A DNA stretch of 64,000 nucleotides from assembly GCA_001899145.1 (NCBI GenBank), contig MKVF01000028.1:1-64000 (forward strand), in the 5' to 3' direction. The notes under the pieces were generated by a model that saw only the letters and a program-made list of their open reading frames with translations, had not been told where the DNA came from and did not search any database. A program made the translations under genes and the position numbers. This DNA comes from Flavobacteriia bacterium 40-80 (GTDB lineage: Bacteria; Bacteroidota; Bacteroidia; Flavobacteriales_D; Crocinitomicaceae). This document shows, piece by piece, positions 1 through 64,000 of this stretch (position 1 is its first letter; each line of letters starts with the position of its first letter).

Positions 1-278
1 CGCTCGGAATCAAATGATAGCTTGAAATAATTGGCTCTTCCGTAATAGAGCTTTTCGTTGGAGAAGCGGCACTTGAATCCTATTGGAATGTTTTTGATGA
101 AGAGCTTGTTTTCGGTCTCGAAGAAGGCATATCCTGCGGCATAGGCGTTGCGGTAAACAGGAGATATTCCATAATTTGCACCGAACCGTATAAGTGTGCG
201 CTCATGCCACCCGAAATCTGTCTGTGCAGACAGAAAAAAACATAAAAGCAAGGAAAATATAGCAAGTAAGGCCCTCAA
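1..278 (-). CDS. Exported protein, N-terminal part only (TTG start)
   Basis: The reading frame is open from a TTG at 278 to the window edge, so only about 92 residues are visible. It begins with a clear signal peptide (LRALLAIFSLLLCFFLSAQ) followed by an aromatic, alternating sequence typical of an outer-membrane barrel or periplasmic protein. No ATG is available near the signal peptide. A TAAATTTG box (positions 299-306, minus strand) places transcription start about 15 bases upstream, which supports the TTG. It lies downstream of the pigment operon on the same strand, separated by about 150 bases. The family is not recognised. Confidence 0.6.
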   Translation of the reverse strand, partial: MRALLAIFSLLLCFFLSAQTDFGWHERTLIRFGANYGISPVYRNAYAAGYAFFETENKLFIKNIPIGFKCRFSNEKLYYGRANYFKLSFDSE

Positions 279-298
279 ATCAATAGAGTTTCAGTGCC

Positions 299-306
299 CA
301 AATTTA
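299..306 (-). promoter_or_regulatory. Candidate -7 box (TAAATTTG)
   Basis: Exact match to the Bacteroidota TAnnTTTG -7 consensus, 21 bases before the TTG start of the truncated exported protein. No clear -33 TTTG element was identified. Confidence 0.4.
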
Positions 307-431
307 TGAAATTTTAGTTTATTATTAATTAATTTTTGGTGGTTTTTTTGCTATCTATTTTTTAAAATGTATTTATTAATGAGTGGATTCGATGATTTTG
401 AACTTTGTAAAGTTGATTAGGCAAGGAAGTA

Positions 432-890
432 TCAGCTTTTATTATCCTGGATAAATAAAACCATTTCTGCCTCAAAAAGCAGGTCTTTATTTTCATTATA
501 AATCGCAACGCTGAGATTGAGCAGGTAACTGTTGCCGAGATGGGTTGAGGAAATTAAACGGGAATGAGTGGTGATGACAGTATCTTCTTTGGGAAGCTGA
601 TGAACAGCAATTTTTTTGATGGTGCTGATGTAGCCTACCATATCGGAATAGTGCTCTACATCTGTCTGATCGATGAACTTATCCATCTGTGAGATCATAG
701 CGGAACAGTTTTGAGCGGCATTTTCGATCAGCCCGAATTCATTCAGGTGCTGTTCATTCACAAAGATGCAATCAGGAGAAATGTAAAAGACGGTAATTAC
801 TCCGTCTTTATTGAGAGAGGTGATCTTATCAACAAGCAGAAATGGTTCGCGGTGAGGAAGGTATTGTGTCAGGTCGATCAGATTTTCCAT
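432..890 (-). CDS. ApeP-like hotdog 3-hydroxyacyl-ACP dehydratase subunit
   Basis: 152 residues, hotdog fold. The N-terminal LPHREPFLLVDKI stretch (11-23) is the FabA/FabZ-type opening, and the central helix carries Glu56 in IENAAQ, the position of the FabZ catalytic acid. The GHFPG loop that carries the FabZ catalytic histidine is absent; a short EQHLNEF segment occupies that region. This matches the ApeP-like group found in aryl polyene clusters rather than housekeeping FabZ. Predicted to dehydrate 3-hydroxyacyl-ACP during polyene extension, perhaps only with a partner. It is the last gene of arm A, 10 bases after the other ApeP-like gene. Family call firm, activity alone uncertain. Confidence 0.8.
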   Translation of the reverse strand: MENLIDLTQYLPHREPFLLVDKITSLNKDGVITVFYISPDCIFVNEQHLNEFGLIENAAQNCSAMISQMDKFIDQTDVEHYSDMVGYISTIKKIAVHQLPKEDTVITTHSRLISSTHLGNSYLLNLSVAIYNENKDLLFEAEMVLFIQDNKS

Positions 891-900
891 AAATTGTTCT

Positions 901-1332
901 TTAAGTTGCTACAATAGTTTTCATCTGTCCTGTTGCGATTACCCGGTCGGCCTGAGATACAGTGATATTTACCAGCGTGACGCCTGCAAATTCCTGAAGG
1001 ATTTCGATCTTTGACATAATCAGCGTTCCTGATGCAGGTAACTGTAAGATTTCCAGCTTATTGATGGCTCCGATATAACCTGTGGGAGCTGTTTCTCCTT
1101 TAATATAAAAACTGTACCCGGTGTGTAGTGCCACGGATTGTGCCATGTGTTCCGTTAAGCCTCCTTCCTGCAGGATTCCGTCTTTGACAAATAAATGTTC
1201 CCCGGGAACGGTAAATCCGGAGGTAAGGGAAGAAGCATCATACTCCAGCAGCTGGTGAACTAATACAATAGGAGGACGCTGAGGGATCAGCTTTAATAAT
1301 TCTTGTACGTCAGTAATGGGTTGCAGATTCAT
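901..1332 (-). CDS. Second ApeP-like hotdog dehydratase subunit
   Basis: 143 residues, hotdog family. It opens with IPQRPPIVLVHQLL (16-29), where Gln replaces the His of the usual PHR motif. It keeps the acid position Glu61 in LTEHMAQ but has no GHFPG histidine loop. It is therefore probably a non-autonomous or structural partner in a heteromeric dehydratase. It starts inside the stop codon of the DarB-like gene (4-base ATGA overlap), so the two are translationally coupled. Together with the gene at 432-890 it forms a tandem of diverged hotdog subunits in the flexirubin operon. Confidence 0.78.
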   Translation of the reverse strand: MNLQPITDVQELLKLIPQRPPIVLVHQLLEYDASSLTSGFTVPGEHLFVKDGILQEGGLTEHMAQSVALHTGYSFYIKGETAPTGYIGAINKLEILQLPASGTLIMSKIEILQEFAGVTLVNITVSQADRVIATGQMKTIVAT

Positions 1333-2471
1333 TTTTTTACCACTTTCAGATAAGCGTAAGCGTAGGAGAAACGTCCGCTTTCCGGTACGGAAAGCAAAAT
1401 GCGGTCACCTTCCTTTAAACGATCAGACTTTGCCAGCTCGTCCAGCATGATATAAATGGAGGCAGCACCGACATTTCCAATCCTGTTAAGGTTCATGAAC
1501 CATTTTTCGAACGGGATATCCATTCCGACTTTCTGCATTTCTTCTCTTAATCCTTCTTTGAAAAAGTAAGAGGAGATATGAGGCAGGAAATAATCAACAT
1601 CATCAGGAGTCAGCTGGTGTTTGTCCATTGCCATTTTATAGCTCCGGGCTCCTTTGACGAGAATATTGGCTCCGAGTAATTTAGTGTCCTGCTTGATGGC
1701 AAATACAGATTTGTTCAGCCATTCTTCGGCCGGAATATCTGTCCATGAGATCAGCGAGCCGTCTGCTGCTTTGTCGGATCCGGCGTACATACAGGCTTCT
1801 GTTTCGTGTGCGAAAGAATAACCTTCCATCCACACGATTTCGAACGATATCCCTTTTTCTGCCGGTTTGTTTTCCAACAGGAAAACTCCTGCTCCGTCCG
1901 AGAGCATCCAGCGCAAAAAATCTTTGTTAAACGCTAAAATGGGCTGTTTTTCCAGCTCTTTCAGATGCTGTACTTCTGATTCAAATTTGTCAGCCAGCAT
2001 CCAGGAGGAAGTTCTTTCCGAACCGGAACAGACAGCATTTTTCTTTTCTCCTGATTTTACGGACAAATAACCGAATTTCAAGGCATTCATACCTGCCACA
2101 CAACAACCTGCTGCTGCGTTGATCTCACAAAGTACATTATTGAACTCTCCGTGAACCATGGCGGCAAGAGAAGGCAAAGTGATGTCAGGAGTAGAGCTTC
2201 CGCAGGAAATCAGCTCAATATCTGTTTCCTGGAACTGTTCGTCAAAAATGGAAGTGATCGCCTGATGAACAAGTTGTGCATTTGTATGTGTGGGCTTTCC
2301 TTCTTTTGTTAAAGCGTAATACCGTGTTTCAATCTTGTTATTCCGGAGAATAAGGCGGCGTGTTTTGGAGGCTGTTTCATTGATAAAACCGAGGTATTCT
2401 TCCATTTCATCATTGGACACGGGGTCTCCCGGAAGAAATGTTCCTGTTTTAGTAATGTAAACTTTGTTCAT
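1329..2471 (-). CDS. darB: DarB-like ketosynthase (KAS III fold), dialkylresorcinol ring formation
   Basis: 380 residues when started at the ATG at 2471; a longer frame upstream runs into the preceding gene and has no support, whereas this start lies 2 bases after the preceding stop. KAS III fold with the active-site triad visible: Cys124 in AAGCCVAG, His298 in FLPHISS and Asn333 in RIGNVG. DarB enzymes condense two fatty-acyl-derived thioesters into a cyclohexanedione, the precursor of the dialkylresorcinol half of flexirubin. The adjacent DarA and the aryl polyene genes support this over a FabH role. Its length and the YITKTGTFLPG opening fit the Bacteroidota DarB group. Confidence 0.88.
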   Translation of the reverse strand: MNKVYITKTGTFLPGDPVSNDEMEEYLGFINETASKTRRLILRNNKIETRYYALTKEGKPTHTNAQLVHQAITSIFDEQFQETDIELISCGSSTPDITLPSLAAMVHGEFNNVLCEINAAAGCCVAGMNALKFGYLSVKSGEKKNAVCSGSERTSSWMLADKFESEVQHLKELEKQPILAFNKDFLRWMLSDGAGVFLLENKPAEKGISFEIVWMEGYSFAHETEACMYAGSDKAADGSLISWTDIPAEEWLNKSVFAIKQDTKLLGANILVKGARSYKMAMDKHQLTPDDVDYFLPHISSYFFKEGLREEMQKVGMDIPFEKWFMNLNRIGNVGAASIYIMLDELAKSDRLKEGDRILLSVPESGRFSYAYAYLKVVKK

Positions 2472-2473
2472 GT

Positions 2474-3376
2474 CTATAAGCTCTGGTAATGTTTGATGTC
2501 TGCTCTTATTGATTTCAATCTGAGCGGATATGTAATGTTGTACAATAATAGCACAATAGGGGAAATAATCCACAAAGCAAATAGTAAATAATATTTAAAA
2601 AATGTCACCCATCGTTTCCTGTTTGTTTTTTTCGTCAGGATCTTTTTTGACCAGAAGCTGAAGATTTTATTTGCTGTCCGGTCCACAATGATTAAAAAGG
2701 GTTTTATCTCAACCGCCTTTAAATCAATCAGCTGTTTTTGGAGTGAACTATAATTGTTTGTTAAAAGTGCTTGCAGAATCGGCTGTCCGAAACGTCCTGA
2801 TTCTTCAATATCTTTATCGGAAACGCCGGGTAAAGGAAAAAAACCCAGGTACCGGGTTTTCTTTCCGGAATACAGCCAGTGAACAATGGTAATAACGCTG
2901 GCGTAATTATTTGCCCGGTCCACCAGGGCGATGTGCCCGACACGTTCGGCGTTCAGGCGTTTGAAATGTTCTCCTGTTTTATCATGGGCTTTTGCCCACA
3001 TATTTCTGCAGGAGACTATTGATATTACTTTTCTTCCTGAAAGCAGCTTTTCTGCATATTCACTTTTCAGAAAGGAGACAACAGGCAGGGAAGGAGTAAG
3101 GTACCAAACCTGGTAGGAAAAAATGACCAGATCATAATTTCCATTCAGGATCTCCTCTGAAGGAGGAGTTATTTCCCGCGGTATTTGTTGAAAAGTTTCC
3201 GGAAATGCATCGAAGAAGGCTCCGCTGTCCCAGGGATAAGGAAACGGATCTTTAAGTGTAATTTCATAAAAGGAAACATGTACATCTTCATGATCGTACA
3301 GATCTCTGCATACCTGCTGCGCAATGACATTTGCCTGTGAGGTCTGGCTAAAAGAGATAATTAAAACGTTTTTCAT
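2474..3376 (-). CDS. darA: DarA-like dialkylresorcinol-forming enzyme (flavodoxin-like)
   Basis: 300 residues. The N-terminal half is flavodoxin/NAD(P)H-dehydrogenase-like: MKNVLIISFSQTSQANVIA gives the phosphate-binding loop (8-14), followed by YDLVIFSYQVWYLTPSLPV. A hydrophobic segment near residues 255-285 suggests membrane association. DarA proteins have been annotated as dialkylresorcinol condensing enzymes and as the aromatase that oxidises the DarB cyclohexanedione; a flavodoxin fold fits the oxidative role better. It sits directly upstream of darB in the same operon, 18 bases after the acyltransferase gene. Confidence 0.82.
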   Translation of the reverse strand: MKNVLIISFSQTSQANVIAQQVCRDLYDHEDVHVSFYEITLKDPFPYPWDSGAFFDAFPETFQQIPREITPPSEEILNGNYDLVIFSYQVWYLTPSLPVVSFLKSEYAEKLLSGRKVISIVSCRNMWAKAHDKTGEHFKRLNAERVGHIALVDRANNYASVITIVHWLYSGKKTRYLGFFPLPGVSDKDIEESGRFGQPILQALLTNNYSSLQKQLIDLKAVEIKPFLIIVDRTANKIFSFWSKKILTKKTNRKRWVTFFKYYLLFALWIISPIVLLLYNITYPLRLKSIRADIKHYQSL

Positions 3377-3394
3377 TCCTGTCTCAGCATTTGC

Positions 3395-4273
3395 TTACGG
3401 CCTGACATCCCAGAAATTATAGTAATTAAACCATTGATAAGGATATTTCTTTAAAATATCCTCCAGATTTTCGGTATATTCTTTCAGCAGACTTTCAGCG
3501 TTTCTGTGGATAAATTTAGCTCTTCTGGCGTAAAGATGGTAATGTTTGTCGGTTTCTTTCATCACATACACAAACAGGACAGGGACATTCAGACGGGAAG
3601 AGATCATGAATGGCCCGGCCGGGAAATGTGCGTTTTTTCCCAGAAAAGACGCTTCTAACGTTTTGGTTTTAGGAAAAAAGCGGTCCCCGGTAAATACGAT
3701 GGTTTCATTTCTGGAAAGCACGCTGTTGATTTCGAAAATATGAGACATGTCTTCCCGGACATAGATCATCCCGGTCTCATTCTTTTTAAAAACAGAATCC
3801 AGATAGTTTTTGATAGCTGTGTCTTCCTGATCTGTTGTTATGATGTTAATTTTAAAGTCATCGTTAAGTTCGGAAAGAAAGTACCTTGAAATTTCAAAAT
3901 TTCCTACGTGCGCACTGATCAATACACTTCCTTTATTTTCATGAATTGTATCAATGATGATCTGTTTTCCGTCAAACTCGTACGTAAATTGATTTCTTTG
4001 CCCGGCAGCGATAGCTACCTTGTCTATAATCGTCTTTCCAAAAACAAGATAGCTTTTATAAATAGCTTTTCTTGCTTTTCCATGAGAAAAACCTAATCGG
4101 TCTTTGAAGTATTCGTAGATGGCTTTATTGCTTTCTTTCTGAAATAAGAAATAATAGCCGGCAACAAAATAAAGCAGCCAGTAGGCAGAACGAACGCCTA
4201 AGTTTTTAATTAAAAAAACAAAAATCTTGTAGCCTAAAACGGTACCTTTGGATCTACCGTCCCAACTTGCCAT
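3395..4273 (-). CDS. LpxL/HtrB-family acyltransferase of the pigment operon
   Basis: 292 residues, with an N-terminal hydrophobic segment (about 27-45) anchoring it to the inner membrane. The H-x4-E catalytic motif of lipid A late acyltransferases is visible as His122...Glu127 in AHVGNFE, and a later FTGDRFF and FPAGPF context matches the family. In a pigment operon next to an ACP it is unlikely to acylate lipid A. It is a candidate for transferring the polyene acyl group from ACP to the dialkylresorcinol hydroxyl, forming the flexirubin ester; that step is inference. Housekeeping lipid A acylation cannot be excluded. Confidence 0.8.
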   Translation of the reverse strand: MASWDGRSKGTVLGYKIFVFLIKNLGVRSAYWLLYFVAGYYFLFQKESNKAIYEYFKDRLGFSHGKARKAIYKSYLVFGKTIIDKVAIAAGQRNQFTYEFDGKQIIIDTIHENKGSVLISAHVGNFEISRYFLSELNDDFKINIITTDQEDTAIKNYLDSVFKKNETGMIYVREDMSHIFEINSVLSRNETIVFTGDRFFPKTKTLEASFLGKNAHFPAGPFMISSRLNVPVLFVYVMKETDKHYHLYARRAKFIHRNAESLLKEYTENLEDILKKYPYQWFNYYNFWDVRP

Positions 4274-4293
4274 TTTTAATATTTATAAAGGAT

Positions 4294-4542
4294 TTACGGG
4301 TTCATTTTAGAACCGATGCAGTTATAGAAGTCTTCAAAAGTGGTAATCCCGGCAAAATCAGCCTCTCCTAATTTTACGCCGAAATCAGCCTCGATGGCCA
4401 CAACCAGATCGACATAGTCAAGACTGTCTAACCCCAATGTTTCCCTAAGATTCGCTGTTCCGGAAATTTTATTCCCATCCACTTCAAACTCCTCCACTAA
4501 AATCTCATTCACTTTTTCCTGAATAGCTGTAATCGTGTTCAT
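4294..4542 (-). CDS. Acyl carrier protein of arm A
   Basis: 82 residues, acidic, four-helix ACP type. The 4'-phosphopantetheine site is Ser40 in GLDSLDYVDL. It carries growing acyl chains for the neighbouring ketosynthase, reductase and dehydratases. Three bases separate it from the upstream ketosynthase gene, and 20 from the acyltransferase gene downstream. It differs clearly from the second ACP in arm B, so each arm supplies its own carrier. Confidence 0.93.
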   Translation of the reverse strand: MNTITAIQEKVNEILVEEFEVDGNKISGTANLRETLGLDSLDYVDLVVAIEADFGVKLGEADFAGITTFEDFYNCIGSKMNP

Positions 4543-4545
4543 ATT

Positions 4546-5769
4546 TTACTTTAATTTCTTAATAACCAATGCGGAATTGGTCCCTCCAAACCCGAAAGAA
4601 TTGGACAAATATAGGTCAAAATTGACATTTTTTGTGAATTTCACTAAATTTAATTTGCCTGAGAACTCATCTGTTTCCTCCAGATTAATGTTTGGAGCAA
4701 CAAAATCATTTAACATCATTAAATTGGAATAGATAATCTCACTGGCTCCTGCCATCCAGCATTCATGCCCTGTCATGGATTTTGTGGAGCTGACATAAGG
4801 CCGGCTCGCCCCGAAGACATAATCGATCGCTTTGGCTTCGTTTGCATCGCCGACAGGTGTGGAAGTCGCATGGGCATTTACATACCGGATTTCTTCCGGT
4901 TTCACATTGGCTGCCTTGAGTGCTTTCAGCATGGCATTTGCCGGTCCGTCGACATTTGGTGTGGAAATATGTCCTCCGTTGGAGGAAAAACCGTATCCCA
5001 GAACTTCTGCAATGATCGGAGCTCCTCGTTTTACGGCACTTTCATAATCTTCGAGAATAACCGTTGCACCACCACCACTGGGAACAAGCCCTGTTCGGTT
5101 CTTATCGAACGGCCGCGAGGCTTTTGTGGGATCAACATCGTCCGGAGCAAAAACACCTAATCCGTCAAAGCTCGCCATAGCGTACTCATTGATTTCCTGC
5201 GCACCTCCGCAGATGACCATGTCCTGTAATCCGCTCTGGATCATCAGAAATCCAAGCCCGATCGAATGGGAACCGCTGGCACATGCCGCGCTGATGGTCA
5301 TGTTGATTCCTCTCAGCGGGAAAATAGTTGCCAGATTCATCGTAACCGTGGAATTCATGGATTTGAAAATGGCTCCGGAACCCAAGAGACTGGTATCTTT
5401 TTTTATACGTACGGTATCTGTGGATTCAATAACGGCTCTTGCAACGCTGTCATTTCCATACAAAATACCGACTTCGTTTGCTTCAAAATAACTCTCATCC
5501 AATTGTGCGTTTTTTAACGCCTCGATAGTTGCCATGTAGGCATATTCGGTTTCTTCACCGATGGAAATGCGTTGTCTTCTGTTCAGAAGGTTTTTAAGGT
5601 CCGGCCGGGGAACCATTCCGGTCAGCGCGGACTGGAATCCGAACTCTTTGCGATGCTCATCGAAAATAATACCGGATTTTCCTTCATATAAGGAATTTCT
5701 TACTTCGTCCAGCGAAGTTCCTATACAGGAATAAATTCCCATTCCGGTAATGACCACTCTTCTTTTCAT
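4546..5769 (-). CDS. 3-oxoacyl-ACP synthase (FabF/KAS II type)
   Basis: 407 residues, the normal length for FabF. All three active-site residues are visible: Cys163 (SAACASGS), His300 (NAHATSTP) and His335 (SMTGHECW). It extends an ACP-bound chain with malonyl units in type II fashion. It lies between FabG-type reductase (0-base gap) and ACP genes, so it is a dedicated pigment elongation enzyme. Whether it makes the polyene or the fatty chains for DarB cannot be read from the sequence. Confidence 0.92.
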   Translation of the reverse strand: MKRRVVITGMGIYSCIGTSLDEVRNSLYEGKSGIIFDEHRKEFGFQSALTGMVPRPDLKNLLNRRQRISIGEETEYAYMATIEALKNAQLDESYFEANEVGILYGNDSVARAVIESTDTVRIKKDTSLLGSGAIFKSMNSTVTMNLATIFPLRGINMTISAACASGSHSIGLGFLMIQSGLQDMVICGGAQEINEYAMASFDGLGVFAPDDVDPTKASRPFDKNRTGLVPSGGGATVILEDYESAVKRGAPIIAEVLGYGFSSNGGHISTPNVDGPANAMLKALKAANVKPEEIRYVNAHATSTPVGDANEAKAIDYVFGASRPYVSSTKSMTGHECWMAGASEIIYSNLMMLNDFVAPNINLEETDEFSGKLNLVKFTKNVNFDLYLSNSFGFGGTNSALVIKKLK

Positions 5770-6501
5770 TTACGAATAAATTCCACCGTTAATATTTATT
5801 ACTTCTCCTGTGATATATCCTGCTTTTGGCGAGGCGAGGAAAGAAACCAGATCGGCAACTTCTTTGGCCTCTCCGAAACGATTGGCAGGGATCATTTTCA
5901 CCAGCTCTTCTTCGTTCAGCTCAGCTGTCATATCGGTTTTGATGAAGCCGGGAGCAACAGCATTTACTGTTATTTTCCGTTTCGCTACTTCCTGTGCCAG
6001 TGCTTTTGTTGCACCGATAACCGCAGCTTTCGCAGCGGAATAGTTTGTCTGTCCTGCCGTTCCTTTTACACCGGAGACAGAAACGATATTGATGATGCGT
6101 CCGTATTTGTTCCGCAGTAATTTCTGAATGAAGAAATTCGTTACGTTATAAAATCCGTCCAGGCTGATGCTCAATACATCTTTCCAGTCATTTTCGCTCA
6201 TCCACATGAACAGGCCGTCACGGGTAATTCCGGCATTGTTGACAATAACTTCGACTAATGCACCGGGATTTTGCTCCTGCCAGTTACCCAAAACAGCATT
6301 CGTCATCTTGCTGTCCGCGACATTGAACTTTAAGAGTTCTCCTGTTCCGCCGGCTTCCCGGATCTGTGTTAGGGTTTCCTCCGCGGCGGCATCGTTTCCC
6401 TGGTAGTTTACCAGGATATGATAGTCGGTTTCCTTTGCGAAATTCAGGCATATTTCACGCCCGATACCTCTTGAGCCTCCTGTTACAATTACACACTTCA
6501 T
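5770..6501 (-). CDS. 3-oxoacyl-ACP reductase (FabG-type SDR)
   Basis: 243 residues, classical short-chain dehydrogenase. It has the NADPH loop TGGSRGIG (7-14), the NNAG motif (88-91), and the catalytic Ser (141 or 143), Tyr154 and Lys158 (YSAAK). It reduces 3-oxoacyl-ACP after each ketosynthase cycle. Its stop abuts the start of the ketosynthase gene exactly. It is the only ketoreductase seen in either arm, so it probably serves all extension cycles of the aryl polyene. Confidence 0.92.
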   Translation of the reverse strand: MKCVIVTGGSRGIGREICLNFAKETDYHILVNYQGNDAAAEETLTQIREAGGTGELLKFNVADSKMTNAVLGNWQEQNPGALVEVIVNNAGITRDGLFMWMSENDWKDVLSISLDGFYNVTNFFIQKLLRNKYGRIINIVSVSGVKGTAGQTNYSAAKAAVIGATKALAQEVAKRKITVNAVAPGFIKTDMTAELNEEELVKMIPANRFGEAKEVADLVSFLASPKAGYITGEVININGGIYS

Positions 6502-6533
6502 ACACTTTGAATATAGATAGCAGGTTGATTATT

Positions 6534-7646
6534 TTATTCCTGGAAAAATTCTGCATTTTCGAACCAGATGTTTCCGAGAACACTTCCGTCAGGTTTTATA
6601 AAACCCCATTTTTTATCTTTTTTTACTCTCGCCAGATTTCCGATGAAACCTTTTTCTTCTCCTTTGAATATACCAAATCCAAAACCGGTAATTTCATATT
6701 CCGCGGCAATAACCAATACACCTTTTGTATCAAGGAATCCCCAGCCTTTTATTTTGACGGGAGCCAGGCCATTGTCTCCGAACACTTCCGCATCAGGGTA
6801 AGATGGTTTTATGATCAATGTTCCGGTTTCGTCACAGTATCCCCATAATTTGCCGATACGAACCGGAGCAAGCCCTTTGTTAAAAGCTCTTGCGGCTTCG
6901 AACTGAGGTTCGATCACCCATTTCCCTGTTTTGTCAATAAAGCCGATTTTCCCGCCTTTCCGGGCGTATGTTAAATGACTTTTGCCGAAATCCCAGATCT
7001 TATCTGCTCCTTCGACTTTATTGAAAGACGTTTTGTCGATCACACCAAAGACTTCTCCTTCTCTTGCCCAGGCAGTGTTATTATTGTAATCGCCTATTTC
7101 ATCGTATTTGCATTCAATGACAGGTGTTCCTTTAGTATCGATGACACCCCATTTTTCACCAAATTTGACACGGGCAAATCCTCCCTGAAAAGGTTTGATC
7201 ACATCGTATTTCGGGGCGAGGATAATTGTTCCTTCGGTATTGATCAGCCCCATTTTTTCATTCTGACGAATGAATGCTACTCCGTCCCCAAAATCAAAAG
7301 GCTTGTCAGAAGCCGGAAAATTCAGCTGTTCTCCTTTTTTATTGATGTAAAACCATTTTTTATCTTTTTCTACAATGCAGATTCCGGAATTAAAGTATCT
7401 GACATTAGTATAAGCCGGACGGATCACCCATTCTCCTTTTTTATCGATAAAGCCGAACAGCCCGTTTTCCAGTACTGCAGCGACGCCATCTGAAAAATTT
7501 TTGGCAACAATGTATTTGGATTCAATGACAAATTTACCCTCTTTGTCAATATAGCCGAATTTACCGCTTGTTCTTACCAGCGCCAATTCCTGTCCCAGGC
7601 ACCAGGAGCCCAAGGCAAGGAAAAAAAGTAAAAATATTTTTTTCAT
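6534..7646 (-). CDS. Exported WG-repeat protein inside the pigment operon
   Basis: 370 residues with a signal peptide (MKKIFLLFFLALGSWCLGQ). The rest is a run of WG repeats of the form GxIDKxGxWVI-P-Y, roughly nine copies (for example GYIDKEGKFVIESKY, GFIDKKGEWVIRPAY, WGYCDETGTLIIKPSY). WG-repeat proteins are beta-rich secreted or periplasmic proteins of uncertain role. It sits between tyrosine ammonia-lyase (18 bases) and FabG (32 bases) on the same strand, so it is co-transcribed with pigment genes. A role in pigment handling at the envelope is a guess from position only. Confidence 0.85.
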   Translation of the reverse strand: MKKIFLLFFLALGSWCLGQELALVRTSGKFGYIDKEGKFVIESKYIVAKNFSDGVAAVLENGLFGFIDKKGEWVIRPAYTNVRYFNSGICIVEKDKKWFYINKKGEQLNFPASDKPFDFGDGVAFIRQNEKMGLINTEGTIILAPKYDVIKPFQGGFARVKFGEKWGVIDTKGTPVIECKYDEIGDYNNNTAWAREGEVFGVIDKTSFNKVEGADKIWDFGKSHLTYARKGGKIGFIDKTGKWVIEPQFEAARAFNKGLAPVRIGKLWGYCDETGTLIIKPSYPDAEVFGDNGLAPVKIKGWGFLDTKGVLVIAAEYEITGFGFGIFKGEEKGFIGNLARVKKDKKWGFIKPDGSVLGNIWFENAEFFQE

Positions 7647-7664
7647 ATCCGTTTAATAAATCGG

Positions 7665-9185
7665 TTAATAGTTCTTCAAAAAGTCGGTGACGTCTTTAAT
7701 TTTCTCATACAATGGAGCATCCTCGCTGAAAACAGGAATGATCGCCCGGATCTGCCGGTAAAGATTAGCGGAGCTGGCAGACAACTTGTTTTCCGCATTT
7801 AAGTAATCCACTGCCTGAGAAATGGTGATCAGCTCAATGGAAATTACCTGAAACGCATTTTCAATTACTTTAGACGCAATTACGGCAGCATTGGTTCCCA
7901 TGCTTACAATATCCTGATTGTCATTATTGTTGGGGATGCTGTGCACGTACATCGGGAAAGAAAGCGTTTGTGATTCAGCTGTTGTCGAAGTAGCCGTGAA
8001 CTGCGCTCCCTGCATTCCGAAATTAAAGCCAAGCTTTCCTAAGTTCACAAACGGAGGGAGAATTTCGTTGATTTTAGAATTCAGCAGGTAGTTCAGCTGT
8101 CTTTCCGCCAGCATGGTCAGCTTGGTGATGGCGATCTTCAGCTTGTCCATTTCCAGCGCCACGTAGTCTCCGTGAAAATTTCCGCCGTGATACACATTTC
8201 CGGAAGCAACATCTATGATCGGGTTGTCGTTTGCGGAATTAAATTCATTCTCAATAACGTTTCCGGCATTCCGGATGGTCTCATAAACGGGACCTAATAT
8301 TTGCGGAACACATCTCAGAGAATAATATTCCTGTACTTTATCTTTGAATACTTCCTCCTGGTTTTCACCGGAATAAAGATGCTCAGCACGTTTCCGGATC
8401 AGCTTGCTGTCCGAAATGATTTCTCTCATTTTCAGCGCGACATACTGCTGTCCTTTGTGCAGCTTTACACGGTTAAGCTCGTCGGAAAGGTGATCGTCGT
8501 AAGCTTCAACGATCTCGTTGATGATGGAGGAAACTTCGATCATCAGCTGCAGCAGGCGTTCCGCCTGTCGGACGTTCACTGCTCCGATCCCGGTCATTAC
8601 GGATGTACCGTTCATTAACGCAAGCCCTTCACGGATCTCTACGTTAATAGGCTGAAGACCTTCTGCTTTCAGCACGTCCTGCGTCTTGCGTCTTTCACCT
8701 TTGTACCATACCTCTCCTTCGCCGATCAGCGTAAGCGCTAAGTGGGCGAGCTGGACAAGATCTCCGCTTGCGCCGACACTTCCGTGCTCAAAAATTAAAG
8801 GAGTGATATCGCGGTTTAAAAATTCTTTGATCAGATGGATCACCGAAGGATGAACGCCTGAATTCCCCAGCGACATGGAATTTAATCGCGCCAGCATGGC
8901 TGCTTTGACAAATTGTACAGCAAGAGGATTTCCCGTTCCTGTGGAATGGCTTCTGATCAGGTTGTATTGTAATTGTCTGGTGTTCTGGTCTTCGATCCGG
9001 TATTGCGCCATCGGCCCGAAACCGGTGTTTACGCCGTATATGATCTTGTTCGTTGAGAAATCTTTCAGGAAATGAAAGCTTTTCTCAACACGTTCCTGTA
9101 CTTCTGTACTGATCCCGATCTTCTGACCGTTAAAAATGATATCAGTGAAATCAGTATAAGTAAGGTAATTATTGATGTATTTCAT
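7665..9185 (-). CDS. Tyrosine ammonia-lyase (MIO enzyme), aryl starter supply
   Basis: 506 residues, aromatic amino acid lyase family. The MIO cofactor forms from Ala139-Ser140-Gly141 (SVGASGDLVQ), and the catalytic Tyr50 lies in YGVNTGFGP. The pocket pair is Ser79-His80 (IRSHSTG), which by itself resembles histidine ammonia-lyases. However, the whole sequence strongly recalls the F. johnsoniae tyrosine ammonia-lyase, as I remember it, which carries the same pair. Pigment context supports conversion of tyrosine to 4-coumarate, the head group of flexirubin. It is the first gene of arm A, with a TAACTTTG promoter box 29 bases upstream. Confidence 0.87.
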   Translation of the reverse strand: MKYINNYLTYTDFTDIIFNGQKIGISTEVQERVEKSFHFLKDFSTNKIIYGVNTGFGPMAQYRIEDQNTRQLQYNLIRSHSTGTGNPLAVQFVKAAMLARLNSMSLGNSGVHPSVIHLIKEFLNRDITPLIFEHGSVGASGDLVQLAHLALTLIGEGEVWYKGERRKTQDVLKAEGLQPINVEIREGLALMNGTSVMTGIGAVNVRQAERLLQLMIEVSSIINEIVEAYDDHLSDELNRVKLHKGQQYVALKMREIISDSKLIRKRAEHLYSGENQEEVFKDKVQEYYSLRCVPQILGPVYETIRNAGNVIENEFNSANDNPIIDVASGNVYHGGNFHGDYVALEMDKLKIAITKLTMLAERQLNYLLNSKINEILPPFVNLGKLGFNFGMQGAQFTATSTTAESQTLSFPMYVHSIPNNNDNQDIVSMGTNAAVIASKVIENAFQVISIELITISQAVDYLNAENKLSASSANLYRQIRAIIPVFSEDAPLYEKIKDVTDFLKNY

Positions 9186-9213
9186 TTAAAATAAATGGCT
9201 TTATTAGTGTCTG

Positions 9214-9221
9214 CAAAGTTA
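9214..9221 (-). promoter_or_regulatory. -7 box of arm A (TAACTTTG)
   Basis: Exact TAnnTTTG match on the minus strand, 29 bases before the ammonia-lyase start. With gene spacings of 32 bases or less down to 432, it could drive all of arm A. Confidence 0.55.
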
Positions 9222-9276
9222 TATATTTCAGTAATAAATAAAAAGTAATTATAAGTAAGCATTACAGAAAAAAAAG

Positions 9277-9284
9277 TACTTTCG
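9277..9284 (+). promoter_or_regulatory. Possible -7 box of the FAD enzyme (TACTTTCG)
   Basis: Seven of eight positions consistent with TAnnTTTG, 26 bases before the start at 9310, in the divergent intergenic region shared with the arm A promoter. Confidence 0.3.
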
Positions 9285-9309
9285 TAATAATATTAATTCT
9301 TCTCATACG

Positions 9310-10554
9310 ATGACCACTCAGAAATACGACGTGCTTGTAATTGGAGCAGGACCTTCCGGGAGCGTTGCCGCTTCCTACTTACATAACAATGGCATTAAGG
9401 TAAAAGTTGTTGAAAAGACGAAGTTTCCCCGCTTTGTGATTGGGGAGAGCCTGATTCCCAGGGTGATGGACAACTTCCAGGAAGCCGGGTTGCTGGACTG
9501 CGTTATGGACAAAGGTTTTGAAAAAAAATTCGGAGCACGTTTTATCCGGAACAATAAGGAATTCTGCCTTTTTGATTTCAGTGAGAAATACGGAGAAGGG
9601 TGGAGCTGGACCTGGCAGCTTCCGCGTGCGGATTTTGATAATGAGCTGATCCAGGAGTGCATTCGTAAAGGCGTGGATGTTTCTTTTGAAACGGAAGTGA
9701 TCGATGTAAAGTTTAACGGGAAAAAATCAACAACAACTATAAAGGATAAGGACGGGCAGATCTCAGAGATAGAAGCCAATTTTATCATTGACTCAAGCGG
9801 TTATGGCCGGGTGCTGCCGCGATTGCTTAACCTTTCACAGCCTTCCACGGTGACGGAAAACTCATCTATTTTTACACATGTGAAAGAAACCAACCGCCCG
9901 GTGAAAGGAAGAAGAGAGGCAATGACAATTACGTTTGATATTCTTGAAACGAAGGTATGGATCTGGGTGATCCCATTTTCAAACGGGAATACGAGCCTTG
10001 GCGTTGTTGGCCCTACTTCCTATATCAATTCGCTGCATGAGGATCCGGCAGAGGCTTTAAGGATCGCTTTCCGGCAGTCGGATGAATACCGGGATCGTTT
10101 TGAAGGGTATGAGTTTCTGTTTGAACCGAAAAAGATTGAAAATTACTCCTGTGCGGTGAAAGAAATGTGCGGACCCGGATTTACATTAACAGGAAACAGC
10201 GCTGAATTTTTGGATCCTGTTTTCTCTTCAGGAGTTTGCTTTGCAACAGAATCCGGTTTGCTTTCGGCAAAATTGTACCTGAAGGAGCATAATGGTGAAG
10301 AAGTGGACTGGCAGGCAGAATATGCGGATTATATTCAAAGAGGGGTCCGTACATTTGCTACGTATGTGAAAGAATGGTACACGGGTAATTTACAGACCTT
10401 ATTTTTCCACCGTCCTGAAAATCCGGAGGTGAAGGAAAAGATCTGCTCGGTGCTGGCGGGATATGTCTGGGATTTAAGTAATCCGTTTGTGAAAAAGCAT
10501 GATTCGGCGGTTAAGAACCTGGCTTATACTTTACAGATGCAGGAACAGGAATAA
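9310..10554 (+). CDS. FAD-dependent halogenase/monooxygenase-like oxidoreductase
   Basis: 414 residues. The FAD-binding GxGxxG is GAGPSG (12-17). Downstream are KFPRFVIGESLIP (38-50), a lysine in KKFGARF (Lys72/73), and WIWVIP (217-222), which fits the WxWxIP signature associated with flavin-dependent halogenases. Family relatives also include hydroxylases and geranylgeranyl reductases, so the reaction is open. Known flexirubins can carry chlorine on the aryl ring, which makes a halogenase attractive. It is divergent from arm A and is followed by a strong terminator, so it is a single-gene unit sharing the arm A control region. Confidence 0.8.
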   Translation: MTTQKYDVLVIGAGPSGSVAASYLHNNGIKVKVVEKTKFPRFVIGESLIPRVMDNFQEAGLLDCVMDKGFEKKFGARFIRNNKEFCLFDFSEKYGEGWSWTWQLPRADFDNELIQECIRKGVDVSFETEVIDVKFNGKKSTTTIKDKDGQISEIEANFIIDSSGYGRVLPRLLNLSQPSTVTENSSIFTHVKETNRPVKGRREAMTITFDILETKVWIWVIPFSNGNTSLGVVGPTSYINSLHEDPAEALRIAFRQSDEYRDRFEGYEFLFEPKKIENYSCAVKEMCGPGFTLTGNSAEFLDPVFSSGVCFATESGLLSAKLYLKEHNGEEVDWQAEYADYIQRGVRTFATYVKEWYTGNLQTLFFHRPENPEVKEKICSVLAGYVWDLSNPFVKKHDSAVKNLAYTLQMQEQE

Positions 10555-10579
10555 GGAAGTAAAAAGATTTTGCAGATAA

Positions 10580-10613
10580 AAAACGCCCCGGAGAGCTTTC
10601 TTTGGGGCGTTTT
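10580..10613 (+). terminator. Bidirectional rho-independent terminator
   Basis: Stem AAAACGCCCC (10580-10589) pairs with GGGGCGTTTT (10604-10613), with T-rich sequence following and A-rich sequence preceding. It lies between convergent genes (FAD enzyme and serine hydrolase) and can serve both. Confidence 0.85.
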
Positions 10614-10656
10614 TGTTATGATTCTGTATTGTACAATGCGATATCAGGAGCTATTC

Positions 10657-11982
10657 TTACTTCTCTTCTTTTGTGAATTTAATTTGTCCGCCGCCCTGAA
10701 ACAAGATCATTGTCTTATCTGAAGGGTTAAATTCAAATTTTGCTCCGGCCTGATCAAACTTGAATTTGTCTTTTTCTGTTGCTTCAAGCGCGAATGCCGG
10801 TTGCCCGGTAGCCTGCGCGATTAAAGTGTTCCCGTCTTTTGTAATGGTAATTTTCAACGCTATTTGTTTAGAGGTATATACGCCCAAGTATTTGTCCAGA
10901 TCTTCTGGAGTCAGGCTGTAAGTTGTGAATACGGGGATTTCGTAGGGCTTGTCGTAAACCGCGCTTAAAACAGCAATAGAAATATTGTTGTTATTGTAGT
11001 TTGTCCCGTTTGAAGTTAAAGCATAGGAAATATGTTCATCGGGGAAATAGGAAAATACAGAACTAAAGCCGTCAATACCGCCGGTGTGCCCATAGCCGAT
11101 ACTGCTGTAGAACGGCATCTGAAATAATCCGGACCCATAGCCGTCCTTTATTGTTTTCATTATTTCAAGGCTTTCGGCTTTCAGCAGTTTTCCGCTAAAC
11201 AAAGCATCCGCAAATTTTGTCAGATCGCCCGGAGTGGAAATGATCGCGCCGGCACCTAACGGAATGGTGAAATCTGTTTCGTCTTCTAATTTCCAGGTCC
11301 CCGCAAAAGTGTATGATCTGCATTCGTTTTTCTCGGGTTTGATCTTTCCAAAGACATACGTGTCGGTTAATCCTAACGGCTGAACGATGTATTCCTGTAA
11401 CAGGTCAGCATAGGATTTTGCAAACGTCTTTTCAAGAATGTAGGTTAAAAGCACAAAATTTGAATTGCTGTAGGCTGCTTTGCTGTCCGGCTTGAAGTCG
11501 CTGCCGCCTTTTGTAATGACAGCAACCATTTCTTTTTCGGTCTTTGGCTGAGTGTTCCATGTCAGATAGTCTTTGTCGTCTGTGAAATTGTGGATGCCGC
11601 TTCTATGGCTTAACAGCTGCTTAACAGTTATTTTCTTTGCATTTTTGATTGTTGGAAACCATTTGTCAATAGTTTGGTTGAGGTCTAATTTTTTTTCTTC
11701 AACAGCTTTTAAGATCAAAACCGTCGTAAACGTTTTTGAAATTGAACCGATCCTGTATTTAGAGCTTTCGGTTGCTTTAACGTTGTTTTCGACGTCAGAA
11801 AAACCAACAGTTTTTGAATAGATGATCTCTCCGTTTTTCGAAACAGCAACGCTTCCCATAAACTTGTTGTTTTCTTCAAGTGCGTTGAAGTAATTGTCCA
11901 ATTTGATTTTGTCAAATTTTTGAGCAAATCCGATGTGACCTAATGTCAAAAATAATGCTGTAATTAAGGTAGTTTTTATCAT
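10657..11982 (-). CDS. Secreted serine hydrolase, beta-lactamase/PBP4b family
   Basis: 441 residues with signal peptide (MIKTTLITALFLTLGHIGFA). The serine beta-lactamase fold motifs are visible: Ser80-x-x-Lys83 (SISK), Tyr171-Ser-Asn173 (YSN) and a later GHTGG loop. About 90 C-terminal residues follow the catalytic domain. Members are esterases, peptidases or penicillin-binding-like enzymes; the sequence does not show drug resistance. It appears to be monocistronic, separated from the neighbouring DUF4062 gene by about 185 bases of AT-rich DNA. Confidence 0.85.
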   Translation of the reverse strand: MIKTTLITALFLTLGHIGFAQKFDKIKLDNYFNALEENNKFMGSVAVSKNGEIIYSKTVGFSDVENNVKATESSKYRIGSISKTFTTVLILKAVEEKKLDLNQTIDKWFPTIKNAKKITVKQLLSHRSGIHNFTDDKDYLTWNTQPKTEKEMVAVITKGGSDFKPDSKAAYSNSNFVLLTYILEKTFAKSYADLLQEYIVQPLGLTDTYVFGKIKPEKNECRSYTFAGTWKLEDETDFTIPLGAGAIISTPGDLTKFADALFSGKLLKAESLEIMKTIKDGYGSGLFQMPFYSSIGYGHTGGIDGFSSVFSYFPDEHISYALTSNGTNYNNNNISIAVLSAVYDKPYEIPVFTTYSLTPEDLDKYLGVYTSKQIALKITITKDGNTLIAQATGQPAFALEATEKDKFKFDQAGAKFEFNPSDKTMILFQGGGQIKFTKEEK

Positions 11983-12167
11983 TTTTTTCTGTTTTGTTGT
12001 TTATAAGGTGTTGTGTTAAAACAGTATTCAATAGTTTTGAACTTTGCGTTCATGTGTGTAACCGAAGCACAAATGTTTAATTTATTACCAAACTTTACTA
12101 GAAGTATAGAGCTTCAAGTTTACACGTTGGTAGGATTGTTTACTTTTATGTGCTGGCATTAAATGTA

Positions 12168-14795
12168 TTATGATTTTTTTGCACGATTAATAAGTCCCAT
12201 GTCGGGATTGTTTTTTTGATAAATATGTTTTGCTCGACATTTTTGAGCCAACAATTCAATTTGTCTTGATTCACTTTGTTCAGTAGCTCTATAGTTTTTA
12301 TTAAAATTTAAAGTCATTAGTACATCAGATAAGAAAAAAGAATTTTTGTCAAGACTTACAATATAGTCGTCAATGGTTCTATGCCAATTATTTGGTCTTT
12401 CTGCTATCAATAACAACATAATTTCATGTTTCAATAAAGTATTAGTTTCGGTTAAAGCCTTATCAATAAGTAATGGTCCCATTTTGCTTGAAAATAAGTC
12501 GTCCTTGAAGAACTTTACAATATTAGTTGGTACAGCAAGTAAAACAGCTAGTCGTTTTTGGAATGGATCATCAAAATTAAAATCTTCTTCATTTAGTTCA
12601 AATTTTGCTCCTTCAAACGCAACATTTCCTTTATCTGCCAAGAGAGGGTGAAGTATTATTAGGAGTTTATTAAGTTCATTCCAAGCCTGAGTAATTTTGT
12701 TTAACACTTCTTTCCTTAGATTCACGTCAACAAAGTCACTGTTGCGCAATGCCCTAGCTGTGGCAGTAATTTGTCGCATAAGCACCAAAAATGAGTAATC
12801 TCTTAAAACTGAGTTAATAACCTGATTGTAAGGTCTTATTTGATTATAATGTTTATCTGCATATTTATCTTTCACTTCATCGGGTAAGCCTGAAGAAATT
12901 ACATTTTCTTTTAATTTCTCCTGTTCTTTTTCGAGTTGTGGAACATCAGGATTCCATGAAATGGATTTATATGGATTAATATTATCAGGTATATTTACTT
13001 TGCTTCTCACAATTTTTAAGGTTTCATCTAAATCATTAATTAATATTTTTAATGCATCACTCTTATTTCTGTCAATTCCGGTATAAAACTCGATTATTTC
13101 TGGGTAGTCGATATATTTTTTATTTTCATAAACTTGATTTAGAAACTCAATGCTCATATTCATTCGATGTGCAATAAAGTAAAATACCCAATATGTGTTT
13201 CTAAAGTATAGGTAATTTGTGGTCGACTTGCTTAAAATTGAATTGTCAGTTAATAGACTAAGTAGGTAGTTAACATCTAAATCAATAAGACTTGATTTAC
13301 AAAATTCATTGATTTTGTTTTTAAAGAAATCTTCCTGAAAGTAAAAATCATTTTTGAGAACCAATAATTCACACAAATACCCCAAAACAAAGGTACAATC
13401 TTTTACATCTGGTTTTTTACTATGAAAAGTTGGTATTTCATAATCTTCAAAAATAGAATTGAGAATTGTTTCAAGTAATTTTGTTCTGTTAATAGGATTA
13501 TACTCCGAACCAATTTTATTGGATGCTCTTAAAATCGAAATACAATTTTTAGGCGTTCGATGCATATTTAAAGTTTCTAAGTCCTTTGCGACTTTGTCCA
13601 ACATCACGTTATAATCTTCTGCAATAGATTTATTTTTTGAATATACTGTAACTATTTTTCGTAGTTCATTTTGTGGAAGTGGTAAGAGATAAAGAGAAGT
13701 AAAAGATCTTTTTATTTCTACTTTATCATCATCTTGTGACTTTAAAAAGAAATTATTATCTAAAGTATTTAAAATAATTATCGGTGTGTGCTTAAATTCT
13801 TCACATATATTTTTGATCATTTGCATGATACCATTTTCTTCAAGACAAACGGAATCCAACAAAATACAATCAATTTTATCAGAATTAGTAAAATAATAAT
13901 TCTCAACTTCTCTTTTAATATGATTAACTATTTTGTGCTTTTTTGTTTTCTTGGAATCTACATAGAAAAATATTTTTCCATGCTTATAGGCTTCAAGTTT
14001 AATAAAATGTGCTAAACACGTTAACCCAAATTCTGAAGGTGCTTTTATGATAATATCAGAAGGACTTTGAATAATTGACTCAATTTCTATTTTATTTTCA
14101 AAGTTCTTACTTGGATTATTTGGAACTTCCTTTTTTGAACTAATTATTGGTTCAATCCAAATTGGGGATTTTTCGTTATAAGTTGTTAATGAATCCTCTA
14201 AATCGTTTTCAAGATGCTTTAAAACAATATCAATTTCTGATATTTTTTTTTCAGCATTTTCAATCTGAGCATTTTCCTTGATAAAAAGTTCTAATTTCTG
14301 CTTTAATTGTTGTTCGAAGTTATCAATTCCACTGTAGTCGACATATAGTCCTTCTGAAGAAATAGCAGACTTAAACACTTTAATTTTCTGATACTGTTCA
14401 AAATCAAATTTGTCTGGGTCAACGTTTTCTTTACCAAAGAAAAAGACAATCCGGGGTAATCCATTTTGTGCAATCTTCTTTCGTTCTAATGCATCATTAA
14501 ACTCGTGTTCAGTACCACTTCCGGCTTTTTTTGTAGGATGACCAAATCTATTTTTCATTATACCAATAAATACATCAAAGTCTGATTTTTTTATGTACTC
14601 ATCAATAATTTCTTGACCGTTTCTTCCCATATCAGGTAAAACATCATATTCCCACATGAATGTTTCAAGCCCAATACCAAAATGTTTTGCAAATCCAGAA
14701 TCTAGTTCGTTGATTACTTTTAAGCTAAGCTCTCTTTCTGTATTGCAATCACCTGGCGATGATATAAAGCATTTATATATTCTTCTTGTTTCCAT
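12168..14795 (-). CDS. DUF4062 plus degenerate STAND-like NTPase protein
   Basis: 875 residues. The N-terminal ~130 residues match DUF4062, a TIR-like fold (YKCFISSPGDCNTERE at 7-22, SDFDVFIGIMKNRFG at 71-85, SGTEHEFNDALE at 93-104). A coiled-coil linker (165-205) leads to a P-loop-like domain: the Walker A position reads KAPSEFGLTC (251-260), with GLT in place of GKT, and Walker B is IDCILLDSV (308-316). LYLLPLPQNELRKIV (368-382) resembles the end of a STAND ATPase. The remaining ~480 residues look alpha-helical. The gene is much more AT-rich than its neighbours and stands alone. Signalling or phage-defence function is inference. Confidence 0.7.
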   Translation of the reverse strand: METRRIYKCFISSPGDCNTERELSLKVINELDSGFAKHFGIGLETFMWEYDVLPDMGRNGQEIIDEYIKKSDFDVFIGIMKNRFGHPTKKAGSGTEHEFNDALERKKIAQNGLPRIVFFFGKENVDPDKFDFEQYQKIKVFKSAISSEGLYVDYSGIDNFEQQLKQKLELFIKENAQIENAEKKISEIDIVLKHLENDLEDSLTTYNEKSPIWIEPIISSKKEVPNNPSKNFENKIEIESIIQSPSDIIIKAPSEFGLTCLAHFIKLEAYKHGKIFFYVDSKKTKKHKIVNHIKREVENYYFTNSDKIDCILLDSVCLEENGIMQMIKNICEEFKHTPIIILNTLDNNFFLKSQDDDKVEIKRSFTSLYLLPLPQNELRKIVTVYSKNKSIAEDYNVMLDKVAKDLETLNMHRTPKNCISILRASNKIGSEYNPINRTKLLETILNSIFEDYEIPTFHSKKPDVKDCTFVLGYLCELLVLKNDFYFQEDFFKNKINEFCKSSLIDLDVNYLLSLLTDNSILSKSTTNYLYFRNTYWVFYFIAHRMNMSIEFLNQVYENKKYIDYPEIIEFYTGIDRNKSDALKILINDLDETLKIVRSKVNIPDNINPYKSISWNPDVPQLEKEQEKLKENVISSGLPDEVKDKYADKHYNQIRPYNQVINSVLRDYSFLVLMRQITATARALRNSDFVDVNLRKEVLNKITQAWNELNKLLIILHPLLADKGNVAFEGAKFELNEEDFNFDDPFQKRLAVLLAVPTNIVKFFKDDLFSSKMGPLLIDKALTETNTLLKHEIMLLLIAERPNNWHRTIDDYIVSLDKNSFFLSDVLMTLNFNKNYRATEQSESRQIELLAQKCRAKHIYQKNNPDMGLINRAKKS

Positions 14796-15096
14796 TTAGT
14801 CGGAGTTTATTTGTCTTTTAAACTTAATACCTAACTTATTTAGGCATATAATTTTTCCTATACTTATTGTACAATCATCTTTTGGCTGCGTATAGTTTCT
14901 TACTTTTCCAAATTTATAATAATTTCACAAAAATAACTGTAAACGAGTAGATTAAAATACGCAGAAATTTTTTTATAAATATATAGATACGCTCAAAAAC
15001 AAAAACGCCCCGAAATTTCTTCGGGGCATTTGTTTTCTTATTGGTTGAAACTAATTCCGTATCAGAAAAGTGAATGGAACTTCAACAACATCTTAA
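14796..15096. other. Intergenic, AT-rich
   Basis: About 300 bases between the DUF4062 gene and nrdA. It holds a TAAATTTG match on the minus strand (14909-14916), a possible promoter for the DUF4062 gene, and the nrd terminator at 15007-15027. No gene seen. Confidence 0.6.
15007..15027 (-). terminator. Terminator of the nrd operon
   Basis: Stem GCCCCGAA (15007-15014) with TTCGGGGC (15020-15027) and a 5-base loop; on the minus strand it is followed by GTTTTTGTTTTT. It lies 70 bases after the nrdA stop. Confidence 0.85.
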
Positions 15097-16785
15097 TTAT
15101 GATTCACAGCTGCTACAGCTAACCAAGCCGGTTACCAGCTCTTTGGAAACACTCTGGCTGCGTTGGTAGTACAGTGTTTTCACACCCAGTTTCCATGCTT
15201 CAATGATCAGCTTGTTTACTTCTTTGATAGGCAGTTCCGCAGGGATATTTAAATTAAGGCTTTGCGCCTGATCCACGTATTTCTGGCGGATGGAAGCCTG
15301 CTGAACGATTTCCAGCTGGCTGATTTCCTTGAACGTTTTGAAAACCGCCTTTTCCGTTTCGTTCAGCTCTTTCAGGTGCTGTACACTTCCGTGGTTCAGC
15401 ATGATGCTTCTCCAGGTGTCCTCATTGTCAATCCCTTTTTCTTCCAGCAGTTTTCTCAGGTATTTGTTTTTACGCATGAAGTTTCCTTTTGCCAGTCCCG
15501 CTTTATAATAATTGGAAGCAAACGGTTCGATTCCCGGAGAGGTTTGCCCTAAAATGGCGGAAGAGGAAGTTGTCGGCGCAATTGCCATTGTGGTCGTGTT
15601 ACGTCTTCCGTATCCTTTCAGTAATTCCGGTTCTCCGTAAATACGTGCCAGCTCCTGTGTTGCTTTTTCCGTTTTATCGTGTAAATGACTGAAGATCTCA
15701 TTCGTCAGCTGCTTTGCTTCAAGGCTTTCGAACGGAATCATGCATTTTTGCAATAAAGAGTGCCATCCTAAAACACCTAGGCCGAGTGCACGGTGGCGTT
15801 TTGCGAATCTGTTGGCTGCCTCCAGGTAGTAATTCCCTTCCGTTTTGGCAATAAATTCCTGTAAAACAGCATCTAAGAAGAAGGTCGCTAATTTTACAGC
15901 TTCCGTATCTTTCCATTCGTCATACAGCTCTAAGTTCATGGAAGACAAACAGCAGATAAAAGATTCATCAGTAGTGGACGGAAGCATGATTTCCGAGCAC
16001 AGGTTGCTCGCGTTGATTCTCATGTTCAGGTCCTTGTAAACCTGAGGCTTGTTTCTGTTGACGTTGTCAGAGAAGAAAATGTACGGTAAGCCTTTTTGCT
16101 GGCGACTTTCCAGCACCTTTGCCCAAAGTGCGCGTTTTTCCGGATCCCCGTCGATCATTTCCTGCATCCAGTAGTCAGGGACACAAACTCCGAAGAATAA
16201 ATTCTGGATCGGGTTTCCGATATTTTTGATCTGCAGGAACTCTTCACAATCCGGATGGTCAATATCCAGGTAAGCAGCAAATGCGCCACGGCGTACACCA
16301 CCTTGTGATATCGTATCCATTGCCGTATCGAATAATTTCATGAAGCTTACGGCACCGCTGCTTTTCCCGTTGTCGGTTACAGCGCTTCCGCGCGCACGAA
16401 GGTCTCCGAAATAACCGGAAGTCCCGCCGCCTGTTTTGGTTTGCATGATCACTTCGCCCAGCTTGTGGGTAATGGATTCGATGCTGTCCGGCATATGCAC
16501 ATTGAAGCAGGAGATCGGCAAACCTCTTTCTGTTCCCATATTTGCCCAGATCGGAGAGCTTAAGCTCATCCATCCGCGTTCGATCATCTCCTGAAATGCT
16601 TCTTTCAATTCCGGTTTATACAAACGCTTGGCAGCGGCCTCACATACACGTTCAATCGCACCTTCAACGGTTTCTCCCTTCAGGAGATAGCCTCTGTTCA
16701 GGATTTGCTCGCTTTCTGAATTTTTCCACCACAATCGCTCCATTGTTCCGCTTGTTTGAGTTGTTTCATTTATTTCTGGTTCCAT
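15097..16785 (-). CDS. nrdA: Class I ribonucleotide reductase catalytic (alpha) subunit, short form
   Basis: 562 residues, shorter than typical NrdA (about 750). It begins directly at the catalytic barrel region without an N-terminal ATP cone. Active-site residues are visible: Cys93 (PISCFN), Asn261-Cys263-Glu265 (NLCSE), Cys278/279, the Tyr pair in TLYYQRSQ, and the C-terminal redox pair in CSSC (about 557-560). It reduces ribonucleoside diphosphates with electrons from thioredoxin-like donors and the radical from NrdB. It is the last gene of a three-gene operon. Without the cone it should lack dATP activity inhibition. Confidence 0.93.
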   Translation of the reverse strand: MEPEINETTQTSGTMERLWWKNSESEQILNRGYLLKGETVEGAIERVCEAAAKRLYKPELKEAFQEMIERGWMSLSSPIWANMGTERGLPISCFNVHMPDSIESITHKLGEVIMQTKTGGGTSGYFGDLRARGSAVTDNGKSSGAVSFMKLFDTAMDTISQGGVRRGAFAAYLDIDHPDCEEFLQIKNIGNPIQNLFFGVCVPDYWMQEMIDGDPEKRALWAKVLESRQQKGLPYIFFSDNVNRNKPQVYKDLNMRINASNLCSEIMLPSTTDESFICCLSSMNLELYDEWKDTEAVKLATFFLDAVLQEFIAKTEGNYYLEAANRFAKRHRALGLGVLGWHSLLQKCMIPFESLEAKQLTNEIFSHLHDKTEKATQELARIYGEPELLKGYGRRNTTTMAIAPTTSSSAILGQTSPGIEPFASNYYKAGLAKGNFMRKNKYLRKLLEEKGIDNEDTWRSIMLNHGSVQHLKELNETEKAVFKTFKEISQLEIVQQASIRQKYVDQAQSLNLNIPAELPIKEVNKLIIEAWKLGVKTLYYQRSQSVSKELVTGLVSCSSCES

Positions 16786-16812
16786 TTCTTCAATTGGTTA
16801 TCAGGTTATTTT

Positions 16813-17787
16813 TTAGAATAAATCGTCTGCTGTAATGCTTTTGTCATGCTTGGTATAATCTACCGGACGTTTTGCGAAAAAGTCGTCCAGACTGTTCGCG
16901 AATACCTCTTCTTCGAACCAGCTCATTGGCTGGTATTCAGCATTTGTCACGTTGAAAACTGTGTCAAATCCGATTTGCTTCAGACTTTCATCCACACGGA
17001 ATTTCATAAAGTTGATCAGATCCTGCTTTTTGATGATTTCTATTTCTCCTTCAATAAAAATCCAGTCTAAGATCTTACTTTCAACGGTGATAGAGTCTTC
17101 TACTGTTTTCCGAATCAGTGCTACCGTTTCTGTGTCAAAGAAATCAGGGAACTCTTCACGGATTTTATTGACAATGTAAATCCCGCCGTTTGCGTGAATC
17201 TGCTCATCAACAGATGTCCAGGCAATAATATTGCTTACATTTTTCATGTATCCTTTGAAGCGTGTAAAGGAAAGGATAATGGCAAACTGGCTGAAAAGAG
17301 ATACATTTTCAATCAGAATAGTAAATAAAATCAGGGAAACAACGTATTTTTTACGGTCATCCGAACGTGTATTCTGAAGAACACCGGACAAGTATTCCAC
17401 ACGTTCTTTTATTACCGGAATATCCATCAGCTTCTGGAATTCATTATTGTAACCCAACACTTCCAGTAAACGTGAGTAAGCCTCCGAATGGCGGAATTCG
17501 CATTCCGCGAAAGTGCTTCCCAGACCGTTAAATTCCGGCTTCGGGAAGTGATTGTAAATATTTCCCCAAAATGATTTTACGGCAACTTCAATCTGTGCAA
17601 TTGCTAATAAGCTGTGCTTGATAGCATTTCTTTCCGGCATCGTCAGATTGGAATGAAAATCCTGTGTATCCGCAGTGAAGTCCACTTCGCTGTGGACCCA
17701 AAATGCTTTGTTGATCGCTTCAGTAAATTTCAATACTTCCGGATATTCGAAAGGTTTGTAATTGACCCTTCTGTCAAAGATGCTCAT
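16813..17787 (-). CDS. nrdB: Class I ribonucleotide reductase radical (beta) subunit
   Basis: 324 residues, ferritin-like. The dimetal ligands are recognisable: Glu67 (AQIEVAV), Glu97-x-x-His100 (EFRH), a Glu in IENVSLF, and the late ExxH in DEQIHANG. The radical tyrosine position is kept (Tyr104, four residues after His100). It generates the tyrosyl radical used by NrdA. Some Bacteroidota NrdB proteins carry an N-terminal ATP cone; this one does not. It lies 27 bases upstream of nrdA. Confidence 0.94.
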   Translation of the reverse strand: MSIFDRRVNYKPFEYPEVLKFTEAINKAFWVHSEVDFTADTQDFHSNLTMPERNAIKHSLLAIAQIEVAVKSFWGNIYNHFPKPEFNGLGSTFAECEFRHSEAYSRLLEVLGYNNEFQKLMDIPVIKERVEYLSGVLQNTRSDDRKKYVVSLILFTILIENVSLFSQFAIILSFTRFKGYMKNVSNIIAWTSVDEQIHANGGIYIVNKIREEFPDFFDTETVALIRKTVEDSITVESKILDWIFIEGEIEIIKKQDLINFMKFRVDESLKQIGFDTVFNVTNAEYQPMSWFEEEVFANSLDDFFAKRPVDYTKHDKSITADDLF

Positions 17788-17813
17788 ACTCCAATTATTT
17801 TTATAGTTCTTAT

Positions 17814-18332
17814 TTATTCTTCTGATTCTTCCTCACAGCCAGGTATATAGCGCTTTAATGCCCGTGCTACCCCGTTTTTCCACGTGTTGATGTTGCCTTC
17901 CAGCTGAAGGCTGTTGATCAGCTCCACCACTTTGTCGATCGGCATCCCGTAACGCAGCGTTCCTGATATCAGCTTGGCATAATTCCAGTACTCCGGGTTG
18001 AATTTCTGGGAGAGCCCTTCAATCGTTGTTTTGTAACCTCTGGTGTTCTTATACTGAAAATCATAACGCGAGCTTCCATCGGCTTCACGTCCTTTAATAA
18101 TGGTACCGTTGTTGACCCATCTTGGAATGGCAATACCATCCTCATCGTCCAGCAGTCCCGTAAAAATTTCATAGGGACGTCCGTCAATCAGTCCGATGAA
18201 AGCAATCCACTTTTCTTTGTTATTTTGAAAACGAACTACTTCTGCCTCTAAAGCACCCGGTCTCGTCGTCGGAAAAACACCGCTTATATCGGTTTTTTCT
18301 TCTTCTGAGATATTGAATGCAGTACTTTCCAT
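17814..18332 (-). CDS. NrdJ C-terminal-like (TSCPD-type) accessory protein
   Basis: 172 residues, first gene of the nrd operon, 26 bases before nrdB. The core (VRFQNNKEKWIAFIGLIDGRP, then YEIFTGLL and RWVNNGTIIKG) resembles the C-terminal region of class II ribonucleotide reductases (NrdJ/NrdJb). The tail is acidic and has one Cys near the end (PGCEEE). The literal TSCPD motif is not present. A role in reductase re-activation or regulation is inferred from operon position and resemblance; no catalytic residues can be named. Confidence 0.55.
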   Translation of the reverse strand: MESTAFNISEEEKTDISGVFPTTRPGALEAEVVRFQNNKEKWIAFIGLIDGRPYEIFTGLLDDEDGIAIPRWVNNGTIIKGREADGSSRYDFQYKNTRGYKTTIEGLSQKFNPEYWNYAKLISGTLRYGMPIDKVVELINSLQLEGNINTWKNGVARALKRYIPGCEEESEE

Positions 18333-18694
18333 GTGTTTTTAAAGGGTAATTTTTGTTCATTGGCTTACAGGCACAAATATAAATTATAAAACATTCTGGA
18401 AAAAAATAATTTTCAAAAGTTGACAAATTTTATGAATTAAATAAATGATATACAGTAAAGTAAAATTTATTAACAACCAAAAAGTTGACAAAAAATGTAA
18501 AATAACTGAATTTTGGTATTGTAAAAGTGAACAATAATTTAAAACTTAAGACAGTTCTTCACCTGCGCAGATTTTAACCGGGTGAGGAGACAGAAAAGCG
18601 GAGCCTGAAAGAGCAGTTTTGAGGGCAGAAAATTAATATTTCTTTTCATCCGGATGCCTCCTCTTGTAAAAACAATCGTTAATTTTGGAGAGTA
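18333..18694. other. Divergent intergenic region with a 13-base direct repeat
   Basis: About 360 AT-rich bases between the nrd operon and the LETM1-like gene. It contains two identical copies of AAAAGTTGACAAA (18415-18427 and 18480-18492, 65 bases apart), the nrd -7 box, and a TAATTTTG match on the plus strand (18680-18687) only 7 bases before the downstream ATG. No gene seen. Confidence 0.6.
18374..18381 (-). promoter_or_regulatory. -7 box of the nrd operon (TATATTTG)
   Basis: Exact TAnnTTTG match on the minus strand, 42 bases before the start of the NrdJ-like gene. Confidence 0.5.
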
Positions 18695-19978
18695 ATGCCG
18701 ATAACAGAAAAAACAATTGAGTTGTATCCTGGGTCTAAAGACTGGATCCAGAAATACCTTTATCTGATTGATGAGGGAAAAATTGTTTTGGAGAAGGAAA
18801 CTCCCGATTGGGCGTATGTATCAAGTGACCTCCACCTGTTATTCGTCCGGCACGGCATTTTGTTCGGTTCTTCCCGCTCCCCGATTTTTTTCAAGGCTCC
18901 CAATGCGAACAAGTGGACCAAAGAAGAAAAGGTAAAATTCTTACTGTTGGAAAGCTTGTTGTTTGTACACCTTTGCAAACACCGGAAATATGAAAAAGAA
19001 AAGTTCATAGAAGAGCTGCTGGATTATTACTCATCCTTTGCGAAGGAAGACGGTATTCCGTTTTTAAAATTTGATTTTCTGAGTGAAAAATCTCCTACTA
19101 TAGAGCTTGAGAAGATACTGAGCAGCCGTGTTGCCATAAAAAGCAGCATCATCAGCACGAACAAATGGATAAAATACATTGAAAATTCCTTTGTTTTTTT
19201 AGATGTCATTCTGTTTGATCATTACCTGAATGAACGGCCTGCCGTGGAAGAAGAAGATTTTGAAAACCTGAAATTCAACACACTGCTGTCGATTATACAG
19301 GCATCTCACGCAGATGAGGTAGTTTCCAACCGGGAAAAAAATATTTTCAAAACCTTCCTGACCGCGGCGAGCTTGCCGGGAGAAAAAAAGCAATTGCTGA
19401 AAGAAAAATTCAAGACCAATGCGGAGAATGAAGATTATTTTTCTTCTTATCTTACCTCGGAATTGTTCCGTTTTTTCCTGCTGGATATGTCACTCCTGAC
19501 GATTTATACCAGCTATGAAGTGGATGATTCTGAAAAGCAATTTCTCCATGAATTTTCCTCTTTTTTGAATATTGATGCCGATCAGTATTTTAAAGCAAGC
19601 ATAGCCGTTCAGCAATTTGTACTGAATAATGAAGATTTTGTTCCTGCCTTGGTAAAGAACAAATCGTATGAAAGAATGCTGAACAGCTTATCCAACCGCT
19701 GGATTAAAATTCTATCAAGGAACAAAGATAAATTTGTAACAGAGCTGCTGGAAAGTAAGGAGCTGATGGCACTTGTTTCCAAAGCGGCAGTCACGGAGCT
19801 GACCACGGAAGAAAAGCTGAAAGTAAAAGAGCAGTTCAAAGACCTGATCAAGAGCATGCCGTCGCTTGCCGTGTTTATGCTTCCGGGAGGAGCAATTCTC
19901 CTGCCTCTTTTGCTGAAAGTAATTCCGGGCTTGCTGCCTTCTTCTTTCAGGGACAATGAAATCCAGGAACGGAAATGA
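18695..19978 (+). CDS. LETM1-like RBD protein with TerB-like middle region
   Basis: 427 residues, apparently cytoplasmic with one hydrophobic stretch near the C-terminus. The last ~75 residues (TELTTEEKLKVKEQFKDLI, then SLAVFMLPGGAILLPLLLKVIPGLLPSSF) closely resemble the ribosome-binding domain of mitochondrial LETM1 proteins. The middle (about 200-320) has two helical stretches (IIQASHADEVVSNREKNIF; TIYTSYEVDDSEKQFLHEF) in the style of TerB repeats, with acidic residues where TerB binds metal. The N-terminus is unknown. It starts a three-gene run with overlaps. Function unknown; ion homeostasis or ribosome contact is speculation from the eukaryotic family. Confidence 0.72.
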   Translation: MPITEKTIELYPGSKDWIQKYLYLIDEGKIVLEKETPDWAYVSSDLHLLFVRHGILFGSSRSPIFFKAPNANKWTKEEKVKFLLLESLLFVHLCKHRKYEKEKFIEELLDYYSSFAKEDGIPFLKFDFLSEKSPTIELEKILSSRVAIKSSIISTNKWIKYIENSFVFLDVILFDHYLNERPAVEEEDFENLKFNTLLSIIQASHADEVVSNREKNIFKTFLTAASLPGEKKQLLKEKFKTNAENEDYFSSYLTSELFRFFLLDMSLLTIYTSYEVDDSEKQFLHEFSSFLNIDADQYFKASIAVQQFVLNNEDFVPALVKNKSYERMLNSLSNRWIKILSRNKDKFVTELLESKELMALVSKAAVTELTTEEKLKVKEQFKDLIKSMPSLAVFMLPGGAILLPLLLKVIPGLLPSSFRDNEIQERK

Positions 19979-20775
19979 AGCAGTTTACCGTCGTTTTGCT
20001 GCTGTTTTTTACATCTGTGGCATTTTCCCAGCTGGAGAATGTTTACCGTTTGCCGGAGGAGCTTGATGAATGTTCGGGGATGCTTTTCCTGAACGATTCT
20101 ACCTTATTGCTGCACAACGACAGCGAACGGCCTAATCGTTTGTATATGGTCAGCCTGAAAGGAAAGTTGCTGGATACGATCGAATTACCTGTTCACCTGA
20201 GAGATTTTGAAGCGATAACAGCAAAAGAGAATTTGCTGTATCTGGGAGATATCGGGAATAACAGCAATAATCGCAAGGATTTAAAAATCGCAGTTTTTGA
20301 TTTAAAAAATAGAAAAATTGTTTCTGTGAATGCGATCAGCTATCCGGAACAGGAATCATTTCCACCACCATCTGACAACTGGTATTTTGATGCGGAAGCA
20401 ATGATCTTTAAGAATGATTCACTGTTGATTTTTACGAAGAACAGGACCAAACCGTACGATGGAAAGAGCCTGATTTATTATTTTAACGAAGATTCAGGAA
20501 AGCTTGAACGGATAGGAGAGATCACTACAGGAACAGAAGGCTGGTTAACGAACAGTGTAACGGATGCAGTGTATCACAAAGATAAATTATACCTGCTGAC
20601 CTACAAATTCCTGTATATTTTTGATGCTCATTTTCAACTGACGAAAAAAATAAAATTTTCCCGGATTACGCAAAAAGAGGCAATAGCCATTAACTCTAAA
20701 GGAGTAATTTACATTGCCACGGAAAAACATCCTGTTCTGGGAGGCGGAAAACTGTATAAATTGAAAAAGACATGA
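19975..20775 (+). CDS. Secreted propeller-like protein (SdiA-regulated type)
   Basis: 266 residues with a signal peptide (MKQFTVVLLLFFTSVAFS). The remainder is repeats of short beta strands with acidic turns (LDECSGMLFLNDSTLLLHND, DFEAITAKENLLYLGDIGN, FDAEAMIFKNDSLLIFTKN, KEAIAINSKGVIYIATE), consistent with a six-bladed propeller. The DFEAI...YLGDIGDN style is common in Bacteroidota secreted proteins of unknown function. It overlaps the LETM1-like gene by 4 bases and the next gene by 4 bases. No catalytic residues named. Confidence 0.7.
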   Translation: MKQFTVVLLLFFTSVAFSQLENVYRLPEELDECSGMLFLNDSTLLLHNDSERPNRLYMVSLKGKLLDTIELPVHLRDFEAITAKENLLYLGDIGNNSNNRKDLKIAVFDLKNRKIVSVNAISYPEQESFPPPSDNWYFDAEAMIFKNDSLLIFTKNRTKPYDGKSLIYYFNEDSGKLERIGEITTGTEGWLTNSVTDAVYHKDKLYLLTYKFLYIFDAHFQLTKKIKFSRITQKEAIAINSKGVIYIATEKHPVLGGGKLYKLKKT

Positions 20776-21440
20776 AAAGAGAGCTGACAATTTCCAATTA
20801 TAAGGCAGTTATTTTTGATATGGACGGTGTTTTGATCGACTCTGAGCCATTATGGAAAATCGCGATGGAAAATGCTTTTAAGCACGTCGGAGTTAATCTT
20901 GAAAGGAAGCAGTTTGTTCAGACAGTCGGATTGAGGATTGATGAGGTGATCCGTTACTGGAGAGCGCGTTTTCCCTGGGAAAGATTTTCAAATGAAGAAG
21001 TGCAGGAACTGATCCTAGCAGAACTGGAAAAACTGATCGCGGCGGGCGCAGAACCATTGAAGGGAGTGGTGGACACCCTGAAATTTTTAAAAAATAAAGG
21101 AATGAAAGTCGGTTTGGGAACTTCTTCTTACGAGCGGCTGATCCGTTTTAATTTAAAACAGCTGGAGCTGGAACAATATTTTGATTTTACGCATTCGGCA
21201 GAAAAAGAGTTATATGGAAAACCTCATCCCGCGGTTTATTTATCATGTGCGGAAGCACTGGACGTTTCTCCTCTGGAATGCCTGGTTATCGAAGACAGCT
21301 TTACAGGTGTGCTGGCGGCTAAGGCTGCACGTATGGATGTTGTTGCCATTCCCGAGAAAACACATGAACCCGATCAACGTTTAATAATTGCTGATTATCA
21401 GTTCGAAGATATGGGAGTGTTCCTGAGAAGCATTGAATGA
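20772..21440 (+). CDS. HAD-family sugar phosphatase (HxpB/YniC-like)
   Basis: 222 residues, HAD superfamily subfamily IA. Motif I is FDMDGVLIDSEP (nucleophile and acid Asp at about 15 and 17), motif II is the Ser in LGTSSYE, motif III includes Lys in YGKPHP, and motif IV is VIEDSFTG. The opening and the WRARFPW region recall E. coli hexitol phosphatase HxpB, which hydrolyses small sugar phosphates such as 2-deoxyglucose 6-phosphate. It overlaps the preceding gene by 4 bases. Substrate is not determinable here. Confidence 0.85.
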   Translation: MKRELTISNYKAVIFDMDGVLIDSEPLWKIAMENAFKHVGVNLERKQFVQTVGLRIDEVIRYWRARFPWERFSNEEVQELILAELEKLIAAGAEPLKGVVDTLKFLKNKGMKVGLGTSSYERLIRFNLKQLELEQYFDFTHSAEKELYGKPHPAVYLSCAEALDVSPLECLVIEDSFTGVLAAKAARMDVVAIPEKTHEPDQRLIIADYQFEDMGVFLRSIE

Positions 21441-21517
21441 TTCGGCAGATAAAATTCACAACTAATCCAAAATCCGTTAAGCTTTCAACAAAAAACTCTC
21501 CTTTCAGCGTTTTTTCA

Positions 21518-21525
21518 TAATTTTG
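21518..21525 (+). promoter_or_regulatory. -7 box of arm B (TAATTTTG)
   Basis: Exact TAnnTTTG match; the expected transcription start falls about six bases downstream, at the edge of the palindrome 21531-21546. Confidence 0.55.
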
Positions 21526-21530
21526 CAGTC

Positions 21531-21546
21531 TTTACCAATTGGTAAA
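21531..21546. promoter_or_regulatory. Perfect 16-base palindrome, candidate operator of arm B
   Basis: TTTACCAATTGGTAAA is its own reverse complement over all 16 bases. It lies immediately after the -7 box and 14 bases before the first ATG of arm B, an ideal place for a repressor dimer to block transcription start. The binding protein is unknown; the first gene product, with a possible helix-turn-helix tail, is one candidate. Confidence 0.6.
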
Positions 21547-21560
21547 CCAAAACCGGGAAA

Positions 21561-21965
21561 ATGAAGAAAGAAGAAGTTCCTCAAGATAATTCTTTTCTGA
21601 CCAACAGTGTTATCCGTGAGCTTTGCTATGCAACGGATGAGGAAGGAAATTATACCACCGTTCAGTCAAAAGGCTGGAAAACCAAGGATGAAGCGCTTCA
21701 GGAGTCGATTGAGCTGATCAGTGAACGTACAGATGAAGCCCTTCGCAAATTTCATGCGGGCGAGGCCAGCCCTGTTCTTTATTTCATGGAATGCGCACGA
21801 ATGGATGTTCCGTTGCTGGCTGCTTATGTCAATAAGTGGAAATGGACCGTGAAGAGACATTTTAAGCCATCAGTTTTTAAAGGTTTGTCGGATAAGGTTT
21901 TACAGCAGTATGCCGATGTATTTGATATCACATTAGACGAATTAAAAAATTTCAGAGGAAAATAA
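21561..21965 (+). CDS. Small cytoplasmic protein, possible HTH regulator of arm B
   Basis: 134 residues, first gene of arm B. The C-terminal half (MDVPLLAAYVNKWKWTVKRH, FKGLSDKVLQQYADVFDITLDELKNF) has the spacing of a Cro/CI-type helix-turn-helix, ending in the characteristic hydrophobic-Asp-Glu-Leu tail. The N-terminal half is acidic with no recognised motif. Its ATG lies 14 bases after a perfect palindrome. It could regulate the cluster or be a structural partner of the BtrH-like protein encoded 3 bases downstream. Function not established. Confidence 0.6.
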   Translation: MKKEEVPQDNSFLTNSVIRELCYATDEEGNYTTVQSKGWKTKDEALQESIELISERTDEALRKFHAGEASPVLYFMECARMDVPLLAAYVNKWKWTVKRHFKPSVFKGLSDKVLQQYADVFDITLDELKNFRGK

Positions 21966-21968
21966 TAA

Positions 21969-22964
21969 ATGCAGATCGACTTCAAACATCATCAATCAGG
22001 GCACTGCGAAAACGGTGTTGCATCCAATCTCCTTATTTACAAAGGTATAAATATTTCCGAACCAATGGTGTTCGGGATCGGAGCCGGACTGTTTTTTGTA
22101 TATCTTCCCTTCTTAAAAGTGAATTTCGCACCGGGGTTCAGTTTTCGTCCGATGCCGGGCGTTATTTTCAACCGTGTAGCAAAACAGCTGGGAATAAAAA
22201 TTAAACGGACTAAATTCAAAAATCCGGAAGACGCTCAGAAAGCACTGGATGAAAACCTGAAGAACAATATTCCTACAGGCCTTCAGGTCGGAGTATATCA
22301 TCTTTCCTATTTTCCGGATGAATACCGTTTTCATTTTAATGCACATAATCTGGTCGTTTTCGGGAAAGAAGGAGATAATTATCTCATTTCGGATCCGATT
22401 ATGGGAGAGACAACGACACTGACTTCCAGTGAGCTGGAAAGAGTCCGTTTTGCAAAAGGCGTGCTTGCCCCCAAAGGGCACATGTATTATCCGATAGCTT
22501 TTCCCAAAGAGATCAACTGGGAGAAAGCGATCCGGAAAGGAATCAAAAAAACCTGCTTTTTCATGCTGGCAAAAGCGCCCATTGTAGGAGTGAGAGGGAT
22601 TCGTACCGTAGCGAAAAATATCCGCAAATGGCCGGAGAAAATAGGAACAAAAAAGACCAATCATTACCTGGCGCAACTGGTGCGGATGCAGGAAGAGATC
22701 GGTACCGGCGGTGGCGGTTTCCGCTATATTTATGCCGCTTTTTTACAGGAAGCTTCCCGAGAGCTGAATATGCCGGTATTATTTGAAATGTCAAAAGAAA
22801 TGACGCATGTCGGAGATTTATGGCGTGAATTTGCCATCAATGCCTCGCGGATTTTCAAAAACCGGGCTTCTGCCGGAAACACATATAATCAGCTTGCAGA
22901 TGATTTGCTGAAAATCGCTGATCTGGAGGAAGATTTTTTTAAACGGTTGAATAAATTGTTTTAG
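21969..22964 (+). CDS. BtrH N-terminal domain protein (DUF4872-type C-terminus)
   Basis: 331 residues. The N-terminal part is papain-like: GHCENGVASNLL contains the candidate Cys14, and FHFNAHNLVVFGKEGDNYLISDP supplies a His and a downstream Asp. This matches BtrH, which transfers an acyl group from a carrier protein in butirosin biosynthesis. The C-terminal half is helical (DUF4872-like). In a flexirubin locus it may move an acyl chain between ACP and acceptor; that is inference. Start is 3 bases after the preceding stop. Confidence 0.75.
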   Translation: MQIDFKHHQSGHCENGVASNLLIYKGINISEPMVFGIGAGLFFVYLPFLKVNFAPGFSFRPMPGVIFNRVAKQLGIKIKRTKFKNPEDAQKALDENLKNNIPTGLQVGVYHLSYFPDEYRFHFNAHNLVVFGKEGDNYLISDPIMGETTTLTSSELERVRFAKGVLAPKGHMYYPIAFPKEINWEKAIRKGIKKTCFFMLAKAPIVGVRGIRTVAKNIRKWPEKIGTKKTNHYLAQLVRMQEEIGTGGGGFRYIYAAFLQEASRELNMPVLFEMSKEMTHVGDLWREFAINASRIFKNRASAGNTYNQLADDLLKIADLEEDFFKRLNKLF

Positions 22965-22973
22965 AACAGCAAC

Positions 22974-23729
22974 ATGATGAACCCGATTATTGAAATAAGC
23001 AATTTGTCTAAACAATATCTTCATTCCGAACATATTGCGGTCAATCAACTTTCCTTTTCCATTTATGAAAAGGAGATTGTCGGCATTATCGGGCCCAACG
23101 GTGCGGGAAAGACAACGCTTATTTCCATGATGTGCGGATTGATAAAACCTTCCACGGGAAGCATCAGAATTTATGGGTCAACCTACGATAACAACGAGCA
23201 GCGGATTCGTCAGAACATAGGTGTGGTTCCGCAGGATTTCGCACTCTACCCGACACTGACTGCCGAAGAAAACCTGATTTATTTCGGAAGCATGTGCGGG
23301 CTGAAAGGAAAGGAGCTGAAAGATAAGGTTGAAGCGTCTTTAGAAAAAGTCGGCCTGCTGGAATTCCGGAATAAAAAAATTTCCACTTTTTCAGGCGGAA
23401 TGAAACGGCGGATTAATCTGCTGGCAGGATTGCTTCACCAGCCGAAGATCCTTTTTCTGGATGAACCTACGGTCGGAGTGGACATCCATTCTAAGAAGAA
23501 AATAATTGAGTTCCTGAAAGAAATCCATCAAAACGGAACCAACATTATTTATACTTCTCACCACCTGTTGGAAGCAGAAGCATTGTGCACTCGTATTCTG
23601 ATCGTGGACAACGGAAAGATCCTGACACAGGGCTCGCCGCAGCAATTAATCCAATCCATTTCCGGAGCGGGAAATCTGGAAGATGTTTTTATTACACTCA
23701 CAGGAAATTCGTTGCGTGATGTTTTATAA
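22974..23729 (+). CDS. ABC transporter ATP-binding protein
   Basis: 251 residues, a complete ABC ATPase: Walker A GPNGAGKTT (about 38-46), Q-loop VPQDFAL, signature FSGGMKRR, Walker B ILFLDEP, and switch His in TSHH. The DRA/NodI-like appearance and separate permease fit a type II (ABC-2) exporter. With the permease encoded next it probably exports a pigment precursor or lipid across the inner membrane. It begins 9 bases after the BtrH-like gene, and its end overlaps the permease start by 11 bases. Confidence 0.93.
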   Translation: MMNPIIEISNLSKQYLHSEHIAVNQLSFSIYEKEIVGIIGPNGAGKTTLISMMCGLIKPSTGSIRIYGSTYDNNEQRIRQNIGVVPQDFALYPTLTAEENLIYFGSMCGLKGKELKDKVEASLEKVGLLEFRNKKISTFSGGMKRRINLLAGLLHQPKILFLDEPTVGVDIHSKKKIIEFLKEIHQNGTNIIYTSHHLLEAEALCTRILIVDNGKILTQGSPQQLIQSISGAGNLEDVFITLTGNSLRDVL

Positions 23730-24999
23730 GTTTTTACAGACCATCAGAAAAGAATTGCTGTTGCTGCGCAGAGATGTCGGTGGGCTGCTGATCCTTTTCC
23801 TGATGCCGCTCGCTCTGATCATCACTATTACCCTGATTCAAAGCGCTACGTTTGAATCCATTTCCGGTTCCAGGATTTCACTTGTCCTGGTGGATAATGA
23901 CCGGGGTGAAATTGCGGATTCCGTTATTCAGAACATTCGCCGGAGTAAGGCTTTTGATCTTGTCATGGAGCTCAATGGCCGTCCTGTAACGAAAAAGCAG
24001 GCGAAAGACCTTGTGTTTTCAGGTACATACCAGCTTGCCATTGTCATTCCGGAGCATTTATCCGATGATCTGAATCAGAAGATAGATGAGAATGTGAGAA
24101 GCGTTCTTTCGGGCTTTGGCATGGAAACCAAAGCTCAGGAAAATGCTTCCCCGGTAAAGAATAAGATCGTTTCCATCTACTTCGATCCCGTATCGCAGGT
24201 TTCTTTCAGAAATACCATTAAAGCCGAAATTGATAAGCTGATTACCGCTATTGAGCGGGATAAGGTTTATTCTTCCTTTCAGAAACAGCTGGATATCGAG
24301 GAAATTTCATTTGAAAAAGAAAATTTTATCCGTTTTAATGAAATTCTGCCGCAACAGGACGGGCAGACAACCGTTCTTCCGAATGCTTCGCAGCACAATG
24401 TTCCCGCATGGTCGCTGTTCGGAATTTTCTTTATCATCATTCCTTTGTCGATCAACATTGTAAAAGAGAAAAATCAGGGAACTTTTCTCCGGCTTCGTAC
24501 CAACCCGACTCCTTACTGGCTGATCATCCTTGGCAAAACGTTCACATATCTGCTGGTAACGCTGACGCAATTTTACCTGATGGTCATTGTCGGAAAACAC
24601 TTGTTTCCGCTGATCGGGCTGCCGAGCTTTGAAACGGGAGCAAATTTCTTTTCTCTCAGTGTTATTGCTCTGTTTGCGGGCCTTGCGGCGATCGGGCTGG
24701 GGATTTTGATCGGGACTATTGCGAAAACACAGGAGCAATCCGCACCGCTCGGGGCAACTTTAGTCGTGCTGCTTGCCGCTATCGGTGGCGTTTGGGTTCC
24801 CGTATTTGTGATGCCGCCGTTTATGCAGGTCATTTCCAACATCTCCCCGATGAACTGGGCATTGGATGCTTTTTACGATGTAATTTTACGTAATGTTCCT
24901 TTTAAAAGTATCATTGGCGCAATTTTATTGCTACTTTTGTTCGCTTTAGTGACAATATCTGCCGCTGTTATCTATGATAAGAAGAAAAGATCCGTATAG
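23719..24999 (+). CDS. ABC-2 type permease
   Basis: 427 residues from the ATG at 23719, chosen over a longer frame at 23683 because MFYKFLQTIRKELLLLRRD is the typical permease opening. One N-terminal membrane helix, a large extracytoplasmic domain (about 45-225), then five further hydrophobic segments to the end, the ABC2 (YhhJ/YbhR-like) layout. It pairs with the ATPase encoded upstream (11-base overlap). The export substrate is unknown; in this locus flexirubin or its precursor is plausible. Confidence 0.9.
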   Translation: MFYKFLQTIRKELLLLRRDVGGLLILFLMPLALIITITLIQSATFESISGSRISLVLVDNDRGEIADSVIQNIRRSKAFDLVMELNGRPVTKKQAKDLVFSGTYQLAIVIPEHLSDDLNQKIDENVRSVLSGFGMETKAQENASPVKNKIVSIYFDPVSQVSFRNTIKAEIDKLITAIERDKVYSSFQKQLDIEEISFEKENFIRFNEILPQQDGQTTVLPNASQHNVPAWSLFGIFFIIIPLSINIVKEKNQGTFLRLRTNPTPYWLIILGKTFTYLLVTLTQFYLMVIVGKHLFPLIGLPSFETGANFFSLSVIALFAGLAAIGLGILIGTIAKTQEQSAPLGATLVVLLAAIGGVWVPVFVMPPFMQVISNISPMNWALDAFYDVILRNVPFKSIIGAILLLLLFALVTISAAVIYDKKKRSV

Positions 25000-25426
25000 T
25001 AACTGTAAGAAGATCAGCCATAAAACACAGGTTCGGGTTCGTTTTAATGAAACGGATCCGTTAGGGATAGTGTGGCACGGTAATTACATCAAATACTTCG
25101 AGGACGGCCGTGAAGGATTTGGGCTGGAATATGGGATTTCCTATCTGGATATCCAGGCGCAGGGATTGGTCACACCGATTGTAAAATCCTCCTGCGAGCA
25201 CAAGCTGACAGTTAAATACGGAGAGATCTTAACCGTCGAGGCAACGTATGTGGATACACCAGCTGCGAAGCTGATCTACCTGTTCCGCATTTTCAATGAA
25301 AAAAATGAGCTTGTTTGTTTGGGAGAAACCGTTCAGGTATTTTTGAACCGGGAAGGCGAGCTATTGCTGAATGTTCCGCCTTTTATTGAGGAGTGGAAAC
25401 AAAAAATGAATCTGACCGAATGCTGA
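24974..25426 (+). CDS. Acyl thioesterase, 4-hydroxybenzoyl-CoA thioesterase family
   Basis: 150 residues, hotdog thioesterase. FNETDPLGIVWHGNYIKYFEDGRE (24-47) contains the family catalytic Asp28 and His35. Related YbgC/FadM-type enzymes release acyl chains from CoA or ACP. In the pigment locus it could release the polyene acid or edit stalled chains. It overlaps the permease gene by 26 bases and the following ketosynthase start by 7, showing tight co-translation. Carrier preference is unknown. Confidence 0.87.
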   Translation: MIRRKDPYSNCKKISHKTQVRVRFNETDPLGIVWHGNYIKYFEDGREGFGLEYGISYLDIQAQGLVTPIVKSSCEHKLTVKYGEILTVEATYVDTPAAKLIYLFRIFNEKNELVCLGETVQVFLNREGELLLNVPPFIEEWKQKMNLTEC

Positions 25427-26529
25427 AAGCGTATATTCATAGTTATAATCTGATAACTCCGCTCGGATTGTCCGTTTCAGAGAACTGGCAGGCTGTCATT
25501 TCGGGGAAATCAGGTATTCAGCAGCAGCATATTCCGAATGTCCTGCCGGATCCCTTTTTCGCAGCGATCATTGATGAACAAAAATCAGGAACGGATTTTC
25601 CTTCCGAGATAATAACCAAGCTGGAAAAAATGCTCTACCTGGCATTACTTCCGGTGGTAAAAGCAGATCCGGTACAAGGCCGGTCACTGCTGATCCTTTC
25701 TTCTACCAAAGGAAATATTGAGCTGTTAGAGCAACACCGTGTGCAGGAAGCACATCTGAGCGTTCTGGCAAATAAGATAGCACACTTTTTTGGTATAAAA
25801 GATGCTCTGGTTGTTTCAAACGCATGTGTTTCCGGTGTAATGGCCGTGGGAACAGCAAAACGCCTGATTCAGATGGAAGAAATTGACAGCGCTTACGTCA
25901 TTGCAGGTGATGTCCTGACAGCATTTGTTGTTTCGGGCTTTCAGTCGTTTCAGGCACTGAGCGACGGAGTGTGCAGACCCTATGACAGAGACAGAAACGG
26001 TATCAATATCGGAGAAGGAGCTGCAGCGTGCTTCATTTCCGCTGAAAAGGAAAATGCGGTATTTGAAATTCTCGGCGATGCCAATATCAACGATGCCAAT
26101 CATATTTCAGGGCCGTCAAGAACAGGCGAAGGACTTCACCGGAGTATTGAAAGCGCAATTGCCGAAGCACAGATCGACCGCCGGGAAATTGATTTCGTTT
26201 CATTACACGGAACCGCGACCTTATATAATGACGAAATGGAAGCTATTGCCATGAATCGTTCTCAATTACAGGATATTCCCTGCAACAGCATGAAGGCTTA
26301 CTACGGACATACCTTAGGCGCGTCCGGCCTGATCGAGTTGATCCTGTCAATGGAAAGCGCAAAAAAAGGAACCTTAATTCCTTCCAAAGGATTTGAAAAT
26401 ACAGGAACAACGCAGGAGATCAATGTCATCCGTAAAGCGGAAGAAAAGCAGATCGATCTGATTTTAAAGACAGCTTCCGGTTTTGGAGGCTCCAACAGCG
26501 CTTTAATTTTAAAAAAGTGTACGATCTGA
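25420..26529 (+). CDS. Ketosynthase of arm B (KAS I/II type)
   Basis: 369 residues from the ATG at 25420, which overlaps the thioesterase stop; the longer upstream frame reads through that gene. Catalytic Cys136 is in SNACVSGV, the first His in SLHGTATLYND and the second in YYGHTLGASG, so it should be active. It is somewhat shorter than FabF. It belongs to the aryl polyene ketosynthase set and could be one half of a ketosynthase/chain-length-factor pair with the protein at 28587. Confidence 0.88.
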   Translation: MLKAYIHSYNLITPLGLSVSENWQAVISGKSGIQQQHIPNVLPDPFFAAIIDEQKSGTDFPSEIITKLEKMLYLALLPVVKADPVQGRSLLILSSTKGNIELLEQHRVQEAHLSVLANKIAHFFGIKDALVVSNACVSGVMAVGTAKRLIQMEEIDSAYVIAGDVLTAFVVSGFQSFQALSDGVCRPYDRDRNGINIGEGAAACFISAEKENAVFEILGDANINDANHISGPSRTGEGLHRSIESAIAEAQIDRREIDFVSLHGTATLYNDEMEAIAMNRSQLQDIPCNSMKAYYGHTLGASGLIELILSMESAKKGTLIPSKGFENTGTTQEINVIRKAEEKQIDLILKTASGFGGSNSALILKKCTI

Positions 26530-26530
26530 T

Positions 26531-27130
26531 ATGGAATACTTTATTCATACATATTGCCATATTAAAGAGAATACGATTTCCGTAAACGGTGAGCCATTCT
26601 TTGCTTCTGCTGCTCTGACCGTTCCCGAATTCCTGAAAGAAGCTTACCAAAAGCTGGCAATTTCTTATCCAAAATTTCACAAAATGGATAAGATGAGTAA
26701 ATTAGCGCTGATTTCATCGGAAATCACGCTGAAAGGTGTTGAAAACGGCGAGAACGTAGCATTGGTTTTTTCTAATTGTGCGGCAAGCCTCGATACGGAT
26801 ATAAATTATCAGGAGTCTATCAGCTTACCGGACAATTATTATCCGAGCCCGGCAGTGTTTGTTTATACGCTTCCGAATATTTGCGTCGGAGAAGTCAGTA
26901 TAAGACACGGGCTTAACACAGAAAACGCTTTTTTTGTAAGCGCTGGTTTTGACGCAGACAAAATCAATGCTTATACGGAATACCTGCTGCAGTCCGGTAA
27001 AGCTGAAAAAGTGCTGGTCGGCTGGTTAGAAGTTCTTGAAAATAATTACGAATGTTTTATGTATCTTGTCGATACGAAGGGAAGCATTCCTTACAGTAAG
27101 CAACAAATAATAACTATTTATAACCGTTGA
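26531..27130 (+). CDS. Small ketosynthase-like protein (N-terminal domain only)
   Basis: 199 residues, about half a ketosynthase. It resembles the Ketoacyl-synt_2 (PF13723) type: LPDNYYPSPAVFVYTLPNICVGEVSIRHG recalls the substrate-tunnel segment of ketosynthases (TLPN...GEISI). It contains no catalytic Cys motif and no C-terminal half, so it cannot condense chains alone. Similar small proteins accompany aryl polyene clusters. One base separates it from the upstream ketosynthase and two from the ACP. Structural or regulatory partner is inference. Confidence 0.72.
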   Translation: MEYFIHTYCHIKENTISVNGEPFFASAALTVPEFLKEAYQKLAISYPKFHKMDKMSKLALISSEITLKGVENGENVALVFSNCAASLDTDINYQESISLPDNYYPSPAVFVYTLPNICVGEVSIRHGLNTENAFFVSAGFDADKINAYTEYLLQSGKAEKVLVGWLEVLENNYECFMYLVDTKGSIPYSKQQIITIYNR

Positions 27131-27132
27131 AA

Positions 27133-27390
27133 ATGAGTGATTTAAAAGAAGAATTGAAATCAAAGATCATCAGTGTTCTTAACCTGGAAGATGTTACGAC
27201 AGCAGATATCGCGGATGCGGATCCGCTTTTCGGAGACGGATTGGGACTGGATTCCATTGACGCGTTGGAGCTGATCGTTTTGCTGGATAAAGATTACGGG
27301 ATCAAGCTGACAGACCCTAAACAAGGGAAAGCTATTTTTGAGTCGATCAACACAATGGCGGAATACATCACTGCCAACAGAACAAAATAA
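27133..27390 (+). CDS. Acyl carrier protein of arm B
   Basis: 85 residues from the ATG at 27133; a TTG two codons upstream overlaps the preceding stop and is less likely. The phosphopantetheine Ser is in GLGLDSIDALEL (about residue 40). Acidic and helical like all ACPs. GDGLGLDSIDALE with a long preceding loop resembles the ACPs of aryl polyene clusters. It is probably the carrier for polyene extension by the adjacent ketosynthases. Confidence 0.93.
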   Translation: MSDLKEELKSKIISVLNLEDVTTADIADADPLFGDGLGLDSIDALELIVLLDKDYGIKLTDPKQGKAIFESINTMAEYITANRTK

Positions 27391-27393
27391 TCC

Positions 27394-28590
27394 ATGGCAA
27401 AAGTCGCAGTAACGGGAATGGGGATTATTTCTTCTATCGGGAAGACCATAGAAGAAACGTTTCATTCGCTGGTGACGGAAACACACGGGATCTCAAAAAC
27501 GGATTTTTTGGATACAAAACTGAAAGATTCCCGCCTGTTCGGAGAGATAAAACTTTCAAATGACCAGCTGGCGGAAGTGCTCGGGCTTCCTGCTGACCAT
27601 CCGTATCCCAGAACTGCACTTTTAGGCTGTTATGCGCTTCGTGAAGCTGTTAAAAATGCTGGAATTACAGATCTGAATTCCTGCCGGGAAGGTTTCATCA
27701 ATGCGACAAGCGTTGGCGGAATGGATACCACCGAACAATACTGGACAAGCTATAAAGAAAGCACAGAGCACTTGCGTTTTGTGATGAATCACGAATCGGG
27801 AAATATCACGAATATCATCGCTGATTTTATCGGGCTGAAAGGTTTTACCACTACCATTAGCACTGCCTGTTCTTCTGCTGCAAATGCTATTATGCTGGGA
27901 GCAAGAATGATTGAAGCAGGGCAGGTGGATCGTATATTTGTCGGCGGAACGGACGCACTGTCTAAGTTTACGGTCAACGGATTCAATACACTGATGATCC
28001 TGACGGACGGCTACAACCAGCCGTTTGATCAGAACCGGAAAGGATTGAATTTAGGTGAAGCCGCTGCTTATCTGGTGCTGGAATCCGATGCGCTGGTGAA
28101 AAAGCACTACCGTAAAGTATTGGCCTATATCACCGGGTTTGGAAATGCAAACGATGCGTATCACCAAACGGCTTCTTCTGAAACGGGAGAAGGGAATTTT
28201 CTGGCGATGTCCAAAGCGCTGGAAGAAGCACAGATTTCTCCTGAAGCTATTGATTACATCAATGCTCACGGAACAGCCACTCCGAATAACGATCTTTCTG
28301 AAGGAAGATCCGTTCTGAGAGTATTCAGCAATAACCCTCCGGAAATCAGCTCTACAAAACCGTTTACGGGACATACGCTGGCTGCCGCGGGAGGTATAGA
28401 GGCCGTATTCAGTATTCTGGCGTTACAAAATCAGGTGATTTTCCCGAATTTGAACTTCGTCACTCCGATGGAAGATGTTGCTATTCGTCCGGAAACTACA
28501 CTGAAAAAGAAAGATATGAAGCACGTTCTGTCAAATTCTTTCGGTTTCGGTGGAAATTGTTCTTCACTTATTATTTCGAAAGCAGAATGA
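27394..28590 (+). CDS. 3-oxoacyl-ACP synthase (FabF-type), second ketosynthase of arm B
   Basis: 398 residues. Active-site residues are complete: Cys159 (STACSSAAN), His in NAHGTATPNND and His in FTGHTLAAAGG. Three bases after the ACP gene and overlapping the next gene by 4 bases. Being directly coupled to a protein that lacks the catalytic Cys (28587), it is the natural partner for a ketosynthase/chain-length-factor heterodimer, as in aryl polyene (ApeO/ApeC) and aromatic type II systems. Confidence 0.92.
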   Translation: MAKVAVTGMGIISSIGKTIEETFHSLVTETHGISKTDFLDTKLKDSRLFGEIKLSNDQLAEVLGLPADHPYPRTALLGCYALREAVKNAGITDLNSCREGFINATSVGGMDTTEQYWTSYKESTEHLRFVMNHESGNITNIIADFIGLKGFTTTISTACSSAANAIMLGARMIEAGQVDRIFVGGTDALSKFTVNGFNTLMILTDGYNQPFDQNRKGLNLGEAAAYLVLESDALVKKHYRKVLAYITGFGNANDAYHQTASSETGEGNFLAMSKALEEAQISPEAIDYINAHGTATPNNDLSEGRSVLRVFSNNPPEISSTKPFTGHTLAAAGGIEAVFSILALQNQVIFPNLNFVTPMEDVAIRPETTLKKKDMKHVLSNSFGFGGNCSSLIISKAE

Positions 28591-29630
28591 AAAAAGTATT
28601 CATAAATGGCCTGTCTGCAATTGGCGCACAACCTGTTTTTGAAGGCTTTGCCCCGGAAAAATTTGTGCTGAACAATGAGGAAACAGCATTCTGCCCGGTC
28701 CAGCCTTCTTACAAGGAGATGATCGCGCCCGGCGCTATCCGGAGAATGGCTAAAGGAGTTAAGATGGGAATCTACACTGCCCATCATGCGCTGAAAGAAG
28801 CGAATAACCCGGTGCCGGATGCCATTATTGTCGGAACGGGAATCGGCTGTATTGAAGATTCCGAAAAATTCCTGAATGCGATTATTGACAACCAGGAGGA
28901 ATTCCTTACTCCAACTTCATTCATTCAGTCTACGCACAATACCGTTGCCGGACAGATCGCGCTGGAAATGGGCTGTAAGGCGTATAATTTTACGTATGTG
29001 AACGGCATCGTATCTCTGGAGACAAGTATTCAGGATGCCTTGCTTCAATTACAATTTGAAAATAAAAAAAGCATCCTGGTAGGTGGTGTGGATGAGACTG
29101 CGCCGACAACCGTGCATATTTATAAAAAAGTAGACCGGATCAAGGAATACCGGGACGATGAAGACTTCATGCATCCCACTTCCAAAGGAACGGTCTATTC
29201 GGAAGGAGCAGCATTCTTTGTGTTGGAAACAGAGAAAAAGGAGAACAGCTATGCGGAATTAACAGCTGTTTATTCCTCCAATGCACTTTCTAAAGAAGCT
29301 GTTGAGCAGTTCCTTGAACAACACCAGCTTTCATTTTCCGATATCGACGTCCTTTTCACAGGGAATGACGGATCAACGCAAAATGAGTCCGCTTATCTGG
29401 CATTTGAAGCTTATTTTCCTGAAAGCATCCGCGCAATGAGCAAACACCTTTCCGGACATTATCATACTGCTTCCGGGTTTGCATTGTGGTCTGCCTGTCA
29501 CATCCTAAAAAATCAGGAAATACCCGCTGTTTATCGCAGAAATCAACTTCAAAAATCGAAATTGGGAACAATTTTGATTTACAATTATGATCAGGGAAAT
29601 CACGGATTGATCTTACTGAAAGCATGCTAG
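28587..29630 (+). CDS. Chain-length-factor-like ketosynthase homologue lacking active site
   Basis: 347 residues from the ATG at 28587 (ATGA overlap with the ketosynthase stop); an upstream alternative start lies inside that gene. It aligns with the KAS fold (IVGTGIGCIEDSEKF; TPTSFIQSTHNTVAGQIA), but the nucleophile region reads FTYVNGIVSLETSI, with no Cys (Ile141 at that place), and the first His motif reads LFTGNDGST. The second His survives in SGHYHTASG. Loss of the nucleophile with intact fold is typical of chain-length factors, which set polyene length as a partner of an active ketosynthase. Confidence 0.8.
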   Translation: MKKVFINGLSAIGAQPVFEGFAPEKFVLNNEETAFCPVQPSYKEMIAPGAIRRMAKGVKMGIYTAHHALKEANNPVPDAIIVGTGIGCIEDSEKFLNAIIDNQEEFLTPTSFIQSTHNTVAGQIALEMGCKAYNFTYVNGIVSLETSIQDALLQLQFENKKSILVGGVDETAPTTVHIYKKVDRIKEYRDDEDFMHPTSKGTVYSEGAAFFVLETEKKENSYAELTAVYSSNALSKEAVEQFLEQHQLSFSDIDVLFTGNDGSTQNESAYLAFEAYFPESIRAMSKHLSGHYHTASGFALWSACHILKNQEIPAVYRRNQLQKSKLGTILIYNYDQGNHGLILLKAC

Positions 29631-30391
29631 TTCATCGCTTCAACGGCATTTTACATTTACTTGCGATTGTATTAATTACTTTTTTCGCAGCATACCAGCA
29701 ACTCTCTTTTTGGTGGATTTTGATTCCCGTATTCAGCTTTCTGACAATTGCTGCTTACGGTTCTTCCAATATCCAGGCGAACTATCACCTGCATTCCGTT
29801 TGCCACGGAAAAGAAAAAGGAATTTCTCTGACATTCGATGACGGCCCGACAACATTCACGCCTGCTGTTCTGGATATATTGCAGAAATACCAGGTAAAAG
29901 CGACTTTTTTCTGCATTGGAAAACACGTACAGCGATTTCCGGAAATTTTGCAGCGGATCATTTCCGAAGGACATGCCGTTGGAAATCATACTTTTCATCA
30001 TTCCAATCAATCGGGCTTTAAAAATACGGCTTATGTTGCAGAAGAAATTATCACTACGCAACAGCTCATCGAACAGCTCACCGGCAGAAAAACGCATTGG
30101 TACCGCCCGCCGTTCGGGGTAACGAATCCTTCTATTGCCAAAGCAATTAAACAAACCGGGCATTTAAGTATTGGATGGAATATCCGTTCGCTGGATACTG
30201 CCATTCGCAACGAAGAAAAGCTTTATCAGCGGATTCTTTCCAGGCTGAAACCGGGCGGGATCCTGCTGATGCACGACACAAACGCAAATTCTGTCGCTGT
30301 ATTGGAACGGTTATTGTTATATTTGCGCGAACATCAGATTCCGGTACTCTCACTGGAAGAAATGATAAAAGAAAAACCCTATGAAGTTTAG
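29624..30391 (+). CDS. Membrane-anchored polysaccharide deacetylase (NodB domain)
   Basis: 255 residues. Two N-terminal hydrophobic segments (about 10-24 and 28-45) anchor it in the membrane. The NodB domain has the full set: SLTFDDGP with Asp72/Asp73, GNHTFHH metal histidines, the WYRPPFG motif and LLMHDTN. Metal-dependent de-N-acetylation of a glycan or similar amide is expected. Its presence in pigment clusters is recurrent but unexplained. It overlaps the preceding gene by 7 bases and the LolA-like gene by 11. Confidence 0.88.
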   Translation: MLVHRFNGILHLLAIVLITFFAAYQQLSFWWILIPVFSFLTIAAYGSSNIQANYHLHSVCHGKEKGISLTFDDGPTTFTPAVLDILQKYQVKATFFCIGKHVQRFPEILQRIISEGHAVGNHTFHHSNQSGFKNTAYVAEEIITTQQLIEQLTGRKTHWYRPPFGVTNPSIAKAIKQTGHLSIGWNIRSLDTAIRNEEKLYQRILSRLKPGGILLMHDTNANSVAVLERLLLYLREHQIPVLSLEEMIKEKPYEV

Positions 30392-31007
30392 ATTATCTGT
30401 CGTTTTTTTACTGATGAACCTTTTAGTGTTTGCGCAGGAAAAAGCAATGACACAAGATGAAATTTCAAAATTGAAATCTTCGGTAAATACGGAAAATGCA
30501 AAGATTCAAACCATCAAAACGGATTTCATTCAGTATAAGCACATGGACGTCCTGGAAGAAGATCTCAAAAGTGAAGGGCAGATGTATTTTAAGACGAGGA
30601 ATACACTGAAATGGTCTTATTCCAAACCTGTAAGCTATTCCATTATTTTTAAGGACAATAAAGTTTATATCAACGATCAGGGTAAAAAGCAAACCATTAA
30701 TGCCAATCAGAATAAACTGTTTGAAAAGCTGAGCGGCCTTATTGCAGGTTCTGTTACCGGAAATGTTTTCAATGAATCCGAGTTTAAGATTGCGTATGTG
30801 AAAAACAATACGCATTACATTGTGAAGCTTTCTCCAAAAACAGATGCTGTCAAAAAATACATCCGGGAAGTTCATTTGTTTTTCCCTTTCGGTGATGCTG
30901 TTGTTTCGGAAGTAAAAATGCTGGAGCCATCCGGTGATTATACAAAGATCCTGTTTAAAAACCGTCAGTTGAATGTCAAGCTGGAAGACGCTGTTTTTGC
31001 TCAGTAA
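30381..31007 (+). CDS. LolA-like outer-membrane lipoprotein carrier
   Basis: 208 residues with signal peptide (MKFRLSVVFLLMNLLVFAQ). The region KIQTIKTDFIQYKHMDVLEE, then GQMYFKTRNTLKWSYSKP matches the LolA fold opening, in which a hydrophobic half-barrel carries acylated cargo through the periplasm. Pigment clusters often carry their own LolA-like protein, presumably for moving pigment or a cognate lipoprotein to the outer membrane. It overlaps the lipoprotein gene downstream by 35 bases, suggesting a working pair. Confidence 0.85.
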   Translation: MKFRLSVVFLLMNLLVFAQEKAMTQDEISKLKSSVNTENAKIQTIKTDFIQYKHMDVLEEDLKSEGQMYFKTRNTLKWSYSKPVSYSIIFKDNKVYINDQGKKQTINANQNKLFEKLSGLIAGSVTGNVFNESEFKIAYVKNNTHYIVKLSPKTDAVKKYIREVHLFFPFGDAVVSEVKMLEPSGDYTKILFKNRQLNVKLEDAVFAQ

Positions 31008-31581
31008 TCTTTTTCTGCTGTCGGCCTGCGGAACATTGCGGTTCCCGGCGGAAGTCAGCCATGAAAAATCCTCTGAGAGTATTCAAAATGTTTATTTTAT
31101 AAGTGAAAAGCCGCAAATATTTCTCTTCAAACTACTGTTCAAAGACAATCAGCAAAGCGGTATTTTTGTGCATAAAAAAACGGAAGATAACCGCCACCGC
31201 GTTGTTATTTCTTCTCTGTTCGGTGGAACACTGCTGGATCTGACATTTGACCGGGAGAACTACACGGTCAATTATGTGGTGGAGGATCTGAATAAAAAAT
31301 TTTTATTAAACTTGTTGCACCGGGATTTTTCGCTGCTGGTAAATGAACGCTATCTGTCAACACAAAAGATACAGACACAGACGCAAACGATTTATCAATC
31401 ACAGCAGAATTATCTGGTTATGGAAGCAGGGCAGCTGCAGCAGATTCAGCTTGTAAAAGGGAAGAAGAAAAAGGTGCAGATCGATTACACTTCCGATAAC
31501 GGAATACTGCAACATGCGACATTGAAACATTTTAATCTGCCTGTTTCAATAGAACTTGATTTAAAAACGGAAAATGAATAA
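30973..31581 (+). CDS. Pigment-locus lipoprotein (DUF3261-like)
   Basis: 202 residues. A lipoprotein signal peptide ends in LLSACG, with Cys19 as the lipidated residue. The rest is beta-rich with a core FKLLFKDNQQSGIFVHKK, SSLFGGTLLDLTFD and YTVNYVVEDL, similar to the LolB-like/DUF3261 lipoproteins found in aryl polyene clusters. With the LolA-like carrier it could form a dedicated LolA-LolB type pair for pigment delivery to the outer membrane; that is inference. It overlaps both neighbouring genes. Confidence 0.72.
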   Translation: MSSWKTLFLLSNLFLLSACGTLRFPAEVSHEKSSESIQNVYFISEKPQIFLFKLLFKDNQQSGIFVHKKTEDNRHRVVISSLFGGTLLDLTFDRENYTVNYVVEDLNKKFLLNLLHRDFSLLVNERYLSTQKIQTQTQTIYQSQQNYLVMEAGQLQQIQLVKGKKKKVQIDYTSDNGILQHATLKHFNLPVSIELDLKTENE

Positions 31582-31960
31582 TAACGAACCGCTCATTAAG
31601 AACCTTTACAAAGTCATAAGTATTGAACAAGCAGGAGACAATATGCACATGTGTGTTGTAAATCTGAATCCTGAACACGATATTTTTAAAGGTCACTTTC
31701 CCGGAAATCCGATCATGCCGGGTGTTTGCACCATGCAGATTATTAAAGAGCTGACAGAAGTTATTACAACTAAAAAGCTGCAACTGGTACAGGCCAGCAA
31801 TGTAAAGTTCATGGCGTTAATCAATCCGTTTAATACACCTGTTTTGAAGCTTCAAATTGAATGGCAGGAAACCGAGGCAGGATTTAAAATTAAAAATACC
31901 ACTTCTTTTGAAGCAACAATAGCTTTGAAGTTTTCCGGCTCTTATCGGGTAATTGACTGA
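31574..31960 (+). CDS. ApeI/FabZ-like hotdog dehydratase subunit, acid residue replaced
   Basis: 128 residues, hotdog fold. It has the complete FabZ histidine loop FKGHFPGNPIMPG, giving the catalytic His, but the following VLILE position reads VCTMQ, so Gln replaces the catalytic Glu. The arm A hotdog proteins show the opposite pattern. It is therefore likely one half of a split-site dehydratase. It is the last gene of arm B, overlapping the lipoprotein gene by 8 bases. An independent FabZ function seems unlikely without the Glu. Confidence 0.78.
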   Translation: MNNNEPLIKNLYKVISIEQAGDNMHMCVVNLNPEHDIFKGHFPGNPIMPGVCTMQIIKELTEVITTKKLQLVQASNVKFMALINPFNTPVLKLQIEWQETEAGFKIKNTTSFEATIALKFSGSYRVID

Positions 31961-31985
31961 TATTAGTTATTCTTATTACGGAATT

Positions 31986-32282
31986 TTATTCTTTAGAAAA
32001 TTGCTGACGGAATTTAATCTTCTCTTTTTGCCGGTCAACAATCAGCTGTGCTAAAATAGCTCCAACTGATTTGTTATCAGGGTTTTCGTTCAACGCTTTT
32101 TTGACTTTGACCTCAGATACATCTATCCGGTACAAAATAGTCAGCACCCGGTTAAAGTCAACTGTTATCATTTCATCCAGGAATACTGTCAGCTGCTGCT
32201 GAACTGCTTCCCAGTCAATGCTCTGCCCATCTTTATTTGATGATTCGGAGATAATTGCCAGTAACCGGGATTCGTTATCCAT
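31986..32282 (-). CDS. Small cytoplasmic protein of unknown function
   Basis: 98 residues, helical, no signal peptide or membrane segment. Mixed acidic/basic sequence (MITVDFNRVLTILYRIDVSEVKV; ILAQLIVDRQKEKIKFRQQF). Small proteins of this appearance are common beside DusB-type genes in Bacteroidota; I do not recognise a named domain. It lies 6 bases after dusB on the same strand, so it is likely co-transcribed with it. Confidence 0.7.
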   Translation of the reverse strand: MDNESRLLAIISESSNKDGQSIDWEAVQQQLTVFLDEMITVDFNRVLTILYRIDVSEVKVKKALNENPDNKSVGAILAQLIVDRQKEKIKFRQQFSKE

Positions 32283-32288
32283 AGGGTG

Positions 32289-33281
32289 TTATGCTAATTC
32301 AAACTCGTGTTCGTGCTGCTGGATGTAGCTAAGCGTTTCCATGATCTCGTCATAATCAAAGGACGTTACAAGCTTCATTCTGTATTCTTTGATGTGAGAA
32401 ATCCCCTTGAAATAATTGGCATAATGACGTTTCATTTCAGCTATTCCCAGTTTCATTCCTTTCCATTTGACAGACATTTCCAGATGGTCTTTTGCGGCTT
32501 GCACACGTTCTGAAATAGTAGGTTTTTCCAGATGTTCTCCTGTGGTCAGAAAATGTCTGATTTCACGGAAAATCCACGGATAACCGATAGATGCACGCCC
32601 GATCATAATGCCGTCAACGCCATATCTGTTTCTATATTCTTTTGCTTTTTCAGGGGAATCAATATCTCCGTTTCCAAAAACAGGAATCCGCATCCTAGGA
32701 TTATTTTTTACATCTCCGATCAGTGTCCAGTCCGCTTCGCCTTTGTACATCTGCTTTCGTGTCCGGCCATGAATAGAAATCGCTTCAATACCTACATCCT
32801 GTAATCGCTCGGCTGTTTCCACGACATATTTCGTGCTGTCGTCCCATCCCAAACGTGTTTTTACCGTTACCGGAAGGTTTGTGATTTTCACGATTTCCTC
32901 AGTCATTTTTACCATTTTCGGAATATCCTGCAATATTCCTGCTCCCGCTCCTTTACAAGCTACTTTTTTAACCGGGCAGCCGTAATTAATATCAATAATA
33001 TCAGGATTGGTCTTTTCTATGATCTGCGCCGCCTGCTTCATGCTTTCGATATCATAACCGAAAATCTGGATTCCCACAGGACGTTCATATTCATAAATAT
33101 CCAGCTTTTGGACACTTTTTGCCGCATCACGGATCAATCCTTCGGAGGAGATAAATTCCGTGTACATCAGGTCTGCTCCGTGTTTCTTGCACAATGCCCG
33201 GAACGGCGGATCGCTGACGTCTTCCATAGGCGCAAGCAACAGAGGAAATTCCCCCAATTCTATATCTCTGATCTTTACCAC
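32289..33281 (-). CDS. dusB: tRNA-dihydrouridine synthase B
   Basis: 330 residues, TIM-barrel flavoprotein. Opening LLLAPMEDVSDPPFR binds FMN; the catalytic Cys lies in NYGCPVKKVACKGAG (about 101); the KTRLGW and SIHGRTRKQMYKG segments and GIMIGRASIGYPWIF are Dus signatures. It reduces uridine in the tRNA D-loop using NADPH. The start is a GTG at 33281, as the next ATG would remove the conserved N-terminus. A TAATTTTG box (33286-33293) lies so close that the transcript may be nearly leaderless. Confidence 0.93.
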   Translation of the reverse strand: MVKIRDIELGEFPLLLAPMEDVSDPPFRALCKKHGADLMYTEFISSEGLIRDAAKSVQKLDIYEYERPVGIQIFGYDIESMKQAAQIIEKTNPDIIDINYGCPVKKVACKGAGAGILQDIPKMVKMTEEIVKITNLPVTVKTRLGWDDSTKYVVETAERLQDVGIEAISIHGRTRKQMYKGEADWTLIGDVKNNPRMRIPVFGNGDIDSPEKAKEYRNRYGVDGIMIGRASIGYPWIFREIRHFLTTGEHLEKPTISERVQAAKDHLEMSVKWKGMKLGIAEMKRHYANYFKGISHIKEYRMKLVTSFDYDEIMETLSYIQQHEHEFELA

Positions 33282-33352
33282 GGGACAAAATTACGGCAAA
33301 TGTTTTAATACCGGAAATTATCGGAAGATAAAAGGGTAGGGCCTTCTTTATC

Positions 33353-34360
33353 TTAGCTTTTCAGAAGGACTTTTTTCTTAACAGGTTCCATTGTTCCGTC
33401 CTTAAGAATTTCTACAAAATAAACCCCGTTTTCTGAGGACAGGTAAATTCTGGCTGAAAATACATTTTCTAATCGCTGGGCAAGAATTTTCTGCCCCAAC
33501 GCATTATAAACAATGATCTCCCCGGAAAATATCTCTGCATTTTCAATTGTAAAATAACCATCAGAAGAAGGATTTGGGTATATATTTACTTCATCACCCG
33601 TTTTTGCAGCTACTACTGTGCTGATAATATCGAATAGTTCGCTTTTCCCGTCAAAATCTGTTTGCCTTAACCGGTAATAATAAGCTCCGGAAGGCAGATT
33701 TTCGTCCTGGTATAAGTAATTATTTACTGTTGAAGAAGTTCCAGCTCCTTTTACCGTTGCGATAACTTCAAAGTGAGATCCGTCAACAGAACGTTCCAGT
33801 GTAAAATAATCATTGGCTCTTTCACTGGCTGTTGTCCAGCTTAACTTAACGGAATGAACACCGGGATCAGCAGTGAACTTTGTCAGCTGAACCGGTAACG
33901 CTGACTGAAAATTTCCTGTTGTATTTCCGCCGTATGTTCCCCAGTAATCTATCTTTACGCTGGTTAACCCTATATCACTTAATTTAAGGTTTTCACAGCT
34001 GTAAGCTGAAGGGTAATTTACCTGTTTTCCATTATTATTAGCAGAAATACCGGATAAGTTCGGATTAGTATTTGAAATAGTATAGGCACCTCCATACACA
34101 TTTGCTCCGGATCCTAACAGGGTATGGAAATAAGTGTTAAACGTAATCGAATAAGCCTGATTTGTAAGTGATCTTGAGGTGACATTGATCTTTACTCCGT
34201 AATGGTAACCCCAACTGTAGCAATTTGTAACAACATCATAGGCATCTACGACTATTTCCACGTCATTATTAATTAAAATAGTTGATTTATAAGATGTTGC
34301 GGAAAAACACCTGCTAAAAAGCAGCAGGAAGAAAAATAAAAGTATTCCTTTGGCTTTCAT
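33353..34360 (-). CDS. T9SS cargo protein with C-terminal sorting domain (paralogue 1)
   Basis: 335 residues with signal peptide (to about 21). Residues ~22-165 form a unique beta-rich domain (SYKSTILINNDVEIVVDAYD). A Fn3-like section (LPVQLTKFTADPGVHSVKLSW) follows, then the type A sorting domain (VNIYPNPSSDGYFTIEN ... YNALGQKILAQ ... GVYFVEI) ending in a basic tail. Such proteins are secreted or cell-surface attached through the type IX machinery. It is a tandem paralogue of the gene at 34669, with the C-terminal half nearly identical. Function of the N-domain unknown. Confidence 0.87.
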   Translation of the reverse strand: MKAKGILLFFFLLLFSRCFSATSYKSTILINNDVEIVVDAYDVVTNCYSWGYHYGVKINVTSRSLTNQAYSITFNTYFHTLLGSGANVYGGAYTISNTNPNLSGISANNNGKQVNYPSAYSCENLKLSDIGLTSVKIDYWGTYGGNTTGNFQSALPVQLTKFTADPGVHSVKLSWTTASERANDYFTLERSVDGSHFEVIATVKGAGTSSTVNNYLYQDENLPSGAYYYRLRQTDFDGKSELFDIISTVVAAKTGDEVNIYPNPSSDGYFTIENAEIFSGEIIVYNALGQKILAQRLENVFSARIYLSSENGVYFVEILKDGTMEPVKKKVLLKS

Positions 34361-34668
34361 TAAATGACAAAATAAATGATTTGTTAAACAGACAAATGTG
34401 TCTTTTTGTGAATGATTATGGTATTTTGATAAATGACTCCTTTATCGGAAAAGAGATTATACGCTGAGAAAATAAATTCCTGCAAAACGTATCTAACTAG
34501 TGCCTTTTCATCTCTGAACAAAAATAATTACAGCACAAATGTATTCAGGTCAATGCACATTTTGTGTATGTATTTCGTTAATTCACTTTTTGATAACCGT
34601 TCATTGGGAAAATCTTAACTGATTACCGGATTATGAACAACCTGATCTGAAATTAAAAGGATTATTCT
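34361..34668. other. Intergenic between the two T9SS paralogues
   Basis: About 308 AT-rich bases. A short plus-strand frame (34433-34618) has no supporting features. I see no terminator or confident promoter in it. Confidence 0.5.
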
Positions 34669-35703
34669 TTACCTTGCCAGGACCAGTTTTTTCTGAACGG
34701 CATGTGATGTTGTGTCCGTAATAATTTCTAAGAAATAAACTCCATTTTCAGATGGCAGATAAATTTTAGCTGAGAATACATTGTTTAGTAATTGGGACAG
34801 CACTTTTTGCCCCAAAGAATTATAGATTACCAGCTCCCCGGAAAACACTTCTGTATTTTCAATCGTAAAATATCCATCTGAAGAAGGATTTGGATATATG
34901 TTTACTTCAGTGGCCGTTCTTTCTGCTACTACGGTGCTGATAATATCGAATAATTCACTTTTTCCGTCAAGATCTGTTTGCTTTAACCGGTAATAGTAAG
35001 TTCCGGCAGGTAAATTTTCGTCCCGGTATAAGTAATTATTCACTGTTGAAGAAGTTCCTGCTCCTTTTACCGTTGCGATAACTTCAAAATAAGATCCGTC
35101 AGCAGAACGTTCCAGGGTGAAATAATCATTGTCTCTTTCACTGGCCGTTGTCCAGCTTAACTTAACGGAATAAATATCGGGATCAGCAGTAAATTTCGTC
35201 AGCTGAACCGGTAATGTTGACTGAAAATTTCCTGTTGTATTTCCGCCGTATGTTCCCCAATGGTCAATACGGATATTATTTAGTCCGATATCAGAAAGAG
35301 TAAGATTTTCACACCATAGATTTTCCGGCAGGTTCTGTTTTCCTCCCAGATTGTTATAGTTAACTTCTTTACCTGTATTAAATGCGGTTACATTTGTAAG
35401 AGCCGGATTTGTATTAGAAATGGTATAGGCGCCTCCATAACTATTGCTTCCCGTTCCCAAAGCAGAAAAAAAGTAGGCGTTGAAAGTAAGATTGTAGGGT
35501 TTATTTGTCAGTGACTTCGAGATTATATTAAACCGCATACCATAGTGATATCCCCATGTCTGACAACTGGTGGCAATATCATACACTTCCAGCGTGATCT
35601 CCACATCATTTCCCACTAAAATAGTTGTTTTATATGTTGTTGTGGAAGCTGCCAGGGCGCTGAATGTAAAAAAGCTGACTAGTATTGCAAAAACAGATCT
35701 CAT
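34669..35703 (-). CDS. T9SS cargo protein with C-terminal sorting domain (paralogue 2)
   Basis: 344 residues, signal peptide (MRSVFAILVSFFTFSALAAS). Same architecture as its neighbour: N-domain (TTYKTTILVGNDVEITLEVYD ... WGYHYGMRFNI), Fn3-like part and type A sorting domain (VNIYPNPSSDGYFTIEN). It has a longer N-domain loop (NNLGGKQNLPENLWCENL) than paralogue 1. A TAAATTTG box lies about 30 bases upstream (35734-35741). Likely exported through the outer membrane by T9SS; binding target unknown. Confidence 0.87.
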   Translation of the reverse strand: MRSVFAILVSFFTFSALAASTTTYKTTILVGNDVEITLEVYDIATSCQTWGYHYGMRFNIISKSLTNKPYNLTFNAYFFSALGTGSNSYGGAYTISNTNPALTNVTAFNTGKEVNYNNLGGKQNLPENLWCENLTLSDIGLNNIRIDHWGTYGGNTTGNFQSTLPVQLTKFTADPDIYSVKLSWTTASERDNDYFTLERSADGSYFEVIATVKGAGTSSTVNNYLYRDENLPAGTYYYRLKQTDLDGKSELFDIISTVVAERTATEVNIYPNPSSDGYFTIENTEVFSGELVIYNSLGQKVLSQLLNNVFSAKIYLPSENGVYFLEIITDTTSHAVQKKLVLAR

Positions 35704-35733
35704 CTTTTAACTTAATTGTGAATTAGAGGTGTG

Positions 35734-35741
35734 CAAATTTA
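35734..35741 (-). promoter_or_regulatory. -7 box (TAAATTTG) of T9SS paralogue 2
   Basis: Exact TAnnTTTG match on the minus strand, 30 bases before the ATG at 35703. Confidence 0.5.
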
Positions 35742-36006
35742 CAGTCTAAAATACACAATTTCAAATCCACTTAATAAGTGAGCAGGTTTAGAAAACAAGC
35801 GCGAAGCATTTATAAAAATTTAACAAAAACCTTGTGTTTATAGATGATTTCGATAAAATTCGATAGTTATTCAGTGCTTTTTTGAAATGAATAGCTGAAA
35901 TAAAATGTATTTAGAGTGGTATGATTTTATTTTCTCATTTTTGTGAATTTTTAAGTGGTTTTGACAGTCAATCATATTCGAAGTGTATCGATTACCGGAA
36001 ATAAAA
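35742..36006. other. Intergenic, AT-rich, no gene seen
   Basis: Part of a 335-base gap between the T9SS paralogue and tRNA-Ser. Only the -7 box at its left edge and the tRNA terminator at its right edge are recognisable. Confidence 0.5.
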
Positions 36007-36031
36007 AAACCGGTTGAAAAACAACCGGTTT
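36007..36031 (-). terminator. Terminator of tRNA-Ser
   Basis: Stem AAACCGGTTG (36007-36016) with CAACCGGTTT (36022-36031), loop AAAAA; on the minus strand it is followed by a run of T. It lies eight bases after the tRNA 3' end. Confidence 0.85.
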
Positions 36032-36038
36032 GCTTTTG

Positions 36039-36126
36039 CGGAGAGAGAGGGATTCGAACCCTCGATACACTTTTGGCGTATACACACTTTCCAGGCGTGC
36101 TCCTTCAACCACTCGGACACCTCTCC
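36039..36126 (-). tRNA. tRNA-Ser (GGA)
   Basis: 88 bases, a class II tRNA with a long variable arm. Acceptor GGAGAGG pairs with TCTCTCC (one G-T pair), T arm GAGGG-TTCGAAT-CCCTC, and anticodon GGA in the loop TGGAAAG, reading UCC/UCU serine codons. The discriminator is G and CCA is not encoded. A TATTTTTG box lies 47 bases upstream (36173-36180). Confidence 0.95.
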
Positions 36127-36172
36127 TTATTGATTCAAAAATGAAATAAACCTGATTGAATCATGGTGGCGA

Positions 36173-36180
36173 CAAAAATA
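36173..36180 (-). promoter_or_regulatory. Possible -7 box of tRNA-Ser (TATTTTTG)
   Basis: Exact TAnnTTTG match on the minus strand, upstream of the tRNA 5' end. Confidence 0.35.
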
Positions 36181-36195
36181 TATATTTTTCAGGAA

Positions 36196-37215
36196 CTAAA
36201 CGGACATTTCCCCACAAATATTTTTTTGCATGAATGCAGACACTTGTTTTGAATTGTCAAAACGGGCGATAGCATACATCAATTTAGTGATTGCCGCTTC
36301 GGCTGTTAAATCAGCGCCACCCAGAACGCCCGCCTTTTTAAAAATATTGCTGGCCTCGTATTTTCCCTGTTCCACATTTCCTGATAAGCATTGTGTAATA
36401 TTGATCACTACACCTCCTTTTCCGATAAAATCAATTAGATAACGCGATAATTGACTGTTAGAAGGACCGTTTCCACTTCCAAATGTTTCAATAACAATCC
36501 CTTTTACTTCAGGGTAATTAAAAAGATTTTTATAGAGTTCGAAGTTGATGCCCGGGAAGATCTTCAGCAAAGCAACATGATTATCCAGATCCGTAAAAAA
36601 ATGTAATTCTTTTTCCGGCTTCGGCTGGTTGTTCTGGTAGCTGATCTGAACACCGGCAACTGCTAATTCGGGATAATTCGGTGATTTAAACGCTTCGAAG
36701 TGATTTGCAGAGACTTTACTGGTCCGGTTTCCGCGGTACAAAGAATATTCAAAATAGATCGCTGCTTCCTGGATAACCGCGCTTCCATCCGGATTTTTTG
36801 CCGCAGCAATTTCAACTGCTGTGATCAGATTTTCCTTACCGTCTGTGCGGATAGTTCCGATCGGCAGCTGCGAGCCTGTGAAGATTACCGGCTTCGTGAT
36901 CCCCTGGAGCATAAAGCTCAAAGCAGATGCGGAATAAGCCATTGTGTCTGAACCGTGAAGGATTACAAATCCATCATATAATTCATAATTGCTGATCACC
37001 GTTTCTGCCATTTTTTTCCAGTCGGCAGGCAAAATTTCAGAAGAATCCAGCGGCTTGTCAAAAGAAACAACGGAAATGTCCGCATTCATACGGTTCAGCT
37101 CCGGAATCTGGTCCAAAAGATACCGGAAATCAAACGCACTTAATGCGCCTGTTTTCGGATCATTGATCATCCCGATAGTTCCTCCTGTATAGATGAGTAG
37201 TACTTTGGCTTTCAT
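36196..37215 (-). CDS. ansA: Type I L-asparaginase
   Basis: 339 residues. The first catalytic Thr lies in YTGGTIGM (about 12), and the second motif is HGSDTMAYSASAL with Thr and Asp at about 89-90. No signal peptide, so it is a cytoplasmic type I enzyme. It hydrolyses asparagine to aspartate and ammonia. Five bases after tatD in a three-gene operon headed by the small lipoprotein gene. Confidence 0.93.
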   Translation of the reverse strand: MKAKVLLIYTGGTIGMINDPKTGALSAFDFRYLLDQIPELNRMNADISVVSFDKPLDSSEILPADWKKMAETVISNYELYDGFVILHGSDTMAYSASALSFMLQGITKPVIFTGSQLPIGTIRTDGKENLITAVEIAAAKNPDGSAVIQEAAIYFEYSLYRGNRTSKVSANHFEAFKSPNYPELAVAGVQISYQNNQPKPEKELHFFTDLDNHVALLKIFPGINFELYKNLFNYPEVKGIVIETFGSGNGPSNSQLSRYLIDFIGKGGVVINITQCLSGNVEQGKYEASNIFKKAGVLGGADLTAEAAITKLMYAIARFDNSKQVSAFMQKNICGEMSV

Positions 37216-37220
37216 AATTT

Positions 37221-37994
37221 TTAAAACTTAAACAGTTGTTTAGCATTCCGGGTAGTCAGCTCCATTATTGCTTCAAGGGGTTGTTGCAGAATAGTCGCCA
37301 TATTTTCTGCTATCAGCGGAATATAGCTGCTTTCGTTCCTCTTCCCGCGGTAGGGAGTAGGCGCGAGATACGGAGCGTCGGTTTCCAGCAGCAGCCGGTC
37401 TTTTGGAATTTGCGGGATCACATCTGCCAGGCCGGATTTTTTAAAGGTCGATACGCCTCCGATCCCAAAATACATGTTTTTATACGTGTTGATCTTCTGA
37501 ACATCTTCCGGAGTACCTGTGAAGCAATGGAAAACACCTGATAGAGAATCGTCCCAGACTTCGTCCAGCACTTCGTAAATTTCAGCAAAAGAGTCTCGCG
37601 CATGAATTACAAACGGGATATTGAATTCTTTAGACCAGGCGATCTGAATTTTAAATGCTTCCTGCTGTTCCTTTAAAAATGTTTTATCCCAGTAAAGATC
37701 AATCCCTGTTTCACCGATCGCCAGAAACGGACGTTTTTTCAGCTCCTGATACATCCGGTCCAGAACCTGCCTGTAATTTGCATCTACGGAACAAGGGTGC
37801 AATCCCATCATTGCGTGGCAATTTTCAGGGAATTGCTGCTCCAGCTCAAACATTCCTTCAATGGATTCCAGGTCAATATTGGGCAGCAGCAGCTTTTTCA
37901 CGTTGGCATCCAATGCCCTCCGGATCATTTCCGTACGGTCTTCATTAAATTGTTCGGAGTACAGATGTGTATGCGTATCAATGAAATAACTCAT
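37221..37994 (-). CDS. TatD-family metal-dependent hydrolase
   Basis: 257 residues, TIM-barrel amidohydrolase type. Metal ligands are visible: DTHTHLY (His7, His9), GETGIDLYWD with Glu at about 94, FVIHARDS, FHCFTG and LETDAPYLAP. TatD proteins act as deoxyribonucleases or related phosphodiesterases. It overlaps the small lipoprotein gene by 4 bases and precedes ansA by 5. Confidence 0.93.
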   Translation of the reverse strand: MSYFIDTHTHLYSEQFNEDRTEMIRRALDANVKKLLLPNIDLESIEGMFELEQQFPENCHAMMGLHPCSVDANYRQVLDRMYQELKKRPFLAIGETGIDLYWDKTFLKEQQEAFKIQIAWSKEFNIPFVIHARDSFAEIYEVLDEVWDDSLSGVFHCFTGTPEDVQKINTYKNMYFGIGGVSTFKKSGLADVIPQIPKDRLLLETDAPYLAPTPYRGKRNESSYIPLIAENMATILQQPLEAIMELTTRNAKQLFKF

Positions 37995-38251
37995 TCCTCT
38001 AGATTACAAGCTGCTTTTTTCTCTAATAATTCCGGGCCGCCCATCATTTCATAATCCGCGCAGGTCCGGCTTTTCTCTTCACGTAGCGCTTTGATTTTAT
38101 CAACCATTGCCTTGTCAGCTCCGTTGGAAATTCCGTCTTGTGTTGCTTCATTTAACTGCTTGCTTACCTGCATACACTGGCAAAATTTTTCGTCCTTCGG
38201 CTTACAGGCGGCTAATGCTGCCAGTCCTGCTATCAAAATGATTTTTTGCAT
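37991..38251 (-). CDS. Small lipoprotein of unknown function
   Basis: 86 residues. Signal peptide with lipobox LAAC (Cys16). The mature part is short, charged and carries several Cys (FCQCMQ, RTCADYEM, AACNLEE), possibly disulfide-linked. It heads the tatD-ansA operon (4-base overlap with tatD), with a TACCTTTG box 18 bases upstream. Not assignable to a named family. Confidence 0.75.
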   Translation of the reverse strand: MQKIILIAGLAALAACKPKDEKFCQCMQVSKQLNEATQDGISNGADKAMVDKIKALREEKSRTCADYEMMGGPELLEKKAACNLEE

Positions 38252-38268
38252 GATTGAAAATTTTATAG

Positions 38269-38276
38269 CAAAGGTA
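38269..38276 (-). promoter_or_regulatory. -7 box (TACCTTTG) of lipoprotein-tatD-ansA operon
   Basis: Exact TAnnTTTG match on the minus strand just upstream of the lipoprotein ATG. Confidence 0.5.
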
Positions 38277-38393
38277 CAGAAAACAGGATGAAAGACAAAA
38301 AGATCGATGACCGGAGAATTAAAGCTGTGCTCTTGTTATCCTGTTTGTTGTCAACATAAAGGTTAACTGATATTCTTATGGTTGTTTTTTACC

Positions 38394-40130
38394 TTAGAAT
38401 CTAAACGTAAATCCTCCCATTACCTGGAAACCGTACACTGGGTAGTTTAACCAGCGGTTATAGCGGTTTGCCGCGACATTGTTCAAATCCAGAAACACGG
38501 AAATTCTTGTATTATAGCGGTATTCAAAATGCAGGTCGATGTCATAGATGAATCCAAGACTTTTTGCATACTGCCCTTCTTCTTCCACTGTTTTTTCTCC
38601 AGCTTCAAATACCTTTGCTTTCCTTCCGCCTTCCAGATTGAAATTTAATGCCAGTAAGAATTTATCATACAAATTATAGGAACCTCTGAAAATAAACTGC
38701 GTTGTCGGCAGGTTCCACGCAAAAATTTCGTTTTTAAAGCTGTACGAATAATAACGTCCGATCAGGTCTAATTTGATTTTTTCGTTCAATTGATAAAATA
38801 TTGATCCTTCTATTTTCGCAATGTTTGCCGTATCATAGATCGCTCTGAATTTATTGCGGTCAACAGCATACAGCGTATCAGTCACGAATAACAGCTTATC
38901 TTTATAGTTTCCAAACTCAATACTTGCATTAAACCCGATTTTGTTGGAGATCGTTCCGCGGATACCCGCTTCAATCCGAATGGTATTGCTTTCGTTCCGC
39001 AGCTGCTGATTGGAAAGAATAAATTCGTTTTCGTAGCTCATTGTATGGAAGGAATTCTGCTTTAATCCTCCACCGATATTCAAATATGGAATAAACAGAT
39101 CGTTCAGCAGGTTGTATTTCACCTCTACCACCGGGTAGATCCTGAATTTATTAACGATTCCGGCATCGTACACCATGTTAAAGCCAACCGTTGCTTTCAG
39201 CTTATTGTTAAATGCGTACGTTGTAGCATGCGGCTTCAGATTTACGATGGTATTGTTGATCGTCAGCCCGCTGTCTATAGCAGACAAGCTGCTGTCTGCG
39301 ATTCCGTAGCGGTAACCGTTGTATTTTACACCCAAATCCAGTCCGAATGTTTCTTTTCCCCATTTGTACCAGAGCTTTGGCGCAAAATCAACATAATTTT
39401 CCCGGGAATGCCACTTGCTCAGGCTGTCTTCTTTTGGTTTTCTGTCTGAAAAATTCAGATAGGTGAAATCAATTTTATAATTAAGATTTGCAGAATCTTT
39501 TTTGTGAGAAGCGAAACCGGCTTTAAAGCCCATTTCATTATAGCGTTGTCTGATGGTATCTTTCGCTACTTCTTTGTCCCGGACACCGTAATAATGCAAT
39601 CCACGGAAATTCCCGGTCAGCTCACCATCCGCCGACCAGCTTTCTTTTCTCAGGCCACCGTACAAACGGATTTTTGTCCTGTCAAAATTACCGGAAGCGT
39701 AGTTTTTGATTTTATTGAATCCGCTCAGGTGGTTCAGGCTTCCGCCATAGAAATAATTCCTGGAACGTCCGTTATTATAGTAAACATCTGCCAGTGGCAT
39801 TACGGGATAACCGATCCCCAAACGTACGTAAGTGTTGTACAGCTGAGGCAGCTTGTCTTTCAGCTTGATATTTGCCGCCTGGATTGTGTCAACAGAAATT
39901 GTAGTATTGTATTTCAGTGCCAGCAGGGAATAGCTTGTTTCCCTGTGCTTGATCACCGTATCAATAATTTTCGGCATTTCGGAAATACGATAAGCCGGCG
40001 GAACTTCACGATTCGCCTCCGCGGTGATCGTTTCAACGTCTTCTTTTTTTCCTTTTTGTGCTATAAGCGAATTACTTACGAACAGTAAGCACAGAAGTAC
40101 CGAAGATATATAAATGCGCTTATTTTCCAT
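38394..40130 (-). CDS. Outer-membrane beta-barrel protein paired with TPR protein
   Basis: 578 residues from the ATG at 40130 (an alternative ATG is three codons upstream). Signal peptide ending at about SLIAQ. The mature protein alternates aromatic and polar residues in strand-length segments throughout and ends in the strand VMGGFTFRF, a typical barrel C-terminus. A short N-terminal soluble region precedes the barrel; no TonB plug is evident. It overlaps the TPR gene by 11 bases. This pair occurs together in Bacteroidota; transported substrate unknown. Confidence 0.8.
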   Translation of the reverse strand: MENKRIYISSVLLCLLFVSNSLIAQKGKKEDVETITAEANREVPPAYRISEMPKIIDTVIKHRETSYSLLALKYNTTISVDTIQAANIKLKDKLPQLYNTYVRLGIGYPVMPLADVYYNNGRSRNYFYGGSLNHLSGFNKIKNYASGNFDRTKIRLYGGLRKESWSADGELTGNFRGLHYYGVRDKEVAKDTIRQRYNEMGFKAGFASHKKDSANLNYKIDFTYLNFSDRKPKEDSLSKWHSRENYVDFAPKLWYKWGKETFGLDLGVKYNGYRYGIADSSLSAIDSGLTINNTIVNLKPHATTYAFNNKLKATVGFNMVYDAGIVNKFRIYPVVEVKYNLLNDLFIPYLNIGGGLKQNSFHTMSYENEFILSNQQLRNESNTIRIEAGIRGTISNKIGFNASIEFGNYKDKLLFVTDTLYAVDRNKFRAIYDTANIAKIEGSIFYQLNEKIKLDLIGRYYSYSFKNEIFAWNLPTTQFIFRGSYNLYDKFLLALNFNLEGGRKAKVFEAGEKTVEEEGQYAKSLGFIYDIDLHFEYRYNTRISVFLDLNNVAANRYNRWLNYPVYGFQVMGGFTFRF

Positions 40131-43100
40131 TGCTTTCATCCAATTCTATTACGTTAACCGATTTTTCTTCCGTTTGTTTCGGCATTTTCTTTATCTGCAT
40201 CAATTCCGCCCATAAAGCATCTGCTTCTTCCAGAATGCCGTCATCTTTATATTTGTAGTTGTCGATTACGGAGCTCAGCGTTTGTTCTGCGTTGAACAAA
40301 TCTTCTTTTTTCATGGATACTTTGGTCTGCAGGATCAATCCTTTTGCGATCCAGTAATCGTAAGCAGGCTTGATTTTCAGCAATTCCCTTACCTGGTTTT
40401 CCGCCTGATCCGGTTTGTTCTCATCAAAAGCGATCTGTGCTAAATAAAACTTGGATTCATTAGCTGTGCTGTTTTTCGCGTTCTTTACAACGTATTCCAG
40501 AGGAGCAACTGCTTCCGAATAATTTTTCAGGAAATAGTTCGAAGCTCCTTTTACATACTGAGCTTCCAGCAAAACTTCTTTTGTTGTCAGGGAATTCGTG
40601 ATTACCCGCTGAGAAGCATTGGAGGCATCGGCATAATTTTTCAGAATATAATTGGAACGCATCAGACCAACTGCCGCCTGGTATTTCCCACTGACACTCA
40701 CTGCCGTCTCATCCAGCTGTTTGTAATAGATCAGTGCTTTTTCGTAATTCCCGATATTATAATAATGTTTGCTGACGATAGAAGCAGCGGTTTCCGTATG
40801 GCCGTTTTTAGGGAAAGACAGCGCTTTTTCGTACGTTTCCAATCCTTTGTCCTTCTGATTTGTCGCCATATAGCTGTTTGCCAGGTAGCCGGTCAGCTCT
40901 GCAGCGTATTTTCCGTCCGGGAATTTACTCAGGTACAGATTAATGTTTTTGATCGTTTCCACATAATTGGTATCCGAAACAAAATAATTGGCGATCGCTG
41001 CGTCGTAATATGTATCTTCCACCTGATTTTCGACATCTTTTGCACAAGGATACACACTTAATGTCGAAATTTTATCCAGATCACGCTGAGCGATATATAC
41101 ATTTTTCAAACCTTCTACTGCGGATTGACAGACGTCCATATCGGCCGGATATTCTTTCAGCAGGGTTTTATATTCGCTTTCCGCTTTGCTGAAATTTTTC
41201 ATATCCAGATAAACACTTGCTCTGTTCAGCTTTGCAGGAAGCGCGTAATTGGAAGCCGGATATTCATTTATAATCCGGTTGAAATAGGTTATCGCTTTTT
41301 CAAATTCATTGACAGAGCGATAGGTCAGCCCGATTTCATAAATGGAGGTCATTAGGTAAGAAGATCTTGGAAAATCCTTAATCAAGTTGTTCAGCGCGTT
41401 GATCTTTTCCTGGGCGCCATTATTTTTTAAACCGTAAGTGAGCGCCATGTAGTAATACGCATGATCTCTCTGTGGATTGCTGAATTTACTTGCCTGCTCA
41501 TAATACGCGATAGCAGCATCATTTCTTTTAAGCATATACGCCACATCTCCCAGACGAAGATAAGCATCAAATTTTTTCTCTTTGTTCTGCGTATTGCTTT
41601 CCACGTAGTTCAGAAAGGCCTGTTCCTCTTTGGCATACTGCTTTTTGTTCAGGTAACAATATCCCAGGTTGTAGAATGCTTCGTTTCTCAGGCCGGAAGA
41701 AGCATTTCCGGGATAATTTACGAACGATTCGTAGTATTCTATCGCTTTATCAATGTTGTCGAGGCGGTAATAGCCGTCTGCTGTCCAATAGTACGTCTGG
41801 TTGACGAGCTGCTGGTCAACAGGGTATTTTTTCACCAGCTGAAATGTTGTAATGGCATCCTTGTAATCACCATTCTGAAATTTCTCCACCGCAAGATTGT
41901 ACGCCACAATCTGATAAGCGTTTTTCAGACGGATATCTTTCAGGTCGTATTTATCCAGTGAGTTCAATGCGTCCTGAAAACGATGAGTAGTTGTATAAAC
42001 GGAGATCAAACAGTTATACACTTCTTCTACACGGTCAGATTTCGGGTATTTGTCAAGGTATTCATGCAATGCCAATACCGCTTCATTGTAAGGATTGACA
42101 TCTACTTTATAAGAAAGGATTGCAAAATTATACAATGCGTCTTCTTTGATTTTGGCATCAAAATCCAGACGGGAAGCACGATCAAAGGCATTCCGAGCAC
42201 CGATCAGATTTCCTTTTTTCAGATAAGATTCCGCGATATTGTAATAAGTAATCTGTGAAAGGGAATCCTGTTCTTTTACCACCTTATCAAACTGCTTGAT
42301 CGCCTTGTCATAATTATCTGATTTAAAATAGGCATATCCCAACTGATAATCCTCTTCACGTGTTGTTTCATGTGTCTTATTATATTTTTCCAGGTAAAAA
42401 ATAGCTTCATCAAACTGGTTCGTACGGTAAAAAGCATCACCGATCAGCTGATTCATGTCGTTCACGTTATTGGGCTTGAGGCTGTCTGAAAGTTCTCTTG
42501 CCATGGTCGTTACTTTCTTATAATCTCCTAACAAATAGTAAATCTGAGTGATATAGTACGGAACAATCCGGCTGAAGCGGGCATCTTCCAGTAATTTTTC
42601 AAATCCTTCCAGCGCTACTTTATAATATCTCTGCTGGTAGGAAATATGGGAAAAATAGTACAATGATGGTCCTGCGTATTGAGATTGACCGTCTTTTACA
42701 TCCGCGAAAGCCAGCTTAGCCTTTTCAAATTCCCCTTCGTTAAAATACGAGTGCGCCAGCTTGAAATTAAATTCATCTCTGAAAGCGGTGTCCAGATCAA
42801 ATTTTTTGATCTTGCTGAACCAGTCCAGCGTCGTTTTAAAGTCTTTTTTCTGGTAATAGTACTTTCCTATTCTGAAATAAACATCGTATTTGTAAATATT
42901 CTCCGGATAATTTCTGTTGAAGTTTTCCAGTAGCTTGATCGCATCATTGTGAAATAGCTCCAGCGCAGAGCAGGCTTCATAATACAGTGCTTTGATGTAC
43001 ATAGGATCGTTTGGCGTATTGTTATCGTCGATAAATACACGAAACAGTGATCTCGCCGAACCATACTGCTCTTTTTCATATAAATCCTCTGCCTTATAAA

Positions 43101-43191
43101 AGTTGCTGTACCTGCTGTTAAACTTCTCCGTGGGCTGGGCGAAGGCAAGTGTAGAAACGAAAAGGAAGAACAAAACTGAAATTCTGTACAT
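40120..43191 (-). CDS. Large periplasmic tetratricopeptide-repeat protein
   Basis: 1023 residues, signal peptide (MYRISVLFFLFVSTLAFAQ). The whole mature chain is made of TPR-like helix pairs (YYQKKDFKTTLDWFSKIKK, YFKSDNYDKAIKQFDKVVK, FNEGEFEKAKLAFADVK and many more), about 20 repeats. This resembles large Bacteroidota TPR proteins related to YbgF/BamD scaffolds. It ends in a charged tail overlapping the barrel gene by 11 bases, so the two products probably cooperate at the outer membrane. The exact role is unknown. Confidence 0.85.
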   Translation of the reverse strand: MYRISVLFFLFVSTLAFAQPTEKFNSRYSNFYKAEDLYEKEQYGSARSLFRVFIDDNNTPNDPMYIKALYYEACSALELFHNDAIKLLENFNRNYPENIYKYDVYFRIGKYYYQKKDFKTTLDWFSKIKKFDLDTAFRDEFNFKLAHSYFNEGEFEKAKLAFADVKDGQSQYAGPSLYYFSHISYQQRYYKVALEGFEKLLEDARFSRIVPYYITQIYYLLGDYKKVTTMARELSDSLKPNNVNDMNQLIGDAFYRTNQFDEAIFYLEKYNKTHETTREEDYQLGYAYFKSDNYDKAIKQFDKVVKEQDSLSQITYYNIAESYLKKGNLIGARNAFDRASRLDFDAKIKEDALYNFAILSYKVDVNPYNEAVLALHEYLDKYPKSDRVEEVYNCLISVYTTTHRFQDALNSLDKYDLKDIRLKNAYQIVAYNLAVEKFQNGDYKDAITTFQLVKKYPVDQQLVNQTYYWTADGYYRLDNIDKAIEYYESFVNYPGNASSGLRNEAFYNLGYCYLNKKQYAKEEQAFLNYVESNTQNKEKKFDAYLRLGDVAYMLKRNDAAIAYYEQASKFSNPQRDHAYYYMALTYGLKNNGAQEKINALNNLIKDFPRSSYLMTSIYEIGLTYRSVNEFEKAITYFNRIINEYPASNYALPAKLNRASVYLDMKNFSKAESEYKTLLKEYPADMDVCQSAVEGLKNVYIAQRDLDKISTLSVYPCAKDVENQVEDTYYDAAIANYFVSDTNYVETIKNINLYLSKFPDGKYAAELTGYLANSYMATNQKDKGLETYEKALSFPKNGHTETAASIVSKHYYNIGNYEKALIYYKQLDETAVSVSGKYQAAVGLMRSNYILKNYADASNASQRVITNSLTTKEVLLEAQYVKGASNYFLKNYSEAVAPLEYVVKNAKNSTANESKFYLAQIAFDENKPDQAENQVRELLKIKPAYDYWIAKGLILQTKVSMKKEDLFNAEQTLSSVIDNYKYKDDGILEEADALWAELMQIKKMPKQTEEKSVNVIELDESNGK

Positions 43192-43353
43192 GTCTTGAAT
43201 TTATAAAAGGATAAAGATAAACCGGATGTGAAGGTATCGGGAGGATTGTTTTAAAAGTTTTAAACGTAATTCTGTTAAGATTATTTCATGGTTTAACGAA
43301 AGACAAAGTGATAATTTATGAACTTTACTCTGTCCCTGAATTTGAAAAAAGAC

Positions 43354-44058
43354 ATGAAAGTCATAGAATTAAAATCTGTAAACATTTATCAGAATAACGA
43401 AGCTGTATTACAATCTGTTGATTTCCAGCTGGGAGAAAACGAAATGGTTTATCTTATCGGTAAAACAGGAAGTGGAAAAAGCAGCCTGCTGAAAACGTTG
43501 TACGGAGAATTACCTCTCGTGGACGGACAGGGAACAGTGGTGGATTTTGATTTGAAAACGCTGAAAAGGAAACAGGTTCCGTTTTTAAGAAGAAAAATCG
43601 GGATTGTTTTTCAGGATTTTCAGCTGTTGATGGATCGCTCTGTGATAAAGAATTTATTATTTGTGATGGAATCAACCGGCTGGAATAATAAAGCATTAAT
43701 GGAAAAGCGTGCGATGGATGTTATGGAAATGGTAGGCATCGGGCACAAGGCAAATCAGATGCCTTTCAAGCTTTCAGGAGGAGAGCAGCAGCGTGTTTCA
43801 ATTGCACGGGCTTTAGTCAATCATCCGCGCCTGATCCTGGCAGATGAGCCTACAGGAAATCTGGATTCGGAAACAGCTGAAGAAATCATGCGGCTGATCA
43901 TGGCGGTAGCACGGGAAGAAAAATCCGCAGTGCTGATGGCGACGCACGATATGACCATTGTGGAAAAATTCCCGGGAAGAGTAATCCGTATTGAGAACGG
44001 AATATTGAAAGAAGTGGAAACAATTCATCGTTTCGATCCGTTCAAGCCGCTTTTTTAG
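43354..44058 (+). CDS. ftsE: FtsE-like ABC ATPase
   Basis: 234 residues from the ATG at 43354, chosen because MKVIELKSVNIYQ matches FtsE openings; an in-frame ATG at 43318 would add 12 residues. Walker A is IGKTGSGKSS, signature LSGGEQQRV, Walker B LILADEP, with GNLD and the switch His in ATHD. FtsE with FtsX controls peptidoglycan hydrolysis at division. No ftsX is adjacent, so the partner lies elsewhere; a LolD/MacB-type relative remains possible. Confidence 0.85.
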   Translation: MKVIELKSVNIYQNNEAVLQSVDFQLGENEMVYLIGKTGSGKSSLLKTLYGELPLVDGQGTVVDFDLKTLKRKQVPFLRRKIGIVFQDFQLLMDRSVIKNLLFVMESTGWNNKALMEKRAMDVMEMVGIGHKANQMPFKLSGGEQQRVSIARALVNHPRLILADEPTGNLDSETAEEIMRLIMAVAREEKSAVLMATHDMTIVEKFPGRVIRIENGILKEVETIHRFDPFKPLF

Positions 44059-44097
44059 AGAGTTGAAATCAGCTGAGAAAGAGAAAAACTACTTAAT

Positions 44098-44835
44098 TTA
44101 TATTCCCAGCATTTCTTTCAGCGGAGCATACGCTGTTCTGCTGATAGGCAGCCGTGCTCCGGAGCGTAAAATAGCCAGATAGCTGTTTTTTTCAAAGGAT
44201 TCTATTTTTGTTAATTCGTTAATATTCATGATGTACGAACGGTGAATCCGGATAAATTGCCGGGAATCCAGCGTTTTTTCAAAGTAGTTCATTGTCTTTT
44301 TCTTGAGATGAGTTTTTCCTTTGTGATGAATCTTTACATAATCATCATACGCTTCCAGGTATTCCACTTCTGCTGTCGGAATGATACGGATTTCCGTACC
44401 GTCTTTTATTACGATCCGCAGATGCTCGTCTGGCTGCTTGCCGGTAATTTCCGCTATGTTTTCCGTTTTTTCAGATGAAACAGCCGGGTTTGCGAGCCAT
44501 TTTTGCATTGCCAGATCAAAACGTTGCTGTGAAAATGGTTTTAATAAATAATCCAGCGCGTTGGCTTCAAAAGCTTTTAATGCAAATTCATCATACGCTG
44601 TCGTAAAGATCACAGACGGATATTCCTGAAGAATTTCAAGCATTTCAAAGCCATTGATCTTAGGCATTTGTATGTCCAGAAAAATCAGATCCGGATGAAG
44701 CTGGGCGATGGCTTTCGCACCTTCAAAACCGTCATTGCATTCCGCTACAACTTCCACAGATTCATACTTTTCCAGGTATTCCCGAAGGAGCAGGCGTGCG
44801 AGTGGTTCGTCGTCAATCAATATTACTTTTTTCAT
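44098..44835 (-). CDS. LytTR-family response regulator
   Basis: 245 residues. The receiver domain has the phospho-acceptor Asp in LIFLDIQMPK (about 54), with DDEP at the N-terminus, and the conserved Thr and Lys (FTTAYDEF; YLLKPF). The C-terminal ~100 residues are a LytTR DNA-binding domain (AEVEYLEAYDDYVKIH; FIRIHRSYIMN). It overlaps the kinase gene by 4 bases and is last in a LiaF-like, kinase, regulator operon. It should bind direct repeats upstream of envelope genes; targets not evident here. Confidence 0.92.
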   Translation of the reverse strand: MKKVILIDDEPLARLLLREYLEKYESVEVVAECNDGFEGAKAIAQLHPDLIFLDIQMPKINGFEMLEILQEYPSVIFTTAYDEFALKAFEANALDYLLKPFSQQRFDLAMQKWLANPAVSSEKTENIAEITGKQPDEHLRIVIKDGTEIRIIPTAEVEYLEAYDDYVKIHHKGKTHLKKKTMNYFEKTLDSRQFIRIHRSYIMNINELTKIESFEKNSYLAILRSGARLPISRTAYAPLKEMLGI

Positions 44836-45860
44836 GGTCCGGGAATTTTAATCGTTACCGTAAAATCATCATCGGTTTTCTCAATTTTAAGCAGATCAGC
44901 CTGTTTGTATAATAATTTTAGCTTGCGGTCGATGGATTTCAGGCCAAAACCGGTTCCATTTACTGCATTAGCGGAATTTTTGTCGTACGGATTCCGGATA
45001 GAAATCATCAGGTGATTGTCATTGCATTCGATTGTTATGGAAATTGTTATTTCTCCTGTTTTGCTGTTTAACCCGTATTTGATCGCATTTTCTACCAGCG
45101 GCTGTAAAATTAAAGAGGGCAATTGCACGTTTTCGCATTCACCGGAGTCTTTGATCTCTACATTCAGGCGGTTTCCGAAGCGTACTTTTTCGATTGACAT
45201 ATACAGGTTCAGATAGTAAATTTCCTCTGCAACGGAATTAAAGTCATCTTTTCCTTTCTGAAGCGTCAGGCGGAGAAAATCAGACAGGCTGAACAGCATT
45301 TCACGGGCCTTTTCGGGCTGGGATTTAACCAGCGCACTAATGGAATTCAGACTATTAAATAAAAAATGCGGCTGAAATTGCTGCTGGAGGTTGTTCATTT
45401 CCGCTTTTGCCAGCTGTCGTTCTTTTTCCAGTAAATGATTAAATGCCAGCCGTTGTTCCTGTAAATGTTTGTCAATCCACAGTTGATTTACAATGGTCAG
45501 CAATATCAAAAACAAGATAAACCAGCGAACGAAAAATAACTGTGAAAGTAATTGATGGTAGGTTTCATCCTGTTCGCCGATCCAGTTGCCATACCATTGT
45601 GTCAGTAAGGAAATCAACAGGCTGAAAACAGTAATAATACTGATATGGACTACATTTATCGCCGAACGGGAATGATAAAAAGAATGTATCCGCTGTAATA
45701 TAAAAGAAAAAAATGCCAGCCAGAAATAACTGCTGACGGCATCTGAAAGTGCTGCGCCGTGACTCACTCCATAACGGCGCAGCAAAAAATAATAACCGAT
45801 ATCAACCAGCAAAAGAGCTATTGCTATCCATGAGAATCTATGTTGGAGGAGTTTTGTCAT
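44832..45860 (-). CDS. LytS/YehU-type sensor histidine kinase
   Basis: 342 residues. Four N-terminal membrane segments (about 10-135), then the His_kinase motif LQQQFQPHFLFNSLNSISAL (phospho-acceptor His about 167) and a HATPase domain with LQPLVENAIKYGL and GTGFGL. This type partners LytTR regulators. No separate sensory domain is visible, so the membrane part probably senses the signal. Five bases after the LiaF-like gene. Confidence 0.92.
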   Translation of the reverse strand: MTKLLQHRFSWIAIALLLVDIGYYFLLRRYGVSHGAALSDAVSSYFWLAFFSFILQRIHSFYHSRSAINVVHISIITVFSLLISLLTQWYGNWIGEQDETYHQLLSQLFFVRWFILFLILLTIVNQLWIDKHLQEQRLAFNHLLEKERQLAKAEMNNLQQQFQPHFLFNSLNSISALVKSQPEKAREMLFSLSDFLRLTLQKGKDDFNSVAEEIYYLNLYMSIEKVRFGNRLNVEIKDSGECENVQLPSLILQPLVENAIKYGLNSKTGEITISITIECNDNHLMISIRNPYDKNSANAVNGTGFGLKSIDRKLKLLYKQADLLKIEKTDDDFTVTIKIPGP

Positions 45861-45865
45861 TGTCT

Positions 45866-46639
45866 TTATTCATATCCGTGGAGCTCAATTCCTCCGAAAA
45901 CGCATGTTCCTTTTAAAATAAGCAGTTTTGATTCGCTCATCAGATCCTGTGGTAACAATACCCGTTTGTCTTCAATTCCTCCAAAAACAGATGTCAGATC
46001 GGATTTCACTTTCCAGTCAGCAGGAATAATTAACGTCGCCCCGCCAAATATGCACGTGATGTCCACGACTGCTTCTCCTTCGAAATCGGCTTGCATCAGG
46101 TTGATTTCCGTTCCTCCGAAAACACAGGAAACAGACGCACCTTTGAAATTCTTACTGAACACGTTCTTTGTCACTCCTCCAAAAAAAGCTCCTGCCTGGA
46201 TAAAGTCTTCGGAATGTAAGTCGTCCATCGTTGAGGAACTATTCAATCCTGACTTTTTTTTTTGATCGAACACCAGTGTTTTTGCAATCATCAGCACACC
46301 GATGCCAATAATGATCAGCGGCCATATAAATTTAGGATTGATCCAGAATGGAACCAGCTCATGCAGTAAAAAGGTCGCTCCGACCAGTATCATGATGTAA
46401 CCGCCGGTGTTTTTAAAATTATGTTTGATCAATGTTACGAAACCAATGGCAACCAGCAGCATTTTCCAGGAAAGAATCCAGTGCGGAACAAAAAATCCCA
46501 TTTGTTTTACCAGCACCAGCGCTCCTGCCAGGATAATAATTAATCCGGCAACTATTTTAGAGGTACGCTGGCGTTTTTGCCAGTTTTCATCCATAAACTG
46601 CTCAAAAAATTCTTTTTTAAATCGTCTTCTCTTTTCCAT
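45866..46639 (-). CDS. LiaF-like membrane protein with FGG repeats
   Basis: 257 residues. Four hydrophobic segments in the first half (about 27-125, DUF5668-like), then a cytoplasmic/extracytoplasmic beta-helix-like region with five repeats ending in FGG (AGAFFGGVTK, SCVFGGTEI, TCIFGGATL, TSVFGGIED, TCVFGGIEL). LiaF proteins modulate sensor kinases in response to cell-envelope stress. Immediately precedes the kinase and regulator genes, so it is probably the input modulator. Confidence 0.85.
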   Translation of the reverse strand: MEKRRRFKKEFFEQFMDENWQKRQRTSKIVAGLIIILAGALVLVKQMGFFVPHWILSWKMLLVAIGFVTLIKHNFKNTGGYIMILVGATFLLHELVPFWINPKFIWPLIIIGIGVLMIAKTLVFDQKKKSGLNSSSTMDDLHSEDFIQAGAFFGGVTKNVFSKNFKGASVSCVFGGTEINLMQADFEGEAVVDITCIFGGATLIIPADWKVKSDLTSVFGGIEDKRVLLPQDLMSESKLLILKGTCVFGGIELHGYE

Positions 46640-46766
46640 AACATCTTAATTTTCTTCAAATCTAGGGGAGCAGCCTTTGAAAAGAAATGCCTTTTCGGTG
46701 AAATGTAGCTATTTTTCGGTAAACTGTATATAAAGGAATGAAAACGAGAACCGGGTGAAAATAAAA

Positions 46767-46789
46767 AAGTCACCCTTGGGGGGTGACTT
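46767..46789 (-). terminator. Terminator of tRNA-Asn
   Basis: Stem AAGTCACCC (46767-46775) with GGGTGACTT (46781-46789), loop of five, followed on the minus strand by a T run. Confidence 0.85.
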
Positions 46790-46791
46790 CG

Positions 46792-46865
46792 CTCTTCCTG
46801 CTGGGCTCGAACCAGCGACCCTCTGATTAACAGTCAGATGCTCTAACCAACTGAGCTAAGGAAGA
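46792..46865 (-). tRNA. tRNA-Asn (GTT)
   Basis: 74 bases. Acceptor TCTTCCT pairs with AGGAAGA, D arm GCTCAGTTGGTTAGAGC, anticodon loop CTGTTAA with anticodon GTT, T arm GCTGG-TTCGAGC-CCAGC, discriminator G, CCA not encoded. A TATATTTG box lies 17 bases upstream (46882-46889). Confidence 0.95.
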
Positions 46866-46881
46866 ATCGTGATTGCGGTTG

Positions 46882-46889
46882 CAAATATA
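46882..46889 (-). promoter_or_regulatory. -7 box (TATATTTG) of tRNA-Asn
   Basis: Exact TAnnTTTG match on the minus strand directly upstream of the tRNA. Confidence 0.5.
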
Positions 46890-46950
46890 ATTATTCTTTC
46901 TGTTACTACAATAAAATCAATCGGATTTTTTTGAAAATTTTTCTATCTTA

Positions 46951-47403
46951 TTAGAAATCATCTCCATCAATAGTGAAATCGTCTAAACCGGAGTCTCCGT
47001 ACTCATCTTCATCTGAAAACTCATCTCCTTCATAATCATCACGATCATCGTTATCTGAAGATTTCGCTGGCCGGAGAATGTTTGTTTTTGATACGTTTAA
47101 ACGGATTTCGGTTCTGACAAAGCCATCTTCCTGAACGAACGCCTTTGCAAAAGGTGTTCCGACCAGTTCCACCAGCGCTCCTTTTTTCAGGAAATCCAGA
47201 ATTCTCATATTAGATCCTTCTTTTTTCCAGATGGTGCAATTCACCCAGGTTGTTTTGGTTTTCGAATCTCCGCTTTTTTTATCCTTCCAGTTTTTATTAT
47301 GTGCCACCGGAAAATTTATCGCCAAAACCCCACGCTCCATCTGCTTTACAATCGCATCTTTTCCTATGTTTCCAATAAGGCGCGTTTCAAATACTGTTGC
47401 CAT
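46951..47403 (-). CDS. ssb: Single-stranded DNA-binding protein
   Basis: 150 residues. N-terminal OB fold (TRLIGNIGKDAIVKQME; VAHNKNWKDKKSGDSKTKTTW; VNCTIWKKE; GALVELVGTPFAKAF). A strongly acidic disordered tail ends in IDGDDF, the tip used by bacterial SSB to recruit partners. Coats single-stranded DNA in replication and repair. Appears monocistronic. Confidence 0.92.
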   Translation of the reverse strand: MATVFETRLIGNIGKDAIVKQMERGVLAINFPVAHNKNWKDKKSGDSKTKTTWVNCTIWKKEGSNMRILDFLKKGALVELVGTPFAKAFVQEDGFVRTEIRLNVSKTNILRPAKSSDNDDRDDYEGDEFSDEDEYGDSGLDDFTIDGDDF

Positions 47404-47653
47404 GATATATAAGAATTAGTAGATTTTAATCGAATATTTCAATTAAATTAAGCACCTAAGGTATAATTTTTAAAATAAAATCCCTATAAAAATTATTTTT
47501 AAATGAATGAGAAGTATTTCTTCCAGAGAAATGGCTGAAAGAAAAATTTTCGGAAAAAAAGTATGATCGTCCGGTTCTAAGGTCTCTATCTTTACCCTTA
47601 GTTGGTGTAGATCCTAATATCATAATGTCCTAAAGTTCTTCTGACTTCTTTCA
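47404..47653. other. Intergenic, no gene seen
   Basis: About 250 AT-rich bases between the barrel gene and ssb; no hairpin with a T run and no coding frame I can support. Confidence 0.5.
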
Positions 47654-48532
47654 TCACCATTTCGGGCAGGTATTACAATCATTTTTTGAACGGATGTAGA
47701 TCACTCCTCCAATGGATACTTGCCCCATTGCATACCCAAAGGCGTGTTTGGTGTAGGCATTTACAATATCCGGACGGTTTATAACTTTCACCTGGTGCAT
47801 GAATCCGCCGCTTATTTCTCCCTGAATAAACAAATGGTTGAAAAACTCCAGGCGCATCCCTGCCTGTGCTGAAAGGCCATAACCTGACATGGAAACGGTT
47901 TCCATATATTTTTTTCCGGCGAACGTAAAATCATTGAAAGACAGAATTCCACCCGCTCCGACTCCAAGTTGCCCTGTGATCGCGAATTGTTTATTTCTTG
48001 TTCTGTACAAATACACACCATACATTAATTCCGCGTGGATGTAATTGTGCCCGTTTGTATTTTCGTAGTGAAACTTGTCTGTTTTTGTCACTACCGGATC
48101 GTTCACGTGCGTGCCGTCCCATTCACTGCCGACACTTGGATTGATCTGACCGGAAAGTAATACCTGATTATTGTTTCTCATCACGTATTTCATGTGGTCA
48201 TACCCGATATTGATCGCCCAGTTGTCTGCAAAAAAGTATCCCATTCTGATATTGAATTGCGGTACAGTAAAAGTGGATGGCTTAAAGTAGGTCGTGATGT
48301 CGTAGCTTGGTCTGTCTGCTGCAGAAACTCCTGCCAAGGTAAAATCATACCCCGGGCCGGTAAAATGCAGGTTACTTTTTGTATAAACCGAATGGTTGTA
48401 TCCCCAATATAGAAACAAAGCACCTTTTCCCATGGAGTTTTTGTTTACTTTCTTTTTAAGCTGGGCGTTAGTATGAGTTGTTACGAAACAGATTAAAAAA
48501 ACAAAAAAGAAGGCACGAAATATTGTTTTCAT
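47654..48532 (-). CDS. Outer-membrane beta-barrel protein of unknown function
   Basis: 292 residues with signal peptide (ending near THTNAQ). Repeated amphipathic strands rich in aromatic residues (FNIRMGYFFADNWAINIGYDH; YIHAELMYGVYLYRTRNKQF; MGQVSIGGVIYIRS) indicate a small barrel. The C-terminus carries two Cys (CNTCPKW). No domain is recognised. Monocistronic with about 250 bases of non-coding sequence before ssb. Confidence 0.7.
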   Translation of the reverse strand: MKTIFRAFFFVFLICFVTTHTNAQLKKKVNKNSMGKGALFLYWGYNHSVYTKSNLHFTGPGYDFTLAGVSAADRPSYDITTYFKPSTFTVPQFNIRMGYFFADNWAINIGYDHMKYVMRNNNQVLLSGQINPSVGSEWDGTHVNDPVVTKTDKFHYENTNGHNYIHAELMYGVYLYRTRNKQFAITGQLGVGAGGILSFNDFTFAGKKYMETVSMSGYGLSAQAGMRLEFFNHLFIQGEISGGFMHQVKVINRPDIVNAYTKHAFGYAMGQVSIGGVIYIRSKNDCNTCPKW

Positions 48533-48582
48533 GTGTTTATAGTTTTAGGTTGATATTGTTAAAAAGCCACTATAACTTCATA

Positions 48583-49452
48583 TTAAATCATTTTTAAAAA
48601 GGCAATTTCCTGTTCTGTCAGATGCCTGTACATTCCTCTGGAAAGGTCTTTTTTCGTCAGGCAGGCGAATTGTACCCTGTCAAGCTTTACCACTGTATAA
48701 CCCAGTTTTTCAAAAATTCTTCTGACGATTCTGTTCTTTCCGGAATGGATTTCCACTCCGACCTCACTGCTTCTGCCATTTTTAACATATTCTGCCTGAT
48801 CACATTTGATCATTCCATCGTCCAGATGGATACCTGTTCTCAGCTTTTCCATATCGGTGTGTAAAAACGGGCGTTCCAGCTCTACATGGTAAATTTTTCT
48901 TACCTGGTGCTTTGGGTGTGTTAGTCTTTTGGCTAAATCTCCGTCATTTGTAAATAGTAGTACTCCTGTTGTTTCGCGGTCCAGTCGGCCAACGGGGTAC
49001 ACCCGTTCTTTACAGGCTTTCCTCACGAGGGACATCACTGTTTTTCTTCCGAAAGGATCATCCATTGTGGTAATGAAATCCTTCGGTTTATTCAGCAAAA
49101 CGTATTGTTTTTTCTCAGATTTGATAGTAGCTCCGTCGTATTTTACGACATCTGTCGGTTTGATCTTGTATCCCAGCTCAGTAACTATTTCTCCGTTCAC
49201 AGTCACATTTCCTGCCTGAATAAGCACATCCGCTTCCCGGCGGGAGGCGATTCCTGCATTAGACAAAAATTTGTTTAGCCGGATTTCTTCTTTATTCAGA
49301 TCCGGAAGCGGTTCTTTAGATATAGGCTTAGCATATTTTTTTGCTGTGGCAGGACTTCCTGATCGTGGCCTGAAAGTCGTATTAGCGGATTTTTTGTTCT
49401 TGGAGGCTCCTGTTGAAGATTTAGGAGCATTTTTTTTATTTGGTCTGTTCAT
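48583..49452 (-). CDS. rRNA pseudouridine synthase (RluB/RsuA family)
   Basis: 289 residues from the ATG at 49452; an ATG at 49461 is also possible, and the TTG at 49479 overlaps the promoter box. A lysine/serine-rich disordered N-terminus (~50 residues) precedes an S4 RNA-binding domain (IRLNKFLSNAGIASRREAD) and the catalytic domain, with the catalytic Asp in VGRLDRETTGVLL. Converts a specific uridine in 16S or 23S rRNA to pseudouridine. The basic extension is typical of Bacteroidota members. Confidence 0.92.
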   Translation of the reverse strand: MNRPNKKNAPKSSTGASKNKKSANTTFRPRSGSPATAKKYAKPISKEPLPDLNKEEIRLNKFLSNAGIASRREADVLIQAGNVTVNGEIVTELGYKIKPTDVVKYDGATIKSEKKQYVLLNKPKDFITTMDDPFGRKTVMSLVRKACKERVYPVGRLDRETTGVLLFTNDGDLAKRLTHPKHQVRKIYHVELERPFLHTDMEKLRTGIHLDDGMIKCDQAEYVKNGRSSEVGVEIHSGKNRIVRRIFEKLGYTVVKLDRVQFACLTKKDLSRGMYRHLTEQEIAFLKMI

Positions 49453-49476
49453 CCCGAGCATACTATTTATGAACTG

Positions 49477-49484
49477 CAAAGGTA
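49477..49484 (-). promoter_or_regulatory. -7 box (TACCTTTG) of the pseudouridine synthase gene
   Basis: Exact TAnnTTTG match on the minus strand. It rules out the TTG at 49479 as translation start. Confidence 0.45.
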
Positions 49485-49603
49485 TTTTAAATTTTCGAGT
49501 TTTTTAATATTTTTTAAGACGAACTCTTAAATTCTCAGATGAAGGATCGGAAAGAGCCGGTGAAAGCTGCTTTTTTGAAAAACTGAAAGAAAAATTTTGA
49601 TTT

Positions 49604-49622
49604 TATACCAATACTTGGTATA
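49604..49622. promoter_or_regulatory. Inverted repeat, candidate ParD operator
   Basis: TATACCAA-TAC-TTGGTATA is a perfect 8-base inverted repeat with a 3-base centre, 20 bases before the antitoxin ATG. ParD antitoxins bind such sites to repress their own operon. Confidence 0.6.
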
Positions 49623-49642
49623 TTTAAACAAACTTTAAAATT

Positions 49643-49891
49643 ATGGCAAAAAACACGTCAATTCTGTTAGGTGATTATTTTGGCAGTTTTATTAACCAGC
49701 AAATAAAATCGGGGAAATTTTCTTCTGCAAGTGAAGTTGTAAGAGCTGCTTTAAGAATGTTCGAACATGAGGAAACAAAAAAAAATGAACTGATTAAGGA
49801 GCTCAAAAAAGGGGAAAAATCCGGGTTTGCAGAGAGCTTTAACCGAGAGGAGTTCCGGGCTGATCTACATCGAAAATATGCTGCGGAATAA
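49643..49891 (+). CDS. parD: ParD-like antitoxin (CopG/RHH type)
   Basis: 82 residues. The N-terminal ribbon-helix-helix region (NTSILLGDYFGSFINQQIKSG, then SSASEVVRAALRMFEHEE) is typical of type II antitoxin CC2985/ParD. The charged C-terminal tail binds the toxin. Stop and start overlap the toxin gene (TAATG, 1 base). A palindrome lies just upstream. Confidence 0.9.
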   Translation: MAKNTSILLGDYFGSFINQQIKSGKFSSASEVVRAALRMFEHEETKKNELIKELKKGEKSGFAESFNREEFRADLHRKYAAE

Positions 49892-50184
49892 TGAACTATA
49901 AGATCAGCAAAGAAGCATTAAATGATTTAGAAAAAATCTGGCTTTATACTTTTGAAAACTGGTCAGTTGAACAAGCAGATTATTATTACGATTTACTTAT
50001 GGATGAAATTGAGTACCTGGCTAAAAGTCCTAAATCCGGAAAAGATTATGGTGAAGTGAGGAAAGGATATTTCCGTTCACGTATGAAATCTCATCTCATT
50101 TTTTATAAAACCAATTTGAAAGGAAATAAAATCGAAATTATAAGAATTCTTCATCAGCAAATGGATATTAAATCTCATTTATAA
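49891..50184 (+). CDS. parE: ParE-like toxin (RelE/ParE family)
   Basis: 97 residues. Family features: YKISKEALNDLEKIWLYTFENWSVEQAD N-terminal helices, SGKDYGEVRKGYFRSRMKSHLIFYK strands and IEIIRILHQQMD C-terminus. ParE toxins poison DNA gyrase; RelE relatives cleave mRNA, and the sequence does not decide target. Translationally coupled to the antitoxin. The gene pair looks intact. Confidence 0.9.
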   Translation: MNYKISKEALNDLEKIWLYTFENWSVEQADYYYDLLMDEIEYLAKSPKSGKDYGEVRKGYFRSRMKSHLIFYKTNLKGNKIEIIRILHQQMDIKSHL

Positions 50185-50216
50185 AACAATACAGCTTAAT
50201 CTTTTTCCAAATAAAA

Positions 50217-50244
50217 ACCCCTGACAATCATCATTATCAGGGGT
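50217..50244. terminator. Bidirectional terminator
   Basis: Stem ACCCCTGA (50217-50224) with TCAGGGGT (50237-50244), with A-rich sequence before and T-rich after. It lies between convergent parE and ahcY. Confidence 0.8.
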
Positions 50245-50262
50245 CATTTTATATACTATTTT

Positions 50263-51576
50263 TTAGTATCTGTAGTGTTCTGCTTTATAAGGCCCTTCAA
50301 CCGCTACGCCAATATATTTCGCCTGGTCTTCTGTCAAAGTTTCCAATTCAACACCGATTTTAGCAAGGTGTAATTTCGCCACTTTTTCATCCAGATGTTT
50401 CGGCAACATATATACGTCATTCTCATACGCATCTGCATTGGTCCACAATTCAAGCTGAGCCAGCGTCTGGTTAGTGAAGGAGTTAGACATTACAAATGAC
50501 GGATGACCTGTTGCACAGCCCAAATTCACCAAACGGCCTTCTGCCAGAATAATAACTTCTTTTCCGTTTACATTATAAATATCTACCTGTGGCTTTACTT
50601 CAATTTTCGTATTTCCATATGTTTTGTTCAACCACGCCATGTCAATTTCATTATCAAAATGACCGATATTACATACGATTGTTTTATCTTTCATTTTTTC
50701 AAAATGACGGCCTACAACGATGTCTTTATTTCCGGTAGTTGTTACAACGATATCCACATTGTGAACTACTGTATCCAGTTTTTTCACCTCAAAACCGTCC
50801 ATTGCAGCCTGCAACGCGCAGATCGGGTCGATTTCCGTAACAATAACACGCGCACCGGCACCTCTCAGAGAAGCTGCGGAACCTTTACCTACATCTCCGT
50901 AACCGCAAACCACAGCTACTTTTCCTGCTAACATAACATCTGTGGCACGGCGGATAGAATCCACCAAAGATTCTTTACATCCGTATTTATTGTCAAATTT
51001 TGATTTTGTTACGGAGTCATTTACGTTAATTGCCGGCATTACCAGTGTTCCGTTTTTCTTTCTTTCATACAAACGGTGAACTCCTGTTGTCGTTTCTTCC
51101 GAAAGACCTTTGATATCTTTTGTCAGTTCCGGGAAACGGTCAAATACCATGTTTGTCAGGTCTCCTCCGTCATCCAGGATCATATTTAATGGCTTACCAT
51201 CTTTAAAAGCGAATAAGGTTTGTTCAATACACCAATCAAATTCCTGCTCGTTCATTCCTTTCCATGCGAACACCGGAATTCCTGCTGCTGCGATTGCTGC
51301 TGCTGCGTGATCCTGAGTTGAGAAAATGTTACAGGAAGACCAGGTAACTTCTGCACCTAATTCTACTAATGTTTCGATCAAAACCGCTGTCTGGATCGTC
51401 ATGTGTAAACATCCCGCGATTCTTGCCCCTGCAAGTGGTTTGGATGTTCCGTATTCGGCACGGAGTGACATTAGTCCCGGCATTTCCGCTTCTGCCAGAC
51501 GAATTTCTTTTCTTCCCCATTCAGCAAGGCTGATATCTTTAACTTTATAAGCTAATTTTTCTGTTGTATTGCTCAT
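50263..51576 (-). CDS. ahcY: Adenosylhomocysteinase
   Basis: 437 residues, full length. NAD-binding [18 protein letters not shown] (about 223-240), substrate-binding segments ([43 protein letters not shown]), and the C-terminal KAEHYRY tetramer tail. Hydrolyses S-adenosylhomocysteine to adenosine and homocysteine, keeping methylation running. Monocistronic, with a TACCTTTG box upstream. Confidence 0.97.
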
Positions 51577-51608
51577 ACTTTTATCCTTAATTTCAATTTT
51601 TCAGGGAA

Positions 51609-51616
51609 CAAAGGTA
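51609..51616 (-). promoter_or_regulatory. -7 box (TACCTTTG) of ahcY
   Basis: Exact TAnnTTTG match on the minus strand, 33 bases before the ATG. Confidence 0.5.
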
Positions 51617-51789
51617 CAAAGTAAGTTCGGGATAAAAAAATTGTAGCAGAAGTTGGGATAAATTTAACGCAGCTAATATGTTATCTGAATAGATGAACCT
51701 TATTCAATATATTTTTTTCAGAAAAATTCATTTTTGATGTAACAAAATCAAATATTAAATTGTCTTTTCTTTAAAAGCAGAAAAATAAC

Positions 51790-52299
51790 ATGATGGATCA
51801 GCACGCTTTTCAGTCTTCCGTTTTTGTTCATAAGGACAAGATGTTTCGCCTGGCGAAAAGACTGCTGGTAAGTCCTGATGAAGCTTTTGATACGGTACAG
51901 GATGTAATGGTAAAGTTATGGCAGATGAGAGCGGAGCTGCATCGTTACAGAAACCTGGAAGCATTTGCAATGCAGTGTATTAAAAACGAATGCTTTAACC
52001 GGCTGAAACATGAAGAAGTAGCGGCTGCCCACCGGCAGTCGGTAGCTGCCGGAACGAGGGCAGAATCATTTCCGGGAGCGGATAATACAAAGGAGATTAT
52101 CCTGGAGCTGATCAACGCGCTGCCTCCGAAGCAGCAGATGGTGATGCATCTGAAAGATATTGAAGAATATGATATTCCGGAGATCGCGGAGATCATGGAG
52201 ATAGAAGAAAATGCTGTTCGTATCAACCTGATGCGGGCGAGGCAAAAGATTAAAGACCAGCTTGAAAAATTGTTTGAATATGAGCAACGACAAAATTGA
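51790..52299 (+). CDS. ECF-type RNA polymerase sigma factor
   Basis: 169 residues. Region 2 (VFVHKDKMFRLAKRLLVSPDEAFDTVQDVMVKLW) and region 4 (LINALPPKQQMVMHLKDIEEYDIPEIAEIMEIEENAVRINLMRARQKIK) are both complete. It directs transcription of an envelope-stress-type regulon. The anti-sigma-like gene follows with a 20-base overlap, then two DUF4252 genes, all on the plus strand. Confidence 0.92.
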   Translation: MMDQHAFQSSVFVHKDKMFRLAKRLLVSPDEAFDTVQDVMVKLWQMRAELHRYRNLEAFAMQCIKNECFNRLKHEEVAAAHRQSVAAGTRAESFPGADNTKEIILELINALPPKQQMVMHLKDIEEYDIPEIAEIMEIEENAVRINLMRARQKIKDQLEKLFEYEQRQN

Positions 52300-52909
52300 T
52301 ACGAGGAAAGAAAAGTATTTTGCGGGAACTTCTTCCGCAGAAGAAGAAAAATGGCTGAAAGAGCATTCCGGCGATCCGTTTTTCAAAGCTCTTAAGGAAG
52401 AACAGGAAGAAAAAATGGACTGGGAATTTGATGATTTTCTGGCAATTGCCGGAGTGCAGAAAGTGACCGGGAAAAGTTTCCGTATTTCTTTCAGAAAAAT
52501 AGGGTACTGGTCTGCAGCGGCAGTTTTTCTGATTGTTTTCGGGACTATTCTTCTGACTAGACATAAACAGGAGAAAACACTTATTGCCAAACAAAATAAA
52601 GTTACGGAGCAGAAAACGAAGAAACAGCTGCCGGAAGTAAAAGAAGAAACGCCGGTAATTGTTCTGACAGAACAGAAGGAGGAGCCTGCGAAAAGAGTTA
52701 AAACACATCCTGCCCAAAAACAACAACCTTCGTTTCCTGAAGAAATAACTGCTTATTATCCGGAGTATGTAGTTATTAACGGGAAACCTGTTTACGATCT
52801 GGAAGAAGCAAAAGAGCTGACAAAAAATTCTCTTGCCCTTCTTGCCACCAACGTAGAGAAAAGTGTCTCGGAAATGGAGCACATTAAACATTTGTCTGTT
52901 AAATTTTAA
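52280..52909 (+). CDS. Membrane protein, probable anti-sigma factor
   Basis: 209 residues from the ATG at 52280. An N-terminal cytoplasmic part (~80 residues, YFAGTSSAEEEKWLKEHSGDP as in Bacteroidota anti-sigma/FecR-like leaders), one membrane helix (about 86-103) and a charged periplasmic part. Position directly after, and overlapping, the sigma gene supports anti-sigma function. No zinc-binding HxxxCxxC motif is seen, so it is not a classical ZAS anti-sigma factor. Confidence 0.7.
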   Translation: MSNDKIDTRKEKYFAGTSSAEEEKWLKEHSGDPFFKALKEEQEEKMDWEFDDFLAIAGVQKVTGKSFRISFRKIGYWSAAAVFLIVFGTILLTRHKQEKTLIAKQNKVTEQKTKKQLPEVKEETPVIVLTEQKEEPAKRVKTHPAQKQQPSFPEEITAYYPEYVVINGKPVYDLEEAKELTKNSLALLATNVEKSVSEMEHIKHLSVKF

Positions 52910-52920
52910 ATGAAAAGAGT

Positions 52921-53409
52921 ATGAAAAGAGTATTTATTATCCTTGCCTTTGCCTTTAGCAGCTTTGCTTTCGGCCAGGTATCCAAGATCAGCCAGCTGTT
53001 TGATCAGTATCAATATACAGAAGGAGTAACTTCTATTAAAATAGCGAAACCGATGTTTCAGCTGTTGGGACAACTGGATATTGAAGATAGTGATCTGGCA
53101 AAAATAAAGCCGCTGATCAATAAGATCAATTCGCTGAAGATCCTGATCGTGGAACGGGATTCTTCTAACGCACGGAATTATGAGTCCATTCAGAACCAGC
53201 TGAAATCAGCATTGAAAGGGATTAAGTATGAGGAGCTGATCAGCATTAACAGTGAGGATTCCAATATCCGGTTTTTAGCGGAAAGCACAAAATCCGATAT
53301 GTTAAGCAATCTTCTTTTGTGTATTGACAGCGGGGACGAAACCGTTTTTATGATTCTGGAAGGAATTATTTCCATGGAAGATGTTTCAAAATTAATCAGT
53401 AATGAATAA
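52921..53409 (+). CDS. Exported DUF4252 protein 1
   Basis: 162 residues with signal peptide (MKRVFIILAFAFSSFAFG). Mature part matches DUF4252: KISQLFDQYQYTEGVTSIKI, KIKPLINKINSLKILIVE, RNYESIQNQLKSALKGIKYEELISI, then a C-terminal segment with LCIDSGDETVFMILEGIISMEDVSKLI. These small Bacteroidota proteins occur behind ECF sigma genes; function unknown. It is followed by a paralogous lipoprotein gene 18 bases on. Confidence 0.82.
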   Translation: MKRVFIILAFAFSSFAFGQVSKISQLFDQYQYTEGVTSIKIAKPMFQLLGQLDIEDSDLAKIKPLINKINSLKILIVERDSSNARNYESIQNQLKSALKGIKYEELISINSEDSNIRFLAESTKSDMLSNLLLCIDSGDETVFMILEGIISMEDVSKLISNE

Positions 53410-53427
53410 TTAAAAAAACAGGAAATT

Positions 53428-53979
53428 ATGAAACGGCTTATTTTATTATCAGGAATGTGTTTAATGTTTTTTTCATCCTGTATTATTTCCAGACATTCAA
53501 ACATGAGCTTTGTTAAAAACAGGCAAATCGAACGGGATGCAGAGGTGGTTTCCATCAGTGTAGCTGCTTTTCTGGCAAAGCCCTTTGTAAAAAGAGCGTT
53601 GCTTGAGGAGGAAGATGCCGAAGATGAGGCAGCTTTAAGATTGATCACAAAAGTGCAAGGGGTCCGTGTGCTGACCATTGAAAACCAGAAAGATTTTTCT
53701 AAAATCAACGAACGGCTTCAGCGTTATCTGAAAAGGAAAAAATATGAGGAATGGGTATCTGTTTCAAGTAGTGAAGACCGTGTTAATATCAATGCGAAAA
53801 TGCGAAAAAGTACAATCAAAAGATTGCTTCTTACAGTAAGTTCCGAAGACGGCGATGGTGTTTTTATCTGTGTCAAAGGAAAATTTTCCGCAGATGATCT
53901 TTCGAATACGGTGAACTCCTTTTCCGAAAAAGGTTTGAAGAAGAAAAAGAAAACAGAAGAAACGGTAACCGAATTATAA
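53428..53979 (+). CDS. DUF4252 lipoprotein 2
   Basis: 183 residues, lipobox FFSSC (Cys18). Same fold as the gene upstream (VVSISVAAFLAKPFVKRALL; LITKVQGVRVLTIENQKDF; YLKRKKYEEWVSVSSSEDRVNI; FICVKGKFSADDLSNTVNSF) with a lysine-rich tail. Soluble and lipid-anchored members of the same family in one operon suggest two forms of the same sensor or ligand. A terminator follows at 54042-54075. Confidence 0.8.
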   Translation: MKRLILLSGMCLMFFSSCIISRHSNMSFVKNRQIERDAEVVSISVAAFLAKPFVKRALLEEEDAEDEAALRLITKVQGVRVLTIENQKDFSKINERLQRYLKRKKYEEWVSVSSSEDRVNINAKMRKSTIKRLLLTVSSEDGDGVFICVKGKFSADDLSNTVNSFSEKGLKKKKKTEETVTEL

Positions 53980-54041
53980 AGCAGATTCATTGCATTAAGC
54001 TTGTAAGATAGTCTCGGATCTCATTAAACTATTGAATCAAG

Positions 54042-54075
54042 AGATGATCCTTCTTTGAAAATTGAAGGATCATCT
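54042..54075 (+). terminator. Terminator of the sigma-factor operon
   Basis: Perfect 12-base stem AGATGATCCTTC (54042-54053) with GAAGGATCATCT (54064-54075), loop of ten, followed by TTCTT. Confidence 0.75.
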
Positions 54076-54130
54076 TTCTTAATGCGAAAAGGCTGATGAA
54101 AACGGCTTCTTATTAAGCTATTGGAGATAA

Positions 54131-54529
54131 TCAGTCTTTTACAAATTTCATGGAAATTGAATTTACACAATGGCGGGTATTTTTAGGTGTGAACATTTCA
54201 CCGTGAAAAACATGACCGAGATGGCCGCCGCAATTGGCACATATAATTTCAATTCTTTGTCCGTCAGCGTCAGGCACTTTTTTTACCGCACCTTCAATTT
54301 CATCATCAAAAGCCGGCCATCCGCAACGGGAATGGAATTTATCCTCAGACCTGTAAAGCGGAGCGTTACACTGCCGGCATACGTAAATACCTTTCCCGAA
54401 AAAATCGGTGTATTCTCCCGTAAAAGGATATTCCGTTCCTTTTCTCAGAATTACATCCGCTTCTTCTTTTGTGAGCTGATTGTAAGATTTATTTTCCATA
54501 TAACTCAAAATTTGGTTTTTATATTCCAA
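54131..54529 (-). CDS. msrB: Peptide methionine (R)-S-oxide reductase
   Basis: 132 residues. Two zinc CxxC pairs (CRQCNAPLY and [10 protein letters not shown]) and the catalytic Cys in [12 protein letters not shown], with [10 protein letters not shown] substrate loop. Repairs oxidised methionine residues in proteins using thioredoxin. No signal peptide, so it is cytoplasmic. Convergent with the DUF4252 operon. Confidence 0.96.
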
Positions 54530-54556
54530 ATCGTAGTTCTCATAGGGAGCAGCTGT

Positions 54557-54997
54557 TCAGTCCAGATAGGAAATTGCTAAGCGGAGATAATATTCCTGTT
54601 CTTCCGTAATAAATAAAAGGTAATACCGGCCTTTTCCTAATCCGCTGACCGCAGGACTGAAAAAATAGTCTGTGATCTCTGTCTGTTGTGTAAATGTACC
54701 GTCCTCGTTTTTTTCCACTAAACGGATGGAGCTGTTAAGTTGGTTTTCTTCAAAGTAAAGAGAATCATAATAAAAGATCTCATAGGCTGTTTCGGAAGAT
54801 TGTGTTTCTGTATTCGTTGCTGCTGTTGTTTTGGATAGAGAAGCTGTTTTGTTCACGGAATTTACTGCAGGAGCCGGTTCCACGGGAATGGAAATCTGGT
54901 CGGAGAATACTCCGTTTTTAAAGGTGATAGTTTGCTGGGCAACAATCAGATTGCCTGTAAATACTGAAACAACGCAAAGAAAAAAGATGAATTTCAT
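54557..54997 (-). CDS. Small exported protein of unknown function
   Basis: 146 residues from the ATG at 54997, giving a clean signal peptide (MKFIFFLCVVSVFTGNLIVAQ); an upstream start would place extra charged residues before it. The mature chain is short and beta-rich with a Ser/Thr-rich middle (NKTASLSKTTAATNTETQSS). No domain recognised. It is upstream of msrB on the same strand with 27 bases between them, so possibly co-transcribed. Confidence 0.65.
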   Translation of the reverse strand: MKFIFFLCVVSVFTGNLIVAQQTITFKNGVFSDQISIPVEPAPAVNSVNKTASLSKTTAATNTETQSSETAYEIFYYDSLYFEENQLNSSIRLVEKNEDGTFTQQTEITDYFFSPAVSGLGKGRYYLLFITEEQEYYLRLAISYLD

Positions 54998-55131
54998 AAA
55001 AATTTGTTTGGCAAACGAATTTACAAAAGTTTTTCGCATCCTTTTGCATTCACAATATAAATTCTTTTATCCGACTATTTATTATAGTACTTTCTCCGGT
55101 TCATTCCAGGAACAATTTGGTCCGGGTTGTT

Positions 55132-55893
55132 TTATTTATTCAGGACAGGGAATAGAAGAGGCCTGCAGGGTACAGCGTCATTTTCAATTGGGGCTACCTG
55201 CATATTCAGAAAATATTCTCCATCTGGCATTTCATCAGGAAAGTAAGCAAATTCTGTAATTGTACGGTCGAATCTTGGAGCATCTGTGTTGGTTTTCCAA
55301 AATGATTTGTGGAACGCCAGAACACCGTTATCAACTTCACGGTCCACGGAAGGAAGATCAACGATCAGGTGTTTCACGTTCAACTGATCCAGAACTTTAA
55401 CACAATCCTGATGCAAGTAGGGAAAGTTAGTATTGGAGTAATTCCGGTGTTTTTTATCTTCGGAATTTGGTAAGGTACGGATCATCAGACATTCTGTTTC
55501 CGAGGAAATGGTCTTTTCCAGATGTTCTTTTAAAATGACCAGATCCTGCTCCTGGAATTCCTTATTGAAAACAGTGCTTGGCTGAAGGGAAATGAGCCGT
55601 GCTCTCAAAAAATAATCTTTAAAAAGCTCATTTACAGAATATACTGTTTCAGTAACATGCCCGAGGCATTCTATGTGTGTGCCGTGTCCATGCGGATTGA
55701 AGGTAATATTTCTGAAATTGACAGCGTTCCCTTCGGCAACGGAGCCGACAAAGGTAGCTGTTCTGACAGGTTCAATAACAGGAAAATCCACGTACCATGC
55801 ACGTGGATTTTCCGAATTATTTTTTAAACCGATCGATACATCGAAAAACTTTTCGGTATCTATGAAATATGTTTGATCAATAAACAGGATCAT
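55132..55893 (-). CDS. Cyclase-family metal-dependent hydrolase (kynurenine formamidase-like)
   Basis: 253 residues, PF04199 type. The metal-binding motif HGHGTHIECLGH is visible (about 78-89), and later SVDREVDNGVLAFHKSFW resembles the family's conserved Asp/His region. Members hydrolyse N-formylkynurenine or related amides. The start overlaps the M48 protease stop by 4 bases, so it belongs to the rpoN run. Substrate unknown. Confidence 0.82.
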   Translation of the reverse strand: MILFIDQTYFIDTEKFFDVSIGLKNNSENPRAWYVDFPVIEPVRTATFVGSVAEGNAVNFRNITFNPHGHGTHIECLGHVTETVYSVNELFKDYFLRARLISLQPSTVFNKEFQEQDLVILKEHLEKTISSETECLMIRTLPNSEDKKHRNYSNTNFPYLHQDCVKVLDQLNVKHLIVDLPSVDREVDNGVLAFHKSFWKTNTDAPRFDRTITEFAYFPDEMPDGEYFLNMQVAPIENDAVPCRPLLFPVLNK

Positions 55894-56729
55894 CTTCGGA
55901 TAATTACTGATCCTCCGAATCCGCCTGTTTTGATATTGTTCAGCAGTTTCTTCATGTTAGCATACTCCGATTTGTAATCTTTATTTCCTGTACATCCGTA
56001 TTCCGCTTTTTTTGCATTGTAATTTTCAATACGGCCTTCTGAATTCGGGTGGGTGCTCAGGAATTCGATTGTTCTTGAATTGCCGGCAGCTACCATCTTT
56101 TCAAAGAATTTCCCGCCTCCGTTTGCATTATAATCTGTTGGGCATAAGTATTCTACGGATTTAGAATCTGCTTCCGTTTCGTGGTTTCTGGAAAATTTAA
56201 GACCGATTAAACTCGCGGAAATATTTTTGATCATTTCTTTGTTTCCGGCAATAGCACTTAAAACAGCATCAACACCATACATTGTTGTCATCTGACGTGT
56301 AGAGTGACGCATGTCCGCATGAGCGATTTCGTGCCCAAGCACACCTGCCAGCTCATCCTCCGAATCTAAATATTTCATGATACCTGTATAAATATAGATA
56401 TATCCGCCGGGAGTACAGAAGGCGTTCAGAACAGTGTCATTTTTAATGATCTTTACCTGCCAGTTGAAATCATCTTTGTGAGTTACTTTTCCGGAATTTA
56501 AAATTTTGTTCCTGATCTTATATACATAGGCGTATAGCTCAGGGTTTGCTGCTGAGTCAACAAGAGGATACTCCGTGGGGTTACTTGCTATTTCTTTGGC
56601 GACCTGCGCTCCTAATTCCTTATCCTGGCTTACGGTGTACATATTGACACCTTGTTCTTTTGCCTTGTCAACAAGTCCGCAGGCAAGTAGTGTTAAACCT
56701 GTGATAACTAATAATGCAATTTTTTTCAT
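55890..56729 (-). CDS. M48-family metalloprotease lipoprotein
   Basis: 279 residues from the ATG at 56729 (an ATG five codons upstream is also in frame). Lipobox LLAC near residue 16. Zinc motif HEIAH in LGHEIAHADMRHS and a downstream Glu in NHETEADSKSVEY complete the M48 site. Similar LoiP/BepA-type proteases act in the periplasm on misfolded outer-membrane proteins. Located 42 bases after the membrane protein gene, and overlapping the cyclase gene by 4. Confidence 0.9.
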   Translation of the reverse strand: MKKIALLVITGLTLLACGLVDKAKEQGVNMYTVSQDKELGAQVAKEIASNPTEYPLVDSAANPELYAYVYKIRNKILNSGKVTHKDDFNWQVKIIKNDTVLNAFCTPGGYIYIYTGIMKYLDSEDELAGVLGHEIAHADMRHSTRQMTTMYGVDAVLSAIAGNKEMIKNISASLIGLKFSRNHETEADSKSVEYLCPTDYNANGGGKFFEKMVAAGNSRTIEFLSTHPNSEGRIENYNAKKAEYGCTGNKDYKSEYANMKKLLNNIKTGGFGGSVIIRR

Positions 56730-56771
56730 TTTTATTTTATTCATTAGAGTTACGAAAATAAATGAATTTTT

Positions 56772-57431
56772 TCAGAGTAATGTTTTAACAATCGTTAAAG
56801 TTATGAAAGACAGGAGTAATCCGATTAAATACCCGGATATCAGCTGGTTAATAGTGTGTTTTTTTAGTCCGTACCGAGCAGTCATAACAAGCCCGCCGGT
56901 AAGGATCACCGCCAATAAAACGATAATATCCGGAATGTAAAAATAATAAAAATAATAAATCATTGTTCCTGCTGAAAGCCCGGATGCGAGAGCATGCAAA
57001 CTGATTTTTGTACGGAGAGTGATTATAAAGGCGACGAAAGAACTGACGACACCCAAGACCGCTATTGAATGAATAATGACCGGAAAATACAAAATACTCA
57101 GCTGCTTGAATAAGATAATCGTAAGGACAAATGAGTAAAATCCGGTGATGAGGATCGGAATGCTTCGTTCTCTCCGGTTATTAAGCTCTATGGATTCGAT
57201 CTGCCTGTTTTTTTGCATAATCACTAACGAGAGTCCGGGAGCTATTACCAGAAGAATAAAGAAGATGATTAATGTTACCATCTTCAGATAAGGATTCATC
57301 AAAAAAGGATTCTCTTTGATGTCAATGGATGTTTTACTGACGGTTTCCGTGAAAAACATGACGGCCAGTGTGTAAACAGGCATCATCAACGGGACAAAGA
57401 GCCATGATATGAACTTATAAATCAATTGCAT
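56772..57431 (-). CDS. Integral membrane protein, PAP2-like
   Basis: 219 residues with about six membrane helices. The stretch RTKISLHALASGLSAG in the second half resembles the PAP2 (phosphatidic acid phosphatase) His region, though the full three-motif set is not clear. Bacteroidota proteins of this type are usually annotated as hypothetical or PAP2-like. The start overlaps the rpoN stop by one base (TGATG), so the two are coupled. Confidence 0.65.
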   Translation of the reverse strand: MQLIYKFISWLFVPLMMPVYTLAVMFFTETVSKTSIDIKENPFLMNPYLKMVTLIIFFILLVIAPGLSLVIMQKNRQIESIELNNRRERSIPILITGFYSFVLTIILFKQLSILYFPVIIHSIAVLGVVSSFVAFIITLRTKISLHALASGLSAGTMIYYFYYFYIPDIIVLLAVILTGGLVMTARYGLKKHTINQLISGYLIGLLLSFITLTIVKTLL

Positions 57432-58885
57432 CAGAGCTCTTTTCTTAATCTCGCAACCGGAATGTTCAGCTGTTCGCGGTATTTGGCAATAGTTCGTCTG
57501 GCGATATTGTATCCTTTTTCATTCAGCAGCTGCGCCAACCGGTCATCTGTAAGCGGCCGCCGCTTTTCTTCCGCTTCGATCGCTTCGGAAAGAATTTTTT
57601 TGACTTCCCGTGTGGACACTTCTTCACCACTGTCGGTGGAAAGTGATTCAGAGAAGAAATATTTGAGCGGGTAAATGCCGAAATTTGTCTGAACGTATTT
57701 GCTGTTGGCAACGCGGGAAATAGTAGAAATATCCAGGCCGATCATGTTTGATATATCTTTCAGGATCATCGGCTTAAGATTTGACTCATCTCCGGATATG
57801 AAGAATTCCCGCTGGTAAGCGACAATGGCCTCCATGGTGGTCAACAAGGTATTTTGCCGTTGCTTGATGGCATCAATAAACCATTTTGCGCTGTCTAATT
57901 TTTGTTTTACGAATTGCAGCGCTTCTTTGTCTGCCTTTGAAGTTTTCGCCCCTTCGGCATAATTACGGAGCATTGTTGCATAATCTCTGCTTACATGTAA
58001 TTCCGGCGCGTTTCTTCCGTTCAGTGATATTTCCAGCTTTCCGTCAAATTCCTGGATATAAAAATCCGGGATGATCTGGATCATTGATTTTGCGGCTTCT
58101 TTTCCGGAACCGCCGGGCTTCGGGTTTAATTTGATGATTTCCGCGATCGCTTCTTTCAGGTCTTCGTCCTCTATTTCAAGCTTCTTCTGGATTTTGTCGT
58201 AATGTTTTTTCGTAAATTCCTCGAAGTGATCTTCTAATATTTTTTTAGCGGTAAATTTGGTAATATCTCCGTCTTGTTTACGGTTGATTTGAATTAACAG
58301 GCATTCTTTTAAATCTCTTGCTCCGACACCGGCGGGATCAAGCTCCTGAACAAGCGTGAGCACTTCTTCCACCTGCTCTTCCGTTACCATGATGTTCAGG
58401 GTAAATGCAAGATCATCAACAATCGCATCAATTTCTCTGTTGAGATAACCTGATTCATCCAGGTTTCCTATGATGGTATTTGCAATGATAAACTGTGTTT
58501 CATCCAGGTCAAGCATATAGAGCTGTTCCAGCAGGCGGTCTTGGAAAGTTTGTTCACCGCTGTACGGAATTACACGTTCTTCATCGTCCTTGCTGCGGTT
58601 ATTTACCTGTGTTTTGTAGTCAGGAGTGTCATCATCCATATAGTCGGAGAGGTCAAAATCTTCCCGTTCATTCTCGATGTTCGAATCGTCGAAATCTTCT
58701 TCGCGCTCATTTTCGAAATCTTCTTCCAGTTCCTTACCTTCTTCCAGAGCAGGATTTTCCTCTATTTCCTGTTTGATTCTCTGGTCAAGCTCCATTGTAG
58801 GAACCTGTAGTAGTTTCATCAGCTGAATCTGCTGAGGGCTCAGGCGCTGTTCTAACTTCTGACCAAGGTATTGTTTTAAAGCCAT
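57431..58885 (-). CDS. rpoN: RNA polymerase sigma-54 factor
   Basis: 484 residues. Region I is Gln/Leu-rich (QLMKLLQVPTMELDQRIKQEIEENPALEEG), region II is very acidic (EEDFENEREEDFDD), then the core-binding and DNA-binding domains; the RpoN box reads ARRTIAKYREQ near the C-terminus. Needs enhancer-binding ATPases to open promoters. It starts a run including a PAP2-like, M48 and cyclase gene. A TATTTTTG box at 58944-58951 may be its promoter, in which case the hairpin at 58904-58936 is within its leader. Confidence 0.96.
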   Translation of the reverse strand: MALKQYLGQKLEQRLSPQQIQLMKLLQVPTMELDQRIKQEIEENPALEEGKELEEDFENEREEDFDDSNIENEREDFDLSDYMDDDTPDYKTQVNNRSKDDEERVIPYSGEQTFQDRLLEQLYMLDLDETQFIIANTIIGNLDESGYLNREIDAIVDDLAFTLNIMVTEEQVEEVLTLVQELDPAGVGARDLKECLLIQINRKQDGDITKFTAKKILEDHFEEFTKKHYDKIQKKLEIEDEDLKEAIAEIIKLNPKPGGSGKEAAKSMIQIIPDFYIQEFDGKLEISLNGRNAPELHVSRDYATMLRNYAEGAKTSKADKEALQFVKQKLDSAKWFIDAIKQRQNTLLTTMEAIVAYQREFFISGDESNLKPMILKDISNMIGLDISTISRVANSKYVQTNFGIYPLKYFFSESLSTDSGEEVSTREVKKILSEAIEAEEKRRPLTDDRLAQLLNEKGYNIARRTIAKYREQLNIPVARLRKEL

Positions 58886-58903
58886 ATTAATTTTATATAG
58901 AAA

Positions 58904-58936
58904 AAAAGACAGCCATGCGGGTTTCGACTGTCTTTT
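58904..58936 (-). terminator. Terminator after phnA
   Basis: Stem AAAAGACAG (58904-58912) with CTGTCTTTT (58928-58936); on the minus strand it ends in a T run. It lies between phnA and rpoN. Confidence 0.75.
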
Positions 58937-58958
58937 AACGTTGCAAAAATATCAAAAT

Positions 58959-59537
58959 CTAAGCTTGTTTTTTGACATATTTCGTTAAAATAATAATCGA
59001 TTGACCTTCAATTTTTCCTTCTATTTGCTCGCTGTTGTCATGAACTAATCTGATCTGACGGACTGCTGTTCCGATTTTTGCATTCAGAGATGATCCTTTT
59101 ACATCCAGATCTTTGATAAGTGTGACGGTATCACCGTTTTGAAGGATGATCCCATTACAATCCCTGTGAAATTCGTCTTCTCCTGTGGCATGCTGGTCTC
59201 CGGATGCTTCCGCCCATTCTTTTATTTCATCATCCAGGTACAGCATGTCCAAAGCATCAACAGCCCAGGTATTTGATTTCAGGCGGTTTAAAAGTCTCCA
59301 TGCTGTTACCTGCACAGCCGGATCTTCATGCCACATGGTAGTACTTAAAATTTCAAAATGTTTTGCATCCAGCTCCGCTCGTTTTTCTAATTGAGAGATG
59401 CAGCTTTCGCAACAGAAAAATGCTTCATCAGCAAATTTCCCGGTAGAAAAAGGTACTTTATAAATACTGATGTTTTCTGTTGTTTCACATAACTGACATT
59501 TGTCAGGAGCTGTTTTTTTAAGATGATCGTAATTCAT
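58959..59537 (-). CDS. phnA: PhnA-like zinc-ribbon protein
   Basis: 192 residues from the ATG at 59537; a longer in-frame start at 59558 overlaps the infB terminator hairpin, so the shorter one is chosen. N-terminal zinc ribbon (CQLCETTE and CCESC, Cys at about 13-16 and 41-44) and the C-terminal PhnA domain (GDTVTLIKDLDVKGSSLNAKIGT; VRQIRLV). Despite the name, its link to phosphonate use is doubtful. Metal-binding, role unknown. Confidence 0.88.
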   Translation of the reverse strand: MNYDHLKKTAPDKCQLCETTENISIYKVPFSTGKFADEAFFCCESCISQLEKRAELDAKHFEILSTTMWHEDPAVQVTAWRLLNRLKSNTWAVDALDMLYLDDEIKEWAEASGDQHATGEDEFHRDCNGIILQNGDTVTLIKDLDVKGSSLNAKIGTAVRQIRLVHDNSEQIEGKIEGQSIIILTKYVKKQA

Positions 59538-59552
59538 AATGATTATTAAAAA

Positions 59553-59570
59553 AGCCATCCGAAGATGGCT
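59553..59570 (-). terminator. Terminator of the rimP-nusA-infB operon
   Basis: Stem AGCCATC (59553-59559) with GATGGCT (59564-59570), a CGAA tetraloop, and on the minus strand followed by TTTTTTAATAAT. Confidence 0.75.
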
Positions 59571-59581
59571 TAGTTATGGAT

Positions 59582-62419
59582 TTATAATTTTCTTGCTACT
59601 TCCACTTCCTCGAATGCTTCAATGATGTCGCCAACTTTTATATCGTTGTATTTTTCAACATCCAAACCACATTCAAATCCGCGTTTTACTTCTCTTTGAT
59701 CGTCTTTGAAACGTTTTAAAGAGCCTAATAAGCCTGTGTGAACAACAATTCCGTCACGGATGACACGGATTTTAGAGGTTCTTTTGATTACACCGTCAAG
59801 AACGAAACAACCTGCAATTGTTCCAACTTTGGAAATATTGAATATCTCACGCACCTCTGCTGAACCGGTAATCTGTTCCTGAATATCCGGAGACAACATT
59901 CCTTCCATGGCCGCTTTGATTTCCTCAATAGCTTTGTAGATGACAGAGTACAGTCGGATATCAATTTTTTCTTCCTCTGCAAGTTTCCTTGACGCCACTG
60001 TCGGACGAACCTGGAATCCAAGAATGATGGCATCAGAAGCAGAAGCAAGGTTGACATCGGCCTCGGAAATAGCTCCGACACCTTTGTGAACAATCTTAAT
60101 AGCGATTTCTTCTGTTGAAAGATTTAGTAACGAGTCGGACAATGCTTCGATTGATCCGTCCACGTCTCCTTTGACGATTAAGTTCAACTCTTTGAAATCT
60201 CCGATTGCCAGACGTCGGCCGATCTCATCCAGTGTAATATGTTTATTGGTACGTAAACCTTGCTCACGGTATAATTGCTCCCGTTTAGCAGCGATGGTTC
60301 TCGCTTCTTTTTCATCTTCAAGAACATAGAATTTATCACCCGCACTTGGCGCACCACTGATCCCTAAGATCGAAACCGGTGTGGACGGAGTTGCAGCTTT
60401 CAGATTTTTACCTCTTTCATCGTGCATTGCTCTTACACGCCCGTAATAACGACCGACAAGAACGATATCTCCGACTTTCATTGTTCCGGATTCTACCAGT
60501 AAGTTAGTGACGTATCCTTTTCCTTTATCCAAGGAAGATTCAATCACCGTTCCTAAAGCATTTTTGTTCGGATTGGCTTTAAGATTAAGAATTTCCGCTT
60601 CCAGAAGGACTTTATCCAAAAGCTCTTTGATATTTAATCCTTTTTTAGCGGAAATTTCCTGACACTGGTATGGACCACCCCATTCTTCTACCAGGATATT
60701 CATGGCAGATAGCTGCTCACGGATTCTGTCAGCATTCGCACCGTCTTTATCAATTTTATTGATAGCGAAAACCATCGGAACATTGGCAGCCTGTGCGTGA
60801 GCGATCGCTTCTTTGGTTTGCGGCATTACGTCGTCGTCAGCGGCAACGATGATAATCGCCACGTCTGTTACCTGTGCGCCCCGCGCACGCATTGCCGTAA
60901 AGGCTTCGTGGCCGGGAGTATCCAGAAACGTCATTTTACGTCCGTCCTCCAATGTAACAGAATAAGCCCCGATGTGCTGCGTGATTCCTCCCGCTTCACC
61001 GGAAGTAACATCCGCATTACGGATTCTGTCCAGTAAGGAAGTTTTACCATGGTCAACGTGTCCCATTACCGTAATAATCGGCGGACGCGGCTGAAGGTCT
61101 TCTTCTTTATCTTCTACGATTGGAATACTTTCTGTTACTTCCGCCGAAACAAATGTAGTCTCATATCCAAACTCATCTGCCACGATCTGGATTGTTTCCG
61201 CATCTAAACGCTGGTTAATGGAAACGAAAATTCCCAATGACATACAAGCAGAAATTACCTGCGTTGGCTGTACATTCATCATTGATGCCAATTCAGATAC
61301 TGTAACGAATTCTGTTAGCTTCAATACTTTTTCATCCATTTCCGCTTCTATCTGCTCCATCTCACGACGTTGAGCGATATTCGCACGTTTTTCCCGTCTT
61401 AATTTGGAACCTTTGGATTTAGCTCCTTTTGTAGAAAGGCGGGCAAGAGTATCCTTGATTTCCTTTTCAATATCTTTTTCCGAAATCGGAGCATGCTTAG
61501 GTGCTGCGGTTTGATGTTTTCCCGCATTCGGATGCTTCTGATTCGGGTTTTTATGTCTGTTATTGTTTTGGGCGTTGCCTCCTGTCTGTGCTGTATTTCC
61601 TGTTTCAGGACCTTTTTTAATACGTTTTCTTTTCTTCTTAGGTTCGTCATTCTTGTTCGGAACATGAGAAGAAGATGCTACTTTTTGCTTTTCAACAGGC
61701 AATTCGATTTTACCAAGAATTGTCGGGCCTGTAATTGTTTTTCTTTCAACACGAATTGTTTCAATTTCAGGAGCAGCCTCTTTTGCCGGAGTTTGAGGTG
61801 CTTCTTCTTTTTTCTCTTCGTGTTTTGGAGCTGTTGCAGGCTCTTCTTTTTTAATTTCTTTTTCCTGAGCAGGCTCTGTATTTTTGACAGCCGGTTTTTC
61901 TTCCGCCGTTTCCGGTTTTTTCTTCTTGTCAGGACGGGTTTTCTGATTCAGCTTATCCAAATCAATTTTCCCGACAATATTCAGATGTAAACCACCTCCG
62001 TCAACGGTTGTTGGTTCCTCTTCCTTGTCAGCAGGCAGAGGTTTTTCTTCCGCTTCCTTTTTCTCTTCCGTCGGAGGAGTTACACGTGATCTCTCCTGAA
62101 TTAACTCTGTTTTAAGGCGCTCTATATCCAGATCGTCTTCATCCTCTTCAGCAGGAGCTTTCTCCGTCTGAGGTTTGCTGTCCTGCAGACTGATCGTTTC
62201 CCGTCGCTCTCTTTTTAAAGAAGTTTGTTTAGCCTTTTCCTTCAGAGAAAGATCATCTGCAAACTGTTTTAGAAGAATTTCATACTGATCTTCTTCAATT
62301 TTAGTATTCGGATTGCTGTCAATAGCCTGTCCCTGACGACTAAGAAAGTCAACAATCGTAGGGATTGAAACATTCAATTCACTAGCTACTCTACTTAATC
62401 TATGTGTTTTTCCGGCCAT
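59582..62419 (-). CDS. infB: Translation initiation factor IF-2
   Basis: 945 residues. An N-terminal IF2_N motif (residues 1-50), a long Lys/Glu/Pro-rich disordered region (about 75-330), then the G domain ([24 protein letters not shown]) and C-terminal domains II-IV ([28 protein letters not shown]). It places fMet-tRNA on the ribosome. Preceded by nusA with 38 bases between, a classic bacterial order. Confidence 0.97.
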
Positions 62420-62457
62420 ATATATTTTTTACACTACCCAACCGGTAGCAATTAAAA

Positions 62458-63696
62458 TTAATTTTCAAATTCTGAACGAAGTATCTTCTGTACTTCGATA
62501 ATTGTTTCTTCTTCTAAGTCCGTACGGTTCACAAGCTCTTCCGCGCTCATTTCCAGTACAGATTTAGCAGTATCGCAACCGATTGCCTTCAATTCATCGA
62601 TGATCCACTCATCGATTTCATCTACGAAGTCATCCAGGTCAACATCATCATCGTCATCATCCATCTCTCTGAAAACGTCGATTTCATATCCTGATAATTT
62701 TGCAGCCAACTTGATATTGTTACCACCTTTACCGATCGCTAATGAAACCTGGTCTGCTTTCAATGAAACTTTTGCTGTTTTTTCCTCTTCATTGATTTCG
62801 ATATCTGAAATCTTTGCCGGTGCCAGCGCTCTTTGAATCAGCAGGTTGACATTGTTTGTGTAGTTGATAACATCAATGTTCTCGTTTCTCAGCTCACGAA
62901 CGATTCCGTGGATACGGGAACCTTTCATTCCGACACAAGCTCCTACAGGATCGATTCTGTCATCATAAGATTCTACCGCCACTTTTGCTCTTTCTCCCGG
63001 CTCGCGAACGATTTTCTTGATAGTAATCAAACCATCAAAAATTTCAGGAACTTCCAGCTCAAAAAGTCGCTCCAGGAACTCAGGAGCTGTTCTTGACAAG
63101 GTAATCACCGGATGAGAATTTCTCATATCTACTTTTGCAACGACTGCTCTGATGCTGTCGCCTTTTTTGAAGAAATCAGAAGGAATCTGCTCGTTTTTAG
63201 GAAGTACCAGCTCATTTCCGTCATCATCCAGCACAAGAATTTCTTTTTTCCACACCTGGTACACTTCACCGGTCATGATTTCACCGATACGGTCTTTATA
63301 TACTTTGTACACGTTGTCTTTTTCCAGCTCCAATACTTTAGAGATCAGGTTTTGACGCAATGCAAGGATATTTCTTCTACCGAAGTCTTCAAATTTAAAC
63401 TCTTCAGATACTAACTCTCCGACTTCAAAGTCAGGTTCGATTTTAATAGCGTCTGAATAAGCGATTTCAGTGAATTCATCTTCCACTTCCCCGTCCATTA
63501 CGATTTCTTTGTTGATGAAAATCTGAACGTCGCCTTTATCAATATTAACGATCACATCGATATGTTCATCCGTATTGAATTTCTTTTTTAGCATTGAACG
63601 AAAAACGTCTTCCAAAACACGTTGCATCGTTTGCTTGTCAATGCTTTTTAATTCTTTAAATTCTGAAAATGATTCAACTAATTCTAAGCTATTCAT
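62458..63696 (-). CDS. nusA: Transcription termination/antitermination factor NusA
   Basis: 412 residues. N-terminal polymerase-binding domain, S1 domain (MTGEVYQVWKKEILVLDDDG), two KH domains (GACVGMKGSRIHGIVRELRNENIDVI; SLAIGKGGNNIKLAAKLSGYEIDVF), and an acidic C-terminal part with DDDDDDVDLDD. It modulates pausing and termination. Located between rimP (7 bases) and infB. Confidence 0.97.
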   Translation of the reverse strand: MNSLELVESFSEFKELKSIDKQTMQRVLEDVFRSMLKKKFNTDEHIDVIVNIDKGDVQIFINKEIVMDGEVEDEFTEIAYSDAIKIEPDFEVGELVSEEFKFEDFGRRNILALRQNLISKVLELEKDNVYKVYKDRIGEIMTGEVYQVWKKEILVLDDDGNELVLPKNEQIPSDFFKKGDSIRAVVAKVDMRNSHPVITLSRTAPEFLERLFELEVPEIFDGLITIKKIVREPGERAKVAVESYDDRIDPVGACVGMKGSRIHGIVRELRNENIDVINYTNNVNLLIQRALAPAKISDIEINEEEKTAKVSLKADQVSLAIGKGGNNIKLAAKLSGYEIDVFREMDDDDDDVDLDDFVDEIDEWIIDELKAIGCDTAKSVLEMSAEELVNRTDLEEETIIEVQKILRSEFEN

Positions 63697-63703
63697 TGCT
63701 TAA

Positions 63704-64000
63704 TTATTTAAATTGTATAACAACTTTTACTTCTTTTACAGCAGATAATTCTGCTGTTTCTTCTATATTCTTTTTTATTTTCTTCTTACTTCCCTCCGGC
63801 TTCTCAGTTACCTCGTACTGAAATTTAATCCTATTATCAGTCGCTTCCAGCAAGGTTACTTCCTGTTTTTTTCCATCATTGAACTTGACTGCAACAGGTT
63901 TCCCGATGTATTTCTGAAACTGGCGCGGATGTCTTAACGGTTTATCCAGTCCGGCAGAGGATACATTCAACTCGAAATCTGCCTGCTCGCGGTCAAGGTT
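63704..64000 (-). CDS. rimP: Ribosome maturation factor RimP (C-terminal part, cut by window end)
   Basis: The frame is open to the window edge: the visible part reads LDREQADFELNVSSAGLDKP, with the RimP signature ELxVSSPGLDRPL-like segment, and ends in VKVVIQFK. The annotated N-terminus lies beyond 64000. RimP assists 30S subunit assembly. It begins the rimP-nusA-infB operon, 7 bases upstream of nusA. Confidence 0.93.
   Translation of the reverse strand, partial: NLDREQADFELNVSSAGLDKPLRHPRQFQKYIGKPVAVKFNDGKKQEVTLLEATDNRIKFQYEVTEKPEGSKKKIKKNIEETAELSAVKEVKVVIQFK

What the first reader, a model, noticed from the sequence alone, without database searches (positions are those of the whole stretch)
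12168..14795. AT-rich solitary DUF4062-STAND-like protein, possible single-gene defence system
875 residues combine a TIR-like DUF4062 head, a P-loop domain with GLT instead of GKT in the Walker A position (251-260) yet a good Walker B (308-316), and a long helical C-terminus. Base composition is distinctly more AT-rich than the neighbouring genes. TIR/STAND fusions are common in antiphage defence (Avs-like, TIR-STAND). The degenerate Walker A suggests an altered nucleotide-handling or structural role.
Basis: partly seen in the sequence, partly recalled or inferred. Interest (0 to 1): 0.6.

Follow-up and report, generated by a model that had tools for sequence, protein, structure and literature searches.

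The report
Bacterial immune receptor with altered nucleotide loop
A solitary, horizontally moving bacterial gene encodes an NLR-like, probably anti-phage receptor that joins an NAD+-destroying TIR-like head to a NACHT switch; in its whole family the lysine normally needed to hold ATP has been replaced by a strictly conserved leucine, which suggests an unusual way of switching.

Summary
In detail: one 875-codon ORF (12168-14795, MINUS strand), 29% GC against 41% for the rest of the window, with a DUF4062 head, a P-loop domain reading APSEFGLT where GxxxxGK[ST] is expected, an intact Walker B and a helical C-terminus. Head: TIR-like; its invariant Glu98 aligns with catalytic E97 of the anti-phage NADase Swarozyc (KpSwz). 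Middle: NACHT-like (NLRP3/NLRC4/NOD2), homologous to the NACHT body of the validated anti-phage protein DS-8. The same body carries other heads elsewhere (trypsin, metallophosphatase, TIR). Close homologs (57-78%) are scattered over Bacteroidota (6 of 240 genomes of the family have a match), often AT-richer than their neighbours, several beside Kiwa, CBASS or restriction genes. The lysine-less loop is not decay: 15 proteins with two different heads form one clade (100/100) that shares it, it is among the best conserved stretches, and synonymous sites are near saturation. Twelve relatives outside keep a basic residue. Best reading: a single-gene abortive-infection NLR whose NACHT switch does not use the canonical P-loop lysine. 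New variant of a known kind; anti-phage activity and the nucleotide question are untested.

The parts
12168..14795 (-). DUF4062-NACHT-helical protein gene, 875 aa
   Evidence: 57-78% full-length homologs
14268..14780 (-). TIR-like DUF4062 head, residues 6-176
   Evidence: Pfam; VIA-align Z 9-11.5 to 7m5h, TIR-STING, SPARTA TIR-APAZ, Cat1; profile match to KpSwz 10wc, E 5.2e-4
14502..14504 (-). codon of Glu98, predicted catalytic residue
   Evidence: invariant in 15 DUF4062 heads; aligns with the E97A position of KpSwz chain 10wc (PMC13174449)
13620..14255 (-). NACHT/STAND P-loop domain, residues 181-392
   Evidence: VIA-align Z 10-11.5 to NLRP3, NLRC4, NOD2
14019..14042 (-). altered Walker A loop APSEFGLT, residues 252-259 (K to L, first G to A)
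13851..13868 (-). Walker B CILLDS, residues 310-315
   Evidence: alignment
13173..13331 (-). region after the NACHT core, residues 489-541, matching PF24406 nSTAND_NTPase4
   Evidence: E 1.1e-5, 25.9 bits, just under the cut-off of 27; 31.5 bits, over cut-off, in the genome search
12171..13160 (-). helical C-terminal part, residues 546-875, putative sensor
   Evidence: AlphaFold2 models; only weak helical-repeat-like matches
15003..15031 (-). terminator-like hairpin behind nrdA, upstream of the gene (the gene starts about 210 bases further on)

Best explanation
A single-gene, NLR-like abortive-infection protein. Resting state: the TIR-like DUF4062 heads are held inactive by the NACHT-helical body. 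A phage component (unknown; a structural protein such as portal is a reasonable guess from KpSwz) binds the helical C-terminal part; the NACHT core and the region behind it assemble into an oligomer; the heads are aligned, Glu98 hydrolyses NAD+, and the infected cell stops before phage release. Unlike its relatives, this clade switches without the canonical P-loop lysine: the loop is kept as AxxxFGL[T/S], so nucleotide is either not bound or held in another way, and assembly is driven mainly by trigger binding and protein contacts. Shown here: domain make-up, catalytic-Glu alignment, homology of the body to DS-8, head swapping, a single origin and purifying selection of the loop, horizontal spread, defence neighbours of homologs. 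Inferred: NADase activity, anti-phage effect, trigger, oligomerisation, the function of the loop.
For: Head: DUF4062, TIR-like fold, profile match to KpSwz with Glu98 on its mutated catalytic position; KpSwz is a proven portal-activated NADase acting by abortive infection (PMC13174449). Body: NACHT fold; members of the clade match NCBIfam DS8_antiphage by the body (L053 6.5e-12, L015 7.1e-10, L044 1.9e-7), and L058, over that model's cut-off (928.6 against 790), is in the same family tree; in DS-8 a residue thought critical for NACHT ATPase activity is essential (PMC13092281). Heads on this body: DUF4062, trypsin, metallophosphatase (Pfam), TIR as annotated on plasmids. Mobility and context: a match in 6 of 240 family genomes; gene GC 29-40% beside neighbours at 44-64% in L002-L004; Kiwa KwaA-KwaB directly upstream in L055 with an integrase nearby; type I RM and CBASS around L044, CBASS near remnant L045; type IIG RM and a PtuA-like ATPase in L010. 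Loop: clade 100/100, one change, 15 rows against 12; APSEFGL invariant in 13 proteins with varied synonymous codons, dN 0.14-0.34 with dS 2 to saturated.
Against: No experiment on any member of this clade. The window's protein itself does not match the DS-8 model; the link runs through clade members and a profile-to-sequence alignment of low probability (E 0.0011). The full-length model is of modest confidence (pLDDT 63.6, pTM 0.39), so oligomer and active-site geometry are untested. In this genome the neighbours are not defence genes.
Confidence: 0.72

Rival explanations
1. The NACHT domain is a normal ATP/ADP switch: another basic residue (such as K251, just before the loop, or K266) takes over from the missing P-loop lysine, and the K-to-L change is a tolerated variant. 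The defence reading stays the same.
For: Walker B Asp and the loop's last Gly and Thr/Ser are kept; K251 and K266 are invariant among the ten closest sequences; the fold still matches nucleotide-bound NACHT structures.
Against: K251 is S in L012 and L in L015, K266 is N in L015, while GL[TS] is kept in all 15; the first Gly of the loop is also lost.
Confidence: 0.3
2. The NACHT domain is a dead NTPase turned into a ligand or nucleic-acid sensor, like the inactive STAND domains proposed for BREX BrxB.
For: Precedent of inactive STAND domains in defence (PMC12839542); loss of the key lysine.
Against: Those inactive domains are described as fast evolving and without Walker motifs; here the loop is one of the best conserved stretches and Walker B stays.
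Confidence: 0.2
3. The gene is a decaying or silent remnant of a mobile element with a degenerate NTPase.
For: AT-rich, solitary, promoter-like signals no more frequent than in shuffled sequence.
Against: Intact ORF; low dN with near-saturated dS over the clade; invariant loop and Glu98.
Confidence: 0.03
4. It serves a function other than phage defence, such as anti-plasmid defence, competition or regulated cell death under stress.
For: No trigger is known; the copy here is chromosomal-looking and without defence neighbours; one homolog is itself on a plasmid.
Against: Both halves have relatives proven in anti-phage defence; neighbours of several homologs are anti-phage systems.
Confidence: 0.12

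Closest known systems
Swarozyc, KpSwz (PMC13174449)
   Same: DUF4062 TIR-like head with the catalytic Glu; single gene
   Different: KpSwz carries a short winged-helix auxiliary domain that reads phage portal (326 residues in the solved chain); here a NACHT-helical body of about 690 residues
DS-8 (DefensePredictor, PMC13092281; NCBIfam NF053861)
   Same: single protein, homologous NACHT body, exchangeable N-terminal effector
   Different: metallophosphatase head; its relative over the NCBIfam cut-off (L058) has canonical GKT; here DUF4062 head and GLT
PADLOC candidate PDC-S60
   Same: head matches PDLC05050 (1e-41), body matches PDLC05051 (4.5e-20)
   Different: L057, a full-length PDLC05050 match (1373 bits), has GKT and a body far away in the tree; the query matches neither model over its length
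Human TEP1/NWD1/NWD2/NPHP3 (as described in PMC13174449)
   Same: DUF4062 next to a NACHT domain, then helices
   Different: no WD40 or other known C-terminal domain found by Pfam here; bacterial
Inactive STAND of BREX (BrxB/BrxF, PMC12839542)
   Same: P-loop domain in a defence protein without the canonical Walker A
   Different: there Walker A and B are gone and the sequence evolves fast; here the altered loop is strictly kept and Walker B remains

Membership tests
DUF4062 / Swarozyc | DUF4062 fold with catalytic Glu | tested here: met
   (Glu98 on the E97A position of 10wc)
DUF4062 / Swarozyc | KpSwz-type auxiliary (portal-reading winged-helix) domain after the head | tested here: not met
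   the match to KpSwz covers chain residues 4-156 only; the body profile finds no KpSwz match
DUF4062 / Swarozyc | NAD+ hydrolysis and portal-triggered abortive infection | not testable with these tools
   needs biochemistry
DS-8 (NF053861) | NACHT body homologous to DS-8 | tested here: met
   clade members L053, L015, L044 match the body; the query itself gives no direct hit; the tree holds them together with L058, over the cut-off
DS-8 (NF053861) | metallophosphatase head, score over 790 bits | tested here: not met
   head is DUF4062; no NCBIfam match of the query
PDC-S60 (PADLOC) | full-length match to one PDC-S60 model | tested here: not met
   head 4-205 to PDLC05050, body 212-703 to PDLC05051 only
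STAND/NACHT NTPase | NACHT-type P-loop fold | tested here: met
   Z 10-11.5 to NLRP3/NLRC4/NOD2
STAND/NACHT NTPase | Walker A GxxxxGK[ST] | tested here: not met
   APSEFGLT in the query; AxxxFGL[TS] in the whole clade
STAND/NACHT NTPase | Walker B acidic residue | tested here: met
   D314 aligned with the Asp of all but one of the relatives in the alignment (L046 has it too; the Asp column is kept throughout)
Avs (AVAST) | match to Avs models of PADLOC | tested here: inconclusive
   only PDC-S60 models matched at E up to 10; distant kinship not excluded

The most novel reading that the evidence does not exclude
A clade of bacterial NLR-like immune receptors whose NACHT switch works without the P-loop lysine, through a fixed alternative loop AxxxFGL[T/S], and which nonetheless exchanges effector heads (TIR-like NADase, trypsin-like protease): lysine-independent, perhaps nucleotide-independent, STAND activation.
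Probability: 0.4. Interest if true: 0.7.

Novelty: new variant of a known kind. Interest (0 to 1): 0.5.

Why it matters
Nucleotide binding through the P-loop lysine is regarded as the core of STAND/NLR switching, and in the relative DS-8 a residue thought critical for NACHT ATPase activity is essential. A natural clade that fixed a lysine-less loop, kept it under strong selection and still swaps effectors gives a direct natural test of whether NLR assembly needs canonical nucleotide exchange. It also gives a bacterial counterpart of the DUF4062-NACHT order of human TEP1 and NWD1.

Tried and rejected
Phage records and viral contigs: no relatives, so no sign of phage carriage. PDB by sequence with the query: nothing useful. 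Shared flanking sequence or transposon ends around the homologs: none among the 400-bp flanks, so how a lone gene moves stays unknown. Exact empty site: G013 and G006 share 72% and 70% DNA identity over nrdBA up to the nrdA stop or just short of it and lack the gene there, but the other flank is not syntenic, so no clean boundaries. Body-only profile over 296 phylum genomes: few hits. C-terminal part alone: pLDDT 68.5, best Z 8.6, not above the level expected for helical models; no viral match with E under 0.001. PDC-S60 is not named in the papers held. Pseudogene reading rejected. The hit in C6 of the own genome falls on a DnaA-like ORF (my reading of the sequence), not a paralog.

Full report
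Observation. The reported stretch holds one intact 875-codon ORF on the minus strand, present once in the 3.52-Mb, 32-contig genome. Its GC is 29.2% against 41.1 +/- 2.0% for other 2.6-kb stretches of the window, and GC3 is 22% against 36-53% for seven other genes. It lies between a ribonucleotide reductase alpha gene (15097-16785, minus) and a beta-lactamase-like serine hydrolase gene (10657-11982, minus).

Anatomy. Pfam sees DUF4062 at 9-102 (6.5e-8) and a weak nSTAND_NTPase4 at 489-541 (over cut-off in the genome search). PADLOC gives the candidate family PDC-S60: head 1e-41, body 4.5e-20, to two different models. An AlphaFold2 model from ten sequences is of modest confidence (pLDDT 63.6, pTM 0.39), but its first two domains match known folds: 6-176 TIR-like (Z 10.5 TIR-STING, 10.4 SPARTA TIR-APAZ, 9.6 Cat1) and 181-392 NACHT (Z 11.5 NLRP3, 10.3 NLRC4, 10.1 NOD2). 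The C-terminal 336 residues alone (pLDDT 68.5, pTM 0.69) look like a helical-repeat-type array without a specific match.

Head. A profile of 15 DUF4062 heads finds KpSwz (10wc, 11cq, 11cv) at E 5.2e-4; the profile position of the query's Glu98 falls on an Ala of that chain inside SFTEKAFDYA, which fits the E97A mutant described for these structures (PMC13174449; the numbering offset of 13 is my inference from a construct starting at residue 15 with one extra residue). Glu98 is invariant in all 15 heads, Glu96 is not. [quoted passage not shown]

Body. Relatives of the same body carry other heads: trypsin (L053, 36% identical to query residues 159-871), metallophosphatase (L014, L046, L058, L059 by Pfam; L081-L083 by annotation; L085, L086 by sequence), TIR (L080, L084 by annotation). 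L058 is over the cut-off of NCBIfam DS8_antiphage (928.6 against 790); clade members L053, L015 and L044 match the same model by the body at 6.5e-12, 7.1e-10 and 1.9e-7; the query itself gives no hit. DS-8 is an experimentally validated single-protein anti-phage system in which both the metallophosphatase and a residue thought critical for NACHT ATPase activity are essential (PMC13092281). A profile-to-sequence alignment lines up APSEFGLTCL with GADQSGKTSL (E 0.0011, low probability).

The loop. All 15 members of the query's clade read AxxxFGL[TS]: 14 with a DUF4062 head and one with a trypsin head. All 12 relatives outside keep a basic residue (GKT/GKS, one GKK, one GRT). In a maximum-likelihood tree of the NACHT core the lysine-less proteins are one side of a branch with 100/100 support, one change, in all 200 bootstrap trees; long branches between the clades are a caveat. 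Within the 13 closest proteins APSEFGL is invariant while its codons vary (four Ser codons, four Gly codons, four Leu codons); dN is 0.14-0.34 and dS 2.1-3.8 or beyond measurement. The 8-residue stretches starting at 251 and 252 rank among the most conserved of the protein. The change is therefore old, arose once as far as the data go, is shared across a head exchange, and is maintained by selection.

Spread and neighbours. 6 of 240 genomes of the same family, the window's own included, hold a match at E up to 1e-30, of which 4 are full-length at 64% identity or more. Close homologs occur in Crocinitomicaceae, Flavobacteriaceae, Chitinophagaceae, Fulvivirgaceae, Reichenbachiellaceae and on a Chryseobacterium plasmid, at different sites with no shared flanks. 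Gene GC is 40% where neighbours have about 64% (L002) and 29-33% where they have about 44-46% (L003, L004); in AT-rich hosts such as L009 and L010 the difference vanishes. Neighbours: KwaA and KwaB (Kiwa) directly upstream and a tyrosine integrase nearby (L055); type I RM with a CBASS cyclase and 4TM effector (L044); type IIG RM and a PtuA-like ATPase (L010); Fic (L003); an FRG/PDC-S15 protein (L060); a remnant beside a CBASS cyclase on a Pseudomonas plasmid (L045). The window's own copy has no such neighbours.

Mechanism. Most likely an abortive-infection NLR: trigger sensing by the C-terminal helices, NACHT-driven assembly, NAD+ loss by the TIR-like heads. What is new is the switch. Three readings remain: lysine-independent switching (preferred), compensation by another basic residue (K251 and K266 are candidates but are not kept in L012 or L015), and a dead NTPase used as a sensor, as proposed for BREX BrxB, which however lost both Walker motifs and evolves fast (PMC12839542).

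Verdict. The protein is neither Swarozyc nor DS-8 nor a full PDC-S60; by its anatomy it works like a fusion of the first two. New variant of a known kind.

Noticed in passing
window 14795-15097; L002 before 8001; L006 28-756: In three of about 13 clade members (window, L002, L006) the gene sits just behind a ribonucleotide reductase alpha gene on the same strand; in the window it follows a terminator-like hairpin. The window's nrdA is only 29-36% identical to the other two, so at least two separate placements. L002 is the query's sister in the tree.
   Followed up: partly
window 432-10554 and 21969-31960: Ketosynthases, dehydratases, an aromatic amino-acid ammonia-lyase-like protein and an FAD halogenase-like protein look, by reading, like a flexirubin/aryl-polyene-type pigment cluster; nrdAB and the finding's gene lie between its two halves.
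   Followed up: no
window 33353-34360 and 34669-35703: Two tandem paralogous secreted proteins with the same C-terminal part (LPVQLTKF...), in a stretch of 34-36% GC.
   Followed up: no
L053 406-3099: A trypsin-like protease fused to the lysine-less NACHT body: a protease-headed NLR-like candidate defence protein, preceded by a 101-aa ORF.
   Followed up: partly
L055 7718-11740: KwaA, KwaB and the DUF4062-NACHT gene in one row, about 35 bases apart at the last junction, close to a tyrosine integrase: possibly one transcription unit.
   Followed up: partly
L021-L043 (mostly one family of the phylum, f29): Many genomes of one family (genera g99, g104) hold one or more DUF4062 proteins, many of about 1000-1400 aa, with other bodies: DUF4062 proteins look enriched there.
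   Followed up: no
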